From NCBI RefSeq assembly GCF_024494355.1, contig NZ_JAKNQY010000002.1, positions 1-64,000 on the forward strand: 64,000 nt of DNA. The letters are read 5' to 3'. Below are positions 1 through 64,000 of this stretch, piece after piece. The position numbers were made by a program, and so were the translations under genes. Source of the DNA: Pseudomonas sp. Q11 (lineage in GTDB: Bacteria; Pseudomonadota; Gammaproteobacteria; Pseudomonadales; Pseudomonadaceae). The notes beneath the pieces were generated by a model. That model did no database searches and was not told the DNA's origin. It saw only the letters and a list, made by a program, of their open reading frames with translations. Every line of letters begins with the position of its first letter. Positions within the stretch are counted from its first letter, which is position 1.

Positions 1-55
1 TAATACCGCATACGTCCTACGGGAGAAAGCAGGGGACCTTCGGGCCTTGCGCTAT
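1..55 (+). rRNA. 16S rRNA fragment (partial, broken)
   Basis: The first 55 bases read as the sense strand of Pseudomonas 16S rRNA, from the AATACCGCATACGTCC stretch to CCTTGCGCTAT. In a normal 16S gene the next bases are CAGATGAGCC, but here the match ends at base 55 and REP-like sequence follows. The fragment continues leftwards out of the window, so its full size is unknown. It may be a relic of a broken rRNA operon or a chimeric assembly end. The identity is recalled from known 16S sequence, not from an alignment. Confidence 0.8.
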
Positions 56-59
56 AAGG

Positions 60-74
60 CTCGCTCCCACAGTT
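60..74. repeat. Half REP element
   Basis: The bases GCTCGCTCCCACAG are the reverse complement of the CTGTGGGAGCGAGC arm of the fluorescent-Pseudomonas REP found complete near 1646. Only one arm is present. A run of seven T follows, so the site could act as a weak terminator for a transcript from the left. Confidence 0.55.
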
Positions 75-157
75 TTTTTGTATTCCGGTCCTGGCAATCA
101 TCCTGTTATGAGCTAGTACTGTCAGGTCAATTCGACATCCTCTGACAGGAGTCCTCC

Positions 158-613
158 ATGTTGGCTCATTGGTCTCTCGCGGCAATTCATCTTCTGGCGT
201 TCGCCTTGGGGTTCTGGGCGGTACTTGCCCGTGGCACGGCGTTGCGACGCCTGGCGGGCGGTATGGACACGGTTCGAAATGTCTTGATGGCGGACAACCT
301 GTGGGGACTATCGGCGGTGGTCCTGCTGGTGACCGGTGGGATGCGAGCTTTCGGCGGCTTCGAAAAAGGCACGGACTATTACCTGCACCAGCCGTTGTTT
401 CACCTGAAAATGACCTTGTTCGTGTTGATCCTGTTGCTCGAGATCGCGCCGATGATCGCCTTGATCAAATGGCGGATGGCACTGGGTAAAGGCGGCGCGA
501 TCGATCCTTCGAAAGCCGGCCGGTTTGCACGAATCAGCCACATTGAAGCCTTGCTGCTAGTGCTGATGGTGGTCGCTGCCACAGGAATGGCTCGCGGCGT
601 GAGGCTGGGTTAA
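158..613 (+). CDS. DUF2214-type small membrane protein
   Basis: This 151-residue protein is mostly hydrophobic, with about four membrane-spanning stretches near residues 5-25, 48-65, 82-105 and 128-147. It resembles the DUF2214 family of inner-membrane proteins, whose function is unknown. The start is supported by GACAGGAG about 8 bases upstream. It appears monocistronic: the next gene lies on the other strand about 200 bases away. No catalytic motif is visible. The family name is from memory and moderately sure. Confidence 0.75.
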   Translation: MLAHWSLAAIHLLAFALGFWAVLARGTALRRLAGGMDTVRNVLMADNLWGLSAVVLLVTGGMRAFGGFEKGTDYYLHQPLFHLKMTLFVLILLLEIAPMIALIKWRMALGKGGAIDPSKAGRFARISHIEALLLVLMVVAATGMARGVRLG

Positions 614-759
614 CCCGTCATGAATACCTGCTTCGTCGCCATTAAAACGAAACGTCTGACAGCCATGCTACGAGCAATGTCATTAGTATCGGTTTGACGG
701 GATGGACGAAAAAATCATGGGCGGGATGGAGCGGGGGGAGGACGGTCGGCATGAATCTT

Positions 760-794
760 TAGCCAGCCTTGTGACGATGCATACGGGCTGGCTA
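760..794. terminator. Possible hairpin downstream of rsmE
   Basis: TAGCCAGCC (760-768) and GGCTGGCTA (786-794) form a perfect 9-bp stem with a 17-base loop, just beyond the rsmE stop. No clear U-tract follows on the minus strand, so a terminator role is uncertain. Confidence 0.35.
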
Positions 795-810
795 CGGACT
801 GCTACAGGGC

Positions 811-1005
811 TCAGGGCGTTTGCGGCTTGTCGGGGGCGGTAAGGCCCGCCTGAATACGCTGATAGATTTCTTCGCGGTGCACCGCAACGTTCTTTGGCGC
901 GTTGATGCCGATACGAACTTGTTGGCCGCTAACGCCCAGAATGGTGATCGTGATGTCGTCACCAATGTTTATGCTTTCACCGACTTTGCGGGTGAGTATC
1001 AGCAT
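811..1005 (-). CDS. rsmE: CsrA-family translational regulator RsmE
   Basis: This is a 64-residue RNA-binding regulator of the CsrA/RsmA family. Such proteins dimerise and bind GGA motifs over ribosome binding sites, repressing secondary metabolism and secretion until titrated by RsmX/Y/Z RNAs. The sequence opens [17 protein letters not shown] and carries the conserved [12 protein letters not shown] helix region. The C-terminus TAPDKPQTP resembles RsmE of P. protegens rather than RsmA. I chose the internal ATG at 1005 because the family begins MLILTR and AAGGAGA lies 6 bases upstream; a longer in-frame start at 1083 adds residues foreign to the family. The ribosome binding site itself contains a GGA, as would suit autoregulation (inference). 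Confidence 0.93.
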
Positions 1006-1252
1006 GGTGTTCTCCTTGATTGCTTTATAGGGCACCTGATTCAGGCAGTGCAGATGTCGGTACTGCTTATAGATTAGTGCCAAGTGTCACAATGTGGGTG
1101 CCTCTTTCTGACGCGCAGACGCAGCATTAATTCCCAGGGTGCGACTATACAGAGACGCCGTGCAGGTTTCTCGTGTTTTGAGCACTGTTTGCGGCGGTAT
1201 TGGCGGGTTTGAGTGCTAAAATCCTCGCTCCATGTCTTCCGGGGTAAACGTT

Positions 1253-1609
1253 GTGCGCAAATTGGCTTGGTTAATCGCGGTATTGGCGCTGGCAGGATGC
1301 GGTGAAGGGCGTGATGTCGAAACGCCGAAGCCGGCGGCGACCTCCGCGCCAGCCGTCGCTGTGCCGCAGTGGGGTGTCGAGGTCCGTGGCGAGATCCCGC
1401 AGGCTGTCAGTGACCTGACCGCCTGGCTCATCGAGCACAGTTTTGTATCAAGCGTGGTGAAAGAGAATGGCAAGGACCGGGTTCTGGTCGGGCCTTTCAA
1501 TTCAAAGGCCGAAGCCGAGGCGAAGCAGGAGCAATTGAACGCCGCACTGGTTCGAGCGAAAAAGCGCAACATCGAGTCGCTGGTGGTGGATTACCCGACC
1601 GCTCAATAA
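1253..1609 (+). CDS. SPOR-domain-like lipoprotein
   Basis: The protein (118 residues from the GTG at 1253, or 125 from the ATG at 1232) has a lipoprotein signal with the lipobox LAGC at about residues 14-17. A proline/alanine-rich linker is followed by a compact domain ending VLVGPFNSKAEAEAKQEQL. That pattern is typical of SPOR domains, which bind denuded peptidoglycan at the septum. The GTG start gives the compact signal VRKLAWLIAVLALAGC; neither start has a strong ribosome binding site. It stands alone, and a REP pair follows. Confidence 0.75.
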   Translation: MRKLAWLIAVLALAGCGEGRDVETPKPAATSAPAVAVPQWGVEVRGEIPQAVSDLTAWLIEHSFVSSVVKENGKDRVLVGPFNSKAEAEAKQEQLNAALVRAKKRNIESLVVDYPTAQ

Positions 1610-1645
1610 GCCCAGCAGAATAGAACAGTCAGATAAGCCACAACA

Positions 1646-1735
1646 CCTGTGGGAGCGAGCCTGCTCGCGATAGCAGTGGGTCGCCAACGTTGACGTTGGC
1701 AGGCATGTCCCTATCGCGAGCAAGCTCACCCACAG
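1646..1735. repeat. REP pair (inverted, Pseudomonas type)
   Basis: CTGTGGGAGCGAGCCTGCTC at 1648 and its near-complement, running from CTATCGCGAGCAAGC to CACAG at 1711-1735, form an inverted pair. Between them AACGTTGACGTT makes a small extra palindrome. This is the common intergenic REP/REPIN form of the P. fluorescens group. It lies between convergent genes. Confidence 0.85.
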
Positions 1736-1763
1736 TTGATTTGCGCTGTTCACTCATGCGAGG

Positions 1764-2453
1764 TCAACCACAGGCCTTCAAATTCACTGAGCCTACGAAC
1801 TCGTTTCCACGTCCCATCACGCACGCCACGCTCTGGTTGCGCTGGCGCTCCCAGCTCTGCACCGGGTAGGTCTTGTCCCAGGCTTCATACAGGCGCCGGT
1901 CCTGTTTCGAGAGGCGCAGGCCGTACTGCTTGCTCATGTAGAAATACGTCCGGGCGATCATTCCACGGATGGAAGGGCGGGGCATGACTTTCTTGGCTTT
2001 GAAATCCACCTGGGTCAGGCACGAGCCGTACTGGCCCTTCTGCGTTGGCAGCCAGCCAAAGCTGAAGTTGCTGCGGTCGCCGTTCACTTCCCCGATGCTT
2101 GGCACCAGATTGTGGAGGTCGGCCTCGGCCCGTTGATAGACCGGGTCATGGCGGGTGCAATTCTTTCGGCCGCCTTGTTGCCAGCATTGACGCTGATGAC
2201 CGATCTGCCAAGCCGGGACGATATGCTCCCACTCGATACGCGCGGCGCGATTGGCGTTTTTGCGCGGCACATAACCGCAGGCTGCCAGGTTCACGCGATT
2301 GCCTGAGTATTTGCAGCCACAGTAGAACTCGGTGGATTGGGGGGCATAGAGTTTCCAGGCGACTTTCTTGGCCTCGCGGAACGTACGGGGCGCATCGGCT
2401 TGCGCGCCCATGGCGACCATCACAAGCAATAAAGCAAAACAACGAACACTCAT
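1764..2453 (-). CDS. endA: Secreted endonuclease I (EndA)
   Basis: This 229-residue nuclease of the endonuclease I family degrades DNA in the periplasm or outside the cell. A signal peptide (MSVRCFALLLVMVAMGAQA) is followed by the family core: WEHIVPAWQIGHQRQCW, then the ADLHNLVPSIGEVNGDRSN motif with the metal-site His and Asn, then MIARTYFYM. Several cysteines (Cys-Gly-Cys near residue 44, Cys-Gly near 58) fit disulfides. I chose the ATG at 2453 because it gives a clean signal peptide; an upstream in-frame ATG would overlap DUF1654. It starts 5 bases after the DUF1654 gene, so the two form an operon behind the LexA box at 2726. Confidence 0.92.
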   Translation of the reverse strand: MSVRCFALLLVMVAMGAQADAPRTFREAKKVAWKLYAPQSTEFYCGCKYSGNRVNLAACGYVPRKNANRAARIEWEHIVPAWQIGHQRQCWQQGGRKNCTRHDPVYQRAEADLHNLVPSIGEVNGDRSNFSFGWLPTQKGQYGSCLTQVDFKAKKVMPRPSIRGMIARTYFYMSKQYGLRLSKQDRRLYEAWDKTYPVQSWERQRNQSVACVMGRGNEFVGSVNLKACG

Positions 2454-2458
2454 CAGAC

Positions 2459-2707
2459 TCAATCTTCCTTCGGCACAACCCAGAACACCTGCACACCGCC
2501 ATCGTCGCGATAGGCGAGGGTCACATTGTCGTTCTCGTCGATTTCTTCCAGCAGGCGCTCCCACTCATCCACCGGCTCCTCGGGAAGCCGGAAGATCAGG
2601 GCCGCCTTGGCTTTTTGTGCGGTGGGGGAGTTGATGATTTTCGAGACCCGCAGGCCAAGACGGGTATAGGAATCTAAGGGGGTAGTTGCAGCGGACGGCG
2701 TTGCCAC
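2459..2707 (-). CDS. DUF1654 protein, SOS-linked
   Basis: This 82-residue protein of the DUF1654 family is nearly confined to Pseudomonas and its phages; its function is unknown. The conserved core runs YTRLGLRVSKIINSP, then EWERLLEEIDENDNV, then DDGGVQVFW. I prefer the GTG at 2707 to the ATG at 2758: AAGGAT lies 6 bases upstream, and the longer version would translate through the LexA box. It is first in an operon with endA. Its position under LexA suggests a role around DNA damage or DNA turnover (inference). Confidence 0.8.
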   Translation of the reverse strand: MATPSAATTPLDSYTRLGLRVSKIINSPTAQKAKAALIFRLPEEPVDEWERLLEEIDENDNVTLAYRDDGGVQVFWVVPKED

Positions 2708-2725
2708 AGGATTATCCTTATTGAG

Positions 2726-2741
2726 CTGTACGTGCGTACAG
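2726..2741 (-). promoter_or_regulatory. LexA (SOS) box
   Basis: CTGT-ACGCACGT-ACAG on the minus strand matches the gamma-proteobacterial LexA consensus CTGT-N8-ACAG exactly in both conserved arms, and TA precedes it as in TACTGT. It lies 19 bases upstream of the preferred GTG start of the DUF1654-endA operon. Binding has not been shown here. Confidence 0.85.
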
Positions 2742-2891
2742 TATTTAACCGTAGGCATTTACGCAACTGCTTAAAATTCAAGAAAATCCTCTGACAACGC
2801 TTTTTCCGTTTTGGTGTAGGAAAAATTAAGCTAAAGAAGCCGCTCAAGCAGTCGATGGCCTTTGTAGGAATCTCATCCATGGAGTTTTGTT

Positions 2892-3338
2892 ATGTCGTTT
2901 TCCGTCGGCTTTCCAAATGCTGCTGCCGTCACCATCGGCGGCAAGTCCGCGGCCACGCTCAATGCCTTGAGCCAAGCGAGCGCTGAGGCAGCCGATGAGA
3001 CCCTCGGCCAGACGCAGGCGCCAGGCCAGGTCCGTACGAGCATGAGCCCTGCGTCCGAAGGCAAGGCCGAAAAGAGCGCGAGCACCCAAAGCATTGCCGT
3101 GCAGGTGTTGCTCAAGCGCATGCAAGAGCTTCAACAGCAGCTCAGAGAACAGCAACAACAGTTGGCTGCTGCGCAGAAGCAGGCCTATCCGACACCCGAA
3201 GCCAAAACCTCGACAGTCATGGCGATACAAGGCCAGATTGCCGACACCAGCGGCGCGTTGCTGGAGGTCACCGGCCATCTGATCACAGAGCTGGCCAAGG
3301 GCTCCGGCTCGGGTGCCCTGGTCAACACGATGGTCTGA
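2892..3338 (+). CDS. Hypothetical protein with Gln-rich coiled coil
   Basis: I do not recognise this 148-residue protein beyond noting that it looks like a conserved Pseudomonas hypothetical. It has no signal peptide. The middle (about residues 72-97, LKRMQELQQQLREQQQQLAA) is a strongly predicted Gln-rich coiled coil. The first 60 residues are Ala/Ser/Gly-rich and look disordered. GGAG lies 8 bases before the ATG. It stands alone ahead of the ribose operon promoter. Confidence 0.65.
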   Translation: MSFSVGFPNAAAVTIGGKSAATLNALSQASAEAADETLGQTQAPGQVRTSMSPASEGKAEKSASTQSIAVQVLLKRMQELQQQLREQQQQLAAAQKQAYPTPEAKTSTVMAIQGQIADTSGALLEVTGHLITELAKGSGSGALVNTMV

Positions 3339-3367
3339 GCCCGCAGCCTCGCGGTGAAATCCGCACG

Positions 3368-3418
3368 TTGACAAATCCTGGAAGCTTTACCATAGTTCCT
3401 TTCACGCAAACGTTTGCG
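3368..3418 (+). promoter_or_regulatory. rbs promoter and RbsR operator
   Basis: A TTGACA -35 box (3368-3373) and CATAGT -10-like box (3391-3396) are separated by exactly 17 bases. Directly downstream, CGCAAACGTTTGCG (3405-3418) is a perfect 14-bp palindrome with the central ACGT of LacI-family operators. It would cover the transcription start, as expected for repression by RbsR encoded in the same operon. Confidence 0.75.
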
Positions 3419-3507
3419 CAGCCTTCGCTGATGCTTGGCGACGGCCTGTGGAACGACTTCCCGTGCAACGATTTTGCTCAAAATAATCATAAAATCGGAG
3501 TGAACCC

Positions 3508-4464
3508 ATGAAGTTGCCATTCGCTGGACGCCTTCTCGCCGTCGCCATGCTCGCGGCCGCATCCGCTGCGCTGCCTTTCTCTTCGGCATTCGCCCAGACC
3601 CCGGAAAAACCCAAGGTTGCCCTGGTCATGAAATCCCTGGCCAACGAGTTCTTCCTGACCATGGAAGACGGCGCCAAGGCCTACCAGAAGGAACACTCCG
3701 CCGATTTCGACCTGATCTCCAACGGGATCAAGGATGAAACCGACACCGCCAACCAGATCCGCATTGTTGAGCAGATGATCGTGTCCAAGGTCGATGCCCT
3801 CATCATCGCGCCAGCCGATTCCAAGGCCATGGTGCCGGTGATCAAGAAAGCCGTCGACGCCGGCATCACCGTGATCAACATCGACAACCAGCTCGATCCG
3901 GCCGTGGTCAAAAGCAAAAACATCACTGTGCCGTTCGTAGGCCCGGACAATCGCAAGGGGGCGCGTCTGGTGGGTGAGTACCTGGCCAAGCAGCTCAAGG
4001 CCGGTGATGAGGTCGGTATCATCGAAGGCGTGTCCACCACCACCAACGCCCAGGCACGCACCGCCGGCTTCAAGGATGCAATGGAAGCGGCGCAGATCAA
4101 GGTCGTTTCCCTGCAATCGGGCGACTGGGAAATCAACAAGGGCAATCAGGTTGCCGCCTCGATGCTCAGCGAATACCCGAACATCAAGGCACTGCTGGCC
4201 GGTAACGACAGCATGGCGGTCGGCGCGGTATCGGCCATTCGGGCTGCCGGCAAGGCGGGCAAGGTAAAAGTGGTCGGTTACGACAACATCAACGCCATCA
4301 AGCCGATGCTCAAGGACGGTCGTGTTCTGGCGACTGCCGACCAGTTCGCCGCCAAGCAGGCTGTTTTCGGCATCGAGACCGCCCTGAAGATCCTCAAGGG
4401 CGAAGCCGTCGACAGCGGCACCAACGGCGTTATCGAAACTCCGGTCGAGCTGGTGACCCAGTAG
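3508..4464 (+). CDS. rbsB: Ribose ABC transporter, periplasmic binding protein
   Basis: This 318-residue protein of the type I sugar-binding family captures ribose in the periplasm. A signal peptide ends near Ala29 (SSAFAQ). The mature part begins KPKVALVMKSLANEFFLTM, then shows DALIIAPAD, and NIDNQLD and AGNDSMAVGA segments typical of RbsB. Length is normal. GGAG precedes the ATG. It is first in the operon, behind the RbsR operator at 3405. Confidence 0.95.
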   Translation: MKLPFAGRLLAVAMLAAASAALPFSSAFAQTPEKPKVALVMKSLANEFFLTMEDGAKAYQKEHSADFDLISNGIKDETDTANQIRIVEQMIVSKVDALIIAPADSKAMVPVIKKAVDAGITVINIDNQLDPAVVKSKNITVPFVGPDNRKGARLVGEYLAKQLKAGDEVGIIEGVSTTTNAQARTAGFKDAMEAAQIKVVSLQSGDWEINKGNQVAASMLSEYPNIKALLAGNDSMAVGAVSAIRAAGKAGKVKVVGYDNINAIKPMLKDGRVLATADQFAAKQAVFGIETALKILKGEAVDSGTNGVIETPVELVTQ

Positions 4465-4522
4465 TTATTCTGGCGACACAACGACGCTCGCCATTACTGG
4501 CGGGCGTATTGGAGAGTTTTTT

Positions 4523-6076
4523 ATGTCCGTTCGCGACCCGAACGCTGTCCTTTCGGTCAGCGGCATCGGCAAGACCTATGCCCAGCCGGTACTGACCGAC
4601 ATCGACCTGACGTTGATGCGGGGTGAAGTGCTGGCGCTGACCGGCGAAAATGGCGCCGGTAAGAGCACCCTGTCCAAGATCATCGGCGGGCTGGTGACGC
4701 CGACCACCGGGCAGATGCAATTCCAGGGACAGGATTATCGTCCTGGCAGCCGCACCCAGGCTGAAGAGCTGGGCGTGCGCATGGTGATGCAGGAGCTCAA
4801 CCTGCTGCCGACGCTTTCCGTGGCCGAAAACCTGTTTCTCGACAACTTGCCCAGCCACGGTGGCTGGATCAGCCGTAAGCAGTTGCGCACAGCGGCGGTC
4901 GAGGCCATGGCCCAGGTGGGGCTCGATGCGATCGACCCTGACACACTGGTCGGTGAGTTGGGTATCGGTCACCAGCAGATGGTCGAAATCGCCCGCAACC
5001 TGATCGGTGATTGCCATGTGCTGATTCTCGACGAGCCGACCGCGATGCTGACCGCTCGTGAGGTCGAGATGCTCTTTGAGCAGATCACTCGTTTGCAGGC
5101 GCGGGGCGTGTCGATCATCTATATCTCCCATCGCCTCGAAGAACTGGCTCGGGTCGCCCAGCGCATTGCGGTATTGCGTGACGGTAATCTGGTCTGCGTC
5201 GAGCCGATGGCCAACTACAACAGCGAGCAACTGGTGACGCTGATGGTCGGGCGGGAGCTGGGCGAGCACATCGACCTGGGCCCGCGCCAGATCGGCGCGC
5301 CGGCATTGACCGTCAACGGCTTGAGCCGTTCGGACAAGGTCCGCGATGTGTCCTTCGAGGTGCGCAGCGGCGAGATATTTGGTATTTCCGGGCTGATCGG
5401 GGCAGGGCGCACCGAACTGCTTCGGCTGATCTTCGGCGCCGATGCGGCCGACAGCGGCACGGTGGCGCTGGGTTCGCCGGCCCGTGTCGTCAGTATTCGC
5501 TCGCCGTCCGATGCGGTGGCCCACGGCATCGCGCTGATCACCGAGGACCGCAAGGGCGAAGGCCTGCTGCTGACTCAATCCATCGCCGCCAACATTGCCC
5601 TGGGCAACATGCCGGAAATCTCCAGCGCCGGCTTCGTCAATGGTGGCGAGGAGTTCTCGTTGGCGCAGCGGCAGATCGACGCCATGCGAATCCGCAGCTC
5701 CAGCCCGACGCAGTTGGTGTCCGAACTGTCGGGCGGCAATCAACAGAAGGTCGTCATCGGTCGCTGGCTCGAACGCGATTGCTCGGTATTGCTGTTCGAC
5801 GAGCCGACCCGAGGCATCGACGTCGGCGCCAAATTCGACATCTATGCGCTGCTCGGTGAGCTGACGCGCCAGGGCAAGGCGCTGGTCGTGGTGTCCAGCG
5901 ACCTGCGGGAATTGATGCTGATCTGTGACCGGATCGGTGTGCTGTCCGCCGGACGCCTGATTGACACCTTCGAGCGTGACAGCTGGACCCAGGATGACTT
6001 GCTTGCCGCCGCATTCGCCGGCTACCAGAAACGTGATGCGTTGCTCAACGAAGCAGCGCCTAGGGACTTCTCATGA
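4523..6076 (+). CDS. rbsA: Ribose ABC transporter, ATPase (tandem domains)
   Basis: This 517-residue double ATPase energises ribose import. The first nucleotide-binding domain has Walker A GENGAGKST near residue 40 and Walker B VLILDEPTA near 170, but its signature is the degenerate LGIGHQQ. The second domain keeps a clear LSGGNQQK signature near residue 400 and Walker B VLLFDEPT. Such asymmetry is normal for this family. The last codons overlap the rbsC start by 4 bases (ATGA), indicating translational coupling. Confidence 0.95.
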   Translation: MSVRDPNAVLSVSGIGKTYAQPVLTDIDLTLMRGEVLALTGENGAGKSTLSKIIGGLVTPTTGQMQFQGQDYRPGSRTQAEELGVRMVMQELNLLPTLSVAENLFLDNLPSHGGWISRKQLRTAAVEAMAQVGLDAIDPDTLVGELGIGHQQMVEIARNLIGDCHVLILDEPTAMLTAREVEMLFEQITRLQARGVSIIYISHRLEELARVAQRIAVLRDGNLVCVEPMANYNSEQLVTLMVGRELGEHIDLGPRQIGAPALTVNGLSRSDKVRDVSFEVRSGEIFGISGLIGAGRTELLRLIFGADAADSGTVALGSPARVVSIRSPSDAVAHGIALITEDRKGEGLLLTQSIAANIALGNMPEISSAGFVNGGEEFSLAQRQIDAMRIRSSSPTQLVSELSGGNQQKVVIGRWLERDCSVLLFDEPTRGIDVGAKFDIYALLGELTRQGKALVVVSSDLRELMLICDRIGVLSAGRLIDTFERDSWTQDDLLAAAFAGYQKRDALLNEAAPRDFS

Positions 6077-7050
6077 AAACCGTATCTGCCGTCGGCAAGC
6101 CGAGTGGCAACTTCTATGGCCTGGGTACCTACCTGGGACTGGCCGGTGCCTTGTTGGCGATGATCGCGTTGTTCTCGGTCCTGAGCAGCCATTTTCTTTC
6201 GTATGACACTTTCAGCACCCTGGCCAACCAGATTCCAGACCTCATGGTGCTGGCGGTCGGCATGACCTTCATCCTGATCATCGGCGGTATCGATCTGTCG
6301 GTCGGGTCGGTGCTGGCCCTGGCCGCCTCGACGGTGAGCGTGGCGGTGCTGGGCTGGGGCTGGAGCGTCTGGCCAGCGGCATTGTTGGGCATGGCCGTGG
6401 CGGCGCTGGCTGGCACCGTCACCGGTTCGATTACCGTGGCGTGGCGGATCCCGTCGTTCATCGTTTCCCTTGGCGTGCTGGAAATGGCCCGAGGCCTGGC
6501 GTACCAGATGACCGGCTCGCGGACGGCCTACATCGGGGATTCCTTCGCCTGGCTGTCCAACCCGATCGCCTTCGGCATTTCACCGTCATTCATCATTGCC
6601 TTGTTGGTGATCTTCATTGCCCAGGCTGTGCTGACCCGCACCGTGTTTGGCCGTTACTTGATCGGTATCGGCACCAATGAGGAGGCCGTGCGCCTGGCGG
6701 GTATCAATCCAAAGCCCTACAAGATCCTGGTGTTCAGCCTGATGGGCTTGCTGGCCGGTCTGGCCGCGCTGTTCCAGATTTCCCGCCTGGAGGCGGCAGA
6801 CCCGAACGCCGGTTCAGGGCTCGAGCTGCAGGTCATCGCTGCTGTGGTCATCGGCGGCACGAGCCTGATGGGCGGGCGCGGTTCGGTCATCAGCACGTTC
6901 TTTGGCGTGCTGATCATCTCTGTGCTGGCAGCGGGCCTGGCGCAGATTGGCGCCTCCGAACCGACCAAGCGCATCATTACCGGCGCGGTGATCGTCGTTG
7001 CGGTGGTGCTCGACACCTACCGCAGCCAGCGCGCCAGTCGGCGGGCCTGA
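6073..7050 (+). CDS. rbsC: Ribose ABC transporter, permease
   Basis: This 325-residue inner-membrane permease has about eight to ten hydrophobic segments. The MTFILIIGGIDLSVGSVLAL region and AGINPKPYKILVFSLMG cytoplasmic loop are hallmarks of the RbsC/AraH family. It partners with RbsA and RbsB. The start overlaps the rbsA stop, and rbsR follows 3 bases after its stop. Confidence 0.95.
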   Translation: MKTVSAVGKPSGNFYGLGTYLGLAGALLAMIALFSVLSSHFLSYDTFSTLANQIPDLMVLAVGMTFILIIGGIDLSVGSVLALAASTVSVAVLGWGWSVWPAALLGMAVAALAGTVTGSITVAWRIPSFIVSLGVLEMARGLAYQMTGSRTAYIGDSFAWLSNPIAFGISPSFIIALLVIFIAQAVLTRTVFGRYLIGIGTNEEAVRLAGINPKPYKILVFSLMGLLAGLAALFQISRLEAADPNAGSGLELQVIAAVVIGGTSLMGGRGSVISTFFGVLIISVLAAGLAQIGASEPTKRIITGAVIVVAVVLDTYRSQRASRRA

Positions 7051-7053
7051 ACC

Positions 7054-8073
7054 ATGGCAACGATCAAGGATGTGGCGGCGCTCGCAGGAATTTCCTACAC
7101 GACGGTGTCCCACGTAGTGAACAAGACGCGGCCGGTCAGCGAAGAGGTGCGGCTCAAGGTCGAGGCCGCCATCGAGCGCCTCGACTACGTGCCCAGCGCA
7201 GTGGCCCGGTCGCTCAAGGCCAAGACCACCGCGACCATTGGCCTGCTGGTGCCCAACAGCCTCAACCCCTACTTTGCCGAACTGGCCCGGGGGATCGAGG
7301 ATTACTGTGAGCGCAACGGCTACTGCGTGATCCTGTGCAACTCCGATGACAACCCGGACAAGCAGCGCAGTTATCTGCGGGTGCTGCTGGAAAAACGCAT
7401 CGACGGTCTGATCGTCGCTTCCGCTGGCGGCGACGTCGGTCTCGCCCAGGGGCTGACCAACGTGCGCACGCCCATGGTCATCGTCGACCGTGGGCTTGAC
7501 GGCGTCGACGCGGACCTGGTGCGCATCGACCATGAGCTCGGCGCGTACCTGGCCACCCAGCACCTGCTGGAGTTGGGCCACCGTGATATCGCTTTTATCG
7601 GTGGTCCGGCGGACACCAGCGTGGCGCAGATGCGTCTGGCTGGTTACTGCCGCGCCCTGAAAGAGGCGGGGATCGAGCTGCCCGTCGAGCGCATGCTCGA
7701 AAGCGATTTCACCAGTACCGGTGGTTACCAGGCGGCGGCCAGGCTGCTCGAGCATCAGCCACCCAGTGCGATTTTTGCGGCCAACGACATGATCGGAATC
7801 GGTGTGCTGCGCGCTGCGGCCGAGCGCAACGTGCGCGTGCCCAGTGAACTGTCGGTCATTGGTTTCGATGACATTCAGATGAGCCGTTATGTCTATCCGG
7901 CGCTGACCACGGTGGGGCAGTCGATCCTGCAGCTCGGTGAGATGGCCGCTGAAGTGCTGTTGCGGCGGATCGCAACGCCGGGACTTGCCACCGATCAGCG
8001 GATCGTGACGCCCAGCATTGTCTTGCGAGAGTCGACTGCACCACTGTCCGGTACATTCGCCCAATACCGCTGA
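7054..8073 (+). CDS. rbsR: LacI-family ribose operon repressor
   Basis: This 339-residue repressor has an N-terminal LacI helix-turn-helix (MATIKDVAALAGISYTTVSH) and a periplasmic-binding-like sensor domain (SLNPYFAELARGIEDYC, AANDMIGIGVL, VIGFDDIQMSRY). Inside the rbs operon it most likely senses ribose and binds CGCAAACGTTTGCG at 3405. It lies between rbsC and rbsK, as in many pseudomonads. I separate it from the two other LacI proteins of the window, which are closer to each other. Confidence 0.9.
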   Translation: MATIKDVAALAGISYTTVSHVVNKTRPVSEEVRLKVEAAIERLDYVPSAVARSLKAKTTATIGLLVPNSLNPYFAELARGIEDYCERNGYCVILCNSDDNPDKQRSYLRVLLEKRIDGLIVASAGGDVGLAQGLTNVRTPMVIVDRGLDGVDADLVRIDHELGAYLATQHLLELGHRDIAFIGGPADTSVAQMRLAGYCRALKEAGIELPVERMLESDFTSTGGYQAAARLLEHQPPSAIFAANDMIGIGVLRAAAERNVRVPSELSVIGFDDIQMSRYVYPALTTVGQSILQLGEMAAEVLLRRIATPGLATDQRIVTPSIVLRESTAPLSGTFAQYR

Positions 8074-8096
8074 ACCGAATTGATGAGTGACGATGT

Positions 8097-9011
8097 ATGC
8101 CAGCAAAAGTAGTGGTAATAGGCAGCCTGAACATGGACCTGGTGACCCGTGCGCCACGTCTGCCCAAGGGTGGTGAAACGCTGATCGGTGAATCGTTCTG
8201 CACCATCCCGGGAGGGAAGGGGGCTAATCAGGCCGTCGCCGCGGCGCGCCTGGGAGCGAAGGTGTCCATGGTCGGTTGCGTGGGCAGTGATGCCTATGGC
8301 CAGCAATTACGCGGGGCGCTGCTGGACGAGGGCATCGACTGTCAGTCTGTCAGCATCGTGGCCGGCTCCAGCGGCGTAGCGCTGATCGTTGTCGACGACA
8401 ACAGCCAGAATGCGATCGTTATCGTTGCCGGCGCCAACGGTGTGCTCACCCCTGATGTTTTGGACCGGTTCGATGAGGTGCTGCAAAGCGCCGATGTCAT
8501 TATCTGCCAGTTGGAGGTGCCGGACGCGACCGTCGGGCATGCACTCAAGCGGGGCCGGGAACTGGGCAAGACCGTCATCCTGAACCCGGCACCGGCCTCC
8601 CGTGCGCTGCCGGCCGACTGGTACGCCTCTATCGACTATCTGATTCCCAATGAAAGCGAAGCCGCCGTGCTGAGCGGGCTGACGGTGGACTCCCTGGAAA
8701 CCGCCGAAGCCGCCGCGACGCAATTGATCGCCGCCGGTGCCGGCAAGGTGATCGTGACCCTGGGTGCCCAGGGCCTGATGTTCGCCAACGGCGCGAGCTT
8801 TGAGCACTTCCCGGCGCCGCTGGTCAAGGCGGTGGACACCACGGCGGCCGGAGATACCTTTGTCGGCGGCTTCGCGGCAGCGTTGGCTGACGGCAAAAGC
8901 GAGGTCGAGGCGATTCGTTTTGGTCAGGTCGCCGCGGCGTTGTCGGTCACCCGTGCGGGGGCACAGCCCTCCATTCCCACCTGGCTGGAAGTACAGGCTT
9001 TCAAATCATGA
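8097..9011 (+). CDS. rbsK: Ribokinase
   Basis: This 304-residue PfkB-family sugar kinase phosphorylates ribose to ribose 5-phosphate. It shows the N-terminal signature [17 protein letters not shown] near residue 39 and the C-terminal [17 protein letters not shown], with the catalytic Asp of the GD motif near residue 247. It begins 23 bases after rbsR and overlaps rbsD by 4 bases. Confidence 0.95.
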
Positions 9012-9412
9012 AAAAGACACCGTTGTTGAATATCGCGCTGTCGCGACTGATCGCTTCCCTTGGCCATGGCGACAAGGTGGTCATCGGGGATGCGGGGTTG
9101 CCGGTGCCCCCCCAGGTCGAATTGATCGACCTGGCCCTGACCCACGGCATTCCGGATTTTGTCAGCACCCTGAAAGTGGTGCTCAGCGAAATGCAGGTGG
9201 AGAGCCACGTGCTTGCTGAAGAAATTTTCGATAAACAACCCTCGGCCCTGGCGACACTGGAGGCACTTCATGCCGATGGCGCGCTGGGGGCGCGAGAGCT
9301 GGTCAGCCATGAACAGTTCAAGGCGGTCAGCCGGCAAGCTCGGGCGATTATTCGCACGGGAGAATGCTCCCCGTACTGCAACATCGTATTGATTGCCGGA
9401 GTAACGTTCTAA
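9008..9412 (+). CDS. rbsD: D-ribose pyranase
   Basis: This 134-residue cytoplasmic enzyme interconverts the pyranose and furanose forms of ribose to supply ribokinase. Family features visible are the N-terminal [22 protein letters not shown] (with the catalytic His), the GDAGLPVP segment and the C-terminal [12 protein letters not shown]. It overlaps rbsK by 4 bases and is followed by a nucleoside hydrolase. Confidence 0.95.
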
Positions 9413-9441
9413 CCCTGTCAACCCTGCACAAGGAATGCGCC

Positions 9442-10470
9442 ATGCACCACTATGCTCAGAAAATGCATCAACTGTTGCGGAGTCTGCTGCTTTTGTCATT
9501 GATCACCGCTACGAGCGCCCAGGCGGCGGAAAAAATTGACCTGATCATCGACACCGACCCGGGCGCCGATGATGTGGTTGCCCTGTTATTCGCCCTGGCT
9601 TCTCCCGAGGAGCTGAATATCCGTGGGCTGACCACCGTCGCCGGTAACGTTCGCCTGGACAAGACATCGCGCAACGCTCGCCTGGCCCGGGAATGGGCGG
9701 GCCGCGAAGACGTGCCGGTGTATGCCGGTGCGCCGAAGCCGATGATGCGCACACCCATCTACGCGGAAAACATTCATGGCAAGGAAGGCCTGTCGGGTGT
9801 CGAGGTGTATGAGCCGAAGAAGGGGCTGGCCAAGGGCAACGCCGTCAACTACCTGATCGACAGCCTCAAGGCTGCCAAACCCCATAGCATCACCATTGCC
9901 ATGCTTGGCCCGCAGACCAACCTGGCCCTGGCCTTGATACAGGAGCCCGAGATTGTCCAGGGCATCAAGGAAGTGGTGATCATGGGCGGTGCGCACTTCA
10001 ACGGCGGCAATATCACGCCGGTGGCCGAGTTCAACCTGTTCGCTGACCCACAGGCCGCAGAAGTGGTGCTCAAGAGCGGTGTGAAGCTCACCTATCTGCC
10101 GCTGGACGTGACCCACAAGATCCTCACCAGCGAAGCGCGCCTGAAGCAGATCGCCGCCGTGAACAACAAGGCCAGCAAGATCGTCGGCGACATTCTCAAC
10201 GAATACGTCAAAGGTGATATGGAGCATTACGGCATGACGGGTGGCCCGGTGCACGATGCGACGGTGGTCGCTTACCTGCTCAAGCCGCAGTTGTTTACCG
10301 GGCGTTCGGTCAACGTCGTGGTGGACAGCCGTGAAGGCCCGACTTTCGGACAGACCATCGTTGACTGGTACGACGGCCTGAAGGCGCCAAAGAATGCGTA
10401 CTGGGTGCAGGATGGCGATGCTCAGGGCTTTTTTGACCTGCTGACCGAGCGTCTGGCGCGCCTGAAGTAA
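9442..10470 (+). CDS. Periplasmic inosine-uridine-type nucleoside hydrolase
   Basis: This 342-residue nucleoside hydrolase splits nucleosides into ribose and base. The calcium-binding DTDPGADD motif is at residues 37-44. LGPQTNLALAL and GGAHFNGGNITPVAEFN, together with a late His-Asp (PVHDATV), match the family. A signal peptide (LLLLSLITATSAQA) precedes the domain, so it probably works in the periplasm and feeds ribose to RbsB. I chose the ATG at 9442 because AAGGAATG lies upstream and it gives a clean signal. It starts 29 bases after rbsD and a strong terminator follows, so it closes the rbs operon. Confidence 0.88.
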   Translation: MHHYAQKMHQLLRSLLLLSLITATSAQAAEKIDLIIDTDPGADDVVALLFALASPEELNIRGLTTVAGNVRLDKTSRNARLAREWAGREDVPVYAGAPKPMMRTPIYAENIHGKEGLSGVEVYEPKKGLAKGNAVNYLIDSLKAAKPHSITIAMLGPQTNLALALIQEPEIVQGIKEVVIMGGAHFNGGNITPVAEFNLFADPQAAEVVLKSGVKLTYLPLDVTHKILTSEARLKQIAAVNNKASKIVGDILNEYVKGDMEHYGMTGGPVHDATVVAYLLKPQLFTGRSVNVVVDSREGPTFGQTIVDWYDGLKAPKNAYWVQDGDAQGFFDLLTERLARLK

Positions 10471-10483
10471 TCGGTCTTGCCGA

Positions 10484-10515
10484 ACACCCGCAGGCCAGGG
10501 CCTGCGGGTGTGTTT
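10484..10515. terminator. Terminator of the rbs operon
   Basis: ACACCCGCAGGCC (10484-10496) and GGCCTGCGGGTGT (10499-10511) give a very stable 12-13 bp hairpin followed by TTTC. It lies between two convergent genes and probably ends the rbs-nucleoside hydrolase transcript. Confidence 0.8.
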
Positions 10516-10712
10516 CAATCCATCGCTTCAATGCTGCTCGGGTATCGTTCGAACGCTTGCTGGATAAAGTTCAGGGCGGCCTTCGTTCCCAATTCCTTGA
10601 CCAACAGTTCTATACCGATGATTGCCAGTTCTTCGGGGCTGCCAGGGCTGTAGGAGCTGTGACCCTCCGACCATTTGGCATTGATGGTGGCTTCGATGCT
10701 GACGGTACTCAT
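10515..10712 (-). CDS. Small hypothetical protein
   Basis: I do not recognise this 65-residue acidic protein. It has no signal or membrane segment, and residues 27-55 look helical (EELAIIGIELLVKELG). It ends inside the terminator of the rbs operon. The composition and the clean ATG suggest a real gene, but no good ribosome binding site is visible. Confidence 0.5.
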   Translation of the reverse strand: MSTVSIEATINAKWSEGHSSYSPGSPEELAIIGIELLVKELGTKAALNFIQQAFERYPSSIEAMD

Positions 10713-10843
10713 GGTCGGGCTCGCGAGTTGGGAGGCCTGTAGGTTGAGTTAACCATTTTTGCCTGGCGTTTGGCACTGCGACTTAGGCATCAGGGAAGGG
10801 CTGTGCGACACTTGTCTTTTGAATTTCTGAAGAGGCCCCCGCC

Positions 10844-11149
10844 GTGCAGATCGATTTGAACGCTCCTGACGGGTTGACCCTTGACGCGGTTCGTCAGTTG
10901 CTGGCGTCGGCCAGTGATGACGAACACACCCAACTGCGCGTGACCAAGGGTGGTATCGCCTATTTGTCTTCGGGCGTGGTGGGCGGTGTGGAGATCGACG
11001 GGCTATCGTTTCGGCTGGAAACGTGGGCGAAAGGTTCAGGCTACGTCGGAAGGGTCGCCGCCAGCGACGAGGTCTGGGTCATGCAGATCTACAATGCGTT
11101 GAAAGACAACTGGCCGAATCCACCCTTTGACTACATTGACGTTTACTGA
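10844..11149 (+). CDS. Hypothetical cytoplasmic protein
   Basis: This 101-residue protein starts at GTG, with GAAGAGG about 10 bases upstream. It is acidic and soluble, with a pattern of alternating strands (LRVTKGGIAYLSSGVVGGVEI) and an aromatic-rich C-terminus (NWPNPPFDYIDVY). It looks like a conserved Pseudomonas hypothetical. No function can be inferred from its sequence or neighbours. Confidence 0.6.
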   Translation: MQIDLNAPDGLTLDAVRQLLASASDDEHTQLRVTKGGIAYLSSGVVGGVEIDGLSFRLETWAKGSGYVGRVAASDEVWVMQIYNALKDNWPNPPFDYIDVY

Positions 11150-11312
11150 GCACCATTCATATTCAGTCACGATTCATGCCTGAACCGGCAACTCGGCTCA
11201 GGCAAACTGCCTGTTTTCCAGATGAGGGCACCATGATAGCCCTGGTGTTGAAACCAAGCGTCGTTTGGGCTGTCGCACGCTCTCTGTTTATTTATCAAGA
11301 AAAGGAGGCTTC

Positions 11313-11627
11313 ATGCCTTGGAAGCTCGCGTCATTGAGTACTTTGCTGGCCGTCGCACTCTTGAGCGGTTGCAGTAGCACCTCTGAATCGACCCCTGACC
11401 CAGTGGCAACAGAAACGGGTTACAGCCGCTGCGAAGCAAAAGGTGCCGAGTTTGCCATTGGCAAGAAGGCCTCGCCGCAACTGCTGGAACAAGCCCGCAC
11501 CCGTGCCGGTGCGCAGAATGCGCGAATCCTCAAGCCCAACGACATGGTGACGCTTGAGTACCGCTCAGATCGCCTGAATCTCAACACCGATGCCAACCTG
11601 GTCATCAACCGGGTGAACTGCGGCTGA
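11313..11627 (+). CDS. I78-family peptidase inhibitor lipoprotein
   Basis: The 104-residue product carries a lipobox (LLSGC) near residue 20 and a domain matching the I78 protease-inhibitor family. Visible features are Cys-Glu-Ala-Lys-Gly-Ala, FAIGKKASPQLLEQARTRAGA, and a LEYRSDRLNLNTD to INRVNCG ending with the paired Cys. Such proteins inhibit serine proteases in the envelope. I chose the ATG at 11313 because AAAGGAGG lies 7 bases upstream; the longer TTG version lacks support. A terminator follows at once. Confidence 0.85.
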   Translation: MPWKLASLSTLLAVALLSGCSSTSESTPDPVATETGYSRCEAKGAEFAIGKKASPQLLEQARTRAGAQNARILKPNDMVTLEYRSDRLNLNTDANLVINRVNCG

Positions 11628-11647
11628 TTGATTTTTCAATCGGCCAT

Positions 11648-11678
11648 AAAAAACCCCGTCACATGGACGGGGTTTTTT
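11648..11678. terminator. Bidirectional terminator
   Basis: CCCCGTC-ACATG-GACGGGG is flanked by A6 on the left and T6 on the right. It is therefore a good rho-independent terminator for both the I78 inhibitor gene and the convergent cold-shock gene. Confidence 0.9.
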
Positions 11679-11693
11679 GTGCTCGCCGAGAAA

Positions 11694-11906
11694 TTACTCT
11701 GGGCGAACCTGTGCAGCTTGCATACCCTTTTGGCCTTTCTCAGCCACGAAGGAAACGGTCTGGCCTTCTTTCAGGCTTTTGAAACCGTCGCTTTCGATAG
11801 CTTTGAAGTGTACGAACAGGTCGTCACCGCCACCTGTAGGAGTGATGAAGCCGAAGCCTTTTTCATCGTTGAACCATTTAACGGTGCCGGTTTGGCGATT
11901 AGACAT
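11694..11906 (-). CDS. Cold-shock protein (CspA family)
   Basis: This 70-residue OB-fold nucleic-acid chaperone has the RNP1 motif KGFGFI near residue 16 and RNP2-like DLFVHF near 29. Length and sequence match CspA/CapB proteins of Pseudomonas. I chose the ATG at 11906 because it gives the normal N-terminus ([12 protein letters not shown]) and GGAGA lies upstream. About 200 bases with no gene precede it, as expected for the long structured leader of cold-shock mRNAs. Which Csp paralogue it is cannot be told. Confidence 0.93.
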
Positions 11907-12195
11907 GGTGTATCTCCAAGAAACATATATTTTCAGTGTACTGTGCTGCTCAGGCCAACTGGGCACACCGGGGTATCATAGTCGAAATGTTCGATTTGGG
12001 AGCCCCCCGGACGCGCTGTTTGCCAATCAGTCGTGTTTTCTTTACTGCCTTGTCCGGCTGAAAGGCCCGGTTTTAAAGGCTTTCGGCCGAACGTAAAGAC
12101 AATAAAAAAAGCTGTAAAACCTGAATAAATCGGTCAAAAAGGCCTGAAATCAGCGTTTTTTATCGATGCACGGCTCTGTCCAAAGACCCGTGTTC

Positions 12196-12498
12196 TTACT
12201 TTTTAGCCTTGTTATCGGCCTTGCATTTTGCAATCTGCCCCAGTGCTTTTTGCTGCAGCTGTGGGGTCGCCTTGTTGTCCATCAAGGCCTGAATGTCGGC
12301 TGCCGGGTAGGACTTGATCGCATCGGCGCCACAGGCGCAATGAGATTTGGCCGCCGCCGCGCCGATCTGTGGCGTTGCCGCCTCAGTGCACTGGGCCATG
12401 TATTTCTCACGCTCGCCTTTAGGCCATTCGGCGTGGGCGGTCAGTGGAAGCAGCAGGGCGAGGGGGGCGACTACTGCAAATAAGGTGTTCAGACGCAT
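12196..12498 (-). CDS. Small periplasmic Cys-containing protein
   Basis: The 100-residue product has a clear signal peptide (MRLNTLFAVVAPLALLLPLTAHA). The mature part is about 77 residues, Lys/Ala-rich, with four Cys (at about residues 37, 54, 56 and 92) that could form two disulfides. AAAGGAGC precedes the ATG. It resembles conserved hypothetical exported proteins of Pseudomonas; I know no function for it. Confidence 0.65.
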   Translation of the reverse strand: MRLNTLFAVVAPLALLLPLTAHAEWPKGEREKYMAQCTEAATPQIGAAAAKSHCACGADAIKSYPAADIQALMDNKATPQLQQKALGQIAKCKADNKAKK

Positions 12499-12832
12499 GC
12501 GAAGATGCTCCTTTCGGGTCGATGTCTTGTTATCTGAGGCGTAGCGGACGGTTCAGTTCAGCACTCTGGCATAAAAACCGTGGATTTACGTCCGCTTCAA
12601 TCCGGGCGCGGCGATGACCGTTCATCTGTGCTAGCATGCCGGGCTCGGGTATTTTCAGGCTCCGGAGGACAACAGGTCCCGGCGGCGGCAAATGTTCGAT
12701 TAACCCTGATTTGAATCCCAGTCACTCTGGTTCGGTTTTCCCGGTTGGCCGCAAGGCTCCTGCCGCTGTAAGGCAGGCGTTCGTCATTGAATGGCCTGGA
12801 CTGGATCTTGTACTGGCTCATCCCAACCCACG
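12499..12832. other. Intergenic stretch upstream of thrS
   Basis: These 334 bases hold no convincing gene on either strand. They must include the promoter of thrS and that of the exported protein on the other strand. I could not place a confident -10/-35 pair. Confidence 0.4.
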
Positions 12833-12852
12833 TGACCTTTGGTAGGGGTCAC
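12833..12852 (+). promoter_or_regulatory. thrS leader hairpin resembling a tRNA-Thr anticodon arm
   Basis: GTGACC (12833-12838) pairs perfectly with GGTCAC (12847-12852), leaving the 8-base loop TTGGTAGG. The loop holds U-GGU-A, the same core as the anticodon loop of tRNA-Thr(GGU): U33, anticodon GGU, A37. The ribosome binding site AGGAGAGGAGG begins 4 bases further on. In E. coli ThrS represses its own translation by binding such a tRNA-like operator just upstream of the ribosome binding site. Confidence 0.6.
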
Positions 12853-12871
12853 CACTAGGAGAGGAGGCGCC

Positions 12872-14794
12872 ATGCCAACTATTACTCTTCCCGACGGCAG
12901 TCAACGTTCATTCGATCATCCGGTCTCCGTGGCCGAGGTCGCCGCATCCATTGGCGCGGGCCTGGCCAAGGCCACCCTGGCTGGCAAGGTCAACGGCAAA
13001 CTGGTCGATGCCAGCGACGTCATCGACAGCGACGCTACGCTGCAAATCATCACGCCCAAGGATGAAGAGGGGCTGGAGATCATTCGCCACTCTTGCGCGC
13101 ACCTGGTCGGCCATGCGGTCAAGCAGTTGTATCCGAGCGCGAAGATGGTCATCGGGCCGGTCATCGACGAAGGCTTCTATTACGACATCGCCTTTGAGCG
13201 TCCTTTCACGCCGGAAGACATGGCGGCCATCGAACAGCGTATGCAGCAGCTGATCGAGAAAGATTACGACGTCATCAAGAAAGTGACCCCGCGCGCCGAA
13301 GTCATCGAAGTGTTCAAGGCCCGTGGCGAGGATTACAAGCTGCGTCTGGTGGAAGAAATGCCGGACGAGCAGGCCATGGGCCTGTACTACCACGAAGAAT
13401 ACGTCGACATGTGCCGTGGCCCGCATGTGCCGAACACCCGCTTCCTGAAGTCTTTCAAGCTGACCAAGCTGTCCGGCGCCTATTGGCGTGGCGATGCGAA
13501 GAACGAGCAGTTGCAGCGCGTCTACGGCACTGCCTGGGCCGACAAGAAGCAACTGGCGGCTTACATCCAGCGTATCGAGGAAGCCGAGAAGCGTGACCAT
13601 CGCAAGATCGGCAAGCGCCTGGGCCTGTTCCATACCCAGGAAGAATCCCCGGGCATGGTGTTCTGGCATCCGAACGGCTGGACCCTGTACCAGGTGCTCG
13701 AGCAGTACATGCGCCAGGTCCAGCGTGAAAACGGCTACCTGGAGATCAAGACGCCGCAAGTGGTGGACCGCAGCCTGTGGGAGAAATCCGGGCACTGGGC
13801 CAACTACGCCGACAACATGTTCACCACCCAGTCGGAAAACCGCGACTACGCCATCAAGCCAATGAACTGCCCGTGCCACGTGCAGGTGTTCAATCAGGGC
13901 CTGAAAAGCTACCGCGAGCTGCCGATGCGTCTGGCCGAGTTCGGTGCCTGCCACCGTAACGAGCCGTCGGGTGCGCTGCACGGCATCATGCGCGTGCGTG
14001 CTTTCACCCAGGACGATGCGCATATCTTCTGCACCGAAGAGCAGATGCAGGCCGAATCCGCTGCCTTCATCAAGCTGACCATGGACGTCTACCGGGACTT
14101 CGGCTTCACCGAAGTCGAAATGAAGCTGTCCACTCGTCCGGAAAAACGCGTCGGTTCCGACGAGTTGTGGGATCGCGCCGAAGCGGCACTGGCCGCAGCC
14201 CTCGACAGCGCGGGCCTTGCGTACGATCTGCAGCCGGGAGAGGGCGCTTTCTACGGCCCGAAGATCGAGTTCTCGCTGAAAGATTGCCTCGGTCGTGTCT
14301 GGCAGTGTGGTACCCTGCAGCTCGATTTTAACCTGCCGATCCGTCTGGGCGCCGAATACGTGTCCGAAGACAACAGTCGCAAGCACCCGGTCATGCTTCA
14401 CCGCGCGATCCTCGGTTCCTTCGAGCGTTTCGTCGGGATTCTGATCGAACACTACGAAGGGGCATTCCCTGCGTGGCTGGCGCCGACCCAGGCAGTGATC
14501 ATGAATATCACTGACAAGCAGGCAGATTTTGCCGCTGAAGTCGAAAAAACTCTCAACCAAAGCGGATTTCGTGCCAAGTCCGACTTGAGAAATGAAAAGA
14601 TCGGCTTTAAAATCCGCGAGCATACTTTGCTCAAGGTTCCTTTTCTCTTGGTTATCGGAGATCGGGAAGTCGAGATGCAGACTGTCGCTGTGCGTACTCG
14701 TGAAGGTGCTGACCTGGGCTCGATGCCCGTCGCCGAATTCGCTGAGTTCCTCGCGCAAGCGGTTTCCCGGCGTGGTCGCCCAGATTCGGAGTAA
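12872..14794 (+). CDS. thrS: Threonyl-tRNA synthetase
   Basis: This 640-residue class II synthetase charges tRNA-Thr. Domain order is an N-terminal TGS domain (residues 1-62), the editing domain with [16 protein letters not shown] near residue 73 and a later CRGPHVP, the catalytic core with motif 2 ([15 protein letters not shown]) and motif 3 ([15 protein letters not shown]), and the C-terminal anticodon-binding domain. The zinc ligands Cys in NCPCHVQ and two His are in place. The ATG at 12872 has a very strong AGGAGAGGAGG. The TAA stop overlaps the infC start. Confidence 0.98.
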
Positions 14795-15345
14795 TTACTA
14801 TTAAGCGTGAAATGAGACAAGATAAACGAGCTGCACCGAAAGCCCCGATCAACGAGAATATCTCGGCACGCGAGGTTCGGTTAATTGGTGCTGAAGGTGA
14901 ACAGCTTGGGATTGTGTCAATTGAAGACGCGCTTCTTAAGGCTGAAGAGGCCAAACTGGATTTGGTGGAAATTTCCGCCGATGCAGTACCCCCTGTTTGC
15001 AAACTGATGGACTACGGCAAATCGATCTTCGAAAAGAAGAAGCAGATTGCTGCGGCGAAGAAAAACCAGAAGCAGATTCAGGTAAAAGAAATCAAGTTTC
15101 GTCCAGGGACGGAGGAAGGGGATTACCAGGTAAAACTGCGCAACCTGGTACGTTTCCTGAGTGACGGGGACAGGGCCAAGGTATCCTTGCGATTCCGCGG
15201 CCGTGAGATGGCCCACCAGGAGCTGGGGATGGAACTCCTCAAGCGGGTTGAACAAGACCTGCTCGAGTACGGTTCGGTCGAACAGCATCCTAAGATGGAA
15301 GGACGCCAGCTGATCATGGTCATCGCCCCGAAAAAGAAGAAGTAA
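14794..15345 (+). CDS. infC: Translation initiation factor IF-3 (ATT start)
   Basis: This 183-residue factor keeps ribosomal subunits apart and checks start-codon choice. The two domains are visible: [15 protein letters not shown]-like N-half and the C-half with [21 protein letters not shown]. No ATG precedes this core at the right place. An ATT at 14794 shares its first A with the thrS stop and yields [10 protein letters not shown] second ATT at 14800 (181 residues) has better spacing from GGAG at 14788-14791. The ATG at 14812 would cut off conserved residues. infC of E. coli also uses AUU, which lets IF-3 repress itself. Confidence 0.93.
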
Positions 15346-15405
15346 TCAACAGGGCACGGCAGGCCTTGCGATTATGTTTATCAACTGAATGCGGAGTATC
15401 CGAAC

Positions 15406-15600
15406 ATGCCAAAGATGAAAACTAAAAGTGGTGCTGCTAAGCGGTTTCTGAAAACTGCTAACGGTATCAAGCACAAGCACGCTTTCAAGAGCCACATCCT
15501 GACCAAAATGTCGACCAAGCGTAAGCGTCAACTGCGCGGTAGCAGCTTGCTGCATCCGTCTGACGTGGCAAAAGTCGAGCGCATGCTGCGCCTTCGTTAA
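15406..15600 (+). CDS. rpmI: Ribosomal protein bL35
   Basis: This 64-residue basic protein of the large subunit begins [14 protein letters not shown] and shows the family core [23 protein letters not shown] ribosome binding site GGAG lies upstream. It lies 60 bases after infC and 30 before rplT; the three genes normally form one unit, repressed by L20 binding to the leader in E. coli. Whether that control exists here is not visible. Confidence 0.97.
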
Positions 15601-15630
15601 TTTTTGGATCAAGAATAGAGGAAGTAACTC

Positions 15631-15987
15631 ATGGCTCGTGTAAAGCGTGGCGTCATTGCCCGTAAGCGTCACAAAAAAATTCTGAAACTTGCTAAAGGCT
15701 ACTACGGCGCGCGTTCCCGCGTATTCCGTGTTGCCAAGCAAGCGGTAATCAAGGCAGGCCAATACGCCTACCGTGACCGTCGTCAGAAAAAACGTCAGTT
15801 CCGCGCTCTGTGGATCGCTCGTATCAACGCTGGTGCTCGTGTTAACGGTCTGTCCTACAGCCGTTTCATTGCCGGCCTGAAAAAAGCGTCCATCGAGATC
15901 GACCGTAAGGTTCTGGCTGATCTGGCAGTGAACGAAAAAGCGGCGTTTGCTGCGATTGTCGAGAAAGCTAAAGCCACCTTGGCTTAA
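15631..15987 (+). CDS. rplT: Ribosomal protein bL20
   Basis: This 118-residue large-subunit protein begins [20 protein letters not shown], with the very basic N-terminal arm needed for 23S rRNA assembly, and shows [19 protein letters not shown] in the globular half. Length is typical. AGAGGAAG precedes the ATG. Two hairpins follow before pheS. Confidence 0.97.
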
Positions 15988-16006
15988 GTACCCCCGACAG
16001 TCACCC

Positions 16007-16026
16007 GGCCTCACCTCTGTGGGGCC
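16007..16026 (+). promoter_or_regulatory. Hairpin in the rplT-pheS spacer
   Basis: GGCCTCAC (16007-16014) and GTGGGGCC (16019-16026) pair over 8 bp with one G-T wobble and a CTCT loop. It precedes the terminator hairpin and could be a helper or alternative structure. It has no U-tract of its own. Confidence 0.4.
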
Positions 16027-16042
16027 AGGTGTTAAACGTCAT

Positions 16043-17113
<1,071 letters not shown>

Positions 17114-17149
17114 GCCGCAGACCCGTAACGAATCTAATAGGAGAGCAGG

Positions 17150-19528
17150 ATGAAATTCAGTGAACAATGGCTGCGCGGCTGGGTAAGCCCGCAGGTAAGC
17201 CGGGACGAGCTGGTTGCTCGCCTGTCGATGGCCGGTCTTGAGGTCGATAGCGTGACGCCGGCCGCCGGTGAATTCAGCGGGGTGGTGGTGGGCGAGGTGC
17301 TGAGCACCGAGCAGCATCCGGACGCTGACAAGCTGCGGGTTTGCCAGGTCAGCAATGGCACGGAAACCTTTCAGGTGGTCTGCGGCGCGCCAAACGTGCG
17401 CCCGGGCCTGAAGATCCCGTTCGCCATGATCGGTGCCGAACTGCCGGGTGATTTCAAGATCAAGAAAGCCAAGCTGCGCGGCGTCGAGTCCAACGGCATG
17501 TTGTGCTCCCAGGCTGAACTGCAGGTTGGCGAGGGCAACGATGGCTTGATGGAACTTCCGGCTGATGCGCCGGTTGGCCAGGACATCCGTGAATACCTGG
17601 GTCTGGACGATGCGAGCATCGAGGTCGACCTGACACCGAACCGTGGTGACTGCCTGTCCCTGGCCGGTCTGGCCCGTGAGGTGGGTGCGTTGTATGCCGT
17701 CCCGGTGGCACGTCCAGCGGTGGCGACCGTTGCGGCGGTGCATGATGAAGTGCGTTCGGTTGAAGTCCTGGCACCGTCGGCATGCCCGCGTTATCTGGGG
17801 CGCGTCATCCGTAATGTCGATCTGTCCAAGCCGACCCCGCTGTGGATGGTCGAGCGCCTGCGTCGCGCCGACGTGCGCAGCATCGACGCTGCTGTCGATA
17901 TCACTAACTACGTGATGCTGGAGCTGGGTCAGCCGCTGCACGCGTTCGACCTTGCCGAAATCAACGGCGGCATCCGCGTGCGCATGGCTGAGGAAGGCGA
18001 GAAGCTGGTACTGCTCGATGGCCAGGAAGTGACCCTGCGCAGCGATACGCTGGTGATCGCCGACCACTCCCGTGCCCTGGCGATTGCCGGCGTCATGGGT
18101 GGCGAGCACAGCGGCGTCTCCACGACGACCCGTGATGTGTTCCTTGAAAGTGCGTTCTTCGACCAGATTGCGGTGGCTGGCAAGGCCCGTTCCTATGGCC
18201 TGCACACCGATGCCTCACACCGTTACGAGCGCGGCGTGGACTGGCAACTGGCCCGTGAAGCCATGGAGCGCGCCACTGGCCTGCTGCTGGAAATCACTGG
18301 CGGCGAAGCCGGCCCGATCATCGAAACCGTCAGCGAACAGCACCTGCCCAACATCGCACCGGTTACCCTGCGTGCCCAGCGCATCACCCAAATGCTTGGC
18401 ATGGAAATGGACCCGGCCGAAGTCGAGCGCCTGCTCAGCGCTCTGGGCCTGAACATCAGCGCCGACGGGGCAGGGCAGTGGCGTGTCGAAGTGCCAAGCC
18501 ATCGCTTCGATATCAGCCTGGAAGTCGATCTGATCGAAGAACTGGCCCGTCTGTACGGCTACAACCGTTTGCCGGTTCGCTACCCGCAGGCGCGCCTGGC
18601 CCCACAGGCCAAGGCTGAGGCCCGTAGCGACCTGCCGGAACTGCGCCGTCTGCTGGTGGCTCGTGGGTATCAGGAAGCGATCACCTACAGCTTCATCGAC
18701 CCGCGTCAGTTTGAACTGTTCAACCCGGGTGCCGAGCCGCTGTTACTGGCTAACCCGATTTCCAACGACATGGCGGCCATGCGCTCGTCCCTGTGGCCCG
18801 GCCTGGTCAAGTCGCTCCAGCACAACCTGAACCGCCAACAGGATCGTGTACGTCTGTTCGAAAGCGGCCTGCGCTTCGTTGGTCAGTTGGAAGGCTTGAA
18901 GCAAGAGCCGATGCTGGCCGGTGTCGTTTGCGGCAGTCGTTTGCCGGAAGGCTGGGCGCAAGGTCGCGATGTCGTCGACTTCTTCGACGTCAAGGCTGAC
19001 GTGGAAGCGGTCCTGGGCTTCGCCGGCGCGCTCGACGCGTTCACCTTCGTGCCGGGCAAGCATCCGGCGCTGCATCCGGGGCAGACAGCGCGCATTGAGC
19101 GTGATGGGCGTGAAGTCGGCTATGTCGGGGCGATTCACCCTGAGCTGTCCAAGACTTTGGGCCTGGATCGTCCTGTGTTCGTTTTCGAGCTGGTTCTGGG
19201 CGAAGTGGCATTGGGGAAAATGCCGAAATTCCAGGAGTTATCGCGCTTTCCTGAAGTGCGGCGTGACCTTGCGCTGCTGGCCGACCGCGACGTTGCATCC
19301 AGCGCCGTACTGGATGTAATCCGTGAAAATGCAGGCGAATGGCTCACGGACCTCAGGCTATTTGACGTGTATCAGGGTAAAGGCATTGATCCGCATAGAA
19401 AAAGCCTTGCAGTCGGCTTGACCTGGCAGCATCCATCGCGCACTCTTAATGACGATGAGGTGAATACCGCAACGCAGAATATCCTCACCTCGCTCGAAAA
19501 CAGGTTGAACGCCACGTTAAGGAAGTGA
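17150..19528 (+). CDS. pheT: Phenylalanyl-tRNA synthetase, beta subunit
   Basis: This 792-residue subunit carries the tRNA-binding EMAP-like domain (residues about 40-150, with EQHPDADKLRVCQV), the B3/B4 editing region, the B5 DNA-binding-like fold, an inactive class II-like core and the C-terminal anticodon-binding FDX domain (RFPEVRRDLALL). TAGGAG precedes the ATG. Its stop lies 3 bases before ihfA, whose ribosome binding site sits inside the pheT end. Confidence 0.98.
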   Translation: MKFSEQWLRGWVSPQVSRDELVARLSMAGLEVDSVTPAAGEFSGVVVGEVLSTEQHPDADKLRVCQVSNGTETFQVVCGAPNVRPGLKIPFAMIGAELPGDFKIKKAKLRGVESNGMLCSQAELQVGEGNDGLMELPADAPVGQDIREYLGLDDASIEVDLTPNRGDCLSLAGLAREVGALYAVPVARPAVATVAAVHDEVRSVEVLAPSACPRYLGRVIRNVDLSKPTPLWMVERLRRADVRSIDAAVDITNYVMLELGQPLHAFDLAEINGGIRVRMAEEGEKLVLLDGQEVTLRSDTLVIADHSRALAIAGVMGGEHSGVSTTTRDVFLESAFFDQIAVAGKARSYGLHTDASHRYERGVDWQLAREAMERATGLLLEITGGEAGPIIETVSEQHLPNIAPVTLRAQRITQMLGMEMDPAEVERLLSALGLNISADGAGQWRVEVPSHRFDISLEVDLIEELARLYGYNRLPVRYPQARLAPQAKAEARSDLPELRRLLVARGYQEAITYSFIDPRQFELFNPGAEPLLLANPISNDMAAMRSSLWPGLVKSLQHNLNRQQDRVRLFESGLRFVGQLEGLKQEPMLAGVVCGSRLPEGWAQGRDVVDFFDVKADVEAVLGFAGALDAFTFVPGKHPALHPGQTARIERDGREVGYVGAIHPELSKTLGLDRPVFVFELVLGEVALGKMPKFQELSRFPEVRRDLALLADRDVASSAVLDVIRENAGEWLTDLRLFDVYQGKGIDPHRKSLAVGLTWQHPSRTLNDDEVNTATQNILTSLENRLNATLRK

Positions 19529-19531
19529 CGT

Positions 19532-19834
19532 ATGGGGGCTCTGACGAAAGCTGAGATGGCGGAACGTCTGTATGAGGAGCTGGGCCTGAATAAACGGGAG
19601 GCCAAAGAATTGGTCGAACTGTTTTTCGAAGAAATCAGGCACGCTCTGGAAGACAACGAACAGGTCAAATTGTCCGGTTTCGGCAATTTCGACCTGCGGG
19701 ACAAACGCCAGCGGCCTGGCCGCAATCCGAAAACGGGTGAAGAAATCCCGATCACGGCTCGCCGTGTGGTCACCTTTCGTCCAGGGCAGAAGTTGAAGGC
19801 CCGAGTTGAGGCTTATGCTGGAACCAAGTCATAA
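19532..19834 (+). CDS. ihfA: Integration host factor, alpha subunit
   Basis: This 100-residue DNA-bending protein pairs with IhfB. Family marks are [43 protein letters not shown] with the beta-arm Pro that wedges DNA, and [21 protein letters not shown] lies just before the start. The end overlaps the next gene by 20 bases. Confidence 0.97.
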
Positions 19835-20171
19835 CGACGAGCTACCCGTCATCCCGGGCAAACGCTACTTCACCATTGGTGAAGTCAGCGAGCTGTGTGC
19901 GGTAAAACCGCATGTGCTGCGCTATTGGGAGCAGGAGTTTCCTCAACTCAACCCGGTCAAGCGCCGCGGTAACCGCCGGTATTATCAGCGACAAGACGTG
20001 CTGATGATCCGGCAGATCCGCGCGCTGCTGTACGACCAGGGGTTCACCATCGGCGGAGCGCGCTTGCGCCTCTCCGGTGATGAGGCCAAAGACGATACCA
20101 CCCAGTACAAACAGATGATCCGCCAGATGATCGCCGAGCTTGAAGATGTGCTGGTGGTGCTCAAGAAATAA
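19815..20171 (+). CDS. MerR-family regulator next to ihfA
   Basis: This 118-residue protein has the MerR helix-turn-helix ([25 protein letters not shown]) with the RYWE motif and wing [12 protein letters not shown]-terminal helix follows, with no metal-binding Cys motif. It is a conserved companion of ihfA in Pseudomonas with no assigned signal. The ATG at 19815 lies inside the end of ihfA; the upstream TTG is less likely. Confidence 0.88.
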
Positions 20172-20260
20172 ATTTCTGCTTTTAAATCTTCCAGTTTTCA
20201 AAAGCTTGCGATATATTCTTGAGCGTTCCGTTGAGAGACGGAACAAGATTCACGCCTAGT

Positions 20261-20337
20261 CGGGGCGTAGCGCAGTCCGGTAGCGCACTAGCATGGGGTG
20301 CTAGGGGTCGAGTGTTCGAATCACTCCGTCCCGACCA
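20261..20337 (+). tRNA. tRNA-Pro (anticodon GGG)
   Basis: The 77-base gene folds as a tRNA: acceptor CGGGGCG pairs with CGTCCCG, the anticodon arm CTAGC-ATGGGGT-GCTAG has a 7-base loop with anticodon GGG, the T arm holds GTTCGAATC, and an encoded CCA ends the gene. A Rho-independent terminator follows. It is the integration site of the island: its last part is repeated at 43460. Confidence 0.96.
20293..20333 (+). repeat. attL: 41-bp repeat inside tRNA-Pro
   Basis: These 41 bases, from the anticodon loop to the acceptor stem, recur without mismatch at 43460-43500. The pair marks the ends of the island. Confidence 0.9.
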
Positions 20338-20347
20338 TATTATTCAA

Positions 20348-20385
20348 AGGGTTGCGAGATTTTATCTCGCGACCCTTTTTTATTT
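20348..20385 (+). terminator. tRNA-Pro terminator
   Basis: AGGGTTGCGAGAT and ATCTCGCGACCCT pair around TTT and are followed by a T-rich run. A near-identical copy lies at 43511-43547 after the right repeat. Confidence 0.85.
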
Positions 20386-20782
20386 TTGGTCGTTTTTACC
20401 CCCACAAAACGACTGGCTCTGGGTGGAATCTTCACCTGATACCAAGGCCGGAATTTTCCCCGTTGGCTTTAGTCCCAGCTTGAGTTGACGACGGTTTATG
20501 GGTTCATTTCTGCCAAACGTTACCGGCACTATTGGCTGGCCGATTGTTGCCTGTCGCCAAAGGCTGCAATCGGTAATAGCTGCCGGTGGCGGCAGCAGAA
20601 GTCGGCCAGAACGGAGGGTCCCCCCAGCGGAGTCACGCTGGAGACGTTCTCGGTGGCGCACGGAAACTACCGGAATATTGGCGAACGATCGGATATTGAC
20701 GTCCAGAAGGAATTCCTTTGAACGCCGACATGAAACGGGAAAGGTCGCTAGCGCCGCCGTGCTCGTCTGAATTCAACGGAGT
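20386..20782. other. Left end of the island, no gene seen
   Basis: About 400 bases without a convincing gene. The first 130 or so (20390-20520) resemble 43553-43690 beyond the right repeat, including the shared stretch with CCCACAAAACG and CTCTGGGTGG. The rest holds nothing I can identify. Confidence 0.5.
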
Positions 20783-21487
20783 TTATGCTGATTCGAGCTT
20801 CAACCAATCGAGCAAGGCGTTTTGAGCTTGGAGTGAAGCCTCAAAAGGAGCCATATGTCCACTGTCCTCGAATATCTTCAAATGGGAGCCGGTAACTCGG
20901 CTAGTTATGAATTCGTGCTGCGTTACAGGGCTCCATGCATCCTGCCGACCTACGCCAACCAGAGTGGGGCAATTGATAGCCGCTAGTTGCGGGGAGGCGT
21001 CCTTCCGATTCAGCAATGCCTTGATCTGACGCGCCAATATATCTGGCGTCATACGCAAAACCATTTCACGGAGTGGCTCAATGAAGGCAGCATTTTGGGC
21101 ATGCTTAGGAAGCAACATAGGCGGTAGCCAGTGCTCCACGACTGCGACCATGCCGTGTTGATACGCAAGGTCCACCAGCGCCTGGCGGGAATGACTTTCG
21201 CCAGATTTGACGGGGTGCACACCTGTGCTGAGAAGGGCTATACGGGTTATTCGTTGCGGCGCACGGCGGTAGACTTCGAGTGCAACTCGAGCCCCCATAG
21301 AATGACCTGCGAGCGAGAACCGATCGGGTGCTGCGTCTAGTACCCGCTCGGCCATCGCGCCTATTTCATCGAACCCGCTGAAGTCAATCGTCATGATTCG
21401 AGCGTGGCGTGCCAGACCTGGCATCACTTTCATCCAAATGGTGTCGTCACACATGAGACCTGACAGGAGTAAGAGATCTGGCTTCAT
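20783..21487 (-). CDS. Alpha/beta hydrolase
   Basis: This 234-residue cytoplasmic alpha/beta-fold hydrolase shows the nucleophile elbow GHSMGA (Ser near residue 63), an Asp in GVGRQDAW near 184 and the catalytic His in EDSGHMAPFE near 212. No signal peptide is present. It is the last gene of the minus-strand catabolic run, 100 bases after the transporter. An ester-cleaving step that frees an aromatic acid would fit, but the substrate is unknown. It is too general a fold to call as a ring-fission hydrolase. Confidence 0.8.
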   Translation of the reverse strand: MKPDLLLLSGLMCDDTIWMKVMPGLARHARIMTIDFSGFDEIGAMAERVLDAAPDRFSLAGHSMGARVALEVYRRAPQRITRIALLSTGVHPVKSGESHSRQALVDLAYQHGMVAVVEHWLPPMLLPKHAQNAAFIEPLREMVLRMTPDILARQIKALLNRKDASPQLAAINCPTLVGVGRQDAWSPVTQHEFITSRVTGSHLKIFEDSGHMAPFEASLQAQNALLDWLKLESA

Positions 21488-21587
21488 ATGCGGCTCGACT
21501 ACTGCTGCGGTTTAAACGCTTAGGCAGACTAATGGCTATTTTCACCGAGGGGGCTGCTGCTCGTTGCTATTGGGTTTAGCGAAATAT

Positions 21588-22913
21588 CTACGTTTTTTTG
21601 GCCGATTCCTGGAAAGGTATTAGCTTAACCAAGACGATCGCTGCAATGATCATAGGTGCCGAGAGAATCGCGATATACATGGTTTTATCGAGACCCATCG
21701 CTATCAGATACCCAGCTAAAAGCGGCCCTGCCACAGCGCCAAGCCGGCCCGCGCCCATGGCAATGCCGGTGCCAGTGCTTCGTACGTGTACAGGGAAGAC
21801 GCCTGGCACCAGTACGTAAAGCGAATTGACCGCGGAGAACAAGCAGAAGCCTACTGCAATGGCTGCTACCAGTAGAGCCATGCTCGCCCCCGGTGCGGCG
21901 GCAAACGCCACGGCGGTAATGACCAGCCCCAGCATGAATGCTGCAGCTAACGCTCTAGGCCCCAGTTTCTGAGCCAGAAAGCCATAGACCAAGCAACCTA
22001 CTATTCCCCCTAGGTTCATTAACAAAGAACCTGAAATTCCCATGGTTTGAGTCATACCACTCTGTGTGAGGATTTGCGGTGTCCAGCTGAGTAGGAAGTA
22101 ACAAGTCATCATGACTGTGAAATAAACGACGCTGGTGAAAAACAATCGACTGACCATGTCGCCACTCTTAAGCAACGCAAATAAGCCAGGCTTGGTGTCC
22201 GTTACGGAGTGATGAGTGGGAAGCAGGTCCAGTTGGGGCATTCCCATTTTCGATAAAATCCGGTTGCAACGTTCCAAAGCATTGGCCGGTTTTTTAGCAA
22301 TCAAGTAGTCGACCGACTCTGGCATGGCAATCCAGATGAGAGGAAGCAATAGCGCCGCGGCGCCAGCACCAAACAAATAAACCGACTGCCATCCGTACGC
22401 TTGAATGAGAAACACGGAAAAGATTCCGCCCAACGTAGCGCCTACTGGATACCCGAGCGCCATAAGCGAAACGCACAATGCTTTTCGGCGAGCCGACGAA
22501 TATTCAGTCACCATGATGTTCACATTGGCCAGAATTCCGCCAATGCCGATCCCCGTGACCACACGCATAAAAGCCAGCTCGCCGAGTCCGCTTGTAAACG
22601 CGGATAATCCCATCCCTACCAGCAATAGCATCATGCAAAACATGATCGTCGGCTTTCGCCCGACAATGTCGCCGATCGGCGCAACTGCAACAGCGCCGAG
22701 TCCCATTCCTGCCAGACCGGCACTGAATAAGAACCCAAGGTCGGTGGGGGCAAGTCCCCAATTTATCGATATTGCGGGACCGGTATAGGCCACCACAAGA
22801 ACGTCAAAGCCATCCAGGCCAGCAATAAGGGTACAAAGCGCAACGATCAATATTTGATAGTTACTCATTTTTCCCTGTTTGATAGTGTCCAAGATATCAG
22901 CAGCATTATTCAT
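21588..22913 (-). CDS. Aromatic acid:H+ symporter (MFS, AAHS family)
   Basis: This 441-residue transporter has twelve predicted membrane segments. The DGFD motif near residue 34 in the first segment and PIGDIVGRKPT between segments 2 and 3 are hallmarks of the aromatic acid/H+ symport family (PcaK, GalT, BenK). It would import protocatechuate, gallate or a related benzoate. It is encoded between ligC and the hydrolase on the same strand. The exact substrate cannot be told from sequence alone. Confidence 0.9.
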   Translation of the reverse strand: MNNAADILDTIKQGKMSNYQILIVALCTLIAGLDGFDVLVVAYTGPAISINWGLAPTDLGFLFSAGLAGMGLGAVAVAPIGDIVGRKPTIMFCMMLLLVGMGLSAFTSGLGELAFMRVVTGIGIGGILANVNIMVTEYSSARRKALCVSLMALGYPVGATLGGIFSVFLIQAYGWQSVYLFGAGAAALLLPLIWIAMPESVDYLIAKKPANALERCNRILSKMGMPQLDLLPTHHSVTDTKPGLFALLKSGDMVSRLFFTSVVYFTVMMTCYFLLSWTPQILTQSGMTQTMGISGSLLMNLGGIVGCLVYGFLAQKLGPRALAAAFMLGLVITAVAFAAAPGASMALLVAAIAVGFCLFSAVNSLYVLVPGVFPVHVRSTGTGIAMGAGRLGAVAGPLLAGYLIAMGLDKTMYIAILSAPMIIAAIVLVKLIPFQESAKKT

Positions 22914-22955
22914 TATTGTTCTGCCTTGTGATTGGGTTATTGATCAGTACGAACG

Positions 22956-23954
22956 TCAGTCCGTGGGTGGGGTGAAGCCTATGCGGGCGGGCATCGAATC
23001 CTGTATCGCACCCAGTAATCGGTAGCAGTTCATGACACCGCTCACACTGGAGCGCGGCTCGCGATCGTTGCGTATCGCATCGATGAACTCCCGATCCTGC
23101 AACTCGATGCCATCGGCATATGGACCGGTACTCGACAGGTCGACGGGCAACCCATAGCCATCGCTCAATTCGTCATACCGGGCAAGGTAGGTACCTCGAT
23201 CTCCGATAAAACGAAAATGACTACCAAAGGGGCCTTCGTTATTGAAGCTCAGGCTCAAGCTGCATAACGCTCCGTTGTTACTCTTGAGTTGCAATGAAAG
23301 GTCCATGGCGATCCCCAATTGCGGATCCAGAGGACCTTCCAGCACGTTCCAAGCAATGACTTCACTGTCTGTCTGATACTGAAAAAGGTCGACGGTATGT
23401 GCAGCGTGATGCCACAACAAACTGTCGGTCCATTGTCTAGGCTGGCCTTCGGCGTTCAGATTCTCACGACGCATAAAATGCGTGGAAACCACGAGATGCT
23501 GGAGACGTAGACGGTCCTCATATATCTGCTGATGGAGCCATTGATGAGAAGGATTGAAGCGCCGCGTGTGCCCGACCATCGCGACGCAAGAACTTTTGGC
23601 GCTTACCTCCAAGAGGCGTTCGGCATCAGGTAGGTTATCCGCCATCGGAATTTCCACCAGTACATGCTTGCCAGCCGCCAGGCACCGCATGGCCTGGGAA
23701 GCATGCAAGGGCGTGGGCGTACATAAAATCAACGCGTCGATATTTGGATCCGCCAGCGCAAAATCGAAATCGCAATAAGTCCTGTCAATACCATAGTGGG
23801 CTGCGAGCAAGCAGTTTTGTGCCTGATCGATACCCACCAGCGCTGTGACTACAGCACTCTCAATGTTTGCCAGCACGTCCAGGTGTTTTCGCCCAAACGC
23901 GCCAAGGCCTACCAGCGCAATCCGTACCCTGGCCCCGGTGTCTGAATCAGTCAT
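22956..23954 (-). CDS. ligC: 4-carboxy-2-hydroxymuconate-6-semialdehyde dehydrogenase
   Basis: This 332-residue Gfo/Idh/MocA oxidoreductase oxidises the ring-fission product of protocatechuate 4,5-cleavage to 2-pyrone-4,6-dicarboxylate with NAD(P). The Rossmann motif VGLGAFG is near residue 15. It matches LigC in the segments VEIPMAD, VGHTRRFNPSHQW, SLLWHHAAHTVDLFQYQ, LQLKSNNGALCSLSLSFNN and GIELQDREFI. I chose the ATG at 23954, giving MTDSDTGARVRIALVG. It overlaps the ligB stop by 8 bases, so ligA-ligB-ligC are translationally coupled. Identification is from recalled family sequence. Confidence 0.9.
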   Translation of the reverse strand: MTDSDTGARVRIALVGLGAFGRKHLDVLANIESAVVTALVGIDQAQNCLLAAHYGIDRTYCDFDFALADPNIDALILCTPTPLHASQAMRCLAAGKHVLVEIPMADNLPDAERLLEVSAKSSCVAMVGHTRRFNPSHQWLHQQIYEDRLRLQHLVVSTHFMRRENLNAEGQPRQWTDSLLWHHAAHTVDLFQYQTDSEVIAWNVLEGPLDPQLGIAMDLSLQLKSNNGALCSLSLSFNNEGPFGSHFRFIGDRGTYLARYDELSDGYGLPVDLSSTGPYADGIELQDREFIDAIRNDREPRSSVSGVMNCYRLLGAIQDSMPARIGFTPPTD

Positions 23955-24786
23955 TTTCCAGCACCAGCAGACCATAGGCTGTGTTGGAGACGGGGATATG
24001 GTGGAAGCGGTGCAGCTCGCGGACTCGCTCGTTCATAGCACCACGCATGATCAGCCACATCACGAGTTCGATACCTTCCGAGCCTGTTTCACGCAGGTAC
24101 TCGGTGTGTCCGATATTCAGAAGCGTGGCCGGATCACTAACGAATTGATCCAGCCACTGGAGGTCATACTCCCGGTTGGTCAATCCTGCCCGTTCGCCCT
24201 GAAGCTGATGGGACATGCCCCCCGTGCCGAAAATAGCGACTTTGATGTCTTTGTCGTAACTGTCGATGGCACGACGTAGTGCCCTGCCCAATTGGAAGCA
24301 GCGGTTACCCGTTGGGGGAGGGTATTGAATGACGTTCACGCACAAAGGGATCACCTTGCACGGCCATGCATCAGGCTGCCCGTAGGCCAACGATAATGGC
24401 ACCGTCAACCCATGGTCGACGGTCATGTCGGTCACCAGAGTCATGTCAAACTCGTCGAGAATCAGGGACTCGGCAAGGTGCCAGGCAAAGTCAGGATCAC
24501 CGTGCACTTGCGGCACAGGCCGTGGCCCATAACCTTCATCATGAATATCGAACGTCGCTCCCATGCCAAGGGCAAAGGTCGGGATCAGCGACAGATCGAA
24601 CTGCGAAGCATGATCGTTGTAGACGACGATACAAACGTCCGGCTTGTGCTCGGCAATCCACGCGCGTGCAGGTTCTACTCCGTCGAATAAGGGTTTCCAA
24701 TAGGATTCGCCGGTCTTGCCGTGATCGATTGCCGCGCCAATGGCTGGCACATGAGACGTGCCTATCCCGCCAATTAAGTCAGCCAT
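23947..24786 (-). CDS. ligB: Protocatechuate 4,5-dioxygenase, beta (catalytic) subunit
   Basis: This 279-residue class III extradiol dioxygenase opens protocatechuate between C4 and C5. Iron ligands are visible at His12 (TSHVPA), His59 (YNDHAS) and the Glu of GSEGIEL near 240. The acid-base His lies in GTGGMSHQLQG near 193. It matches LigB along its length (GPRPVP, LILDEFDMT, VDHGLTVPLS). The start at 24786 gives the correct N-terminus and overlaps the ligA stop by 8 bases. Gallate or 3-O-methylgallate could also be accepted, as family members vary. Confidence 0.93.
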   Translation of the reverse strand: MADLIGGIGTSHVPAIGAAIDHGKTGESYWKPLFDGVEPARAWIAEHKPDVCIVVYNDHASQFDLSLIPTFALGMGATFDIHDEGYGPRPVPQVHGDPDFAWHLAESLILDEFDMTLVTDMTVDHGLTVPLSLAYGQPDAWPCKVIPLCVNVIQYPPPTGNRCFQLGRALRRAIDSYDKDIKVAIFGTGGMSHQLQGERAGLTNREYDLQWLDQFVSDPATLLNIGHTEYLRETGSEGIELVMWLIMRGAMNERVRELHRFHHIPVSNTAYGLLVLEND

Positions 24787-25180
24787 GCATTTGCTCCTTC
24801 TTGCTGCGATTGCCAACGATGGAGCGACCGCCATCGAGCATCATTTTCTGGAACGCCTCGAGAGACATTCCGTTGCCAGACATGGCTGCACCTGCTTGCT
24901 GCATGCTCAGCCCATCGAAGATGGCCAATTTGAACGTGTAGTAGATGTTCCCACCCAGCCTCAACATTTCTAGCCATTCGCGCTGCATCACTGCGGCGTG
25001 TTGTTGTTCTGTCATCGGGTGACGCTGCAGATACCCCAAGGGGTCGCGTCGAAACGCCTCCCGGTTTTCAGCCAGGTCCAGAGATTTGCAGAACATATTC
25101 AGCGCATAGCCCTTACGATGGTGGCTACCGTCGAACACATAAGTGCCGGGTATGTCGTCGTAGTCTTTTGGCCGATTCAT
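24779..25180 (-). CDS. ligA: Protocatechuate 4,5-dioxygenase, alpha subunit
   Basis: This 133-residue small subunit caps the active site of LigB. Its sequence shows the LigA pattern: GTYVFDGSHHRKGYALNMFCKSL, FRRDPLGYLQR, MTEQQHAAVMQREWLEMLRLGGNIYY and QQAGAAMSGNGMSLEAF. Separate alpha and beta genes in the order ligA-ligB match sphingomonad and Comamonas clusters. Gallate dioxygenase GalA instead fuses the two. Confidence 0.93.
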   Translation of the reverse strand: MNRPKDYDDIPGTYVFDGSHHRKGYALNMFCKSLDLAENREAFRRDPLGYLQRHPMTEQQHAAVMQREWLEMLRLGGNIYYTFKLAIFDGLSMQQAGAAMSGNGMSLEAFQKMMLDGGRSIVGNRSKKEQMHG

Positions 25181-25232
25181 AGCGGCTCCGGTAAGAAAAA
25201 TCAGGGTTGAAAAGGCTGGTTTCGCCGATGAG

Positions 25233-26138
25233 TCATGCCCAATACAAACGTGTCGGGTTGTCGACCAGCAGCTTGCGTTGCAGCTCGGCGGTGATCGCTA
25301 TGCGTGGGATGACATCCACCAGCAGCCCGTCATCGGGCATGTGATCCTTGAGGTTGGGGTGGGGCCAATCCGTCCCCCAAAGCACTCGGTCAGGGAACGT
25401 TTCGACGACCTTTCGGGCAAAAGGAATGGCATCGCGATATGGATGTGATTCGCCATTCAAGGCCGCAGGCCCGCTGAGACTCAAACGCTCCGGGCAACTG
25501 ACTTTCGTCCAGATATTGGAGTGCTCGGTGAGCAAGCGCAGGAACAGGCCGAATGACGGTCCGTCAACATTCTCACCGACGTCCGGGCGACCCATGTGGT
25601 CGACCACCACTGGCAGTGGCAGACCAACGAAGAAATCCCAAAGCTCAGGTAAGTCCTGCGCCTCGAAATACACCACCACATGCCAGCCTAATGGCGCGAT
25701 ACGCTGAGCAATAGCCTGTAATTCTTCACGAGGAGTGAAGTCCACCAGTCGCTTGACGAAGTTGAATCGCACGCCCCTTACACCTGCGCTATGAAGCTCC
25801 TGCAATTCTTCGTCGGTTACGTTGTTCTTGAGCGTAACGACGCCACGAGCCCGACCGCCTGAGTGCAGCAAGGCGTCGACCAATGCTCGATTGTCACTGC
25901 CGTGGCAGGTGGCCTGCACGATCACACTGCGGTCAACCCCCAGGCGTCGGTGCAAGGCGAACAACTGTTCTTTGGACGCATCGCACGGTGTGTATTTTCT
26001 TTCTGGTGCGAAGGGAAAACTGGCCGCGGGACCGAACACATGACAGTGAGCATCCACAGCGCCCGGAGGCAATTGAAAGGATGGCTTACTTGGATCGGGG
26101 TGAAAATTAAGCCAGCCGGGGGTGATATCGCTAGTCAT
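25233..26138 (-). CDS. ligI: 2-pyrone-4,6-dicarboxylate hydrolase
   Basis: This 301-residue amidohydrolase opens the lactone 2-pyrone-4,6-dicarboxylate to 4-oxalomesaconate. It matches LigI closely: PPGAVDAHCHVFGP (metal-site HCH), VIVQATCHGSDN, GVRGVRFNFVKRLVD, VVVDHMGRPDVGE, and RVLWGTDWPHPN with the catalytic Asp, ending NPTRLYW. It lies between ligA and the tautomerase gene on the same strand, as expected for the pathway. Confidence 0.93.
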   Translation of the reverse strand: MTSDITPGWLNFHPDPSKPSFQLPPGAVDAHCHVFGPAASFPFAPERKYTPCDASKEQLFALHRRLGVDRSVIVQATCHGSDNRALVDALLHSGGRARGVVTLKNNVTDEELQELHSAGVRGVRFNFVKRLVDFTPREELQAIAQRIAPLGWHVVVYFEAQDLPELWDFFVGLPLPVVVDHMGRPDVGENVDGPSFGLFLRLLTEHSNIWTKVSCPERLSLSGPAALNGESHPYRDAIPFARKVVETFPDRVLWGTDWPHPNLKDHMPDDGLLVDVIPRIAITAELQRKLLVDNPTRLYWA

Positions 26139-26183
26139 GATTACTCTCGATGGAGGTGGAACGCTGCATTTTTTAGACTGGAA

Positions 26184-27317
26184 TCAGTCCATGAATCCAG
26201 GCCAGACGACCCGCGGGATGAAGACCTCACTGCGCATCAACAGCCGAGCGGTTCGTAACAGGGTGGCACTCGTCACCGTGGGGTCGCGACCGTCGGGGGA
26301 AGATTCAAGGCCCAGTTCCAGAGTGAATTCGCCTGTCGGGTGTTCCACGCTGACGGTCTGTTTAAGCCCACCGGACACCTCGGCCAGTCCGTCAGCTACC
26401 GTGCCGGTAAGGACGCAGGCGGTGGCGACGGTGACAGCGGCCAGCACACCGATAGCGTCGTGGCATACATGGGGAATAAAGCAGCGAGTGACGATGCTGC
26501 CACCTTGTAGCGGGGAGGCAATCAGACACATTTTTGGGTAGTTGCGCGCGCTGACGTCTCCCAGCCCCATCAAGTCGCCGCACACCAGTCGCAAAGCTTC
26601 AAGCTGGGTCTTGAGCTCGTCGTCGGCGTTAAGCATTGAAGTGGGTTCTGAACCTGTGCGCCCTAGCGCGCTGGCGGGAATGAGGACCATTGGCATGCCA
26701 TTGTCAATGCAAGTCACGTCCAAGGAGACGCCGTCCGGTAATGTGATTCGATCGCGCCGATTGCCGGTAGGCAGTAAACCTGAACAGACCGATCCGGCGG
26801 TTTCAAGAAAGTTGATACCGATAGGAGCAGCCTGCCCCGGTACACCATCGATGCGTGTGGCGCCCGCATATTCGACGTGACGCGCGTCACCGGAACTCGG
26901 CGTTTGTACGGTGATGTCACACTGCATTCCGGTGTTGAGTGTGAGTACACGCAATGTTGTCACATCGCCTTGGGCTTTAACCAATCCGCGCTCCAGGGCA
27001 AACGGCACCACGGCAGCGAGCATGTTGCCGCAATTGGCCGTGGTGTCGACTCGATCGCTGTCGGGCTGGAGTTGTGCAAAGAGAAACTCCAGATTCACAC
27101 CCGGAACATTACTGATACCAACAATGCCCACTTTGCTCGTCAGCGGATGGGCGCCACCCATGCCGTCAATTTGTCGACGATCGGGGGAGCCCATGATGGC
27201 GAGCAGGACACGATCGCGGGTAGGGATATCGCCCGGCAGATCAGCCCGATCAAAAAAAGGTCCGCGTGAAGTACCTCCACGCATGAAAAGGCAAGGGATC
27301 GAAGTCTGAGTCATCAT
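26184..27317 (-). CDS. galD: 4-oxalomesaconate tautomerase (PrpF family)
   Basis: This 377-residue protein of the PrpF/diaminopimelate-epimerase-like fold isomerises 4-oxalomesaconate so that it can be hydrated. It matches GalD/LigU in IPCLFMRGGTSRGPFF, RDRVLLAIMGSPD, IDGMGGAHPLTSKV, CGNMLAAVVPFALERGLV, EYAGATRIDGVPG and SFIPH-like CFIPHVCHDAIGV. Two ATGs lie side by side at 27317 and 27314; either may be used. It heads the sub-cluster running to the hydrolase, with 513 gene-free bases upstream. Confidence 0.9.
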   Translation of the reverse strand: MMTQTSIPCLFMRGGTSRGPFFDRADLPGDIPTRDRVLLAIMGSPDRRQIDGMGGAHPLTSKVGIVGISNVPGVNLEFLFAQLQPDSDRVDTTANCGNMLAAVVPFALERGLVKAQGDVTTLRVLTLNTGMQCDITVQTPSSGDARHVEYAGATRIDGVPGQAAPIGINFLETAGSVCSGLLPTGNRRDRITLPDGVSLDVTCIDNGMPMVLIPASALGRTGSEPTSMLNADDELKTQLEALRLVCGDLMGLGDVSARNYPKMCLIASPLQGGSIVTRCFIPHVCHDAIGVLAAVTVATACVLTGTVADGLAEVSGGLKQTVSVEHPTGEFTLELGLESSPDGRDPTVTSATLLRTARLLMRSEVFIPRVVWPGFMD

Positions 27318-27830
27318 TGTGCTCGCAATCGTCGCTTCTTATTAGTCAGGATGCAGAGGTGTTTAATTACCGCCGTCCCGTTAAATCATGATAGGTAGCC
27401 CTACCAAGTCCAGCAATGCGATCCGGAACATGACTGTTATCGAATAAAAGCATCGCTCAATTTGCTACTAGCATTGAGTGCACGAGTCGTCGCGGTATGA
27501 ATGGCATTAGCTGCCCCATACAGATCTGGTCATGCGAATTCCCATTGCACGTCGAGTCAAAACGCCAGTCCGAAGTGTCGGTTGTTGTCAAACTGCTATT
27601 CGGAGTAAATCGACTCATCCAAGCCGACGATGTTATTGGTAATAACTGCCTGCTCGGCTTGGAACCCTTTGTGTACTCCAGTTTTTCGGGAGTGCCCGAT
27701 TCAATGAGTTATATAAAAGTCTCTTGGATGAAGTTTATAGACAAGCAAGCTCGCATTGCAGTGAGTGTTAGTTTAAGTTTAATTTTAATGCGGCCCCGGC
27801 ATTAACCAGGGTCGGTTTAACAAACGTGTT
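27318..27830. other. Intergenic stretch between galD and galC
   Basis: No convincing gene on either strand in about 510 bases that look AT-richer than their neighbours. A short plus-strand frame (27497-27805) has no recognisable domain or ribosome binding site. The stretch must hold the galD promoter. Confidence 0.45.
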
Positions 27831-28541
27831 TTAGCCAGCGTTTTGATCTTGGTATTGAAGCAGGTCGTCGTAATAGACGAGTCCATGTGCCTGCAAGGTT
27901 GGGCGCATATCATAGATGTCCAGCCCAAGCTCGCCGCTGGCTAGCCGATTACGCTTGCCAATCTCCAGTGCTTCACGTTGCTTGGCTGCGGCGAGCACTT
28001 TCTCCACGTTTGAATGGGGCACTACGACAACACCGTCATCGTCAGCCACGATTGCGTCGCCGGCAACGATGTAAGCGCCGGCGCAGACGATTGGAACATT
28101 GACCGACCCCAGGGTAGCCTTGATCGTGCCCTTGGCACTGATCGCTCGCGACCAGACAGGAAAACCCATTTGGGTTAGCGTGGACACGTCTCGACAGCCT
28201 GCATCTATGATCAAGCCCCTCACGCCCCTGGCCATGAGCGAGGTCGCAAGCAGGTCCCCAAACATACCGTCTTGGTTTTCCGAGGTGCAGCCCACCACCA
28301 AGATGTCTCCAGGTTTGCACATCTCCACCGCCACGTGCAGCATCCAGTTATCACCGGGTTGAGCAAGGACAGTCACCGCCGGACCAGCAATCGCCGCGCC
28401 CTTGTAGATTGGATGCATGTAGGTCTGCAGCAGCCCGCTACGGCCCTGAGCTTCATGGACTGTTGCCACTCCCAATGCCGCCAGTTCCTCGCCGATTTGC
28501 GGGGAGAATCGCGGTAAATTTCGAATTGCGACCCCGCTCAT
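27831..28541 (-). CDS. galC: 4-carboxy-4-hydroxy-2-oxoadipate aldolase
   Basis: This 236-residue class II aldolase of the RraA-like (HMG/CHA aldolase) family splits 4-carboxy-4-hydroxy-2-oxoadipate to pyruvate and oxaloacetate. The family residues lie in [38 protein letters not shown] (Arg and Asp for metal and substrate) and [16 protein letters not shown] chose the ATG at 28541 because it gives the standard N-terminus [11 protein letters not shown] and overlaps the galB stop by 4 bases. Confidence 0.92.
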
Positions 28542-29272
28542 GACAAGTCTCCAGTTACACGTGGGAAGATGCTCTGATAGCCCTCTGCATAAATGATGTC
28601 GCGCTGGGCCGTGATTCCGATATTCCGCTTGGCTTGAACACCACGTTGTAAAGCTACACGGGTGTAGTACTCCCAGAGATGCTCCTGCCCGGCCATGCAT
28701 TTGATGGCGGCCAGCTTTTGCTCCCACACGGGCGTGATGTCTAGCAGTACGTCGGGTTTCCATTCGCACTGTTCCGGTTGATGCGGTTCGAAGCTGTAAA
28801 CCGGTGGGGCGCCAACGATTTTTTCCCCGGGCCGATAGCCCTCGGCTTGGGCAATGATGCGCGCTTCCTGGGTGAGGTGCGTCGCCAATGGATGGTCGTA
28901 GTTGTAGGGGTCCTTGAGAGAGTGGCTCAATGTAAATGCCGGCTGCACCCGTCGAAATACATCAGCCAGACGGAACAACACTTCTTTGTCCGCTCTCATT
29001 GGATAATCACCAATGTCGAAAAACTCGATACTGGCGCCAAGGATGTCTGCTGCAGCCTGGGCTTCGGCCCGACGTCCAGCCTTGACTTTATCTTCTGTCA
29101 TTTCACCTTTGCGCCACATCTTTGCCGACTCGCCCCTTTCGCCAAAGGACAGGCATACGATGTGAACTTTGTAGCCTTGCTGGGTATGCAGCGCAATCGC
29201 ACCAGCGGCGCGCCATACAAAATCGGCCGAATGTGCGCTCACCACCAGTGCGGATTTTTGTTCGTTTGACAT
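28538..29272 (-). CDS. galB: 4-oxalomesaconate hydratase (GalB type)
   Basis: This 244-residue protein of the PIG-L/LmbE zinc fold hydrates 4-oxalomesaconate to 4-carboxy-4-hydroxy-2-oxoadipate. Its N-terminus [16 protein letters not shown] and the later [16 protein letters not shown] match GalB of P. putida. It is unrelated in fold to the amidohydrolase LigJ used by sphingomonads for the same step. It is coupled to galC and lies downstream of the porin gene. Confidence 0.9.
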
Positions 29273-29298
29273 GTTGGAGTACCTTTGTCTTTCAATAA

Positions 29299-30192
29299 TC
29301 AGAAGAAGTAGCCAATACGCACAAAGCCTGAGTAATCGAACTTGTAGCCACCATCCACTTGCAGGTCGCGAGTAAGCTCGGAATACAGCTGCACGTCTGG
29401 CCTGATCCAGTAACCCAATCCGGCTCGCGCGCGGGTAGAGTCCGAACGTCTCCCGGTATCAATGCCATCCAAGGTCGAATCACCTCCCCAGGTTCGGGTC
29501 AACCCAATAGAAGTGGTGACCGTGTTGGCGAAGGTGTAACTGAGCCACGGTTGCAGGGTGTAGACAGGATCTTGCTTGAACGTGCGATTGACGGGGGTTG
29601 ATTCCGTATTGTCGCCGTACCAACTGACGTCGCCGGTCAGCTCAGCGCGCCAGGCGCCGAAGCTATGGACATAGCCGGCTTGCAGGGCGGCGGAATAGCG
29701 GTTGTTTCCCATGTTTACTTTGCTGTCGTGGTCATAGCTGCCCTGCGGCAAAAATAGGTAGCCGGTGATCCCCAGATAACGTTTATTTACCGTGTCGTTG
29801 AGAGGCCACGCTGTCACCGCCACGAATGGATCGGCCAGGCCTGAATCATCGCCAACATGGTTGCCGCTCACTTTCAGTTTTTGTGAACCGAAAGGCAGCC
29901 CGAGTTGCACCTGAACTCTCGTCTGGTCGATATCAATCATGTGGAACAGCCGAATCAGTCCAGTCCGGGTATCCAGTTGCGTGCCGTGGTCCAGGGTCGC
30001 GCCTTTTTCCGGGTGGTATTCAGTTGCCCGCCCACCTCCCAGATACAGCATTGCGATGCTGCTACCAGCCGGGGCGGGCAGGTAAGCACCGGGCGAGACG
30101 TCCAGCGCCCAGGCTTCTGAAAAACCGCCAAGCGAAGCGAATGCTCCGACGGGAATAGCGGCGTTGCGTATACAGCGAGGTAAAAAAATCAT
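29299..30192 (-). CDS. Outer-membrane channel-like protein (Phenol_MetA_deg type)
   Basis: This 297-residue exported protein has an N-terminal signal (IPVGAFASLGGFSEAWA), then alternating amphipathic strands (RVQVQLGLPFGS, ITGYLFLPQGSYDHD, YSAALQAGYVHSFG) and a terminal aromatic residue (FVRIGYFF). That is the pattern of an outer-membrane beta-barrel. It resembles the 'meta-pathway of phenol degradation' family found beside aromatic catabolic genes and probably helps substrate entry. I chose the ATG at 30192; the longer start adds a basic stretch before the signal. Confidence 0.8.
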   Translation of the reverse strand: MIFLPRCIRNAAIPVGAFASLGGFSEAWALDVSPGAYLPAPAGSSIAMLYLGGGRATEYHPEKGATLDHGTQLDTRTGLIRLFHMIDIDQTRVQVQLGLPFGSQKLKVSGNHVGDDSGLADPFVAVTAWPLNDTVNKRYLGITGYLFLPQGSYDHDSKVNMGNNRYSAALQAGYVHSFGAWRAELTGDVSWYGDNTESTPVNRTFKQDPVYTLQPWLSYTFANTVTTSIGLTRTWGGDSTLDGIDTGRRSDSTRARAGLGYWIRPDVQLYSELTRDLQVDGGYKFDYSGFVRIGYFF

Positions 30193-30315
30193 GCGTTGTC
30201 TCCGTTGTTGTTTTTGTTCGGAATACACGATCATTATTCTGGTGACTGTTACGAGTCAGACCATTAAGAAAAAGGCAGTGCCGGTGAGTGAGCGGGGTCA
30301 CTCGCCGGCTCCGGG

Positions 30316-31272
30316 TTAAAGGTCGAGAACCAACCGCTTGCTTTTGGCGCGTGAACAGCAAGGCGTGAATTGGTCGTTTGAGGTTTTTTCGCGATCACTC
30401 AGGTAGTAGTCCCGATGATCAGGAACCCCATCCAGCACCTTCGTCACACATGTGCCGCAGATGCCCTGTTGACAGGAAACCGGGATCTCGATACCCACCG
30501 CCAGCAACACATCCGTGACCGTTTGCTGAGGGCCGACTTCAAGAACCTGGCCGGTGCTTGCTACTTGGATCTCGAACTGATCACTGTTTTGTTCTTCGCC
30601 ACTAGCGGGCGCGCTAAAATATTCACGGTGCAGATTTGCCTCTGGCCAATGCAGTTCGCGTGCGACGCCGAGGACGAAATCCATGAACCCACCGGGGCCG
30701 CAAATGTAGAGATGCTTGTGCGGCTGCGGATGACTGAGCAACTCTCTGACGTCCAGGCGCGCCTGACCGCCATCGTCATCGAATTGGCATCGGCTGCTGC
30801 TGCTGTAGGACGACGCTTCGACTCGCTTGACGAATGCAGCGCTGGCGGCGCTCCGGGCGAAGTAGAAGAGGGAAAACGACTGCCCCTGATCACTCAAGAC
30901 TTCAGCCATGCTGAGGATGGGAGTGATGCCGATACCGCCAGCGAATAACAGGGAATGAGCGGCCTCCGGTTCCAGCTCGAACAGGTTGCGTGGTTCGCTG
31001 ATCCACACCGTTTGACCAACGTGCAAATCCTCATGCATGCCTTTGGAGCCGCCGCGGGAGTCTGTGGTTTGCAATACACCCAACTGATAGCGATGGCGTT
31101 CTTGCGGGTGGTTGCAGAGCGAGTACTGGCGAATCAGTCCAGGCCGGACTTGTACGTCGATGTGCGAGCCCGCCGTGAAGGGTGGCAACGCACTACCATC
31201 AGGGTGCTGGAACTCGAACAGAAAAATATTATCGGCTTCAAGCTCCTTGCGGGTAAGGGTGACCTCAAACAT
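30316..31272 (-). CDS. VanB-type oxidoreductase (FMN, NAD, 2Fe-2S)
   Basis: This 318-residue reductase passes electrons from NAD(P)H to the Rieske oxygenase next door. Domains in order are an FMN-binding barrel (RQYSLCNHP near residue 50), a nucleotide-binding domain (LLFAGGIGITPILSM near 110; YICGPGGFMD near 200) and a C-terminal plant-type ferredoxin with the cluster motif CQQGICGTC and a distal Cys. This is the phthalate-dioxygenase-reductase/VanB arrangement. The ATG at 31272 overlaps the oxygenase stop by 8 bases. Confidence 0.92.
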   Translation of the reverse strand: MFEVTLTRKELEADNIFLFEFQHPDGSALPPFTAGSHIDVQVRPGLIRQYSLCNHPQERHRYQLGVLQTTDSRGGSKGMHEDLHVGQTVWISEPRNLFELEPEAAHSLLFAGGIGITPILSMAEVLSDQGQSFSLFYFARSAASAAFVKRVEASSYSSSSRCQFDDDGGQARLDVRELLSHPQPHKHLYICGPGGFMDFVLGVARELHWPEANLHREYFSAPASGEEQNSDQFEIQVASTGQVLEVGPQQTVTDVLLAVGIEIPVSCQQGICGTCVTKVLDGVPDHRDYYLSDREKTSNDQFTPCCSRAKSKRLVLDL

Positions 31273-32602
31273 CACGACCTCCGCTGGTTTCAGGTGCGAA
31301 CAGGTGGTCCTCGGAGTGGAGCGTGCAAAACGCTTCCTGGCTGGTATTAGGGTCAATGACGCCTGTGATCACCACCATGTCTTTGAAGTTGTTTTCTTCG
31401 ATCGTGCGCACCACGCCGCGTGGATCCTTGCCTTCGAGTACATCGCGGGCGCCCTCGTCAAGCATCCGGCGTGCGCGCATGATCGCCACGTCCGTTGCGC
31501 CCAAATGCTCATGGGTATGATCGTGGATGACGCCTTGGGATTGGGTGATTGCAATATCGTGCACAGAGAAACATTCGCCCATGCCCAAGTAGGCAGCTTC
31601 TTTCATCGAATCGCGATCTTGCATAAAGAGCGGGTCATCGGCACGCAGCATGCGGTCGTGCTCATCTTTTTCGGCCTGGTATTGCTTCTCCAGACTTTCC
31701 TTATCGAGTTGTCCGCTGCGGTGATAGATGAATTCCCAACGCCAGTGTGCGTGGTCGTCGATCGGCACGTCCCACAACATGGTGAGCCCGCCATCTCCCA
31801 GGTAACCTTCAAATCCACCGACCGCACAAGCGTTAGGCATGACGTAATTCGTGATTCGGATTGAGGTGTCGCGGGTTTCGCCAATGGCGCGCTTGGTATA
31901 AAGACGAACGCCGAACCGGGTGTCTTCGATGCTGATGATCGGACGCGCTTTGTTTGAAAATACACCCCAGCGCGCCTGCATGGTTTCGTCGGCCAGATTC
32001 ACCTGGTGCAGATAGGAGGTGTGCACCGGGTCAATGTTGCCTTCACTGGCTTGCAGCCAGTTGCAGTCACCCCGCCAACGGCAGGTATAACGGTGTTCAT
32101 CACCGCCTGCGAGCGCCGGATAGTTAGGAAAAATCGGCGGCTCGCCAGGCCCCATGTAGACCCAAAACGCACCGGCTGCTTCATGCAATGGATAGGAGTG
32201 AGTGCGTACCTTGTCCTTCGCAGTGGCGGAATGTTCCGCCGGTTGATCAAGGCATTTGCCTTTCCCGTCGAACAGCCAGCCGTGATATGGACAGCGCAGA
32301 CCGCCATCTTCGATACGACCCAAAGCCAGGTCTGCGCAGCGGTGCGCACACTTGCGATTGATCAGGCCGACTTCACCTTTATCATCGCGAAACAGCACCA
32401 GGTCTTCGCCCATGATCCGCACAGGGAAAGGCGCCGAGCCGGGTGGTACGGCATCAGCCAGAGCAACGGGCTGCCAGTAGCGGCGCAGGAGTTCGCCGGC
32501 CGGTGTTCCGCGGTTGGTGCGGGTGAGATATTGGTAGCGTCCAGGGCCGCGCTCGTCGGGAATGCTGTCTTGAACCACAGGGATCAGGCTTGTCTGGTCC
32601 AT
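31265..32602 (-). CDS. Rieske non-heme iron oxygenase, large subunit
   Basis: This 445-residue oxygenase has the Rieske ligands Cys85-His87 and Cys104-His107, and the mononuclear iron ligands His194 and His199 with bridging Asp191 (EGNIDPVHTSYLH). Its start (GTPAGELLRRYWQPVA) and length place it with the phthalate 4,5-dioxygenase/phenoxybenzoate dioxygenase/LigX-type O-demethylase group. No dihydrodiol dehydrogenase is encoded nearby. A reaction giving protocatechuate or gallate directly (O-demethylation or angular attack on an ether) is therefore more likely than cis-dihydroxylation (inference). It is first in the minus-strand operon, divergent from lysR. Confidence 0.9.
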   Translation of the reverse strand: MDQTSLIPVVQDSIPDERGPGRYQYLTRTNRGTPAGELLRRYWQPVALADAVPPGSAPFPVRIMGEDLVLFRDDKGEVGLINRKCAHRCADLALGRIEDGGLRCPYHGWLFDGKGKCLDQPAEHSATAKDKVRTHSYPLHEAAGAFWVYMGPGEPPIFPNYPALAGGDEHRYTCRWRGDCNWLQASEGNIDPVHTSYLHQVNLADETMQARWGVFSNKARPIISIEDTRFGVRLYTKRAIGETRDTSIRITNYVMPNACAVGGFEGYLGDGGLTMLWDVPIDDHAHWRWEFIYHRSGQLDKESLEKQYQAEKDEHDRMLRADDPLFMQDRDSMKEAAYLGMGECFSVHDIAITQSQGVIHDHTHEHLGATDVAIMRARRMLDEGARDVLEGKDPRGVVRTIEENNFKDMVVITGVIDPNTSQEAFCTLHSEDHLFAPETSGGRDV

Positions 32603-32819
32603 CTTTTAAATCCTGTTCTTGAAGTACCGAACTACCGGGAGGAGTGAACCTGCGCAGGCGGACGGTTACGTTTTTATTGGAGGCCCATTAGTCATGAGCT
32701 GGGGTCAACAGTGAGGGCTAGCGGCGGAGTCGATCAATGACGCACCGCCACTAGCAGTTATGCAAAATTTCGATAACGCTGTTCGCTAGTGCTTGTAGTT
32801 GTGATACCAGCCGGTGGGG

Positions 32820-32840
32820 TGCATTCTGCTAAGTAATGCA
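32820..32840. promoter_or_regulatory. Candidate LysR operator
   Basis: TGCATT-N9-AATGCA is a perfect 6-bp inverted repeat containing a T-N11-A core (TTCTGCTAAGTAA). It lies 46 bases before the LysR start, between the divergent oxygenase and lysR genes, which is the usual place for an autoregulatory LysR site. Confidence 0.5.
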
Positions 32841-32885
32841 ACGGCACAATCAGCCAACCCTAACAACTAAAAAAACGGGATTGGA

Positions 32886-33830
32886 ATGGACATCAAACAG
32901 CTTGAATATTTCAGTCAGGTCGCGGAACTGGGTAGTTTCAGTAAGGCATCGGCTTTTCTCGATATCGCTCAACCGGCACTGAGCCGTCAGATCCGCCAGT
33001 TGGAAATCGAACTGCGCACGTCACTGTTCGAGCGCACAGGTCGTGGCGTTACGCTCACGGCGGCGGGCACCCGTTTGCTCAAACATTCGCGAGGCATTCT
33101 TCGGCAAATCGATCTGGCTCGAGCCGACATTGATCAACACCGAAATGTCGCCGAAGGGCGTTTGGTTCTGGGCTGGCCACCCAGTTTGGGGCGCACCGCT
33201 ACGGTTCCATTGGTAGAGGCGTTCCGTGAACAGTTTCCTGGTGTGACGCTGTGCCTGGTGGAGGGGCTGTCGACCCATATTCTCGAGTGGTTGGGTATTG
33301 GCCGACTCGATTGCGGAGTGGTCTATAACACCATGCCTACGGCGAATGTGGATCTCCTGCCTCTGGCGGAAGAGCCACTGTTTCTGATCTCGCCGCGCAC
33401 CCCAGACGACGATGTCACGATTGGCGGATCTATCAGCCTTGAAGCGCTCGCCGAGCTGCAATTCATCATCCCGGGACGACCGAACAATATTCGTCTCTTG
33501 CTTGAGCAGTCCCTGGCGACGGTGGAGCGAAAAATCAAAGTTCGTTACGAGATAGAGAGCATCCCGGCCATCCACGAGCTGGTGCGGCGGGGACACGGCC
33601 ACGCACTCCTGCCAATGAACGCCATCGGTGATGATAACTGTCACCTCGACAAACTTCTGAGTGTTCGGGCGATAGAGCCGGAACTGGCCACCAGTCTTTG
33701 GTTGGCCACTTCGACTCATCGGCCATGTAACCTGTTAACCCAGCAAGCATTAGGACTTATCGACTCAGTGATTCGTGAAGAAATCCGACAAAGGTCCATC
33801 GCCGTGCGCTCACTGATGCTACCCGTCTGA
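32886..33830 (+). CDS. LysR-family regulator of the island
   Basis: This 314-residue regulator has an N-terminal winged helix (MDIKQLEYFSQVAELGSFSKASAFLDIAQPALSRQIRQLE) and a substrate-binding effector domain. The protein resembles the GalR/Nac-like branch of LysR regulators of aromatic catabolism. It is the only regulator in the island and is divergent from the oxygenase operon. It is the likely activator of the minus-strand catabolic genes; the effector may be a pathway intermediate. Confidence 0.9.
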   Translation: MDIKQLEYFSQVAELGSFSKASAFLDIAQPALSRQIRQLEIELRTSLFERTGRGVTLTAAGTRLLKHSRGILRQIDLARADIDQHRNVAEGRLVLGWPPSLGRTATVPLVEAFREQFPGVTLCLVEGLSTHILEWLGIGRLDCGVVYNTMPTANVDLLPLAEEPLFLISPRTPDDDVTIGGSISLEALAELQFIIPGRPNNIRLLLEQSLATVERKIKVRYEIESIPAIHELVRRGHGHALLPMNAIGDDNCHLDKLLSVRAIEPELATSLWLATSTHRPCNLLTQQALGLIDSVIREEIRQRSIAVRSLMLPV

Positions 33831-34098
33831 GCGATGCTTTTATTCGATAACAGTCATGCGCCAGATCGCATTGCTAGTGTCCATTGGCCTCCCTACCATC
33901 GCTTCACAGGACGGCGGTTACATGCCGTTACGCTCTGACCAATAAGACCTTTTTGCCTTCGATTCGGCATGAGCGAAGTATCAAGCTTGCTGGGGGTATA
34001 CCGGCATGATTGCGCCCTAAAAAATTACACTAACGACTATCCGGTTTCGGCTTAGTTACCTTGCTGTCGCCTCACCATAAAAATAAAAGAGAGGGAAC

Positions 34099-35286
34099 AT
34101 GAACAATACGTTCAGGCATTACGTCGTCCGGACTTTGGCAGGTTGTATGGGAGGCTTGGTGTTAGGCGCTCCAGCGATAACACAGGCTTCCAACGGTCTA
34201 TATACCGATGGGCAAGGGTTGAAAAGTGTGACGATGGGCGGGGCTGCAATTGCATTGCCACAAGACTCCATGGCCGCTGCTTCTAACCCGGCAGGCATGG
34301 CTTATGTAGGTAATAGAGTTGACGGGGACATTCAACTGTTCATCGGCAGCAATGAGGCGACTTACGGCTCCCCGGACAATCGTCTGCGCGGCCATAAAAC
34401 AGTCCCTATTCCCGAGTTTGGTTTCAATTACGACCTTTCACCGAAGTTAAGCGTTGGTGTGTCCTCAATTGGTGCAGGTGTGGGCTGGGACTACGATGGC
34501 CCGTTGTTTCAGAATCAGGGGTTGCCACGGTTTCAGGCGATGCTTAAACAGGTCGGCGTTGCACCGACATTGGCGTACAAAGTGACTGACAACTTTTCGG
34601 TAGGTGTTTCAATTACTGCGGCCTACCAGTCACTGTTTGTGCGAGGCGCTGCGTTGCCGACACCTGCTGGTCCAGCCATATTGCCAAACCACGGCACCCA
34701 AGGCGCTTGGAGTTATGGGGTCCGCCTAGGTGCATTGTGGACTCCCATTGCTCCTCTGACACTGGGTGTTTCCTATATCAGTAAACAGAAAGCCAGCAGC
34801 TTCGACGGCTACAAGGATGATCTATTGGCGGTCTCCGACGGCAAGCTCGATAGTCCCGAGATTCTCGGTGCCGGATTGGCTTGGCGACCCACCGACAAAC
34901 TGACAGTTGCATTCGATTACAGGTTGATTCGCTGGTCAGAGGTCGAAGCATTGAACAGTGACCAGACCTTCGGTTGGCGCGATCAGCACAACATGCGCCT
35001 GGGGTTGGCCTATCAACTCAATGATCAGTGGACGGTTCGTACGGGCATCAATTACGCCAACCGTCAGTACGCCAGTGATTCGCTCGTCGCCAACATTCTG
35101 ATCCCCGGGCTGCTGCACAAGTCCTACAGCGCTGGCGTGACACGCACGATAGGCGATAGCGGGGAGGCGACCTTTGGATTGGTCAAGGACATCAGTGAAC
35201 ACGTTACTGGCACCGGCAAAAGCAGCGGTTCGACCATCGACGTCAAGTACGGCTATGTCGTGATGGGTTATGGCTACAAATTCTGA
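34099..35286 (+). CDS. OmpP1/FadL-family outer-membrane transporter
   Basis: This 395-residue exported beta-barrel protein has a signal peptide (residues 1-31) and the FadL start NGLYTDGQGLKSVTMGGAAIA, with the DSMAAASNPAGMAYVGNR hatch segment and a C-terminal aromatic strand (YVVMGYGYKF). Relatives such as TodX import hydrophobic aromatics. AGAGAGGG precedes the ATG. It begins a plus-strand run with an aldehyde dehydrogenase and a GMC oxidoreductase. Confidence 0.9.
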   Translation: MNNTFRHYVVRTLAGCMGGLVLGAPAITQASNGLYTDGQGLKSVTMGGAAIALPQDSMAAASNPAGMAYVGNRVDGDIQLFIGSNEATYGSPDNRLRGHKTVPIPEFGFNYDLSPKLSVGVSSIGAGVGWDYDGPLFQNQGLPRFQAMLKQVGVAPTLAYKVTDNFSVGVSITAAYQSLFVRGAALPTPAGPAILPNHGTQGAWSYGVRLGALWTPIAPLTLGVSYISKQKASSFDGYKDDLLAVSDGKLDSPEILGAGLAWRPTDKLTVAFDYRLIRWSEVEALNSDQTFGWRDQHNMRLGLAYQLNDQWTVRTGINYANRQYASDSLVANILIPGLLHKSYSAGVTRTIGDSGEATFGLVKDISEHVTGTGKSSGSTIDVKYGYVVMGYGYKF

Positions 35287-35315
35287 ACAACCATCGCTAA
35301 TTACCGGGAGTTGCC

Positions 35316-36791
35316 ATGAAACAGCCTGTCTTCGATTTCAAAAGAGAGCTATCGGATAATGTTCGTTCACGTTTTTTTATTGGCGGCCAGTGGTTGCCGG
35401 TGCAAGGAATCCAGCGCAACGTGCTGATTGATCCTTCGAGCGAAGTGCCCGTATGCGATATCCCATTGGCGAATTTTTCCGATATCGATCAAGCCGTTGC
35501 TGCCGCACGTGAGGCTTTCGATGTTGGGCCTTGGGCGCGCATGACAGGTCCGGAGAGGGCGGTGCATTTGCGGCAATTTGCAGAGATCGTCAATGATCGT
35601 TTGCCATTGTTCATCCGTCTCTGGACTGCACAGGTTGGGGCGCCGGTGGCATTTGCCGGCCTTTTTTCCGGTGTTGCGCCGAGCATGCTCGAGTATTACG
35701 CACAGCTGGCTGAAACATTCGAATTCACTCAAATACGCGATACCTATCAAGGGAAGGCTAATGTCGTCCGTCATCCAGTGGGGGTCACTGCACTAATTGC
35801 TCCATGGAACGCGCAGTTACCTATCCTGGCCTACAAGTTGGGCGCCGCGCTCGCGGCGGGTTGTACCGTGGTTATCAAATCGCCCCCGGAATCACCCTTT
35901 GATGCTCTAGTGTTAGCCGAATGTGCTGAGGAAGCTGGAATTCCTTCCGGCGTGATCAATGTTGTCACTGCAGATCGCGAGGAAGGTGCCCATCTTGTGG
36001 CGTCAGCCGGGGTGGACAAGGTCAGTTTTACCGGCAGCACTGCAGTGGGCAAAGTCATCGCGAACGTGTGCATCCAGCGCATGGCGCGTTTCACTTTGGA
36101 GTTGGGCGGTAAATCCGCCGCCATCATGCTGGATGACGCCGACCTGCAAACGACTGTCGGCGTTCTGGCCCATTTCAGCATGCCGTTTTCCGGACAGATT
36201 TGTTTCGCACAAACCCGGCTGCTGATTCCCAGGTCGCGCTATGAAGAGTTCGTCACCGCCTATACACAGGCGATTGCCACCCTGACGATTGGCGACCCTT
36301 GGGACGACACGACTCACTTGGGGCCGGTGGCCAGCGCTGCTCAATATGAGCGCGTATTGACTTACATCCAGACCGGGTTAGAGGAAGGCGCGCGAATCGT
36401 CACGGGAGGTGCGCGGGTCGAAGGACGTGAATTGGGTTTCTTCATTCAGCCAACGGTGTTCGTCGACGTGACGCCTGAAATGACGATTGCACGCCAGGAG
36501 ATCTTTGGTCCGGTGGTAGTGATCATCGCCTACGACGACGATGCCCATGCTCTGCGCCTGGCCAACGACAGCGATTTCGGCCTCAGTGGGAGCGTTTTCA
36601 GCGCATCCACCGAGCGTGCGGCTGCCTTTGCGCGTCAGGTCAAGACCGGCAACGTGACCATCAATGGTCTGCAGATGGCGCCCAACGTTCCTTTTGGCGG
36701 GTTCAAACAATCAGGTATGGGACGTGAAGGCGGTCTCGAAGGCCTGGACGCTTTTCTCGAGTCCCAAGCGATCTACTTCCCCGGCATTTGA
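35316..36791 (+). CDS. NAD(P)-dependent aldehyde dehydrogenase
   Basis: This 491-residue aldehyde dehydrogenase superfamily enzyme contains APWNAQLP (oxyanion Asn), FTGSTAVGK, the general-base Glu in LELGGKSA and the catalytic Cys in SGQICFAQTR near residue 295. It lies 29 bases after the FadL gene and 21 before the GMC oxidoreductase. The pair probably oxidises an alcohol via an aldehyde to the acid. The substrate is not evident. Confidence 0.93.
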   Translation: MKQPVFDFKRELSDNVRSRFFIGGQWLPVQGIQRNVLIDPSSEVPVCDIPLANFSDIDQAVAAAREAFDVGPWARMTGPERAVHLRQFAEIVNDRLPLFIRLWTAQVGAPVAFAGLFSGVAPSMLEYYAQLAETFEFTQIRDTYQGKANVVRHPVGVTALIAPWNAQLPILAYKLGAALAAGCTVVIKSPPESPFDALVLAECAEEAGIPSGVINVVTADREEGAHLVASAGVDKVSFTGSTAVGKVIANVCIQRMARFTLELGGKSAAIMLDDADLQTTVGVLAHFSMPFSGQICFAQTRLLIPRSRYEEFVTAYTQAIATLTIGDPWDDTTHLGPVASAAQYERVLTYIQTGLEEGARIVTGGARVEGRELGFFIQPTVFVDVTPEMTIARQEIFGPVVVIIAYDDDAHALRLANDSDFGLSGSVFSASTERAAAFARQVKTGNVTINGLQMAPNVPFGGFKQSGMGREGGLEGLDAFLESQAIYFPGI

Positions 36792-36812
36792 GCCCTCTAC
36801 CGCAGGTATCTC

Positions 36813-38414
36813 ATGAAATACGATTACATTATCGTCGGTGGGGGCAGCTCCGGCTGTGTTGCCGCAAACCGCCTTGTTGTGGACCACGGCAAGCGAGTGT
36901 TATTGCTCGAGCAGGGCGCCGTGGACAAAAGCATGCTGCTGAAAATGCCAGCCGCGACGTTCAAGATGCTTTTCGAAGGAAGCCCCTACGTCAAGCAGTA
37001 TGAATCCGAACCGCAGTTGCGGATGAACGGGCGTGTGGTGCGCGTGCCGCAAGGCAATGTCATGGGCGGTGGCAGCTCTGTCAACGCCATGGCTTACACT
37101 CGCGGCTCGCGCCAGGATTACGAGCGTTGGAACATCGCACTGGGACAGCCGCAGTGGGGCTGGGACGTCTTGCTACCCTACTTCAAGCGTCAGGAAGGCA
37201 ATCAGCGTTTCGATAACGATGCACATGGCGCCGAGGGGCCACTGAAGGTCTCAGATCCACGTTACCGGGTTGAGGCTGCCGACATTTTTGTGCGCACAAT
37301 GCAGCGTGCGGGCCTGCCGTTCCGGTCGGATTTCAATGCCGGTGATCTTTACGGAGTCGGTTACCTGCAGACGTCCACTTGGCGTGGTGAACGCAGCAGC
37401 GCATCCACGGCATTCATTAAACCGATCCTCGACAACCCCTTGCTAACGGTCATCACTGGCGCTCGCGTCAATAAAATCCTGTTCGACAATGATCGGGCCG
37501 TTGGGGTCGAGTATCAGCAAAAGCAATCGCTGCACCAGGCTCATGCCGACGCAGAAGTACTCCTGGCCGCCGGCGCTTTTGCTACGCCAAAATTGCTGAT
37601 GTTGTCAGGCATTGGTCCTGCCGAGCACCTGAGCCAGCACGGCATCGACGTGCGAGTCGATTTACCGGGGGTGGGGGAGAATCTGCAAGACCACAACACG
37701 GCATTGCTGTCGATGACCACCAACGGCGCCTATGGCTACTACGGTGAAGACAAGGGGTGGCCAGCGGTGCGTAATGCGCTGCGTTACTTTGCTTTTCATG
37801 ATGGCCCCATTTCCTCAAACGGTGCCGAAACCATGGCTTTCATCAACTTGGATGACCCGCTCTCGGATCCAGACTTACAGATCTACGGAGTCGGTGTGAT
37901 GTGGCCCATGGAGGATGAAGAGAATGTGACGCACGGCTTCACCTTGATGGCCAATCTGGTCAAGCCGCTGTCCCGGGGCACTGTGCGTTTACGCTCGGCG
38001 AATCCTGATGATGAACCGCTGATCAATCCCAACTGGCTCAGCGACCCCAGTGACTGCTCGCGCCTGTTGCAGGCACTCAAGTACTTGCGTTCGATCGCTG
38101 CGACAGAACCTTTGGCTGGCATCATCCGCAAAGAGATTCAGCCGGGTATCGAAGTGCAAACGGACGAGGCGTTGATGGAGTACCTCAAGCGCACCACCGA
38201 GAGCAACTACCATCCCGTAGGCACCTGCAAAATGGGCCCTGATCATGACCCAATGAGCGTGCTACACGGTGATCTGTGTGTGCGAGGTGTATCGGGGTTG
38301 CGGGTCATTGATGCCTCCATGATGCCTAATATCATCAGCGCTAACACTAACGCACCAGTGATGGCCGTGGCGGATCGGGCCGTTACCCTGATGATGGCTA
38401 ACGGGCCAATCTAA
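36813..38414 (+). CDS. GMC-family FAD alcohol oxidoreductase
   Basis: This 533-residue flavoprotein has the FAD-binding YIIVGGGSSGCVAANRL at the N-terminus and the GMC signatures VMGGGSSVNAMAYTRG near residue 80 and a second one around LLAAGAFATPKLLMLSGIG near 255. The active-site His lies in SNYHPVGTCKMG near 468, with Asn in NTNAPVMAVAD near 515. Choline dehydrogenase-like members oxidise many primary alcohols, including aryl alcohols. It is encoded with the aldehyde dehydrogenase. Confidence 0.93.
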   Translation: MKYDYIIVGGGSSGCVAANRLVVDHGKRVLLLEQGAVDKSMLLKMPAATFKMLFEGSPYVKQYESEPQLRMNGRVVRVPQGNVMGGGSSVNAMAYTRGSRQDYERWNIALGQPQWGWDVLLPYFKRQEGNQRFDNDAHGAEGPLKVSDPRYRVEAADIFVRTMQRAGLPFRSDFNAGDLYGVGYLQTSTWRGERSSASTAFIKPILDNPLLTVITGARVNKILFDNDRAVGVEYQQKQSLHQAHADAEVLLAAGAFATPKLLMLSGIGPAEHLSQHGIDVRVDLPGVGENLQDHNTALLSMTTNGAYGYYGEDKGWPAVRNALRYFAFHDGPISSNGAETMAFINLDDPLSDPDLQIYGVGVMWPMEDEENVTHGFTLMANLVKPLSRGTVRLRSANPDDEPLINPNWLSDPSDCSRLLQALKYLRSIAATEPLAGIIRKEIQPGIEVQTDEALMEYLKRTTESNYHPVGTCKMGPDHDPMSVLHGDLCVRGVSGLRVIDASMMPNIISANTNAPVMAVADRAVTLMMANGPI

Positions 38415-38444
38415 ACCCCTATCGCTCTGTCAGGAAATCTCGAA

Positions 38445-39575
38445 ATGAGTATATGTACCAGGCGAGCTCTGGCTGTCGTGACGTTGGCGCTGGTGGCTAT
38501 CGCCGTATTCGGCGCATTGAGCACCGACGAGCGTTTTGCCCGGCGGTGTTTCACCGTATTGGCCATTGGCTTGCTCGTGACGTCCTGGCAGGTAAACCGG
38601 TATCTGACGAGGCTATCTGTAGTCTGTGAACACGCGGTAGCTGTGGCGCAGACGATGGGTGGCGGTGACTTTAGCCAGGAACCTATTACAGCAAAGGGGG
38701 GGAGCGGCTGGGAAGTTGCGCAGACCCTGTTAGATGTCCAATTGAGTTGGCGAGCGAGGTGTTTACAACGCTGCGAACAGGAGCAGACATTGCGGGGCTC
38801 AGCCCGATCATTGAATGACCAGATTCTTTCCATCGCTGACAGCACCGGCACTCAGGCAACGGGTGCTCTGACAATGGCACAAGCGTTGGAGTCGATGGGT
38901 GCTGCAATCAGTCAGATTGCTGGGCAGGCTATCACTGCGAAAAGTATTTCAAGTCAGTCGGAGCTCTTGGCCCAAAAAGGTAGCGACGTGATTGCCAACG
39001 TCATCGGGGGTGTTGAGGGGATCGTCGAGGCTGTCAATCAGTCCTCTACCCGGATTGTCGCCCTTGGACGATCCTCTGAGGAAGTTCATTCCATTATCCA
39101 GGTCATAAGAGGCATCGCTGAGCAGACAAACCTGTTGGCACTGAATGCTGCCATTGAAGCCGCACGAGCAGGGGGCGCCGGTCGAGGATTTGCCGTAGTG
39201 GCCGACGAGGTCCGTAACCTGGCCGCCAGGACCGCACAATCCACCCGGGAAGTGACTGAGATGATCGAGCGCATAAGAACTCACACGACGCAGGTGGTGG
39301 ACAGTATGCAAGCGGCAGTCATGCGGGCCAATAATGGCGTTGCATTGGCAAAAGAAGCGGGGCTCGCCATGGAGCACATCCGCGAAGGTGCACACTCATC
39401 GGCGATACTTGTGGATGAGATTTCCCAAGCGTTGAGTAACCAGACTGAAGCAGTAGTGGAAATAGCTTCACGGGTAGATGTCATGGCGCGAAAGTCTCGC
39501 AGCAATAACCTTTCCATACAAAGTCTGGCGCAAGCGTCGCAACAATTGGAAGTAGACATTTTTTCAGTGAGTTAG
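38445..39575 (+). CDS. Methyl-accepting chemotaxis protein without a sensor domain
   Basis: This 376-residue protein has two hydrophobic segments close together (residues about 7-25 and 35-50) and then a cytoplasmic signalling domain. The hairpin tip [23 protein letters not shown] is conserved; the usual EQGRGF that follows is GAGRGF here. There is no periplasmic ligand-binding domain and no room for one. It could sense the membrane or redox state, or be a truncated receptor. It follows the GMC gene by 30 bases. Confidence 0.85.
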
Positions 39576-39922
39576 CTTAGGATAAACAGAGCTGGATGCA
39601 ACGCCCTGTTTATAACTTATTCTTACACCTGTTGCGTGAACCGCATCTAGGTCGCGCACAGTATCGTGCGACTTTTGGGATATTCATGAAGCTAATGGTT
39701 TTTCTATTACTGTGCCTTCAAGTAGTAGACCCGCCACACGGCGCACGTCCCCCGGAAGTTGTGATGGACCTCAGACGCTGCTTGGTTTTTTCCACTGGTT
39801 GATACTAATGCTGTCGAGCGCTTGGTCCAGCTTTATGCAGTAACCCCCAACTTTGCCAGCCAGTTTCACCACCTAAAAGTTTGTGAAATTTATGGGTGAG
39901 CGCCATCTGTAGGAAAATTGCG
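39576..39922. other. Intergenic stretch between the two chemoreceptor genes
   Basis: No gene seen in about 350 bases. TAAACAG (near 39583) and CTGTTTA (near 39606) could form a short hairpin after the first receptor gene. Confidence 0.35.
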
Positions 39923-41545
39923 ATGTTGTTTAGGAATATGAAAATTTCTGTTAGAGCCGCTCTATGTTTTGCCGTTATTACTACACTGTTGATTATCCTG
40001 GGCTTGATCTCGCTGTGGAGCCTGCACGCCATCCGTACTTTCGCCGCGGATGTCGAAGAGCACTCAATGGCCAGTGTCATAGCCGCCGACCGGATCGACG
40101 CCACAGCCTTGAAGCTGATGCTCGAAAGCCGCCGGCTCGTTGGGCAACCCGACATGGCGAACAAGGACGTCATTATCCAAAACATCCGGGATCTTCGCGC
40201 GTCACTGCTGACGCAAATGAAGGGGTATGGCGCGTACGTCAACGACGACAATGGGCAGCAGCTGTTCAAAGTGGTCTCCGATGGGATCCTGCGTCTGACC
40301 CGCCTGGCGCAGAATTGCATCGACTTCAGCCAGAAAGACCGGAACGTAGAGGGCGAGGCCCTGCTGGATGAGCATGTGCCGCGCTCCAGGCAAATGCAGC
40401 AGGCCCTCGACCAACTGATACAACTGAACATTGATAAGGTGCGCCGCTCTGGCATTGATTCCGCGCGAACCTATGACAACGGCGTTCAGTTCATTATCGC
40501 AATGATCTTCAGCGCTGTGCTGGCGACCTTGGCGTTGGCCTATTTTTTTACTCGCAGCATTGTGGTACCGCTGAAATATGCGTTGTCGATCAACGACACG
40601 ATTGCTCGCGGCGATCTGCGAAGCGAGATTGTGATCGAAGGCAAAGACGAACTCTCGGCTTTGCTCAAATCGGCAAAGACCATGCAAGTTAGCCTGCGTG
40701 AGACGATCCGCCTGATCGGTGATTCGTCGACCCACTTGGCATCGGCCGCTGAAGAAATGAGCGCAGTCACTGGTGAGTCCAGTCGCGGTCTGCTCCGGCA
40801 GAATCATGAAATTGAACAGGCCGCCACGGCAATGAACCAGATGGCGGTCGCGGTAGTTGGAGTGGCCCGTAACGCGGCCTCAGCCTCTGTGGCAGCGCGC
40901 TCATCGGGCGCGTCGAGCCACACGGGGTCGGATCGTGTGAAGCACACCATTACCGCTATCGAAAAATTGAGCATGACCGTCCAGAGTACCAGCAACGATG
41001 TGCAGCATTTGGCCATGCAATCTCAGGATATCAGCCAGGTGCTGGCGGTCATTCGGGCCATTGCCGAACAAACCAATCTCCTGGCGCTGAACGCGGCCAT
41101 TGAAGCTGCACGGGCCGGGGAGCAGGGCCGCGGGTTCGCGGTGGTGGCGGATGAAGTCCGGGCTCTGGCGGGCCGTACCCAGCAGTCGACCGGGGAAATT
41201 GCGCAAATCATCGAGCGGATCCGTCTGGGCACCGAGCAGGTTACCCAGGCGATGCGCGATAGTTGCCTGGAGGCTCAGGACACCCTGTTGATCGCCCATG
41301 AGGCGGGAGCGGCTCTGACGGAAATTTCCCATTCTATCGACCAGATCAATGAGATGAACATGCACATTGCCGCGAGCTCTGAAGAGCAGGCCGAAGTGGC
41401 GCATGCAGTGGATCGTAATTTAACGAGTATTCGCGATCTGTCCATGCACAGCGCCACGGGAGCGCAGCAGACCTTTGTGGCCAGTGCCGAGCTCTCCCGG
41501 CTGGCGGCCGACATGCACGGGCTCGTAGAGCGCTTTTCGATCTGA
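39923..41545 (+). CDS. Methyl-accepting chemotaxis protein (four-helix-bundle sensor)
   Basis: This 540-residue receptor has a first membrane helix (residues about 10-33), a periplasmic helical domain of about 150 residues typical of 4HB sensors, a second membrane helix near 192-212, HAMP, and a full signalling domain with [38 protein letters not shown] prefer the ATG at 39923 (TAGGAAA upstream) to the GTG at 39896. Its place in the island suggests it guides cells to an aromatic substrate (inference). Confidence 0.88.
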
Positions 41546-41751
41546 GCGTCAAACATCCATTTACGAGTAAATAATTCGGGTTGTTCTATTACGAAAGTTC
41601 TCGCAGACAACTCTCTTCGAGAGTTAGTACTCAAGTGGCTCTCTAGCCAGGTTAGCATGCCGCTTTGAATTACTTTCATGGAGAGTGAAGTTCGTATTCG
41701 TTGATTTATGAAACTCTACAACGGCAGCGTCAAAGAAGAGGCGAACTTATC

Positions 41752-42810
41752 GTGTCGCAAGTCGAACAGGACATAGAGATGCGGCTCATGGCTCGCGGTT
41801 ATCGCGCTGACCCGTCTCAGCGGGCCGCCATCAAACTTCTCGACAAGTGGCTGGGAAGTTGGCTGCGTGAAAGACGGGTTTGGTTACCGGCTCCGAAAGC
41901 TGGAGTATATCTGTGGGGTGGTGTCGGGCGCGGTAAGAGTTTCGTGATGGATGCCTTCTTCGCCGCTGCTCCGCTCGAGGCGAAGCGACGCGTGCATTTT
42001 CACGCCTTTGTGCAAGGCGTTCTGGAACGTCTCAAACAGCTCACTGGTCAGCGCAATCCGCTGGTTCTTATCGCCAGCGAAATCGCAGCGGACACTCAAC
42101 TGTTATGTTTTGATGAGTTTCATGTGCATGACATTGGCGACGCTATGTTGCTTGGCCGTCTTCTGTTGCAACTGGTAGATCAGGGGGTCGGGGTGGTAGC
42201 CACTTCCAACTATGCTCCCCAAGCGCTGTGTCCGAACCCTCTTTACCGGGACCGCTTCAAGCCGACCATCGAGATGATTGACCGCCGCTTCCATATCCAT
42301 CATCTAGACGGTGACGAAGATTATCGGCTGAACGTCGAGGGCGGTAACGTTTGGGGTGTGTTGGCACAGGTAGCGGCTGATGCCCAGGCGGACTGGGTTG
42401 AGCGACGACTGCAATTCGACTGGTCAGCCGAGCGCAACGTGCTGGTGGAGGTGAATCATCGCCCCATGAAATTGCGGGCGCGGCAGCAAGCGACGGCTTG
42501 GTTGGATTTTGAGGACTTGTGCCGCATGCCCCGTTCCTGCGGCGACTTTCTCTGGCTCAGCTGCACCTTCAAACGATTGGCCATTACCGCAGTACCGACA
42601 TTTGATGGTGAGGGCATCGACGTTCAGCAGCGCTTTCTCAATTTAATCGACATTCTCTACGACAGCGGTATTGAGTTAATTCTGATCACCGAGGAAGGTC
42701 CCCTGGCATTGTTTACCGCCAGCGCGCATATGGATTACGCGCGGACATGCAGTCGGTTGCAACAGTTACGGGTACTCGAACTCGAAAGCATGGATAGGAT
42801 AAATCTTTGA
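41752..42810 (+). CDS. ZapE/AFG1-like ATPase
   Basis: This 352-residue P-loop ATPase has Walker A GGVGRGKSF and Walker B LLCFDEFHVHD, followed by ATSNYAPQ (sensor-like) and RFLNLIDILYD. It matches the AFG1/ZapE family, whose E. coli member acts at the division ring. Pseudomonas normally has one zapE in the core genome, so this is probably an extra copy; that cannot be checked in this window. Its 5' end is uncertain: GTG at 41752 has GAAGAGG upstream, while a TTG at 41701 would add 17 residues. Confidence 0.82.
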   Translation: MSQVEQDIEMRLMARGYRADPSQRAAIKLLDKWLGSWLRERRVWLPAPKAGVYLWGGVGRGKSFVMDAFFAAAPLEAKRRVHFHAFVQGVLERLKQLTGQRNPLVLIASEIAADTQLLCFDEFHVHDIGDAMLLGRLLLQLVDQGVGVVATSNYAPQALCPNPLYRDRFKPTIEMIDRRFHIHHLDGDEDYRLNVEGGNVWGVLAQVAADAQADWVERRLQFDWSAERNVLVEVNHRPMKLRARQQATAWLDFEDLCRMPRSCGDFLWLSCTFKRLAITAVPTFDGEGIDVQQRFLNLIDILYDSGIELILITEEGPLALFTASAHMDYARTCSRLQQLRVLELESMDRINL

Positions 42811-42883
42811 TACTGTCTTGCCACCGGAGATCCTTAAGAGCTCTCAGGAGGAAACCGGGATCCGTCCGGTCTAGATCCGGTTG

Positions 42884-43298
42884 CTATCTCGGCCACGGGA
42901 ATAATGGATCGCCCTCGATCAGTAAGACCTGCCAGGGTTGACGTTTTCTGGCCCAGATGAACATCTGAGTGAGGTCGGCGAAGAAACTGATGGCTTGTCG
43001 GTGAACGCCGCGGTTGACCACGGCCCGGATCAGCGTCCAAACATCGTGTTCGGAGACGCTGATCACTGCGCCCTGGCCTGGTTACGCGCCTTGCGGATGT
43101 CGGTCAGGGATTTGCGTGGCCAGGATCCGCAGGCGTGACTCTTTGTTCTGGCCGCCCCAGCGATAACGATAAAAAGCTGACCGACACACCGTCCTTACTC
43201 ACTGAGACTCGACCGGCGAGATTGCCATCTTCCCTGAGGATGCGGCAGGCATCATTGGCGGTCAGCGACTCGAGTTCTTTGATGGTGATTTTGGCCAT
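42884..43298 (-). pseudogene. Tyrosine integrase remnant
   Basis: Reading from the ATG at 43298, MAKITIKELESLTANDACRILRED and GLAGRVS-like residues match the arm-binding domain of island integrases. At the T-tract 43171-43175 the frame shifts: FYRYRWGGQNKE continues in the next frame. ACGSWPRKSLTDIRKARNQAR then appears in the frame after a further shift. A final piece (LIRAVVNRGVHRQAISFFADLTQMFIWARKRQPWQ, quoted as two parts: LIRAVVNRGVHRQAIS and FFADLTQMFIWARKRQPW) matches the core-binding domain. The catalytic domain is missing. It lies 160 bases inside the right repeat. Confidence 0.85.
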
Positions 43299-43459
43299 GA
43301 AATGGACTCCCCCTACTTTTACCCCCACAAAAACGTCGGCTCTTGATGGACGTTACTGGACTCTCGTAGAGCAGAACACCGCTGGGGCTCAAGTAATTAC
43401 TAGCTTAGAAAAGTCCAGAGCCAGATTTTGAAATCTTTCAAGAAGTATGCAAAAGGAGA

Positions 43460-43500
43460 TGGGGTGCTAGGGGTCGAGTGTTCGAATCACTCCGTCCCGC
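43460..43500 (+). repeat. attR: second copy of the tRNA-Pro 3' part
   Basis: These 41 bases are identical to 20293-20333. The bases that follow differ at once (CCGCCA instead of CCGACCA), so this copy is not a working tRNA end. A terminator-like hairpin follows at 43511, as after the true tRNA. Confidence 0.9.
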
Positions 43501-44104
43501 CATATTATTCAAGGGTTGCGAGATTTTATCTCGCGACCCTTTTTTATTTCTCCGCGTTTTACCCCACAAAACGGCTGACTCTGGGTGGGTTTTTCGGATG
43601 TGATACCAATATCGAAATTTGTCCCAGAGGCTTTTAGTCCCAGCATGATAAGTAAGTTGACGATAGCTTGGGTTCATTCCTTTCGTGCGTGACAAGCGCT
43701 ACTCATATCGAGTCGGATACCAATGTTGTCTTCCGTAAGCCTGGCGAAGAAGATTCCGCTAGAGGGCTATCTGCCTGCCAGAATTGCATACTTTGGTTGA
43801 TGAGATAGCGCAGCAGGGCCACGAAGGGGAGTCCTTGATAGATGCTGTCGTGGAGGACGCAGGTGCAAGCAAGCTTGCTCAGGCGGGGCGTCAGCGGTTG
43901 ATTTACAACGTTCATGCGGGACCACCCCTCTTGGGTTGGTGATTGCTCGCACCACCATCAAACCCGGTAGTCCGTTCTTTTTCAGGACGGGTGTCCGATC
44001 GGGTTGAGACTTTTACAGATAAGCATCGGCTCTCGAAGGCTGGCTATCGCAGCCACCGACACCTGGTTGCCTTCAGTCAAATCGTCATCGACTCAATATT
44101 TTGC
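43501..44104. other. Right flank of the island
   Basis: The first 190 bases resemble 20334-20520 after the intact tRNA, with the hairpin copy at 43511-43547 and CCCCACAAAACG near 43562. Beyond that I see only one possible short gene (43703-43915). Confidence 0.5.
43703..43915 (-). CDS. Possible small protein, unrecognised
   Basis: A 70-residue frame starts at an ATG preceded by AGAGGGG 9 bases upstream. It reads PLTPRLSKLACTCVLHDSIY and then a hydrophobic stretch (LPFVALLRYLINQ). I recognise no family. It lies in a flank rich in decayed genes and may itself be a remnant. Confidence 0.3.
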   Translation of the reverse strand: MNVVNQPLTPRLSKLACTCVLHDSIYQGLPFVALLRYLINQSMQFWQADSPLAESSSPGLRKTTLVSDSI

Positions 44105-44713
44105 TTACCGAGCATCATCCTTGCTGCTTGCAATAATGCACCAGACGCAATCGGTGAGCAGTTCCGTCAGGTGTTGTTCAGTAGTCTCTACTTCGTTCCA
44201 TTGTAATTGGCCGTAGAGCATTCCAATGATTGTGCAGGTGATTAGGCTGGTCTTCACATCCTGCTTGTCCTGCACGCCACATTCTTCTGCGATAATTTCG
44301 TACAACAACGTTCGATGATTATTTTTTAACCGATTTGCCTGATGTTTATGTTCTTCATTGAGATTCACGAACTCTCGGGTCACCAATACCAATCGGTCCT
44401 TCTCATTCAAAGTGAAGCTGACAAAGGCCTGGACAAAGCGATGCAGCCGTCCGGCAGGGCTTTTGGCATCGTTCAGGCGGTGCTCGGTCGTGACCAGCAG
44501 GTCTGACAAAGCGGACTCAATGAGCTCGAACAACAAGCCTTCCTTGTTTTCGATGTGGTGGTACAGCGACCCGGCGTGCAGCCCTACGTGACCTGCCAGG
44601 TCACGCAAGCTGATGGCCTGGAATCCGTGGGATGCGAATAACTCGACTGCCGCGTCAACGAGCCGCTGACGGACGCTGAATGGCGAAATGGATGATGAGT
44701 CGACAGCAAGCAT
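44105..44713 (-). CDS. TetR-family regulator
   Basis: This 202-residue regulator has a TetR helix-turn-helix (RQRLVDAAVELFASHGFQAISLRDLAGHVGLHAGSLYHHIENKEGLL). The C-terminal ligand domain is of the type found in regulators of CoA-linked catabolism (inference by resemblance). A palindrome just upstream (44736) is a candidate operator. The adjacent gene on the same strand is a broken oxidoreductase. Confidence 0.88.
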   Translation of the reverse strand: MLAVDSSSISPFSVRQRLVDAAVELFASHGFQAISLRDLAGHVGLHAGSLYHHIENKEGLLFELIESALSDLLVTTEHRLNDAKSPAGRLHRFVQAFVSFTLNEKDRLVLVTREFVNLNEEHKHQANRLKNNHRTLLYEIIAEECGVQDKQDVKTSLITCTIIGMLYGQLQWNEVETTEQHLTELLTDCVWCIIASSKDDAR

Positions 44714-44735
44714 GATGGCTCCATCAAGGAAAATG

Positions 44736-44745
44736 CGAACGTTCG
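44736..44745. promoter_or_regulatory. Candidate TetR operator
   Basis: CGAACGTTCG is a perfect 10-bp palindrome 23 bases upstream of the TetR start. Its position fits autoregulation. It differs from the CGAAAAC/GTTTTCG sites assigned to the LacI proteins. Confidence 0.45.
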
Positions 44746-44751
44746 ATAGTG

Positions 44752-45081
44752 CTAGCCCAGTTGGGGATCAATCAGAAATTCCTCGTTCGCGGCCTCATTG
44801 CCAATGGGCAGCGACTCACGAGTCGACAGGCAATGGAAGGGGGCAGGGGGGGAGACGTTGAGGGTCAGTAGGTAACGGTTTTCATCGCCGACTTCTTCAT
44901 TCCGGGAAAGGTCGGCTGGACCTAACAGCAGGCCGACGTCGCGGGAGTTGACCGGTGTAGCCTCAATCCGGACCACGATCTCATCGCCATCCGGTTCTGT
45001 TGGCTCGACCTGTTCCCGCGACAGCTCCACCGTACCGTTCTCGTGGATCGCAAATCGCATGTCGCGTCCGGACCAGGTCAT
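44752..45081 (-). pseudogene. Truncated quinone/alcohol oxidoreductase (MDR family)
   Basis: The 109-residue frame begins MTWSGRDMRF and matches the N-terminal part of zinc-independent medium-chain oxidoreductases (DEIVVRIEATPVNSRDVGLLLGPADLS, later SLPIGNEAA). The family is about 330 residues long. The Rossmann domain is missing, and the middle part is out of register with the family, so the gene is broken. Confidence 0.75.
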
Positions 45082-45144
45082 GGGCACCCTCCAATAACTC
45101 GTGTTGGTGTGCGGTCTGCTTTTCGGTTGATAAAAACAAAATTT

Positions 45145-45160
45145 ACGAAAACGTATTCGT
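45145..45160. promoter_or_regulatory. LacI-type operator, site 1
   Basis: ACGAAAACGTATTCGT is a near-perfect palindrome of the CGAAAAC/GTTTTCG type. It lies between the divergent remnants of the oxidoreductase (minus) and LysR (plus) genes. Confidence 0.6.
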
Positions 45161-45208
45161 TGGATTTTCTGCATACTAACATGGGACAGAAGCGACGCAA
45201 CGGGCTTT

Positions 45209-46115
45209 ATGAACGTCTTAGGCATCTTTCCGTTTTTGCTAACTGCTGCAAGCCTTGGCTGCAGAGGGCTCGCTCAGTGCTGCCGCCGACGTACTGGGAC
45301 AACCGATTTCATCGGTCAGCCGATTGCTGAAAGCGCTGGAGTAGTGTCTCAAGGTGGCGTTGCTGGTGCGCACCACGCGGCGTATGCAACTGACCGAGGC
45401 CGGGCAATACCTGTTGGAACGCAGTCATCACGTGCTGGAGTCGCTGAGCGACATCGAGGCCAATCTGACGCAGACCATCGACTATCCGAGTGGACTGCTG
45501 CGCATCAACACGTCGGCTTCGTTCATGGATCACTTGCTGCTGCCGCTGGTGCCACAGTTCGCCAAAGCCTATCCCAACATCACGTTAGAGCTGCGCACCA
45601 GTGATCAGATGATCGATCTCATCCAGGAACACGCCGATGTGGCGATTCGCATTGGTGTGATGGCGGACTCTTCCTTGCGAGCCGTGCACCTGGGAGATTG
45701 TCGGCGAGTGGTGATGGCGTCGCCGACTTACCTGGAACGCCATGGGACGCCGCAACGCGTTGAGGATCTTGCGAGTCATCGGCTGCTGGGATACATCGGT
45801 GCAGATCCGTTGAATCGATGGCCACTATCGAGCGGCCGACAGGGCGATTACGCGATCACCCCGGCATTGTGTGTGTCCCATGGCGAAATGCTGCGCCAAT
45901 TGGTATTGGCCCATGAAGGCATTGCGTGTCTGATGGACTTTTCGGTGGTGGCTGATCGTCATCGTGGTGAGCTGGTCGAACTACTGGCGCCTTACAACCA
46001 GGCTCCATCCAGTCCGGTGCACATCGCCTATTACAGGCGCTCCCCGACTGACGCGCGCATTCAGGCTTTCATCGACTTCATGCGCAGTCAGGGTCCTGCA
46101 CGGCTGACGCCTTAA
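45209..46115 (+). pseudogene. LysR-family regulator, frameshifted
   Basis: The effector domain is intact from the GTG at 45354 (VALLVRTTRRMQLTEAGQY onward, 253 residues). The DNA-binding part is broken. The start MNVLGIFPFLL is in one frame; after a shift near 45255 the frame reads AAEGSLSAAADVLGQPISSV and SRLLKALE; then an in-frame TAG at 45342 interrupts it before CLKVALLVR. A full LysR gene of about 300 residues is recovered by fixing one shift and one stop, so this is a recent loss. A functional short product is unlikely. Confidence 0.85.
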
Positions 46116-46162
46116 TATTCTTCATCACTCGCTTGACGCATCGTACAACCACGGCTATTTTG

Positions 46163-46176
46163 CGAAAACGATTTCG
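46163..46176. promoter_or_regulatory. LacI-type operator, site 2
   Basis: CGAAAACGATTTCG is a 14-bp palindrome with one mismatched pair. It lies 70 bases upstream of the GFA gene, placing the GFA-aldehyde dehydrogenase-transporter run under this regulator. Confidence 0.7.
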
Positions 46177-46245
46177 TTCCAGGGGTAATAACCCGTGAGA
46201 AGGATCTGGCCGTCAATCAAGTGACCTCGGTAGGAGAAAAGCATC

Positions 46246-46656
46246 ATGCAAAACCGCGAAGGGGGCTGCTTATGCGGTTCGGTTCGATATGTGCTCAAGG
46301 GTGAGCCGCAAGCGACGGTGGTGTGCCACTGCACCCACTGCCAGAAAGCCAGTGGCAGTGCATTTTCCGTCAACTTGCTGGTGAAAGAAGATCAATACGA
46401 GCAACGGGGCGAGACCCACATTTTTGTCGATGTCGGTGACAGCGGTCTGCCGTCCTATCGCCATTTTTGCGCCAGTTGCGGATCTCCCGTGATCACCGTT
46501 GCGACCAATTTGCCCGGGCTGCTGTTGGTCAAGTCCGGAACGCTCGATGAGCGAAGTGACGTGCAGCCGCAGTTGGAAATCTATACCCGGCACGCTGCGA
46601 AGTGGCACGTGCCGATGGCTGGCACTACGCGCTTCGCCGGTGCTCCGCAGGCTTGA
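46246..46656 (+). CDS. GFA-family zinc protein
   Basis: This 136-residue protein of the glutathione-dependent formaldehyde-activating (Mss4-like) family shows the zinc cysteines in GGCLCGSVRY, CHCTHCQKASG and CASCGSP. The name overstates what is known; most members have no proven function. TAGGAG lies upstream. It starts a run with the aldehyde dehydrogenase, which suggests a role with a small aldehyde or thiol adduct (inference). Confidence 0.87.
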   Translation: MQNREGGCLCGSVRYVLKGEPQATVVCHCTHCQKASGSAFSVNLLVKEDQYEQRGETHIFVDVGDSGLPSYRHFCASCGSPVITVATNLPGLLLVKSGTLDERSDVQPQLEIYTRHAAKWHVPMAGTTRFAGAPQA

Positions 46657-46701
46657 AGCCCTAAGATTTGAATTCATAACGTCCAAGACGAGGAATGAGT
46701 G

Positions 46702-48078
46702 ATGAGCTTTCGTTCGATTAACCCGGCAACGGGCGAGTTGGTTAAGGAGTTTCCACTTCAAACAGACGAAGAGGTTTTTTCGGCACTGGATCAAGCCGAG
46801 CAGTGTTTTCGACAGGACTGGCGGCACCGGACAGTGTCCGAGCGGGCGGGTATCGTGGCCAAGGCCGCGCGGATTTTACGAGCCAAGCGTGATGAATACG
46901 TGCAGTACGCGACACTGGAAATGGGCAAGGTCACTCGTTTCGGCCATTTTGAAGTCGATCTGGTGGCCGACATTCTCGATTACTACGCCGAGCACGGTGA
47001 GCGACTGCTGGCTGAACAGGCGTTGCCAGGCGAGCCTGGGGCGACACTGGTCGCCGAACCCTTCGGCGTTATCCTCGCGATCGAGCCGTGGAATTTCCCC
47101 TATTATCAGTTGGCCCGTGTCGCCGCACCTCAGCTCATCGCAGGCAACGTGGTTATGATGAAGCACGCTGAAAACGTGCCGCAATGTGCGCTCGCTTTTG
47201 CGCGTTTGTTTGAGGAGGCCGGCGCACCGGAAGGGGCTTACACCAATCTATTTTGCAGCATCGACCAAATCGCTAGCCTGATCGACGACAGTCGCGTGCG
47301 TGGTGTGGCATTGACCGGCAGTGAGCGGGCTGGTGCCTCCGTTGGCGCTCGGGCTGGCCGTCACATGAAGAAGGTCATCCTTGAATTGGGTGGCAGTGAC
47401 CCGGCGATCATCATGCCCGGCGCTCCTCTAGAGCATGCCCTGGATCAATGCACCATAGGTCGCCTGTACAACTCAGGCCAGGGTTGCGTGAACATCAAGC
47501 GAGTCATCGTGATCGGCAAGGAGCGCGGGGAAAAGGCGCTGGCGGGTCTCAAAGAACGCTTTGCGGCCGTCAAAGTTGGCGATCCAACTGATGAATCCAC
47601 CTTGCTCGGACCGCTGGTCAGCGAAGCCGCGCTCAACGGTTTACTCAAACAGATCGACGCCGCCAAAGCTGCGGGTGGACGGATTGTCTTTGGCGGTCAT
47701 CGTGTAGACCGACCAGGCTTCTTCCTTGAACCGACCATCATCACCGACATTTCCGAAGACAATCCGCTGTACCGCGAGGAAGCGTTCGGCCCGGTATTGT
47801 CCTTCTATATGGTGGACACTGAGGAAGAGGCGATCAAATTGGCCAACGCTACGCCTTATGGCCTTGGCGGTTACGTATTCGATGCCGACATCGAGAACGC
47901 CAAGCGCATTGCGTCGCGCATCGAGTCCGGCATGGTTTACATCAACTCCTGCTACGCGGATTCGCCGGGCCTGCCGTTCGGTGGGATCAAGAATTCTGGC
48001 TTCGGGCGTGAACTCTCGGAGTTGGGGATCAGCGAATTCATCAATCGTAAATTGATCCGCGTCGCGCCTTCTGCATAA
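46702..48078 (+). CDS. Aldehyde dehydrogenase (succinate-semialdehyde type)
   Basis: This 458-residue enzyme shows IEPWNFPYYQLARV (oxyanion Asn), TGSERAGASVG, LELGGSDPAI and the catalytic Cys in NSGQGCVNIKRV near residue 260. The sequence resembles the SSADH branch (GabD/YneI-like). I chose the ATG at 46702; the GTG one codon earlier is also in frame. It lies 45 bases after the GFA gene. Confidence 0.9.
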   Translation: MSFRSINPATGELVKEFPLQTDEEVFSALDQAEQCFRQDWRHRTVSERAGIVAKAARILRAKRDEYVQYATLEMGKVTRFGHFEVDLVADILDYYAEHGERLLAEQALPGEPGATLVAEPFGVILAIEPWNFPYYQLARVAAPQLIAGNVVMMKHAENVPQCALAFARLFEEAGAPEGAYTNLFCSIDQIASLIDDSRVRGVALTGSERAGASVGARAGRHMKKVILELGGSDPAIIMPGAPLEHALDQCTIGRLYNSGQGCVNIKRVIVIGKERGEKALAGLKERFAAVKVGDPTDESTLLGPLVSEAALNGLLKQIDAAKAAGGRIVFGGHRVDRPGFFLEPTIITDISEDNPLYREEAFGPVLSFYMVDTEEEAIKLANATPYGLGGYVFDADIENAKRIASRIESGMVYINSCYADSPGLPFGGIKNSGFGRELSELGISEFINRKLIRVAPSA

Positions 48079-48208
48079 CACGCGCCGTTTTATCTGTTGA
48101 AACTTGCCACGACACAGCCTTCGGTGCGCTTGGCCGCGGATTGCTGTGTCGTGGATGAGCCCTGGTCGATGAAACGCCTTCCTCCGAATTTTCTACACGA
48201 GAAAAACC

Positions 48209-49420
48209 ATGTCCCGCGCGGCTTTGCGTGCTCCTTGTTTTTTGTTGCTGGGGTTGATTCTGGTGGCACTGAACCTGCGCCCGACGTTGTCGAGCTTGTC
48301 ACCGATGCTCGGTGAGGTAAGCGCAATCCTGGGCTTTTCAGCGGCGACGGCGGGCGTGCTGACCACAATGCCGGTCCTGTTCCTTGGATTGTTTGCGCCA
48401 TTGGCTCCGATTCTGGCCCAGCGTTTTGGCCCTGAGCGAACGGTGTTGGGTGTCCTTCTGACCCTGGCGACTGCAATTCTGATGCGCAGTTCATTGGGTG
48501 AGGCCGGCCTGTTTATCGGCAGCCTGCTGGCAGGCGCCAGTATTGGGGTACTGGGTGTGTTACTGCCGCTCATCGTCAAGCGTGATTTTGCTCGACGGGC
48601 CGTGACTGTGACCGGCATTTACACGACGGCCCTGTGTCTCGGAGCTGCGCTTGCAGCCGGTTTTACCGTGCCGCTGAGCCACTACTTCGGAAATGACTGG
48701 CGCATGGGACTGGGTGTTTGGCTGGTGCCTGCGATGGTGGCTGCGCTGTTCTGGTTGCCGCAGGTTCGGCACCCGCGAGGTGTGCAGCCCAGGCGAAATC
48801 GGGTGAATGGTTTGCTGCGGGACGTGTTGGCGTGGCAGGTGACGTTGTACATGGGGATGCAATCATCGCTGAGCTACATCGTATTTGGTTGGTTGCCGTC
48901 GATCCTCATCGGCCGGGGGCTCACGCCGGGCGAGGCAGGCTGGGTGCTTTCCGGCTCTGTGATGTTGCAACTGGTCGGCGCGGTTGCTGCGTCCTGGTTG
49001 GCTGCACGTAGGACCGACCAACGCGGGGCGATCCTGATTGTGATGCTGCTGACTCTGGGTGGGCTGTTCGGCTGTCTGTATGCGCCCCTTGGCACCTTGT
49101 GGGGCTGGGCCATCGTGCTGGGCTTGGGGCAGGGGGGCGCTTTCAGCCTGGCATTGACCCTAATCGTATTGCGCTCGCGAGATTCCGACGTGGCCGCGAA
49201 CTTGTCGAGCATGGCCCAAGGCGTCGGCTACACCCTGGCATCCATGGGGCCACTCGCCGTGGGCCTGGTTCACGATAAAACGGGAAACTGGAATGCGGCA
49301 GGCTGGATTTTCGCGCTGATCGGTGGCGCTGCCATCATCGCTGGCCTGGGAGCCGGGCGCGCCCGCTATGTGCAAGCGACCAGTGAAGACTTACCAACAT
49401 GCACAACGCTGCGTTTGTGA
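48209..49420 (+). CDS. MFS transporter, CynX/NimT type
   Basis: This 403-residue inner-membrane transporter has twelve predicted segments. LNLRPTLSSLSPML in the first segment is typical of the CynX/NimT (cyanate/nitroimidazole) branch. That branch also carries sugars, nucleobase analogues and organic anions, so the substrate is open. It follows the aldehyde dehydrogenase by 130 bases, with no clear terminator between them. Confidence 0.85.
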   Translation: MSRAALRAPCFLLLGLILVALNLRPTLSSLSPMLGEVSAILGFSAATAGVLTTMPVLFLGLFAPLAPILAQRFGPERTVLGVLLTLATAILMRSSLGEAGLFIGSLLAGASIGVLGVLLPLIVKRDFARRAVTVTGIYTTALCLGAALAAGFTVPLSHYFGNDWRMGLGVWLVPAMVAALFWLPQVRHPRGVQPRRNRVNGLLRDVLAWQVTLYMGMQSSLSYIVFGWLPSILIGRGLTPGEAGWVLSGSVMLQLVGAVAASWLAARRTDQRGAILIVMLLTLGGLFGCLYAPLGTLWGWAIVLGLGQGGAFSLALTLIVLRSRDSDVAANLSSMAQGVGYTLASMGPLAVGLVHDKTGNWNAAGWIFALIGGAAIIAGLGAGRARYVQATSEDLPTCTTLRL

Positions 49421-49516
49421 TCGCAGCGATCGATTCAACACCAAAACTGTCGCGTCATCCCATGAGATCACTTATGCCGGGAGGCGCACTTACCGTGATT
49501 GCCCGTAGAGGTAGCG

Positions 49517-49969
49517 ATGCAAAATCTGATGATCAACGGCCTGGAGCGTGAAGTGGATGTCCCTGATGACATGCCATTGCTTTGGGTCTTGCGTGATGTG
49601 CTAGGGCTGACCGGAACCAAGTACGGGTGCGGTATCGCGCAGTGTGGCGTCTGCACGGTGCACCTGGATGGGCAAGCAGTCCGCTCTTGTGTATTGCCTG
49701 TCAGCGCCGTGGCCAGTCGTAAGGTCACCACCATTGAGGCGATAGCCGAACATCCTATCGGCCAGGCGCTACAAAAGGCATGGCTGGAACATGAAGTGGT
49801 GCAATGCGGGTACTGCCAGCCGGGGCAGATCATGTCTGCAGTCGCTTTGCTGCAGGCTCACCCCCATGCCGATGACGAACAGATCGTCAGCACCATGTCC
49901 GGCAACCTGTGTCGCTGCGCCACTTACACGCGCATCCGTGCGGCGATCAAAAGCGTCAGCCAAGCCTGA
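49517..49969 (+). CDS. Molybdenum hydroxylase, 2Fe-2S subunit (IorA-like)
   Basis: This 150-residue subunit binds two 2Fe-2S clusters. The plant-type cluster lies in [18 protein letters not shown] with a later Cys, and the second in [11 protein letters not shown] and [11 protein letters not shown]. It passes electrons from the molybdenum subunit to the cytochrome. I chose the ATG at 49517 (GAGGTAGCG upstream). The gene ends 10 bases before the large subunit. Confidence 0.92.
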
Positions 49970-49979
49970 GGAAGTGATC

Positions 49980-52172
49980 ATGTCAGATACACAACGCTCT
50001 CCCGCCGTGTTATCGCGACGCGGTGTGCTCAAGGGGGGCGCAGTACTGAGTGGGTTGGTGATCAGCACTTTTCTGCCTCCAGCGATTTCCCGCAGTTTTG
50101 CGGCCAGCACAGTTAAACGCGCGCAACTGGGCGATGCCGCTGAAAAGGGTTACGGCGCTTTTGTTCGGGTGGATCACAGCGGTCATGTGACCGTGATTTC
50201 GCCCAAAATAGAGATGGGACAAGGCATCCAGACCGGCATCGCCATGATGGTCGCCGAAGAGCTGGAAGTGCCGTTAAGCCAGGTCAGCATTGCCGAGGCA
50301 CCGCCTAATGAGCAGCTATATACCGATCCGTTATTGCATTCGCAATTGACGGGTGGCTCGACCTCGACACGTTACGCCTGGGAGCCTCTGCGCAAGGCAG
50401 GTGCTTGCGCCCGCATCGTTTTAATTGAGGCTGCTGCGTTGCGTTGGCAGGTCGCCCCGAGTCAATGCCGTGCCCTCAACGGCCAGGTGCTGGGCCCTGA
50501 TGGACAAGTCGCGGCCTATGGTGATTTGGTGGACGCCGCAGCTGCGCTGCCGCTGCCCGCCGATATACCGCTCAAGCCCATCGCCGAGTTCAAACTCCTC
50601 GGCAAACCCGCGCAACGACTGGATACACCTCACAAGGTCAATGGCAACGCCAAATACACCATCGACCTATACGTCCCCGACATGCTGATCGCGTCGACGA
50701 TCACCTGCCCGGTTCATGGCGGCACCTTGCGCGGGGTCGCCAATGACGCCGCGGCTCTAGGTATTCCGGGTGTGCGCGATATTGTGCGTCTGGATAACGC
50801 GGTCGCGGTGACGGCCAGCAACTTTTGGGCCTGTCAGCAGGCACTCAAAGCCCTGGCGATCGACTGGGATCTCGGCCCTCGCGTGAGTCTGGACTCCAGG
50901 CAACTGGATAAATCGCTGTTTGAGGCGAGCGCCGGTAACGGTGTGTTTGCCCATCAGAGTGGAGATATCGCGACCGCCCTGAAAAATGCCAGCAGCCGTT
51001 TCGAGGCGATCTACGAACAACCTTTCCTGTCCCATTCACCTTTGGAACCCATGACCTGTGTTGCCCATGTCCATGCCGGAGGTTGCGAGCTTTGGGTCGG
51101 CAGCCAGGCGCCCGGTATCGCTCAGGCGGGTGCCGCGAAAATATGCGGGCTACCGGTCGACAAGGTTGTGTTGCACAACCAACTGATTGGCGGAGCGTTC
51201 GGTCGGCGGCTGGAATCTGACTTCATCTTTCAGGCGGTGGATATTGCCCGCCATCTCAGCTACCCGATCAAGTTGATCTGGAGCCGTGAAGAAGACATGA
51301 CCCATGACTGTTATCGCCCGCAATACGTCGACCGTCTGAATGCGGCCCTCGACGAGGACTTGCGCCCGGTGGGCTGGGAACATCGAATTGCCGGCGCTTC
51401 AGTGGTGGCGGCTTACCTTGGATCACTGCCGCCTGATGGCGTCGACTTCGACGTCGTGGAAGTCGCGAAAGACCCTGTCTACAGCTTGGCCAGTTTGCAG
51501 GTTCGCTACATTCGCCACGAGCCCGAAGTGATCCCCGTGTCCTGGTGGCGTGGGGTCGGGCCCCTTCGCGGTACCTTCGCGGTGGAGAGTTTCATCGATG
51601 AATTGGCACATAACGCCAAGGTCGATCCGGTGAAGTACCGCCTGAGCCTTATGCAGGCTCAGCCGCGCGCCAAGGCGGTGTTGCGCCAGGCCGCTGAACT
51701 GATCGGCTGGGACACCCCGCTACCCGCCGGATCCGGCAGGGGCGTGGCGGTGTCCGCCGTTTTCGGCAGCTTTGTCGCCACTATCGTCGAGCTTGAGGCG
51801 CAGGGTCAAAAGGGGTTGCGCATTAAGCGTCTGGTGAGCGTGATCGACTGTGGTTTTGCTCACAACCCAACCTCTGTGGCCTCGCAACTGGAGGGCGGCA
51901 CCTTGTTCGGCCTTTCGGCCGCGTTGTTCAACGAAATACTGATTGAACAAGGCCAGGTTCAACAGACCAATTTTCATCAGTATCGGCAGATCCGCATGAG
52001 CGACGCGCCACCGGTAGAGGTGCATGTCGTCAATAGCGAGGAAAGTCCCGGCGGTGTGGGTGAAACCGGTGCGGTCCCGGCTGCGGCAGCGTTGGTTAAT
52101 GCACTGTTCGCCGCGACGGGCGTGCGCGAGCGTCGATTGCCATTGAGCCGTTTCGGCTATTTCACCGTTTAA
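49980..52172 (+). CDS. Molybdenum hydroxylase, large subunit (IorB-like)
   Basis: This 730-residue xanthine-oxidase-family subunit carries the molybdopterin cofactor. A twin-arginine signal (SRRGVLKGGAVLSGLVIS) shows export to the periplasm. The substrate channel motifs include GGAFGRRLESDF, and the active-site Glu is in GVGETGAVPAAAAL near the end. Relatives hydroxylate N-heterocycles (isoquinoline, nicotinate) or oxidise aldehydes. I chose the ATG at 49980, giving the Tat signal and GAGGAAG upstream. Confidence 0.9.
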   Translation: MSDTQRSPAVLSRRGVLKGGAVLSGLVISTFLPPAISRSFAASTVKRAQLGDAAEKGYGAFVRVDHSGHVTVISPKIEMGQGIQTGIAMMVAEELEVPLSQVSIAEAPPNEQLYTDPLLHSQLTGGSTSTRYAWEPLRKAGACARIVLIEAAALRWQVAPSQCRALNGQVLGPDGQVAAYGDLVDAAAALPLPADIPLKPIAEFKLLGKPAQRLDTPHKVNGNAKYTIDLYVPDMLIASTITCPVHGGTLRGVANDAAALGIPGVRDIVRLDNAVAVTASNFWACQQALKALAIDWDLGPRVSLDSRQLDKSLFEASAGNGVFAHQSGDIATALKNASSRFEAIYEQPFLSHSPLEPMTCVAHVHAGGCELWVGSQAPGIAQAGAAKICGLPVDKVVLHNQLIGGAFGRRLESDFIFQAVDIARHLSYPIKLIWSREEDMTHDCYRPQYVDRLNAALDEDLRPVGWEHRIAGASVVAAYLGSLPPDGVDFDVVEVAKDPVYSLASLQVRYIRHEPEVIPVSWWRGVGPLRGTFAVESFIDELAHNAKVDPVKYRLSLMQAQPRAKAVLRQAAELIGWDTPLPAGSGRGVAVSAVFGSFVATIVELEAQGQKGLRIKRLVSVIDCGFAHNPTSVASQLEGGTLFGLSAALFNEILIEQGQVQQTNFHQYRQIRMSDAPPVEVHVVNSEESPGGVGETGAVPAAAALVNALFAATGVRERRLPLSRFGYFTV

Positions 52173-52182
52173 GGAGCGCAGC

Positions 52183-53400
52183 ATGAAGCATATCCACACT
52201 GTGCTCGGGCTGCTTGTCGGTTGCTTTGCGCTACCCAGTACTGCAGCCGAGGCGACCGTGGTCAGTAAAGGCGAGTACCTGGCGCGAACCGCCGACTGCG
52301 TGGCCTGCCACGTCGTGCCGGGGGGCAAACCCTATGCCGGAGGGCTGGAGTTCAAATTGCCATTCGGTAGCCTCTACTCTCCCAATATCACCCCTGACAA
52401 GGACACCGGTATTGGCGATTGGAGCGATGACGATTTCGTCAACGCCGTGCAAAGAGGTGTGGGCAAGGGGGGTAAGCACTATTACCCGGCGTTCCCCTAC
52501 ACCTCCTATACCCTGATGTCCCGGGAGGACATTCTGGCGATCAAGGCCTATCTGTTCAGTTTGGAGCCGATCAGCCAGCGCCCCCCGGAAAACACTATCG
52601 GGTTCCCGTTCAACCAGCGTTGGGGAATGATGTTCTGGAACTGGATATTCGCGCCGGATGAGCGCTTTGTCGCCGACAACCAGCAGTCCGTCGAGTGGAA
52701 TCGCGGTGCCTATCTGGTCCAGGGGCCGGGGCACTGCGGCGAGTGCCACACGCCACGCAACCTGTTCCAGGCCATGGATTCCGGCAAGTTCCTGGCCGGC
52801 GCGGAACTGGGAAACTGGCAGGCCTATAACATCAGCTCCGACCGCCAACACGGCATCGGCGAGTGGCCCGAAGAGGCGTTGATCAGTTACTTGTCCAAAG
52901 GTTATGCGCCGGGGTATGGCGGTGCAGGCGGACCCATGGCGGATGCCGTCGAACACAGCCTGCGTTATCTGGAACCCGCAGACATCAAAGCCATTGCTGT
53001 CTTCCTCAAAAGCACCGCGCCGCAAGCTCAAGGGGTGACGCGTCCCGTCCTCGCATTGAATGACGCAGCGTTGCAGAAGGGCCAAGGCACGAAGCTGTTC
53101 AACGACACCTGTGTGGCGTGCCACCTGCTAGACGGCAGCGGCAGGCAATCTCCGGCGGGCGGGTTGGCAGGCCTGAAAACGGTCAACGATCCGGCGGGCA
53201 GAAACTTGATCGCCACCCTGCTGGAAGGCCATACACCTAACGCCGCGCGCGCTGACCAGCGCATGCCTGATTTCGCCCATAGCTACAACGATGCCGAGTT
53301 GGCGGCCATCAGCACCTTTGTGTTGCGCCGCTTTGGCCAGAGTAAGGGCGACATCACACCCGAAGATATCTCCAAGAGCCGAGAAGGTGCATTGCACTGA
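52183..53400 (+). CDS. Triheme cytochrome c
   Basis: This 405-residue periplasmic cytochrome has a signal peptide and three CxxCH sites: CVACH near residue 39, CGECH near 185 and CVACH near 310. The layout matches AdhB-type subunits that take electrons from molybdenum or quinoprotein dehydrogenases to the respiratory chain. It follows the large subunit by 10 bases, so the three genes form one periplasmic complex. Confidence 0.93.
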   Translation: MKHIHTVLGLLVGCFALPSTAAEATVVSKGEYLARTADCVACHVVPGGKPYAGGLEFKLPFGSLYSPNITPDKDTGIGDWSDDDFVNAVQRGVGKGGKHYYPAFPYTSYTLMSREDILAIKAYLFSLEPISQRPPENTIGFPFNQRWGMMFWNWIFAPDERFVADNQQSVEWNRGAYLVQGPGHCGECHTPRNLFQAMDSGKFLAGAELGNWQAYNISSDRQHGIGEWPEEALISYLSKGYAPGYGGAGGPMADAVEHSLRYLEPADIKAIAVFLKSTAPQAQGVTRPVLALNDAALQKGQGTKLFNDTCVACHLLDGSGRQSPAGGLAGLKTVNDPAGRNLIATLLEGHTPNAARADQRMPDFAHSYNDAELAAISTFVLRRFGQSKGDITPEDISKSREGALH

Positions 53401-53478
53401 CGCACGCTGATCGTTGCTGGCTGCCGACTGCCAGGTCGGGAAGCCGGCGTTGTTTATTACTGGCAGGAGTCTGAAGCG

Positions 53479-54519
53479 ATGACGGAACAGGCAGCAGTCA
53501 AGAAAACGATGAGAGTGATTCAGGTTTCATCCGCGGGAGGGCCGCTCGAACTTGTCGAACGCGATATACCGGAACCGGTCCAAGGGCATGTCTTGATCAA
53601 GGTACAGGCCTGCGGGATCTGTCACAGCGATGCGTTGACCGTGGACGGCGAGTGGCCTGGTCTGCAGTACCCTCGAGTGCCTGGACATGAAGTCGCCGGG
53701 GTGATCGAACGGGTTGGCCCGGGTGTCGAAGGGTGGCACAGCGGCAATCGCGTAGGCGTGGGCTGGCACGGTGGGCATTGCGGGCGATGTGAGAACTGCC
53801 GGCATGGCGATTTTGTGCTTTGCGCCGATCTGCGCGTTCCCGGCATCAGCTACGATGGTGGATACGCCGAGTACATGATTGCCCCTGTAGAGGCGCTGGT
53901 ACGCGTGCCAGATGACCTGGCGGATGTCGATGCCGCGCCTCTGTTGTGTGCAGGCCTCACGACTTTCAACGCATTGCGCAATGGTGGTGCGCGTCCTGGG
54001 GATGTAGTTGCTGTGCTCGGCGTCGGCGGCTTGGGGCATTTGGCCGTGCAGTTTGCACGCAAGATGGGATTTGTCACCGTGGCTATTGACCGAGGGGCGC
54101 GCACCGAGCCGCTGGCCAAACAATTGGGTGCCCACCATTACATCGATGCCAGCGCGCAGGACGTAGCGCAAGTGCTCCTGGGACTGGGCGGCGCTCGGGT
54201 CATCCTGGCAACCGTTCCCAGCGGCAAGGCCATGAGCGCCACGATTGGCGGTCTCGGTATCAACGGCAAGATGATCCTGGTGGGCTGGTCACAAGAACCC
54301 GTTGAAGTACCGATTCCGCAATTTGTGATGCGGCGCAATTCCATTCTCGGCTGGCCGTCAGGGACAGCGGCGCAATCTCAGGAAACGCTGGCCTTCAGTC
54401 TTTTGTCTGGCGTAAAGCCGATGATCGAGGAGTTTCCGCTATCCCGTGCGGCGCAAGCATACGAGAGAGTAATGGGGGGCAGGGTGACATTCAGGGCGGT
54501 ATTGAGACCCGGAACTTAG
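53479..54519 (+). CDS. Zinc-dependent alcohol dehydrogenase
   Basis: This 346-residue medium-chain dehydrogenase shows the catalytic-zinc motif CGICHSD, GHEVAGVIERVG, the structural zinc cysteines in CGRCENCRHGDFVLC, and the NAD fold motif VLGVGGLGHLAVQ. GGCAGGAG lies upstream. It follows the cytochrome gene by about 80 bases. Together with the molybdenum enzyme and aldehyde dehydrogenase it would take an alcohol to an acid (inference). Confidence 0.92.
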   Translation: MTEQAAVKKTMRVIQVSSAGGPLELVERDIPEPVQGHVLIKVQACGICHSDALTVDGEWPGLQYPRVPGHEVAGVIERVGPGVEGWHSGNRVGVGWHGGHCGRCENCRHGDFVLCADLRVPGISYDGGYAEYMIAPVEALVRVPDDLADVDAAPLLCAGLTTFNALRNGGARPGDVVAVLGVGGLGHLAVQFARKMGFVTVAIDRGARTEPLAKQLGAHHYIDASAQDVAQVLLGLGGARVILATVPSGKAMSATIGGLGINGKMILVGWSQEPVEVPIPQFVMRRNSILGWPSGTAAQSQETLAFSLLSGVKPMIEEFPLSRAAQAYERVMGGRVTFRAVLRPGT

Positions 54520-54694
54520 CCGCTTCTGGCCAACCGTCGGTGGCTTTCGCGGGCTGTTCCGACTGACTGAGGTGCATGAGAGGTATGCCTTGAGTTTGTC
54601 GCAACGCCCGTTTCCACTGGAAAACCAATTCGTCGCCCGTTGTAGCAATGGTAGAGTGGCCCCTCGTATCAGCGGGACTACGGCGGAGCTTCCA

Positions 54695-55732
54695 TTGGAA
54701 CAACGAATCAACATTGCAGGGCTTGCCCGTCATTTGGGAATAGCGGTATCCACCGTTTCAAAAGCCCTCAACAATCGCCCGGACGTTGGCGAAGCCACCC
54801 GCAAACGGGTGCTTGAAGCCGCGCAGGAATTTGGCTTTGTGGTCGACCCGGCCGGCCGACGATTGCGCACTCAGAGCTCCGAGACCATCGGCTTCGTATT
54901 GTCGCCTCCGCAGACTCACTTCGCTCACCCGTTCTTTCTAGACCTGCTCATGGGTATTGACCAGGCCTTGGAAAAGACCCCATTCCAGTTGGTCATCGTT
55001 TCCGGGAGAACCCCTGAGGGCGAGCTTGAAAGCTTTCGTCGTATGGTTGAACGTCATCGGGTCGATGCGGTGATGTTCGGACGAACCCGCCGAGATGACC
55101 CACGGATCCGCTACCTTCAAGAGCGCAAAATGCCCTTCGCTACCTTGGGTAGAAGTGAAACGGGTGAGCCTTTTCCCTACGTGGACATCGACCGTACGGT
55201 GGCCGGGCGCAACGGTACGGCACGCTTCATTGCAATGGGCCATCAGCGCATCGGTCTGCTGAGCACCCCGGCTGAATTGATGATGAGTAAACACTTGCAG
55301 GACGGCAGCCGCGCGGCGCTTGATGCTGCGCGGATTCCCTTCGACCCGGCGCTGGTGGTCGAGGCACCCATGAGCGAGGAGGGCGGTCTGGTCGGTGCTC
55401 GACAACTGCTGGCGTTGAAGAACCCTCCCACGGCGATCATGTGTGGACACGATCTGATGGCCGCCGGTGCGATTCAGGCCATTCTCGAAACCGGCCGACG
55501 TCCAGGGCATGACATCGCAATCATCGGCTGTGACGACCATCCGCTCGGGCCTTACCTGAACCCACCCCTGACGACTTTTTCCGCGCCGACCGTTGCCGCC
55601 GGGCAGCGTATGGTCGAGTTGCTATTGGCGCTGATGCAGGGCCAATCGCCCGAGCAATTGCAGGAAGTCTGGACGCCAGAACTGATTCTTCGCTCGTCCC
55701 ATGGCATGCCGCTGACCCCCTCTAACGACTGA
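54695..55732 (+). CDS. LacI-family regulator 1
   Basis: This 345-residue regulator shows INIAGLARHLGIAVSTVSKALNNRPDV (DNA-binding helix and hinge entry) and a sensor domain starting IGFVLSPPQTHFAHPFFLDLLMG. It shares long stretches with the second LacI protein at 62635, so the two are paralogues. The TTG at 54695 has GGAG six bases upstream and gives the usual length; an ATG at 54572 would add 41 unusual residues. It is upstream of the CoA operon and two matching palindromes. Confidence 0.88.
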   Translation: MEQRINIAGLARHLGIAVSTVSKALNNRPDVGEATRKRVLEAAQEFGFVVDPAGRRLRTQSSETIGFVLSPPQTHFAHPFFLDLLMGIDQALEKTPFQLVIVSGRTPEGELESFRRMVERHRVDAVMFGRTRRDDPRIRYLQERKMPFATLGRSETGEPFPYVDIDRTVAGRNGTARFIAMGHQRIGLLSTPAELMMSKHLQDGSRAALDAARIPFDPALVVEAPMSEEGGLVGARQLLALKNPPTAIMCGHDLMAAGAIQAILETGRRPGHDIAIIGCDDHPLGPYLNPPLTTFSAPTVAAGQRMVELLLALMQGQSPEQLQEVWTPELILRSSHGMPLTPSND

Positions 55733-55776
55733 TTTTTCTGTCACGCGCCTGTTGGACGAGTGACGTTTATCAATTA

Positions 55777-55792
55777 TCGAAAACGTTTTCGA
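55777..55792. promoter_or_regulatory. LacI-type operator, site 3 (perfect)
   Basis: TCGAAAACGTTTTCGA is a perfect 16-bp palindrome in the spacer between LacI regulator 1 and the acyl-CoA dehydrogenase gene. It is the best example of the shared motif. Confidence 0.8.
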
Positions 55793-55843
55793 AAAACCGA
55801 CCCTCGGCTCTTGTAATTCAAATATTACCTATCTATATTAATT

Positions 55844-55857
55844 CGAAATCGTTTTCG
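55844..55857. promoter_or_regulatory. LacI-type operator, site 4
   Basis: CGAAATCGTTTTCG lies 67 bases after site 3 (start to start) and 23 bases before the acyl-CoA dehydrogenase ATG. The two sites could hold a looped repressor across the promoter. Confidence 0.75.
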
Positions 55858-55879
55858 TCAAACCGATTGGAGAATAATA

Positions 55880-57016
55880 ATGGATAGTGAAGATATCGAA
55901 ATGCTTCGCACAACCACGCGCCGTTTCGTACGTTCGCGCCTGGTCCCTCTGGAAGAGCAGATCGAGACGGCCGACGATGTCGACGAATCGCTGCTCGCTC
56001 AATTGCGCTCCGAAGTCGCGGCATTGGGCCTGTATGGTTTCAACCTGCCCGAATCGATTGGCGGTCCTGGTCTAAACGCCGCGGCCAAGCTGGCGGTCCT
56101 CGAGGAAATGACCTACACCTCTGTGCCCTTGAGCGAAGTCTTCGGTCATCTTCCGCTCTCGCTTGGGCGATGCAATGCCGAACAACAGGCCCGGCTTCTT
56201 CCGGATCTGCTATCGGGTAAAAAGATCCTGACTTACGCATTAACCGAACCGAACGCTGGCTCCGATCTGAGCAATCTGCGTACCCGTGCCACGAAGACTG
56301 AAGGGGGCTGGTTGCTCACCGGCAGCAAGCACTTCATTTCGCATGCGGAAACGTCGGATTACATCATCGTGCTCGCCGTCACTGATGCCGACGCATCCCT
56401 CAAGAGCAAGCTAACGACGTTTATCGTCGAAAGGCGCAATCCGGGCATCGTTGGCATGACTCGATACAAGAAGATGGGGTGGCGCGGTTACCACCTCAAC
56501 GGGTTCTCGCTGGAAGACTGTTTCGTGCCCGATGCAGATGTGCTCGGCGAGCCGGGTGATGGCTTCCTGGTCATGATGGAGTCGATCAACCACGACCGGA
56601 TTCTTTCAGCATGCCGTTCGACCAGCCTCGCGGCTCGCGCGCACACCATGTCTTGTGAGTACGCAAATGAACGCACCGCTTCCGGTACGGCGATAGCCAA
56701 CCATCAAGCGATTCAATTGATGATCGCCGACAACGATGTCGAGATTGAAGCCGCACGATTGCTCATTCAACGGGCAGCGGAACTGGTCGAGGCTGATGTC
56801 CCTCAGGCGAGGATTGCGACCGCCCGGGCCAAGTTGTATGCGAGTGAAATGGGCTGTCGTGTCGCGGACCGGGCATTACAGATATTTGGCGGCATGGGGT
56901 ACATGTGCGAACTGCCGATCGAGCGTTTTTATCGTGATGCTCGAGCCTTCCGTATCGGAGAGGGCACCTCGGAAATGCAACGCCTGCAAATTGCGCGATA
57001 TGCGCTTTCCGTTTAA
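55880..57016 (+). CDS. Acyl-CoA dehydrogenase
   Basis: This 378-residue flavoprotein introduces a 2,3-double bond into an acyl-CoA. It shows YALTEPNAGSDLSNLRTRA (FAD/substrate region), RGYHLNGFSLEDCFVP, ADRALQIFGGMGYMCELPIERFYRDAR (quoted in part: GGMGYMCELPIERFYRD) and the catalytic Glu in RIGEGTSEMQ. GGAG precedes the ATG. It opens the CoA operon, and its electrons would go to the ETF encoded at the end of the same operon. Confidence 0.93.
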   Translation: MDSEDIEMLRTTTRRFVRSRLVPLEEQIETADDVDESLLAQLRSEVAALGLYGFNLPESIGGPGLNAAAKLAVLEEMTYTSVPLSEVFGHLPLSLGRCNAEQQARLLPDLLSGKKILTYALTEPNAGSDLSNLRTRATKTEGGWLLTGSKHFISHAETSDYIIVLAVTDADASLKSKLTTFIVERRNPGIVGMTRYKKMGWRGYHLNGFSLEDCFVPDADVLGEPGDGFLVMMESINHDRILSACRSTSLAARAHTMSCEYANERTASGTAIANHQAIQLMIADNDVEIEAARLLIQRAAELVEADVPQARIATARAKLYASEMGCRVADRALQIFGGMGYMCELPIERFYRDARAFRIGEGTSEMQRLQIARYALSV

Positions 57017-57038
57017 GACTTCGTGGAAGGCCATCATC

Positions 57039-58652
57039 TTGAAAACGACTTCTGATTTGAATGAGTCGGCTTTGCCGAAAACGTTGAGTGTTTCGGCTCA
57101 GTACGACGGTATCTCCAATACTGATATTTCGATTCAAGCATTTGGTGATTTGCTGGCGCATCACCCTGAGCTGCCCGCCTGTCATTTCGGCGAATTGTCA
57201 GTGAGCCGCGCTGAACTCAGCGTCGGTGCGTCCAATTCGGCTAATTATCTTTCATCATTGGGTTTCACATCGGGTGATGTACTGGCTGTCTGGCTTCCAG
57301 ACAGTCCAGCGTGGTTGCAGTTGCTTTTCGCGGCGGCTTCGCTGGGTGTGATCGTTGTACCGATCAGTACCCGGTACAAGGTTGCGGAAGCGAACCATGT
57401 GATTGACCAGAGCCGTGCAAAAGGCTTGGTTATTGCGAAGGAGTTTCTTGATTACGACTACGTAACCGCGGCAGCTTCGCTCAAGTCGAGTAATTCGACG
57501 CTCGAACATATTATCTGCGTCGATATTAACGCCGGCCTCATGAGTGACGGCGCGGTGGCGCACTCGTCTGCAGTGACGGCGTCTATTCAATTACCTCTGA
57601 TCACCTTCAGCACCTCAGGAACTACCGGGCATCCGAAACTGGCGCTGCACACACAGCTGGGCATTGCGAAACACGCCCTGAACGTCTCACGCGCACTGGA
57701 AGTCCGCGCGGGCGACGTGATGCTGTGTGCATTGCCGTTGTACGGCGTCCTGGGATTTGGGCAGGCACTCGCTGCCATTGCCGTAGGCGCTGCCTGCGTC
57801 CTGATGCCGGTTTTCAAAGGTGAGGATGCCGCGCAAGCAATCGAGCGACACGGTGTCACTCACAGTTTCGGCTCCGATGGGCTTTTTGAGCGGATTCTCG
57901 ACACTACGCAATATTCGCTGGTTTCCTGGCGGCGCGCTGGTTTCACCGAATTTGCGGGCCTTGGCCAAGCGATCTGTAAAAAAGCCGAACAGGATTTGAA
58001 TCTGTTGCTCACTGGCTTGTATGGCATGTCGGAATGTCTCGCCATTGCGGCGACACGCTTTCCACAGGACGACCCGGGCGTTCGCGCACTCGGTGGCGGC
58101 TCACCGGTATCTCCTGAGATTCGCCTGCGTGTAATTGACGGTGACACTGGTCTTGAAGTTACCGAAGGAGACCAAGGTGAATTGCAGATGACGGGTTACA
58201 ACATCATGACCGGTTATTTGCATAACGAGGCCGCCTCTGCAGGCGCATTCACCGCGGACGGCTGGTTCAAGACCGGAGATCTGGTGCGCCGTACGGCCGA
58301 TGGTTTCATCTATCTGGCACGCCTTAACGATGGTATGCGGCTCGGCGGCTACCTGGTCGATCCTTCGGAAATCGAACGGTTCCTGACTCAGCACGAGGGT
58401 GTTATCGGCGCGCAGGTGGTTGCCGTGAAAAAGCAGGGCACAGGCGATGTTGCGGTTGCTTTCGTTATCTCCGCCGATACGGAGTTATCGGAAGCAAAGT
58501 TGCTCGCTTACTGCAAGGCCGGGATTGCCAATTACAAAGTTCCGAAACGCATTATTTTTGTAAATGAGTTTCCGGAGAAGCCTGGTCCGAATGGCGTGAA
58601 AATTCTAAAGACCAAGTTGCGCGAAATGGCAGCGGCCGAACTTTCCGTTTAA
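57039..58652 (+). CDS. AMP-forming acyl-CoA synthetase
   Basis: This 537-residue adenylate-forming ligase activates an acid with CoA. It has TFSTSGTTGHPKLALHT (ATP loop), YGMSEC (adenine site), GWFKTGDLVRRTADGFIYL, and the catalytic Lys in NGVKILKTKLRE. The start is uncertain: TTG at 57039 has GGAAGG eight bases upstream, while an ATG at 57000 overlaps the previous gene. The substrate is not evident. It is the entry step of the operon. Confidence 0.9.
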   Translation: MKTTSDLNESALPKTLSVSAQYDGISNTDISIQAFGDLLAHHPELPACHFGELSVSRAELSVGASNSANYLSSLGFTSGDVLAVWLPDSPAWLQLLFAAASLGVIVVPISTRYKVAEANHVIDQSRAKGLVIAKEFLDYDYVTAAASLKSSNSTLEHIICVDINAGLMSDGAVAHSSAVTASIQLPLITFSTSGTTGHPKLALHTQLGIAKHALNVSRALEVRAGDVMLCALPLYGVLGFGQALAAIAVGAACVLMPVFKGEDAAQAIERHGVTHSFGSDGLFERILDTTQYSLVSWRRAGFTEFAGLGQAICKKAEQDLNLLLTGLYGMSECLAIAATRFPQDDPGVRALGGGSPVSPEIRLRVIDGDTGLEVTEGDQGELQMTGYNIMTGYLHNEAASAGAFTADGWFKTGDLVRRTADGFIYLARLNDGMRLGGYLVDPSEIERFLTQHEGVIGAQVVAVKKQGTGDVAVAFVISADTELSEAKLLAYCKAGIANYKVPKRIIFVNEFPEKPGPNGVKILKTKLREMAAAELSV

Positions 58653-58682
58653 TTGCATCACGACAACAATAGGAGCGAAATA

Positions 58683-59459
58683 ATGAAAGACACTCAAGTG
58701 AGGTCTGATATCGCGTGGGCGACCCCTACAAAAGTGGTCATTCACGGGCTCGATCTGTGCGATGAAATTGTAGGGAAGATCGATTTTGGCCAGATGACAT
58801 TCTTGCAACTGTTCGGTCGACTGCCAGAAGAGCGCGAGTTACGGATGTTCAACGCAATGATGGTCATTCTGGTCGAGCATGGGATCACGCCATCGTCCCT
58901 GGCCACGCGATTCACCTATTGTGGCGCGCCAGAGGCCGTTCAGGCGGCGGTAGCTGCCGGGTTGCTGGGCCTTGGGTCTGTCTTTGTCGGCTCGCTCGAC
59001 AATGCCGCCAAGCTGTTGCAGGAAACGATTCCTGCCAATACAACACTGGCGGACCCACAGGCAAAGGCGGTCGAGATCGTCACTGCATATCGTTCCCGCA
59101 AGGAAATCATCCCGGGTATCGGACACCCTTTCCATAAGCCTATCGACCCGCGCAGCGTTGCGCTGTTCGAGGTCGCGAAAGAGACCGGCTATTACGGGCC
59201 TTATGTCGCCCTGATGGATGCGATCGCTGAGGAAGCTACACGTCAGGCCGGCCGCCCACTGCCCCTGAATGTGACAGGAGCCATGGGCGCCGTCGCTTCA
59301 GAGATGGGCATCACCTGGAAAATCTGTCGTGGTCTGGCGGTCGCGGCGCGAGCCGTTGGATTGGTCGGGCATGTGCTGGAAGAGATGCGTCAACCCATGG
59401 CCGAGACGCTCTATCTGCGAACCGAGCATGAAGCGACGGTACACATGCACGAGGAGTAA
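58683..59459 (+). CDS. Citryl-CoA-lyase-like protein (citrate synthase fold)
   Basis: This 258-residue protein is a short member of the citrate synthase superfamily, like the lyase part of ATP-citrate lyase. Visible marks are GQMTFLQLFGRLPEERE, LGLGSVFVGSLDNAA, and IPGIGHPFHKPIDPRS with the conserved His. TAGGAGCG lies 6 bases before the ATG. In this operon it may cleave or form a C-C bond at a 3-hydroxyacyl-CoA (retro-Claisen/aldol). That role is inference; no member with this context is known to me. Confidence 0.8.
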   Translation: MKDTQVRSDIAWATPTKVVIHGLDLCDEIVGKIDFGQMTFLQLFGRLPEERELRMFNAMMVILVEHGITPSSLATRFTYCGAPEAVQAAVAAGLLGLGSVFVGSLDNAAKLLQETIPANTTLADPQAKAVEIVTAYRSRKEIIPGIGHPFHKPIDPRSVALFEVAKETGYYGPYVALMDAIAEEATRQAGRPLPLNVTGAMGAVASEMGITWKICRGLAVAARAVGLVGHVLEEMRQPMAETLYLRTEHEATVHMHEE

Positions 59460-59464
59460 GCGGC

Positions 59465-59929
59465 ATGTCAACCGCGCCTTCATCAACGTCGAGCCGTGCT
59501 GAATCACCCGTTCGGAACCCGCCTCTCGCGCGCGAAGAGTGCGGTTTCTGGACCCGTGAGAAGCTTCGCAACGCTGATACCGATCAGTTTCACCACGTGA
59601 ACAATGCGGTGATATCGACGTTGCTCGAAGCGGCGCGAATGGAAATGCTCGCCGACGAGGCGTTGAAAACTTCGATGGCGGGCAAGATCGTGGTGGTTGC
59701 GCACCTGTCGATCGACTTCTTGAGCGAAGTGTATTTCCCAGGGGGCGTCGAGATTGGGTCCGCCACCATCAGAGTAGGGCGCACGTCTTTTGAGCTGGCA
59801 CAGGGACTGTTCGTCGGTTCTCAATGCTTCGCGTCTGCGCGGGCGATCTGCGTGCTCATCGACATCGAGCGTCGCGAGCCAACGGTCATTCCGGACGCGA
59901 TCCGAGTTCATTTGCTTAAGGGGCAGTGA
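59465..59929 (+). CDS. Acyl-CoA thioesterase (4HBT hot-dog fold)
   Basis: This 154-residue hot-dog thioesterase shows the family motif RNADTDQFHHVNNAVISTLLEAAR near residue 36 (quoted in part: ADTDQFHHVNNAV), with catalytic Asp and the HVNN segment, and a hydrophobic strand HLSIDFLSEV. It would hydrolyse an acyl- or aroyl-CoA. An N-terminal extension of about 25 Ser/Pro/Ala-rich residues looks disordered. It starts 5 bases after the lyase gene. Confidence 0.85.
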   Translation: MSTAPSSTSSRAESPVRNPPLAREECGFWTREKLRNADTDQFHHVNNAVISTLLEAARMEMLADEALKTSMAGKIVVVAHLSIDFLSEVYFPGGVEIGSATIRVGRTSFELAQGLFVGSQCFASARAICVLIDIERREPTVIPDAIRVHLLKGQ

Positions 59930-59975
59930 GCGTGAGCTCTGCGTCACCTTCCACTGCTCCTGTGAGGTAATAAAA

Positions 59976-60761
59976 ATGTCTGGAAATTTCACGAAAATTC
60001 TTTTCGAGATGCGTGACGGCGTTGCTGTCATCACGCTTAACGACCCGGAGCGGCGCAATGCGCTGTCCCGCCGTATCGTCAGCGAAGTGTTCGAGGCGCT
60101 TGAGCTCAGCACCGCCGCATCCGCGCGCGCGATCGTGATTGCTTCGACTGGAACAGCGTTCTGCGCCGGTGCGAATATCGACGATTTACGCGATGGCTGG
60201 ATGGAGCACACTGATCCGGCGACCGATCCTGCGCTGTTGTTCAAACGGTTGGTTGAGGAACCTCGTATTGTCATCGCCGCGGTACAGGGCGGGGCGTTAG
60301 GAGGCGGTTTTGAGCTCTCGCTTTCGTGTGATCTGGTCGTGGCCGCAGAGGAGGCATGGTTCTGCCTGCCCGAAGTGTCGCGCGGGGTGATTCCGAATAC
60401 CGGTTTGGCACTCCTTCAATCGATGGTGGGTTCTCGGGTCGCTCTGGAGCTGGTCTTGAGCGGTAGACGAGTCGATAGCGCCGAAGGCGTTGCCAGAGGC
60501 CTGGTCAATGCAGTAGTCCCACGTGAGTCCGTCGTCGAAAGAGCCGTTTCATGGGCGCAAGAGATCGTTTCGAAGGCGCCTCCGGTTGCACTGTCGACTG
60601 CCAAGCGGAATCTGCATGCCCATGCTGGATATGACTGGGCACGCGTGCAGCGTTCGGTTACCGACGTTCCCCGCGCCGAATGGCAGGAGGGGCTGGATGC
60701 GTTTACGGAAAAACGCGACCCGGATTTCGAACCCTTTTGGCGCGCTATCGGGTCAGCCTGA
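59976..60761 (+). CDS. Enoyl-CoA hydratase/isomerase
   Basis: This 261-residue crotonase-family enzyme has both catalytic glutamates: in [15 protein letters not shown] and in [28 protein letters not shown] forms part of the oxyanion hole. It would hydrate the enoyl-CoA made by the dehydrogenase. I chose the ATG at 59976 (GTGAGG upstream), giving the normal N-terminus; a longer frame overlaps the thioesterase. Confidence 0.92.
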
Positions 60762-60816
60762 TATCCCGCTCGGCAGGACATGCAAATCTGTTGTTTATTT
60801 TGCGCAGGAGAGCGAA

Positions 60817-61563
60817 TTGAAAGCATTAGTCTCAGTTAAGCGAGTCGCCGACTACAACGTGAAAGTGCGGCCGAAAGCCGATGGCAGCGGTGTCGAACTC
60901 GCCAACGTAAAAATGTCCATGAATCCCTTCGACGAAATCGCAATGGAGGAGGCCGTTCGGCTAAAGGAGAGGGGCGCAGTGACTGAAGTGGTCGTTGTCT
61001 CGTGTGGGCCGTCGCAATGCCAAGAGACACTGCGAGTCGCGTTGGCGATGGGGGCCGATCGGGCGATCCTTGTCGAAACGTCAGTCGAATTACAGCCGCT
61101 GGCTGTGGCAAAACTTCTCCACGCGGTCGTCAGCCGCGAAGCCCCGCAGTTAATCATTTTGGGCAAGCAAGCCATTGACGATGATAGTAACCAGACCGGC
61201 CAGATGCTTGCAGCCCTGGCCGGGCTTTCGCAAGCGACGTTTGCTTCAAATGTTTCGATTACGCAGGACAAACTTCAAGTGACACGTGAGGTCGACGGTG
61301 GCCTTGAAACACTGTTGCTAACTCTACCTGCCGTGGTGACCACGGACCTGCGGCTCAATGAGCCTAGATACGCCACGCTGCCAAACATCATGAAAGCGAA
61401 GAAGAAGCCTCTGGAAATAGTGACGCCCGAGGTACTCAACGTCGACGTGACTTCACGGCTGAAAACGCTGCGCGTCGCGGCGCCAGCAAATCGCTCCGCT
61501 GGTATCAAGGTGCCGGATGTGCGGACGTTGCTCGAAAAATTGACTGAAACCAACGTGCTATAG
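60817..61563 (+). CDS. etfB: Electron transfer flavoprotein, beta subunit
   Basis: This 248-residue subunit begins at TTG (GGAG six bases upstream), reading [23 protein letters not shown]. The family motif [21 protein letters not shown] and the adenine-binding signature [34 protein letters not shown] (quoted in part: [19 protein letters not shown]) are present. It pairs with the next gene. A second, core ETF probably exists elsewhere in the genome. Confidence 0.93.
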
Positions 61564-61576
61564 GGCTGGGTAGAAA

Positions 61577-62509
61577 ATGACTATTCTGGTAATTGCTGAA
61601 CATGACAATAAGGCAGTCAAGCCCGCCACATTGAACACGCTAGCAGCCGCACAGATAATTGGTGGCGATATCGATTTATTGGTCATGGGAAATGATCTGC
61701 AGCCAGCGGTCCATGCTGCGTCGAAAATCCTGGGCGTCCGGCGAGTCCTTGTTGCAGAGGCTCCGCACCTTGCGGATAACCTGGCAGAAAACGTTCAAGT
61801 TGCCGTGATGCAACTGGCGAAGAGCTACTCCCATATATTCATACCCGCGACTGCGTTCGGAAAGAACGTCGCGCCGCGCATTGCCGCTGCGTTGGATGTT
61901 GCGCAGATCAGTGATGTGATCGGGGTTGAAAGTTCAGATACCTTTAAGCGGCCCATTTACGCGGGAAGTTTGATCGCGACGGTGCAGTCCGACGACAACC
62001 ACAAGGTTGTCACGGTTCGTACAACCGGCTTTGAACCCGCTGCCGCCAGTGGCGGCAACGCAACGATTGAGCGAATCGAAGCGGCACCTGATCAGGGTAT
62101 CTCGACACTGTTGAGCCGAGAGGTTACGAAAATGGATCGGCCCGAATTAACCGCCGCACAGATCATCGTGTCGGGCGGGCGTGGTTTGGGCAGCGGCGAA
62201 AATTACCGGGACCTTTTGCAGCCGCTGGCGGACAAGTTGGGCGCGGCACTGGGTGCCTCGCGCGCGGCAGTGGATGCGGGGTTCGTGCCCAACGACTATC
62301 AAGTGGGGCAAACGGGGAAAATCGTTGCACCTGACCTGTACTTCGCCATCGGCATTTCTGGAGCGATTCAGCATTTGGCTGGCATGAAGGACAGCAAAGT
62401 GATCGTGGCGATCAACAAAGACCCAGAGGCACCTATATTCGGAGTGGCTGACTACGGCCTCGTAGGGGATCTCTTTGAGGTCGTGCCAGCGTTGACCGCG
62501 GCCATCTGA
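61577..62509 (+). CDS. etfA: Electron transfer flavoprotein, alpha subunit
   Basis: This 310-residue FAD-binding subunit ends with the family region ISGGRGLGS-like IVSGGRGLGSGENYRDL, GASRAAVDAGFVPNDYQVGQTGK and ISGAIQHLAGMKDSKVIVAINKD (quoted in part: SGAIQHLAGMKDSKVIVAIN). It accepts electrons from the acyl-CoA dehydrogenase of this operon and hands them to ETF-quinone oxidoreductase. It is the last gene of the operon. Confidence 0.95.
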   Translation: MTILVIAEHDNKAVKPATLNTLAAAQIIGGDIDLLVMGNDLQPAVHAASKILGVRRVLVAEAPHLADNLAENVQVAVMQLAKSYSHIFIPATAFGKNVAPRIAAALDVAQISDVIGVESSDTFKRPIYAGSLIATVQSDDNHKVVTVRTTGFEPAAASGGNATIERIEAAPDQGISTLLSREVTKMDRPELTAAQIIVSGGRGLGSGENYRDLLQPLADKLGAALGASRAAVDAGFVPNDYQVGQTGKIVAPDLYFAIGISGAIQHLAGMKDSKVIVAINKDPEAPIFGVADYGLVGDLFEVVPALTAAI

Positions 62510-62634
62510 TTACGGTGATGGCAGGGCAGTAAGCCGCGGGCAAGAGGGCCAGCGCCAGCATTGGACCTTTGGTCGCCTTGAATGACGGACCGGCGGGCGA
62601 CCTCTTCACCCTGTGCCATATCTCAGATCAAAAA

Positions 62635-63711
62635 TTAATGTTCAACCCTCTTACCTGCAGCCCTGCGATTGAAAACACTCTCTGCAGAATTTTGACTGTG
62701 GACACGATGAGGGCCGTCAGACGCGCGGATGATCAATTCTGGTATCCATACCTCTTGGAGTTCCTGGGGCAACCGACCGGCCAAACGTTCGAGCAACATC
62801 TCTGCCATTCGCTTACCTGCACGATGCGTCTCCGCTGAAAACGTTGTCAGCGAAGGCTGTACAAAGCGCCCGATGGGATGATTGTCTCCGCCAATCACAC
62901 CGACATCACGCCCTGGCGATTGGCCCGTTTCAGCAATGCCGCGCAACACGCCCAAGGCTATCAAGTCGTGGCCACATACGATGGCGGTGGGCGGGTCCGG
63001 GAGCGCGAGCAACCGGCGTGCGGCCTCAGCCCCGCCTTCTTCGGAAATATCGGCCTCTACACAAAGTGCTTCGTCGAACCGGATGCCCGCAGCATGTAAT
63101 GCTTCGGTATACCCCGCATGTTCCAGGTGACTGAACATGAGGTACTCAGGAGCATGAACCAGGGCTATCCGTCGATGACCCAAGGAGATGAATCGTGCGC
63201 AGCCGGAGCGGCCAACAACATGATGATCGATATCGACGAAGGGGAACGCGTTGGACGTTTCGCTTCTGCCAAAAGCGACAAAGGGAATGTCCTGTTCGAG
63301 AAGATAGGCAATGCGCTCGTCTTGCCGACGTGTCCGGGCGAAGAGTAGGCCGTCGACGCGCTGTCGTTTGATGAGACGCTTGAAGAGTTCCATCTCCGCT
63401 TCCACGTTTCGTGCGCAAGCGACAATGACCTGATAGCCACTGTTGTCCATGGCTTCATTCACACCCATCAGCATGTCCAGGAAAAAGGGATGAGCGAACG
63501 AGGTCTGCGGTGGAGATAACACGAACGCAATGGTGTCGGCGGTTTGCCGACGCAAGCGGCGTGCGGAAGGGTCCGGAGTAAAACCGAGCAAAGCCGCCGC
63601 CTGGAGTACACGCTTACGAGTTGCCGGGCTCACGTCCTCCTTGCCGTTCAGTGCCTTTGACACTGTGCTGATGGACAGGCTGAGCGTGGCTGCAAATTCC
63701 TGAATATTCAT
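62635..63711 (-). CDS. LacI-family regulator 2
   Basis: This 358-residue regulator starts MNIQEFAATLSLSISTVSKALNGKEDVSPATRKRV (quoted in part: LSLSISTVSKALNGKEDV) and shares TIAFVLSPPQTSFAHPFFLDMLMG and most of its sensor domain with regulator 1 at 54695. The two almost certainly bind the same operator class. I chose the ATG at 63711 over 63732 because it gives the standard LacI start. A matching palindrome lies 36 bases upstream (63747), suggesting autoregulation. Confidence 0.9.
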   Translation of the reverse strand: MNIQEFAATLSLSISTVSKALNGKEDVSPATRKRVLQAAALLGFTPDPSARRLRRQTADTIAFVLSPPQTSFAHPFFLDMLMGVNEAMDNSGYQVIVACARNVEAEMELFKRLIKRQRVDGLLFARTRRQDERIAYLLEQDIPFVAFGRSETSNAFPFVDIDHHVVGRSGCARFISLGHRRIALVHAPEYLMFSHLEHAGYTEALHAAGIRFDEALCVEADISEEGGAEAARRLLALPDPPTAIVCGHDLIALGVLRGIAETGQSPGRDVGVIGGDNHPIGRFVQPSLTTFSAETHRAGKRMAEMLLERLAGRLPQELQEVWIPELIIRASDGPHRVHSQNSAESVFNRRAAGKRVEH

Positions 63712-63746
63712 TTTGCTTCGCTCTGAAACCACCTGGATGGGTGGAT

Positions 63747-63760
63747 CGAAATCGATTTAC
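63747..63760. promoter_or_regulatory. LacI-type operator, site 5
   Basis: CGAAATCGATTTAC matches the shared motif except for its right edge. It lies just upstream of regulator 2. Confidence 0.55.
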
Positions 63761-63793
63761 CACTCCGCATGGCGACATCCTTCATGTTTTGAT

Positions 63794-63807
63794 AGAAAAC
63801 GATTTCG
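63794..63807. promoter_or_regulatory. LacI-type operator, site 6
   Basis: AGAAAACGATTTCG matches site 2 except for its first base. It is 47 bases from site 5, in the gene-free 63712-64000 stretch, which probably also serves a gene beyond the window. Confidence 0.65.
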
Positions 63808-63961
63808 TAAATCATACAAATTTTTTTGGAAAACTCACATTTTTTGCTGACTGTTGACAGTGTCAATTTTGGGGATGTACTCCATGTCCGCCGGCTATTT
63901 TAGCGATCATGGTGCTTTAAGCGACGATAAATGTATAGATCATTTGGATTTTACTGGCCTT

Positions 63962-63975
63962 AAAAACGTTTTCGA
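63962..63975. promoter_or_regulatory. LacI-type operator, site 7
   Basis: TAAAAACGTTTTCG keeps the perfect right half GTTTTCG of site 3 and a weaker left half. It lies 25 bases from the window end, so its target is probably a plus-strand gene outside the window. Confidence 0.5.
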
Positions 63976-64000
63976 AAAATCTATCATGGCAGTTGAACTT

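Follow-up and report, generated by a model that had tools for sequence, protein, structure and literature searches.

A tRNA-targeted island of Pseudomonas sp. Q11 with a predicted protocatechuate 4,5-cleavage route and a gallate-type hydratase

Described systems and the gene set of the island

Genes for meta-degradation of protocatechuate (PCA) in Pseudomonas ochraceae (straminea) NGJ1 are in print (Maruyama 2004, as given in PMC8431788, where a legend lists pmdE together with ligJ as the 4-oxalomesaconate (OMA) hydratase), and PCA 4,5-cleavage in a Pseudomonas is, as a general idea, not new. By their published descriptions, the Comamonas pmd operon and the NGJ1 genes share separate LigA and LigB, LigC, LigI, a tautomerase and an aldolase with the island reported here, which lies in a 64,000-nucleotide stretch of the Pseudomonas sp. 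Q11 genome (the window). As far as these descriptions go, the island differs in that its hydratase is GalB and not LigJ, in its arrangement as two blocks, of which the second has a putative LysR-type site to itself, and in an attached Rieske/alcohol/aldehyde module. The LigJ-type OMA hydratase of the Comamonas/Sphingobium-type pathway is thereby missing from the island. In the literature searched, with subscription papers mostly outside its scope, no paper on such an island was found.

Among sequenced loci, plasmid 2 of Paraburkholderia caribensis MWAP64 has counterparts of all lower genes but the hydratase, and of the upper module (lysR-Rieske-reductase-FadL-ALDH-GMC-MCP), at identities to the island of 72% (Rieske), 66% (GMC), 62% (ALDH), 68% (GalD) and 74% (LigI). 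It differs in having two LysR genes and a hydratase of its own that is LigJ-type (2gwg, 2.4e-201); LigJ is also present in genome G204. Azospirillum brasilense p3 shows a galB-galC-galD-ligI-ligA-ligB run; its GalB and LigB, however, are only 61% and 49% identical to those of the island, and no Rieske relative was found in the p3 stretch. Pseudomonas gal clusters have galB adjoining galC and a GalB 76–88% identical to the island protein, but they possess a fused GalA dioxygenase, and their GalD, as well as their GalC according to the tree, comes from a different lineage; no LigA or LigC and no strong LigI were found in the gal stretches examined. Considering these comparisons and the evidence below, we put at roughly three in four the probability that the ~23-kb island encodes a self-contained route, in which a predicted upper half would feed a PCA 4,5-cleavage lower half with GalB displacing LigJ, under one LysR regulator.

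Every step of the 4,5-cleavage route that leads from PCA to pyruvate and oxaloacetate is covered by genes at 22956–29272, which encode LigA, LigB, LigC, LigI, an OMA tautomerase, GalB and a CHA aldolase (Table 1). The complete set proposed in the initial annotation was confirmed at the level of families, four of its proteins exceeding NCBIfam cut-offs: LigA with TIGR02792 (121.1 vs 108.6 bits), LigB with the subfamily model NF009903 (445 vs 317), the tautomerase with NF033377 (496 vs 440) and the aldolase with TIGR02798 (348 vs 304.5). The best PDB match of LigI is 2-pyrone-4,6-dicarboxylate hydrolase 4d8l (2e-100); in NCBIfam it comes nearest to 4-sulfomuconolactone hydrolase, but with a score far below the cut-off (222 vs 500). 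LigC is assigned as a CHMS dehydrogenase by family and position, with no curated model naming this function; ligC directly follows ligB here, in a second Pseudomonas genome (G121) and in P. caribensis. The hydratase indeed belongs to the PIG-L type (GalB) and not to LigJ, as had been proposed, with 4-oxalomesaconate hydratase 5cgz as its best PDB match (8.7e-140). The gene set lies far beyond chance, because G121 has all its members and every one except galB recurs in P. caribensis.

This lower half is well supported by family assignment. LigAB would cleave PCA at the 4,5 position, LigC would oxidise the resulting semialdehyde to 2-pyrone-4,6-dicarboxylate, and LigI would open the latter to 4-oxalomesaconate; the GalD-type tautomerase would then isomerise it, GalB would carry out the hydration in place of LigJ, and the aldolase would yield pyruvate and oxaloacetate. 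Such a set is unusual for Pseudomonas, as had been supposed: among 398 genomes of the genus, LigA exceeds its cut-off in three, this one included. The genome also keeps 3,4-cleavage, with PcaH above cut-off, and contains both pcaH and pobA.

Table 1. Positions of the annotated features within the window.
Feature	Position	Strand	Basis or remark
tRNA-Pro (GGG)	20261–20337	+	island insertion site; ARAGORN
Left attachment repeat, 3' part of tRNA-Pro	20293–20333	+	41-bp perfect direct repeat of 43459–43499
Alpha/beta hydrolase, PcaD/MenH-like	20783–21487	-	family match; far below PcaD cut-off
Aromatic acid/H+ symporter family MFS transporter	21588–22913	-	TIGR00895
ligC, CHMS dehydrogenase (Gfo/Idh/MocA), predicted	22956–23954	-	PF19858, PF01408
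ligB, protocatechuate 4,5-dioxygenase beta subunit	23947–24786	-	NF009903, PDB 1b4u
ligA, protocatechuate 4,5-dioxygenase alpha subunit	24779–25180	-	TIGR02792 over cut-off
ligI, 2-pyrone-4,6-dicarboxylate hydrolase	25233–26138	-	PDB 4d8l, PF04909
galD/ligU-type 4-oxalomesaconate tautomerase, PCA-cluster lineage	26184–27317	-	NF033377, PDB 6p3j, tree
Putative LysR-type site upstream of galD	27436–27453	+	GTTATCGAA-N5-GCAT; one-mismatch counterpart in G121
CHA aldolase (GalC/LigK/PmdF type)	27831–28541	-	TIGR02798, PDB 3noj, tree
galB, PIG-L type hydratase, gallate-cluster type	28538–29272	-	PDB 5cgz
Outer-membrane protein, Phenol_MetA_deg family	29299–30234	-	PF13557
Rieske oxygenase reductase (FAD, NAD, 2Fe-2S; VanB-like)	30316–31272	-	domains
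Rieske oxygenase, LigXa_C/phthalate-dioxygenase type	31265–32602	-	PF00355, PF19301; PDB 9ina best
Putative LysR-type site between lysR and Rieske gene	32760–32777	-	one-mismatch counterpart in G121
LysR-type regulator	32886–33830	+	49% to LysR adjoining galD in P. caribensis
Putative LysR-type site upstream of fadL	33834–33851	-	one-mismatch counterpart in G121
FadL/TodX-type outer-membrane transporter	34099–35286	+	PF03349
Aldehyde dehydrogenase	35316–36791	+	predicted upper half
GMC-family alcohol dehydrogenase	36813–38414	+	predicted upper half
Methyl-accepting chemotaxis protein	38445–39575	+	within the functional unit
Methyl-accepting chemotaxis protein	39896–41545	+	DNA counterpart in G121
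Tyrosine integrase gene remnant	43104–43328	-	74 aa; adjoins right repeat
Right attachment repeat	43459–43499	+	41-bp perfect match to 20293–20333

Substrate of the ring cleavage and lineages of the Gal proteins

GalB, GalC and GalD relatives are common to gallate catabolism and the genome has no other galB, which could point to gallate breakdown in which LigAB would serve as gallate dioxygenase. We regard this as highly improbable: LigA and LigB are unfused proteins of the PCA type, the best PDB match of LigB being protocatechuate 4,5-dioxygenase 1b4u (7.5e-119, vs 3.9e-80 for gallate dioxygenase), and LigC and LigI have no known part in gallate breakdown. A fused GalA was not found in the genome, where the two LigB-family matches are the island LigB and a 272-aa frame on another contig (C8), too short for it; with LigAB of the PCA type and no GalA-sized protein, the gallate pathway was rejected.

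The alpha/beta hydrolase at the left end, which may hydrolyse the ester in a methoxylated ring-fission product, raises another reading, namely that methoxylated substrates are a further, or even the main, target of the route. LigAB would then cleave 3-O-methylgallate as well as PCA, the hydrolase would act on the ring-fission methyl ester as does MgaC of Pseudomonas sp. NGC7, and the branches would meet at 4-oxalomesaconate. The hydrolase has MenH/PcaD similarity, and MgaC, a MenH-domain alpha/beta hydrolase, is described in PMC12314914 as feeding GalD-GalB-GalC. Of 80 related loci, 6 have a protein 37–46% identical to the island hydrolase no more than ~3 kb from LigB, and in one of these (L060) it directly follows a second LigAB-like pair. 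Against this stand the PCA-type match of LigB given above, LigC, which would have no work on the 3-O-methylgallate branch, and the P. caribensis stretch, where neither the hydrolase nor the island's MFS transporter or MetA-type porin was found to have a relative. We therefore consider this reading unlikely, and PCA remains the preferred substrate of the lower half.

The initial annotation had viewed the locus as a hybrid of LigA, LigB, LigC and LigI relatives, as in sphingomonads and Comamonas, with GalD, GalB and GalC relatives, as in P. putida gallate catabolism. Read strictly, a whole galBCD block from Pseudomonas gallate clusters would have been joined to a ligABCI block of the sphingomonad/Comamonas kind. 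The adjacency of galB and galC, as in gallate clusters, and the gallate type of galB agree with this, and the hybrid reading is partly right: among the three proteins, only GalB appears to be of the gallate type. GalB is 76–88% identical to 33 gallate-type GalBs and 54–63% to six others. In a tree of 22 rows it lies within the gallate GalBs (96/97), the AU test against its exclusion giving p=0.041; with 41 rows this nesting is lost (AU p=0.42), and at the 0.05 level the AU test also fails to reject its placement with PCA-associated GalBs (p=0.06). GalD, in contrast, groups with PCA-cluster tautomerases and is 65–68% identical to those of P. caribensis, Propionivibrio, Polynucleobacter and Marinospirillum, vs 51–56% to 33 gallate-type GalDs, none of which (0/33) is closer to the island protein than the PCA-cluster GalDs; grouping with 14 gallate rows is rejected by the AU test (p=3e-5). 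GalC falls in a 23-row clade with none of the 20 gallate rows (100/98), although AU tests do not reject a gallate grouping (p=0.08; p=0.18). Wholesale transfer of galBCD is thus rejected for GalD and disfavoured by the tree for GalC, which makes the block origin very unlikely.

The preferred reading, a lower pathway of the PCA-cluster type whose hydratase would have been displaced by a gallate-type GalB, presents a candidate case of such displacement. Across 80 LigB loci, LigJ is present in 54 and GalB in 4, and the two never occur together. The mix of Lig and Gal types is not unique: the Azospirillum plasmid has GalB with LigI-LigA-LigB, and a GalB accompanies LigB in these four loci. Recent transfer of GalB between G121 and Q11, suggested by the 99.6% identity of the two GalB proteins, was rejected: the dS of 0.72 is like that of neighbouring genes, and the identity therefore reflects strong constraint.

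The upper module and its promoters

The upper half of the route is predicted from neighbouring genes. An aromatic alcohol would enter through the FadL and MetA-type porins, the GMC and aldehyde dehydrogenases would oxidise it to a substituted benzoate bearing a single carboxylate, from which the Rieske oxygenase and its reductase (44% identical to a PDR/VanB family reductase in P. caribensis) would make PCA. The MFS transporter falls below its cut-off (TIGR00895, 333 bits vs 418.6).

The Rieske oxygenase belongs to the same family as the isophthalate and phthalate dioxygenases of Comamonas testosteroni KF1. Of the residues that bind two carboxylates in phthalate dioxygenases, those for one are kept, as the carboxylate-binding Arg (R249), whereas the second-carboxylate ligands are replaced (R207 by V214, H257 by M275). 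Four relatives at least 71% identical (G121, P. caribensis, G904 and G1093) share all ten mapped pocket residues with the island enzyme (5/5 members identical); G1093 has the upper module, and LigAB was not found on its 24-kb contig. The pocket differs from those of phthalate dioxygenases and suggests an uncharacterised substituted benzoate as substrate. Phthalate and isophthalate are disfavoured by the pocket residues, and also by the island genes, which include no recognisable dihydrodiol dehydrogenase or decarboxylase. Vanillate alone as the reason for the Rieske gene is disfavoured by a VanA_C protein elsewhere in the genome, an argument that is weak given that G121 has no such protein. 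More tentatively, at somewhat less than even odds, we hypothesize that these five enzymes form a specificity class of their own: a hydrophobic aromatic alcohol would be the source of their single-carboxylate benzoate, which they would convert directly into PCA, either through O-dealkylation or through a dioxygenation in which a substituent is lost; in Pseudomonas this step would be joined to a 4,5-cleavage pathway with LigJ displaced by gallate-type GalB, giving two competing PCA ring-cleavage routes per cell.

A putative LysR-type site at three promoters appears to tie this front end to the lower pathway, and one LysR regulator would act on all of them. The pattern GTTATCGAA-N5-GCAT has three sites in the window vs 0.06 expected, the pattern having been drawn from these same sites. 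The minus-strand genes form two blocks separated by a 513-bp gap (27318–27830), which lies before galD and holds its own site; the block is displaced in G121. The Comamonas-type pathway, for comparison, forms a single transcription unit. In P. caribensis, neither galD nor the Rieske gene nor fadL was found to be preceded by the site, and a single one-mismatch match lies ahead of a porin gene, with 0.79 expected by chance.

Insertion, maintenance and significance of the island

The locus had been called an island, and its structure bears this out: a tRNA-Pro(GGG) gene with a perfect 41-bp direct repeat at the far end, as in tRNA-targeted islands, and an integrase remnant, delimiting ~23 kb. A second repeated stretch (20347–20407 and 43511–43571) is 87% identical, and in 18 of 18 other same-genus genomes the locus match ends between window positions 20337 and 20446. 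The bounds first given, 20783–32602, are too small, as the functional unit also takes in 32886–41545. The attachment repeats, the upper-pathway half and the common promoter site had likewise been left out. An intact integrase was not found in the island, and the 74-aa remnant matches no integrase domain in Pfam or PHROGs. Its surroundings (42811–43460) are 88–92% identical over 393 bp to two genomes (G016 and G017), in which the frame continues for 170 and 502 codons, respectively; the longer frame encodes a phage integrase (PF00589, PF13356). Insertion of the island into tRNA-Pro(GGG) would be the work of a tyrosine integrase that has since decayed. No donor emerged: apart from G121, the best relative seen reaches 72% for the Rieske protein and 77% for LigB (Comamonas sp. 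7D-2 plasmid, with LigAB adjoining pobA), and a near-identity plasmid search gave no close copy (12 of 72,556 records matched, at most 4% covered).

The integrase being a remnant, the whole acquisition might be decaying and non-functional, yet the reading frames are intact. The same 17 island genes are found in G121 at 76–99.6% amino acid identity, with dN/dS at or below ~0.12 in every one (0.003 for galB); all 17 are under purifying selection, and decay is the least probable of the alternatives considered.

The strain thus carries a second, complete gene set predicted to break down PCA, a plant-derived compound. Most of it is of a known type, but the hydratase appears to have been exchanged for that of gallate breakdown. 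The replacement of LigJ by GalB is a clear candidate case of one enzyme family displacing an unrelated one in an otherwise conserved gene set. A Rieske oxygenase group that seems to feed PCA may help to convert lignin and pollutants, and a natural strain that carries the genes of both PCA routes may be of use for 2-pyrone-4,6-dicarboxylate production.

Composition and setting of the island

We give about three chances in four to the reading that the island would encode a protocatechuate (PCA) 4,5-cleavage route with a Rieske-led, LysR-linked upper half, in which the usual hydratase has been displaced by GalB. The window is contig 25 of the genome, which comprises 6.19 Mb in 99 contigs. The gene set for 4,5-cleavage is complete, as the initial annotation had proposed: curated cut-offs are exceeded by LigA, by LigB at subfamily level, by the tautomerase and by the aldolase, the best solved relatives of LigI, GalB and LigB are the expected enzymes, and LigC is a putative member named from its fold family and position.

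Features of the island and its right flank; minus-strand genes are listed in transcription order
Feature	Position	Strand	Remark
tRNA-Pro(GGG)	20261-20337		
Rieske oxygenase	31265-32602	-	first of the series
Reductase	30316-31272	-	
Outer-membrane protein	29299-30234	-	
galB	28538-29272	-	
Aldolase (galC)	27831-28541	-	own ATG overlaps galB stop
Tautomerase (galD)	26184-27317	-	513-bp gap after aldolase gene
ligI	25233-26138	-	
ligA	24779-25180	-	
ligB	23947-24786	-	
ligC	22956-23954	-	
MFS transporter	21588-22913	-	score below its family cut-off
Alpha/beta hydrolase	20783-21487	-	last of the series
lysR	start 32886	+	
FadL-type porin	start 34099	+	
Aldehyde dehydrogenase	start 35316	+	
GMC dehydrogenase	start 36813	+	
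Two chemotaxis receptors		+	after GMC dehydrogenase
AFG1-like ATPase (PF03969)	41701-42810		inside the island, adjoins integrase remnant
Right repeat	43459-43499		
Xanthine-dehydrogenase-like molybdenum enzyme, cytochrome c	49499-53400		translation reading
Alcohol dehydrogenase, acyl-CoA dehydrogenase, acyl-CoA ligase	within 44105-63732		translation reading
Citrate-synthase-like protein, enoyl-CoA hydratase, ETF subunits	within 44105-63732		translation reading
Two LacI-type regulators	54572-55732, 62635-63732		translation reading

A 41-bp stretch in the last part of tRNA-Pro(GGG) recurs without mismatch in the right repeat, and a second stretch at 87% then follows. All 18 further genomes of the genus that were searched lose the match to the tRNA-Pro locus at window positions 20337-20446, and G+C content is 55.1% in the island versus 58.8% in 1-20000. 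The stretch 42811-43460, which adjoins the right repeat, has matches in 13 of 59 genomes of the genus (the own genome counted), with 88-92% identity over 393 bp in two of them (G016, G017). A reading frame with the same start continues in these relatives, for 170 codons in G016 and for 502 in G017, where it encodes a tyrosine integrase; in the window, a 74-aa piece is all that is left of it. Copies of the tRNA-end repeat also adjoin integrase-like sequence in other genomes (L200, L201; G016, G017, G018), and tRNA-Pro(GGG) seems to act as a hot spot for islands across the genus. The pheS-pheT region, left of tRNA-Pro, shows 86.5% identity over its full length to positions 2000-5421 of the Pseudomonas phage record MT121966.1, whose host is given as Pseudomonas sp.; since this record carries pheS-pheT, a prophage may use the same tRNA-Pro site. 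The stretch 43500-47000 is missing from 11 relatives apart from short matches (any match in 5 of 11), so more accessory DNA seems to lie right of the island. A second accessory catabolic stretch was noted there (44105-63732).

Within the genus, as grouped by the genome database used, LigA exceeds its cut-off in 3 of 398 genomes (own, G121 and G204), in agreement with the earlier claim that 4,5-cleavage is unusual for Pseudomonas. A further 35 genomes match the model below the cut-off; of the 36 matches in them, 34 fall in 423-492-aa frames, as long as a fused gallate dioxygenase. The own genome also holds PcaH over its cut-off with a related frame alongside, presumably PcaG, together with PobA over its cut-off; genes for both PCA routes are therefore present. 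A second LigB-family protein is found on another contig (G000:C8:24692-25366, 124 bits, 272-aa frame).

All 17 compared island genes occur in the second Pseudomonas genome, G121, at 76-99.6% amino-acid identity. By a Nei-Gojobori script written for the analysis, dN is 0.002-0.137 against dS of 0.43-1.26, so purifying selection acts on all 17. Gene order differs in G121 (L118, L119), where the galD-to-hydrolase block lies upstream of the chemotaxis-receptors-to-galC block and a Mutator-family transposase gene lies about 1 kb before galD. The two operon blocks seem to move as units, each with its own predicted LysR-type site.

Probable hydratase exchange and ancestry of the Gal proteins

The assignment of the hydratase to the PIG-L (GalB) type, not LigJ, was borne out. 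Among the best 80 LigB loci, many of which end at contig edges or at the 10-kb flank, LigJ (at least 40%) occurs in 54, GalB in 4 and both in none; where ligI, ligC, galD and galC stand together (35 loci), 31 have LigJ, 3 GalB and one neither. Clusters with GalB are thus in the minority, yet not unique: an Azospirillum brasilense plasmid likewise has GalB in a PCA-type cluster (10 Azospirillum records match galB DNA; one was examined). Plasmid 2 of Paraburkholderia caribensis MWAP64 combines the remaining lower genes and the upper module with LigJ (2gwg, 2.4e-201), and GalB was not found in this cluster. G204, the third LigA-bearing Pseudomonas, has LigJ. On plasmid pBHB of Comamonas sp. 7D-2 (L182 12001-12840), LigAB directly follows pobA; its LigB, at 77% identity, is the closest named one among those compared, and the rest of the PCA pathway is absent among the genes listed near LigAB.

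Gallate-type loci were drawn from 32 genus genomes with a GalA-type match, P. oryzihabitans and one Pantoea plasmid whose stretch holds galBCD and no galA; 33 of these 34 loci yielded GalB, the remaining one ending at a contig edge. The proposal of a hybrid between Lig proteins and GalD, GalB and GalC from gallate catabolism held in part once the phylogeny of the three Gal proteins was examined. It stands for GalB, which is 76-88% identical to the 33 gallate-type proteins versus 54-63% to six others. In a 22-row tree it is nested among gallate GalBs (96/97), and its exclusion from them is weakly rejected (AU p=0.041); with 41 rows, the AU test does not settle its place with the gallate rows (p=0.42 for gallate rows alone, 0.23 for island plus gallate rows, 0.06 for island plus PCA-associated GalBs). 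Judged by identity and distance, GalB is of gallate type, whether nested in or sister to gallate GalBs. The proposal fails for GalD: its identity is 65-68% to four proteins from PCA clusters versus 51-56% to gallate ones, and the AU test rejects placing it with 14 gallate rows (p=3e-5). For GalC, the identity ranges overlap (58-65% to gallate proteins, no more than 66% to the rest, G121 apart), so identity is not decisive. In the tree it joins a clade of 23 rows that contains none of the 20 gallate rows (100/98), yet gallate kinship survives the AU test with 77 rows (p=0.18) and with 72 (p=0.08), the smaller set having ten long-branched, distant or duplicate loci and rows below 52% identity dropped and gallate rows thinned.

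Putative LysR-type sites and the Rieske-led front end

A 48-bp stretch upstream of galD is repeated upstream of fadL at 94%. The pattern GTTATCGAA-N5-GCAT, drawn from and thus fitted to the galD, fadL and lysR-Rieske intergenic stretches, occurs just three times in the 64 kb at no more than one mismatch, once per promoter, against 0.06 expected. LysR sites have the form T-N11-A, which the spacing of the putative site fits. Each of these three promoters also bears a match in G121, with one mismatch, and three additional G121 matches, with two mismatches, fall within genes (about 0.45 expected per stretch). In the P. caribensis cluster, the sole match has one mismatch (0.79 would be expected if two were allowed) and precedes a porin gene, and none precedes galD, the Rieske gene or fadL; the island LysR is 49% identical to the P. 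caribensis LysR beside galD and 39% to the one beside the Rieske gene. FadL, aldehyde and GMC genes come after the reductase in P. caribensis and in G1093, a genome with a Rieske relative whose 24-kb contig carries the upper module and lacks LigAB. The P. caribensis site and the G1093 contig weaken the link between the two island halves and take slightly from the confidence in the overall reading. In G904, which also has a Rieske relative, the order is Rieske, MFS-like gene, reductase, porin, LigA, LigB (MFS and porin named by reading translations).

For the Rieske protein, the family match is LigXa_C and the best solved relative 9ina; 7fjl we take to be the phthalate dioxygenase of KF1. In its available text, PMC12445078, a study of the isophthalate dioxygenase from C. 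testosteroni KF1, mentions 9ina once; with an offset of 23 residues the 9ina chain fits all ten residues named there, and 7fjl fits the numbering without offset. On this basis, R249 of the island protein is the counterpart of R234 and R244 in the KF1 isophthalate/phthalate dioxygenases, whereas R207 is replaced by V214 and H257 by M275. All five members of the Rieske group share the ten mapped pocket residues, and we infer that the substrate carries one carboxylate. The upper module would lead from an alcohol through a benzoate to PCA; the best solved relatives of the GMC protein are oxidoreductases of several alcohols, which single out no substrate. Besides G121 (95%), Rieske relatives at 71-72% occur in P. 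caribensis, the one record above 60% among 617 matched plasmid records, and in two genomes out of 399 from a single family within the class. In a phylum sample, 20 of 398 genomes, own included, have a match at E 1e-60 or better, the best other being 43% identical.

A title on genes for PCA meta-degradation in Pseudomonas ochraceae NGJ1 is among the works cited in the available part of PMC8431788, and the portion of PMC12314914 at hand describes GalD-GalB-GalC acting after MgaAB and MgaC in the syringate route of Pseudomonas sp. NGC7. The island is thus a variant of a known pathway, and its chief points, of moderate weight, are the probable displacement of LigJ by GalB and an uncharacterised Rieske group.
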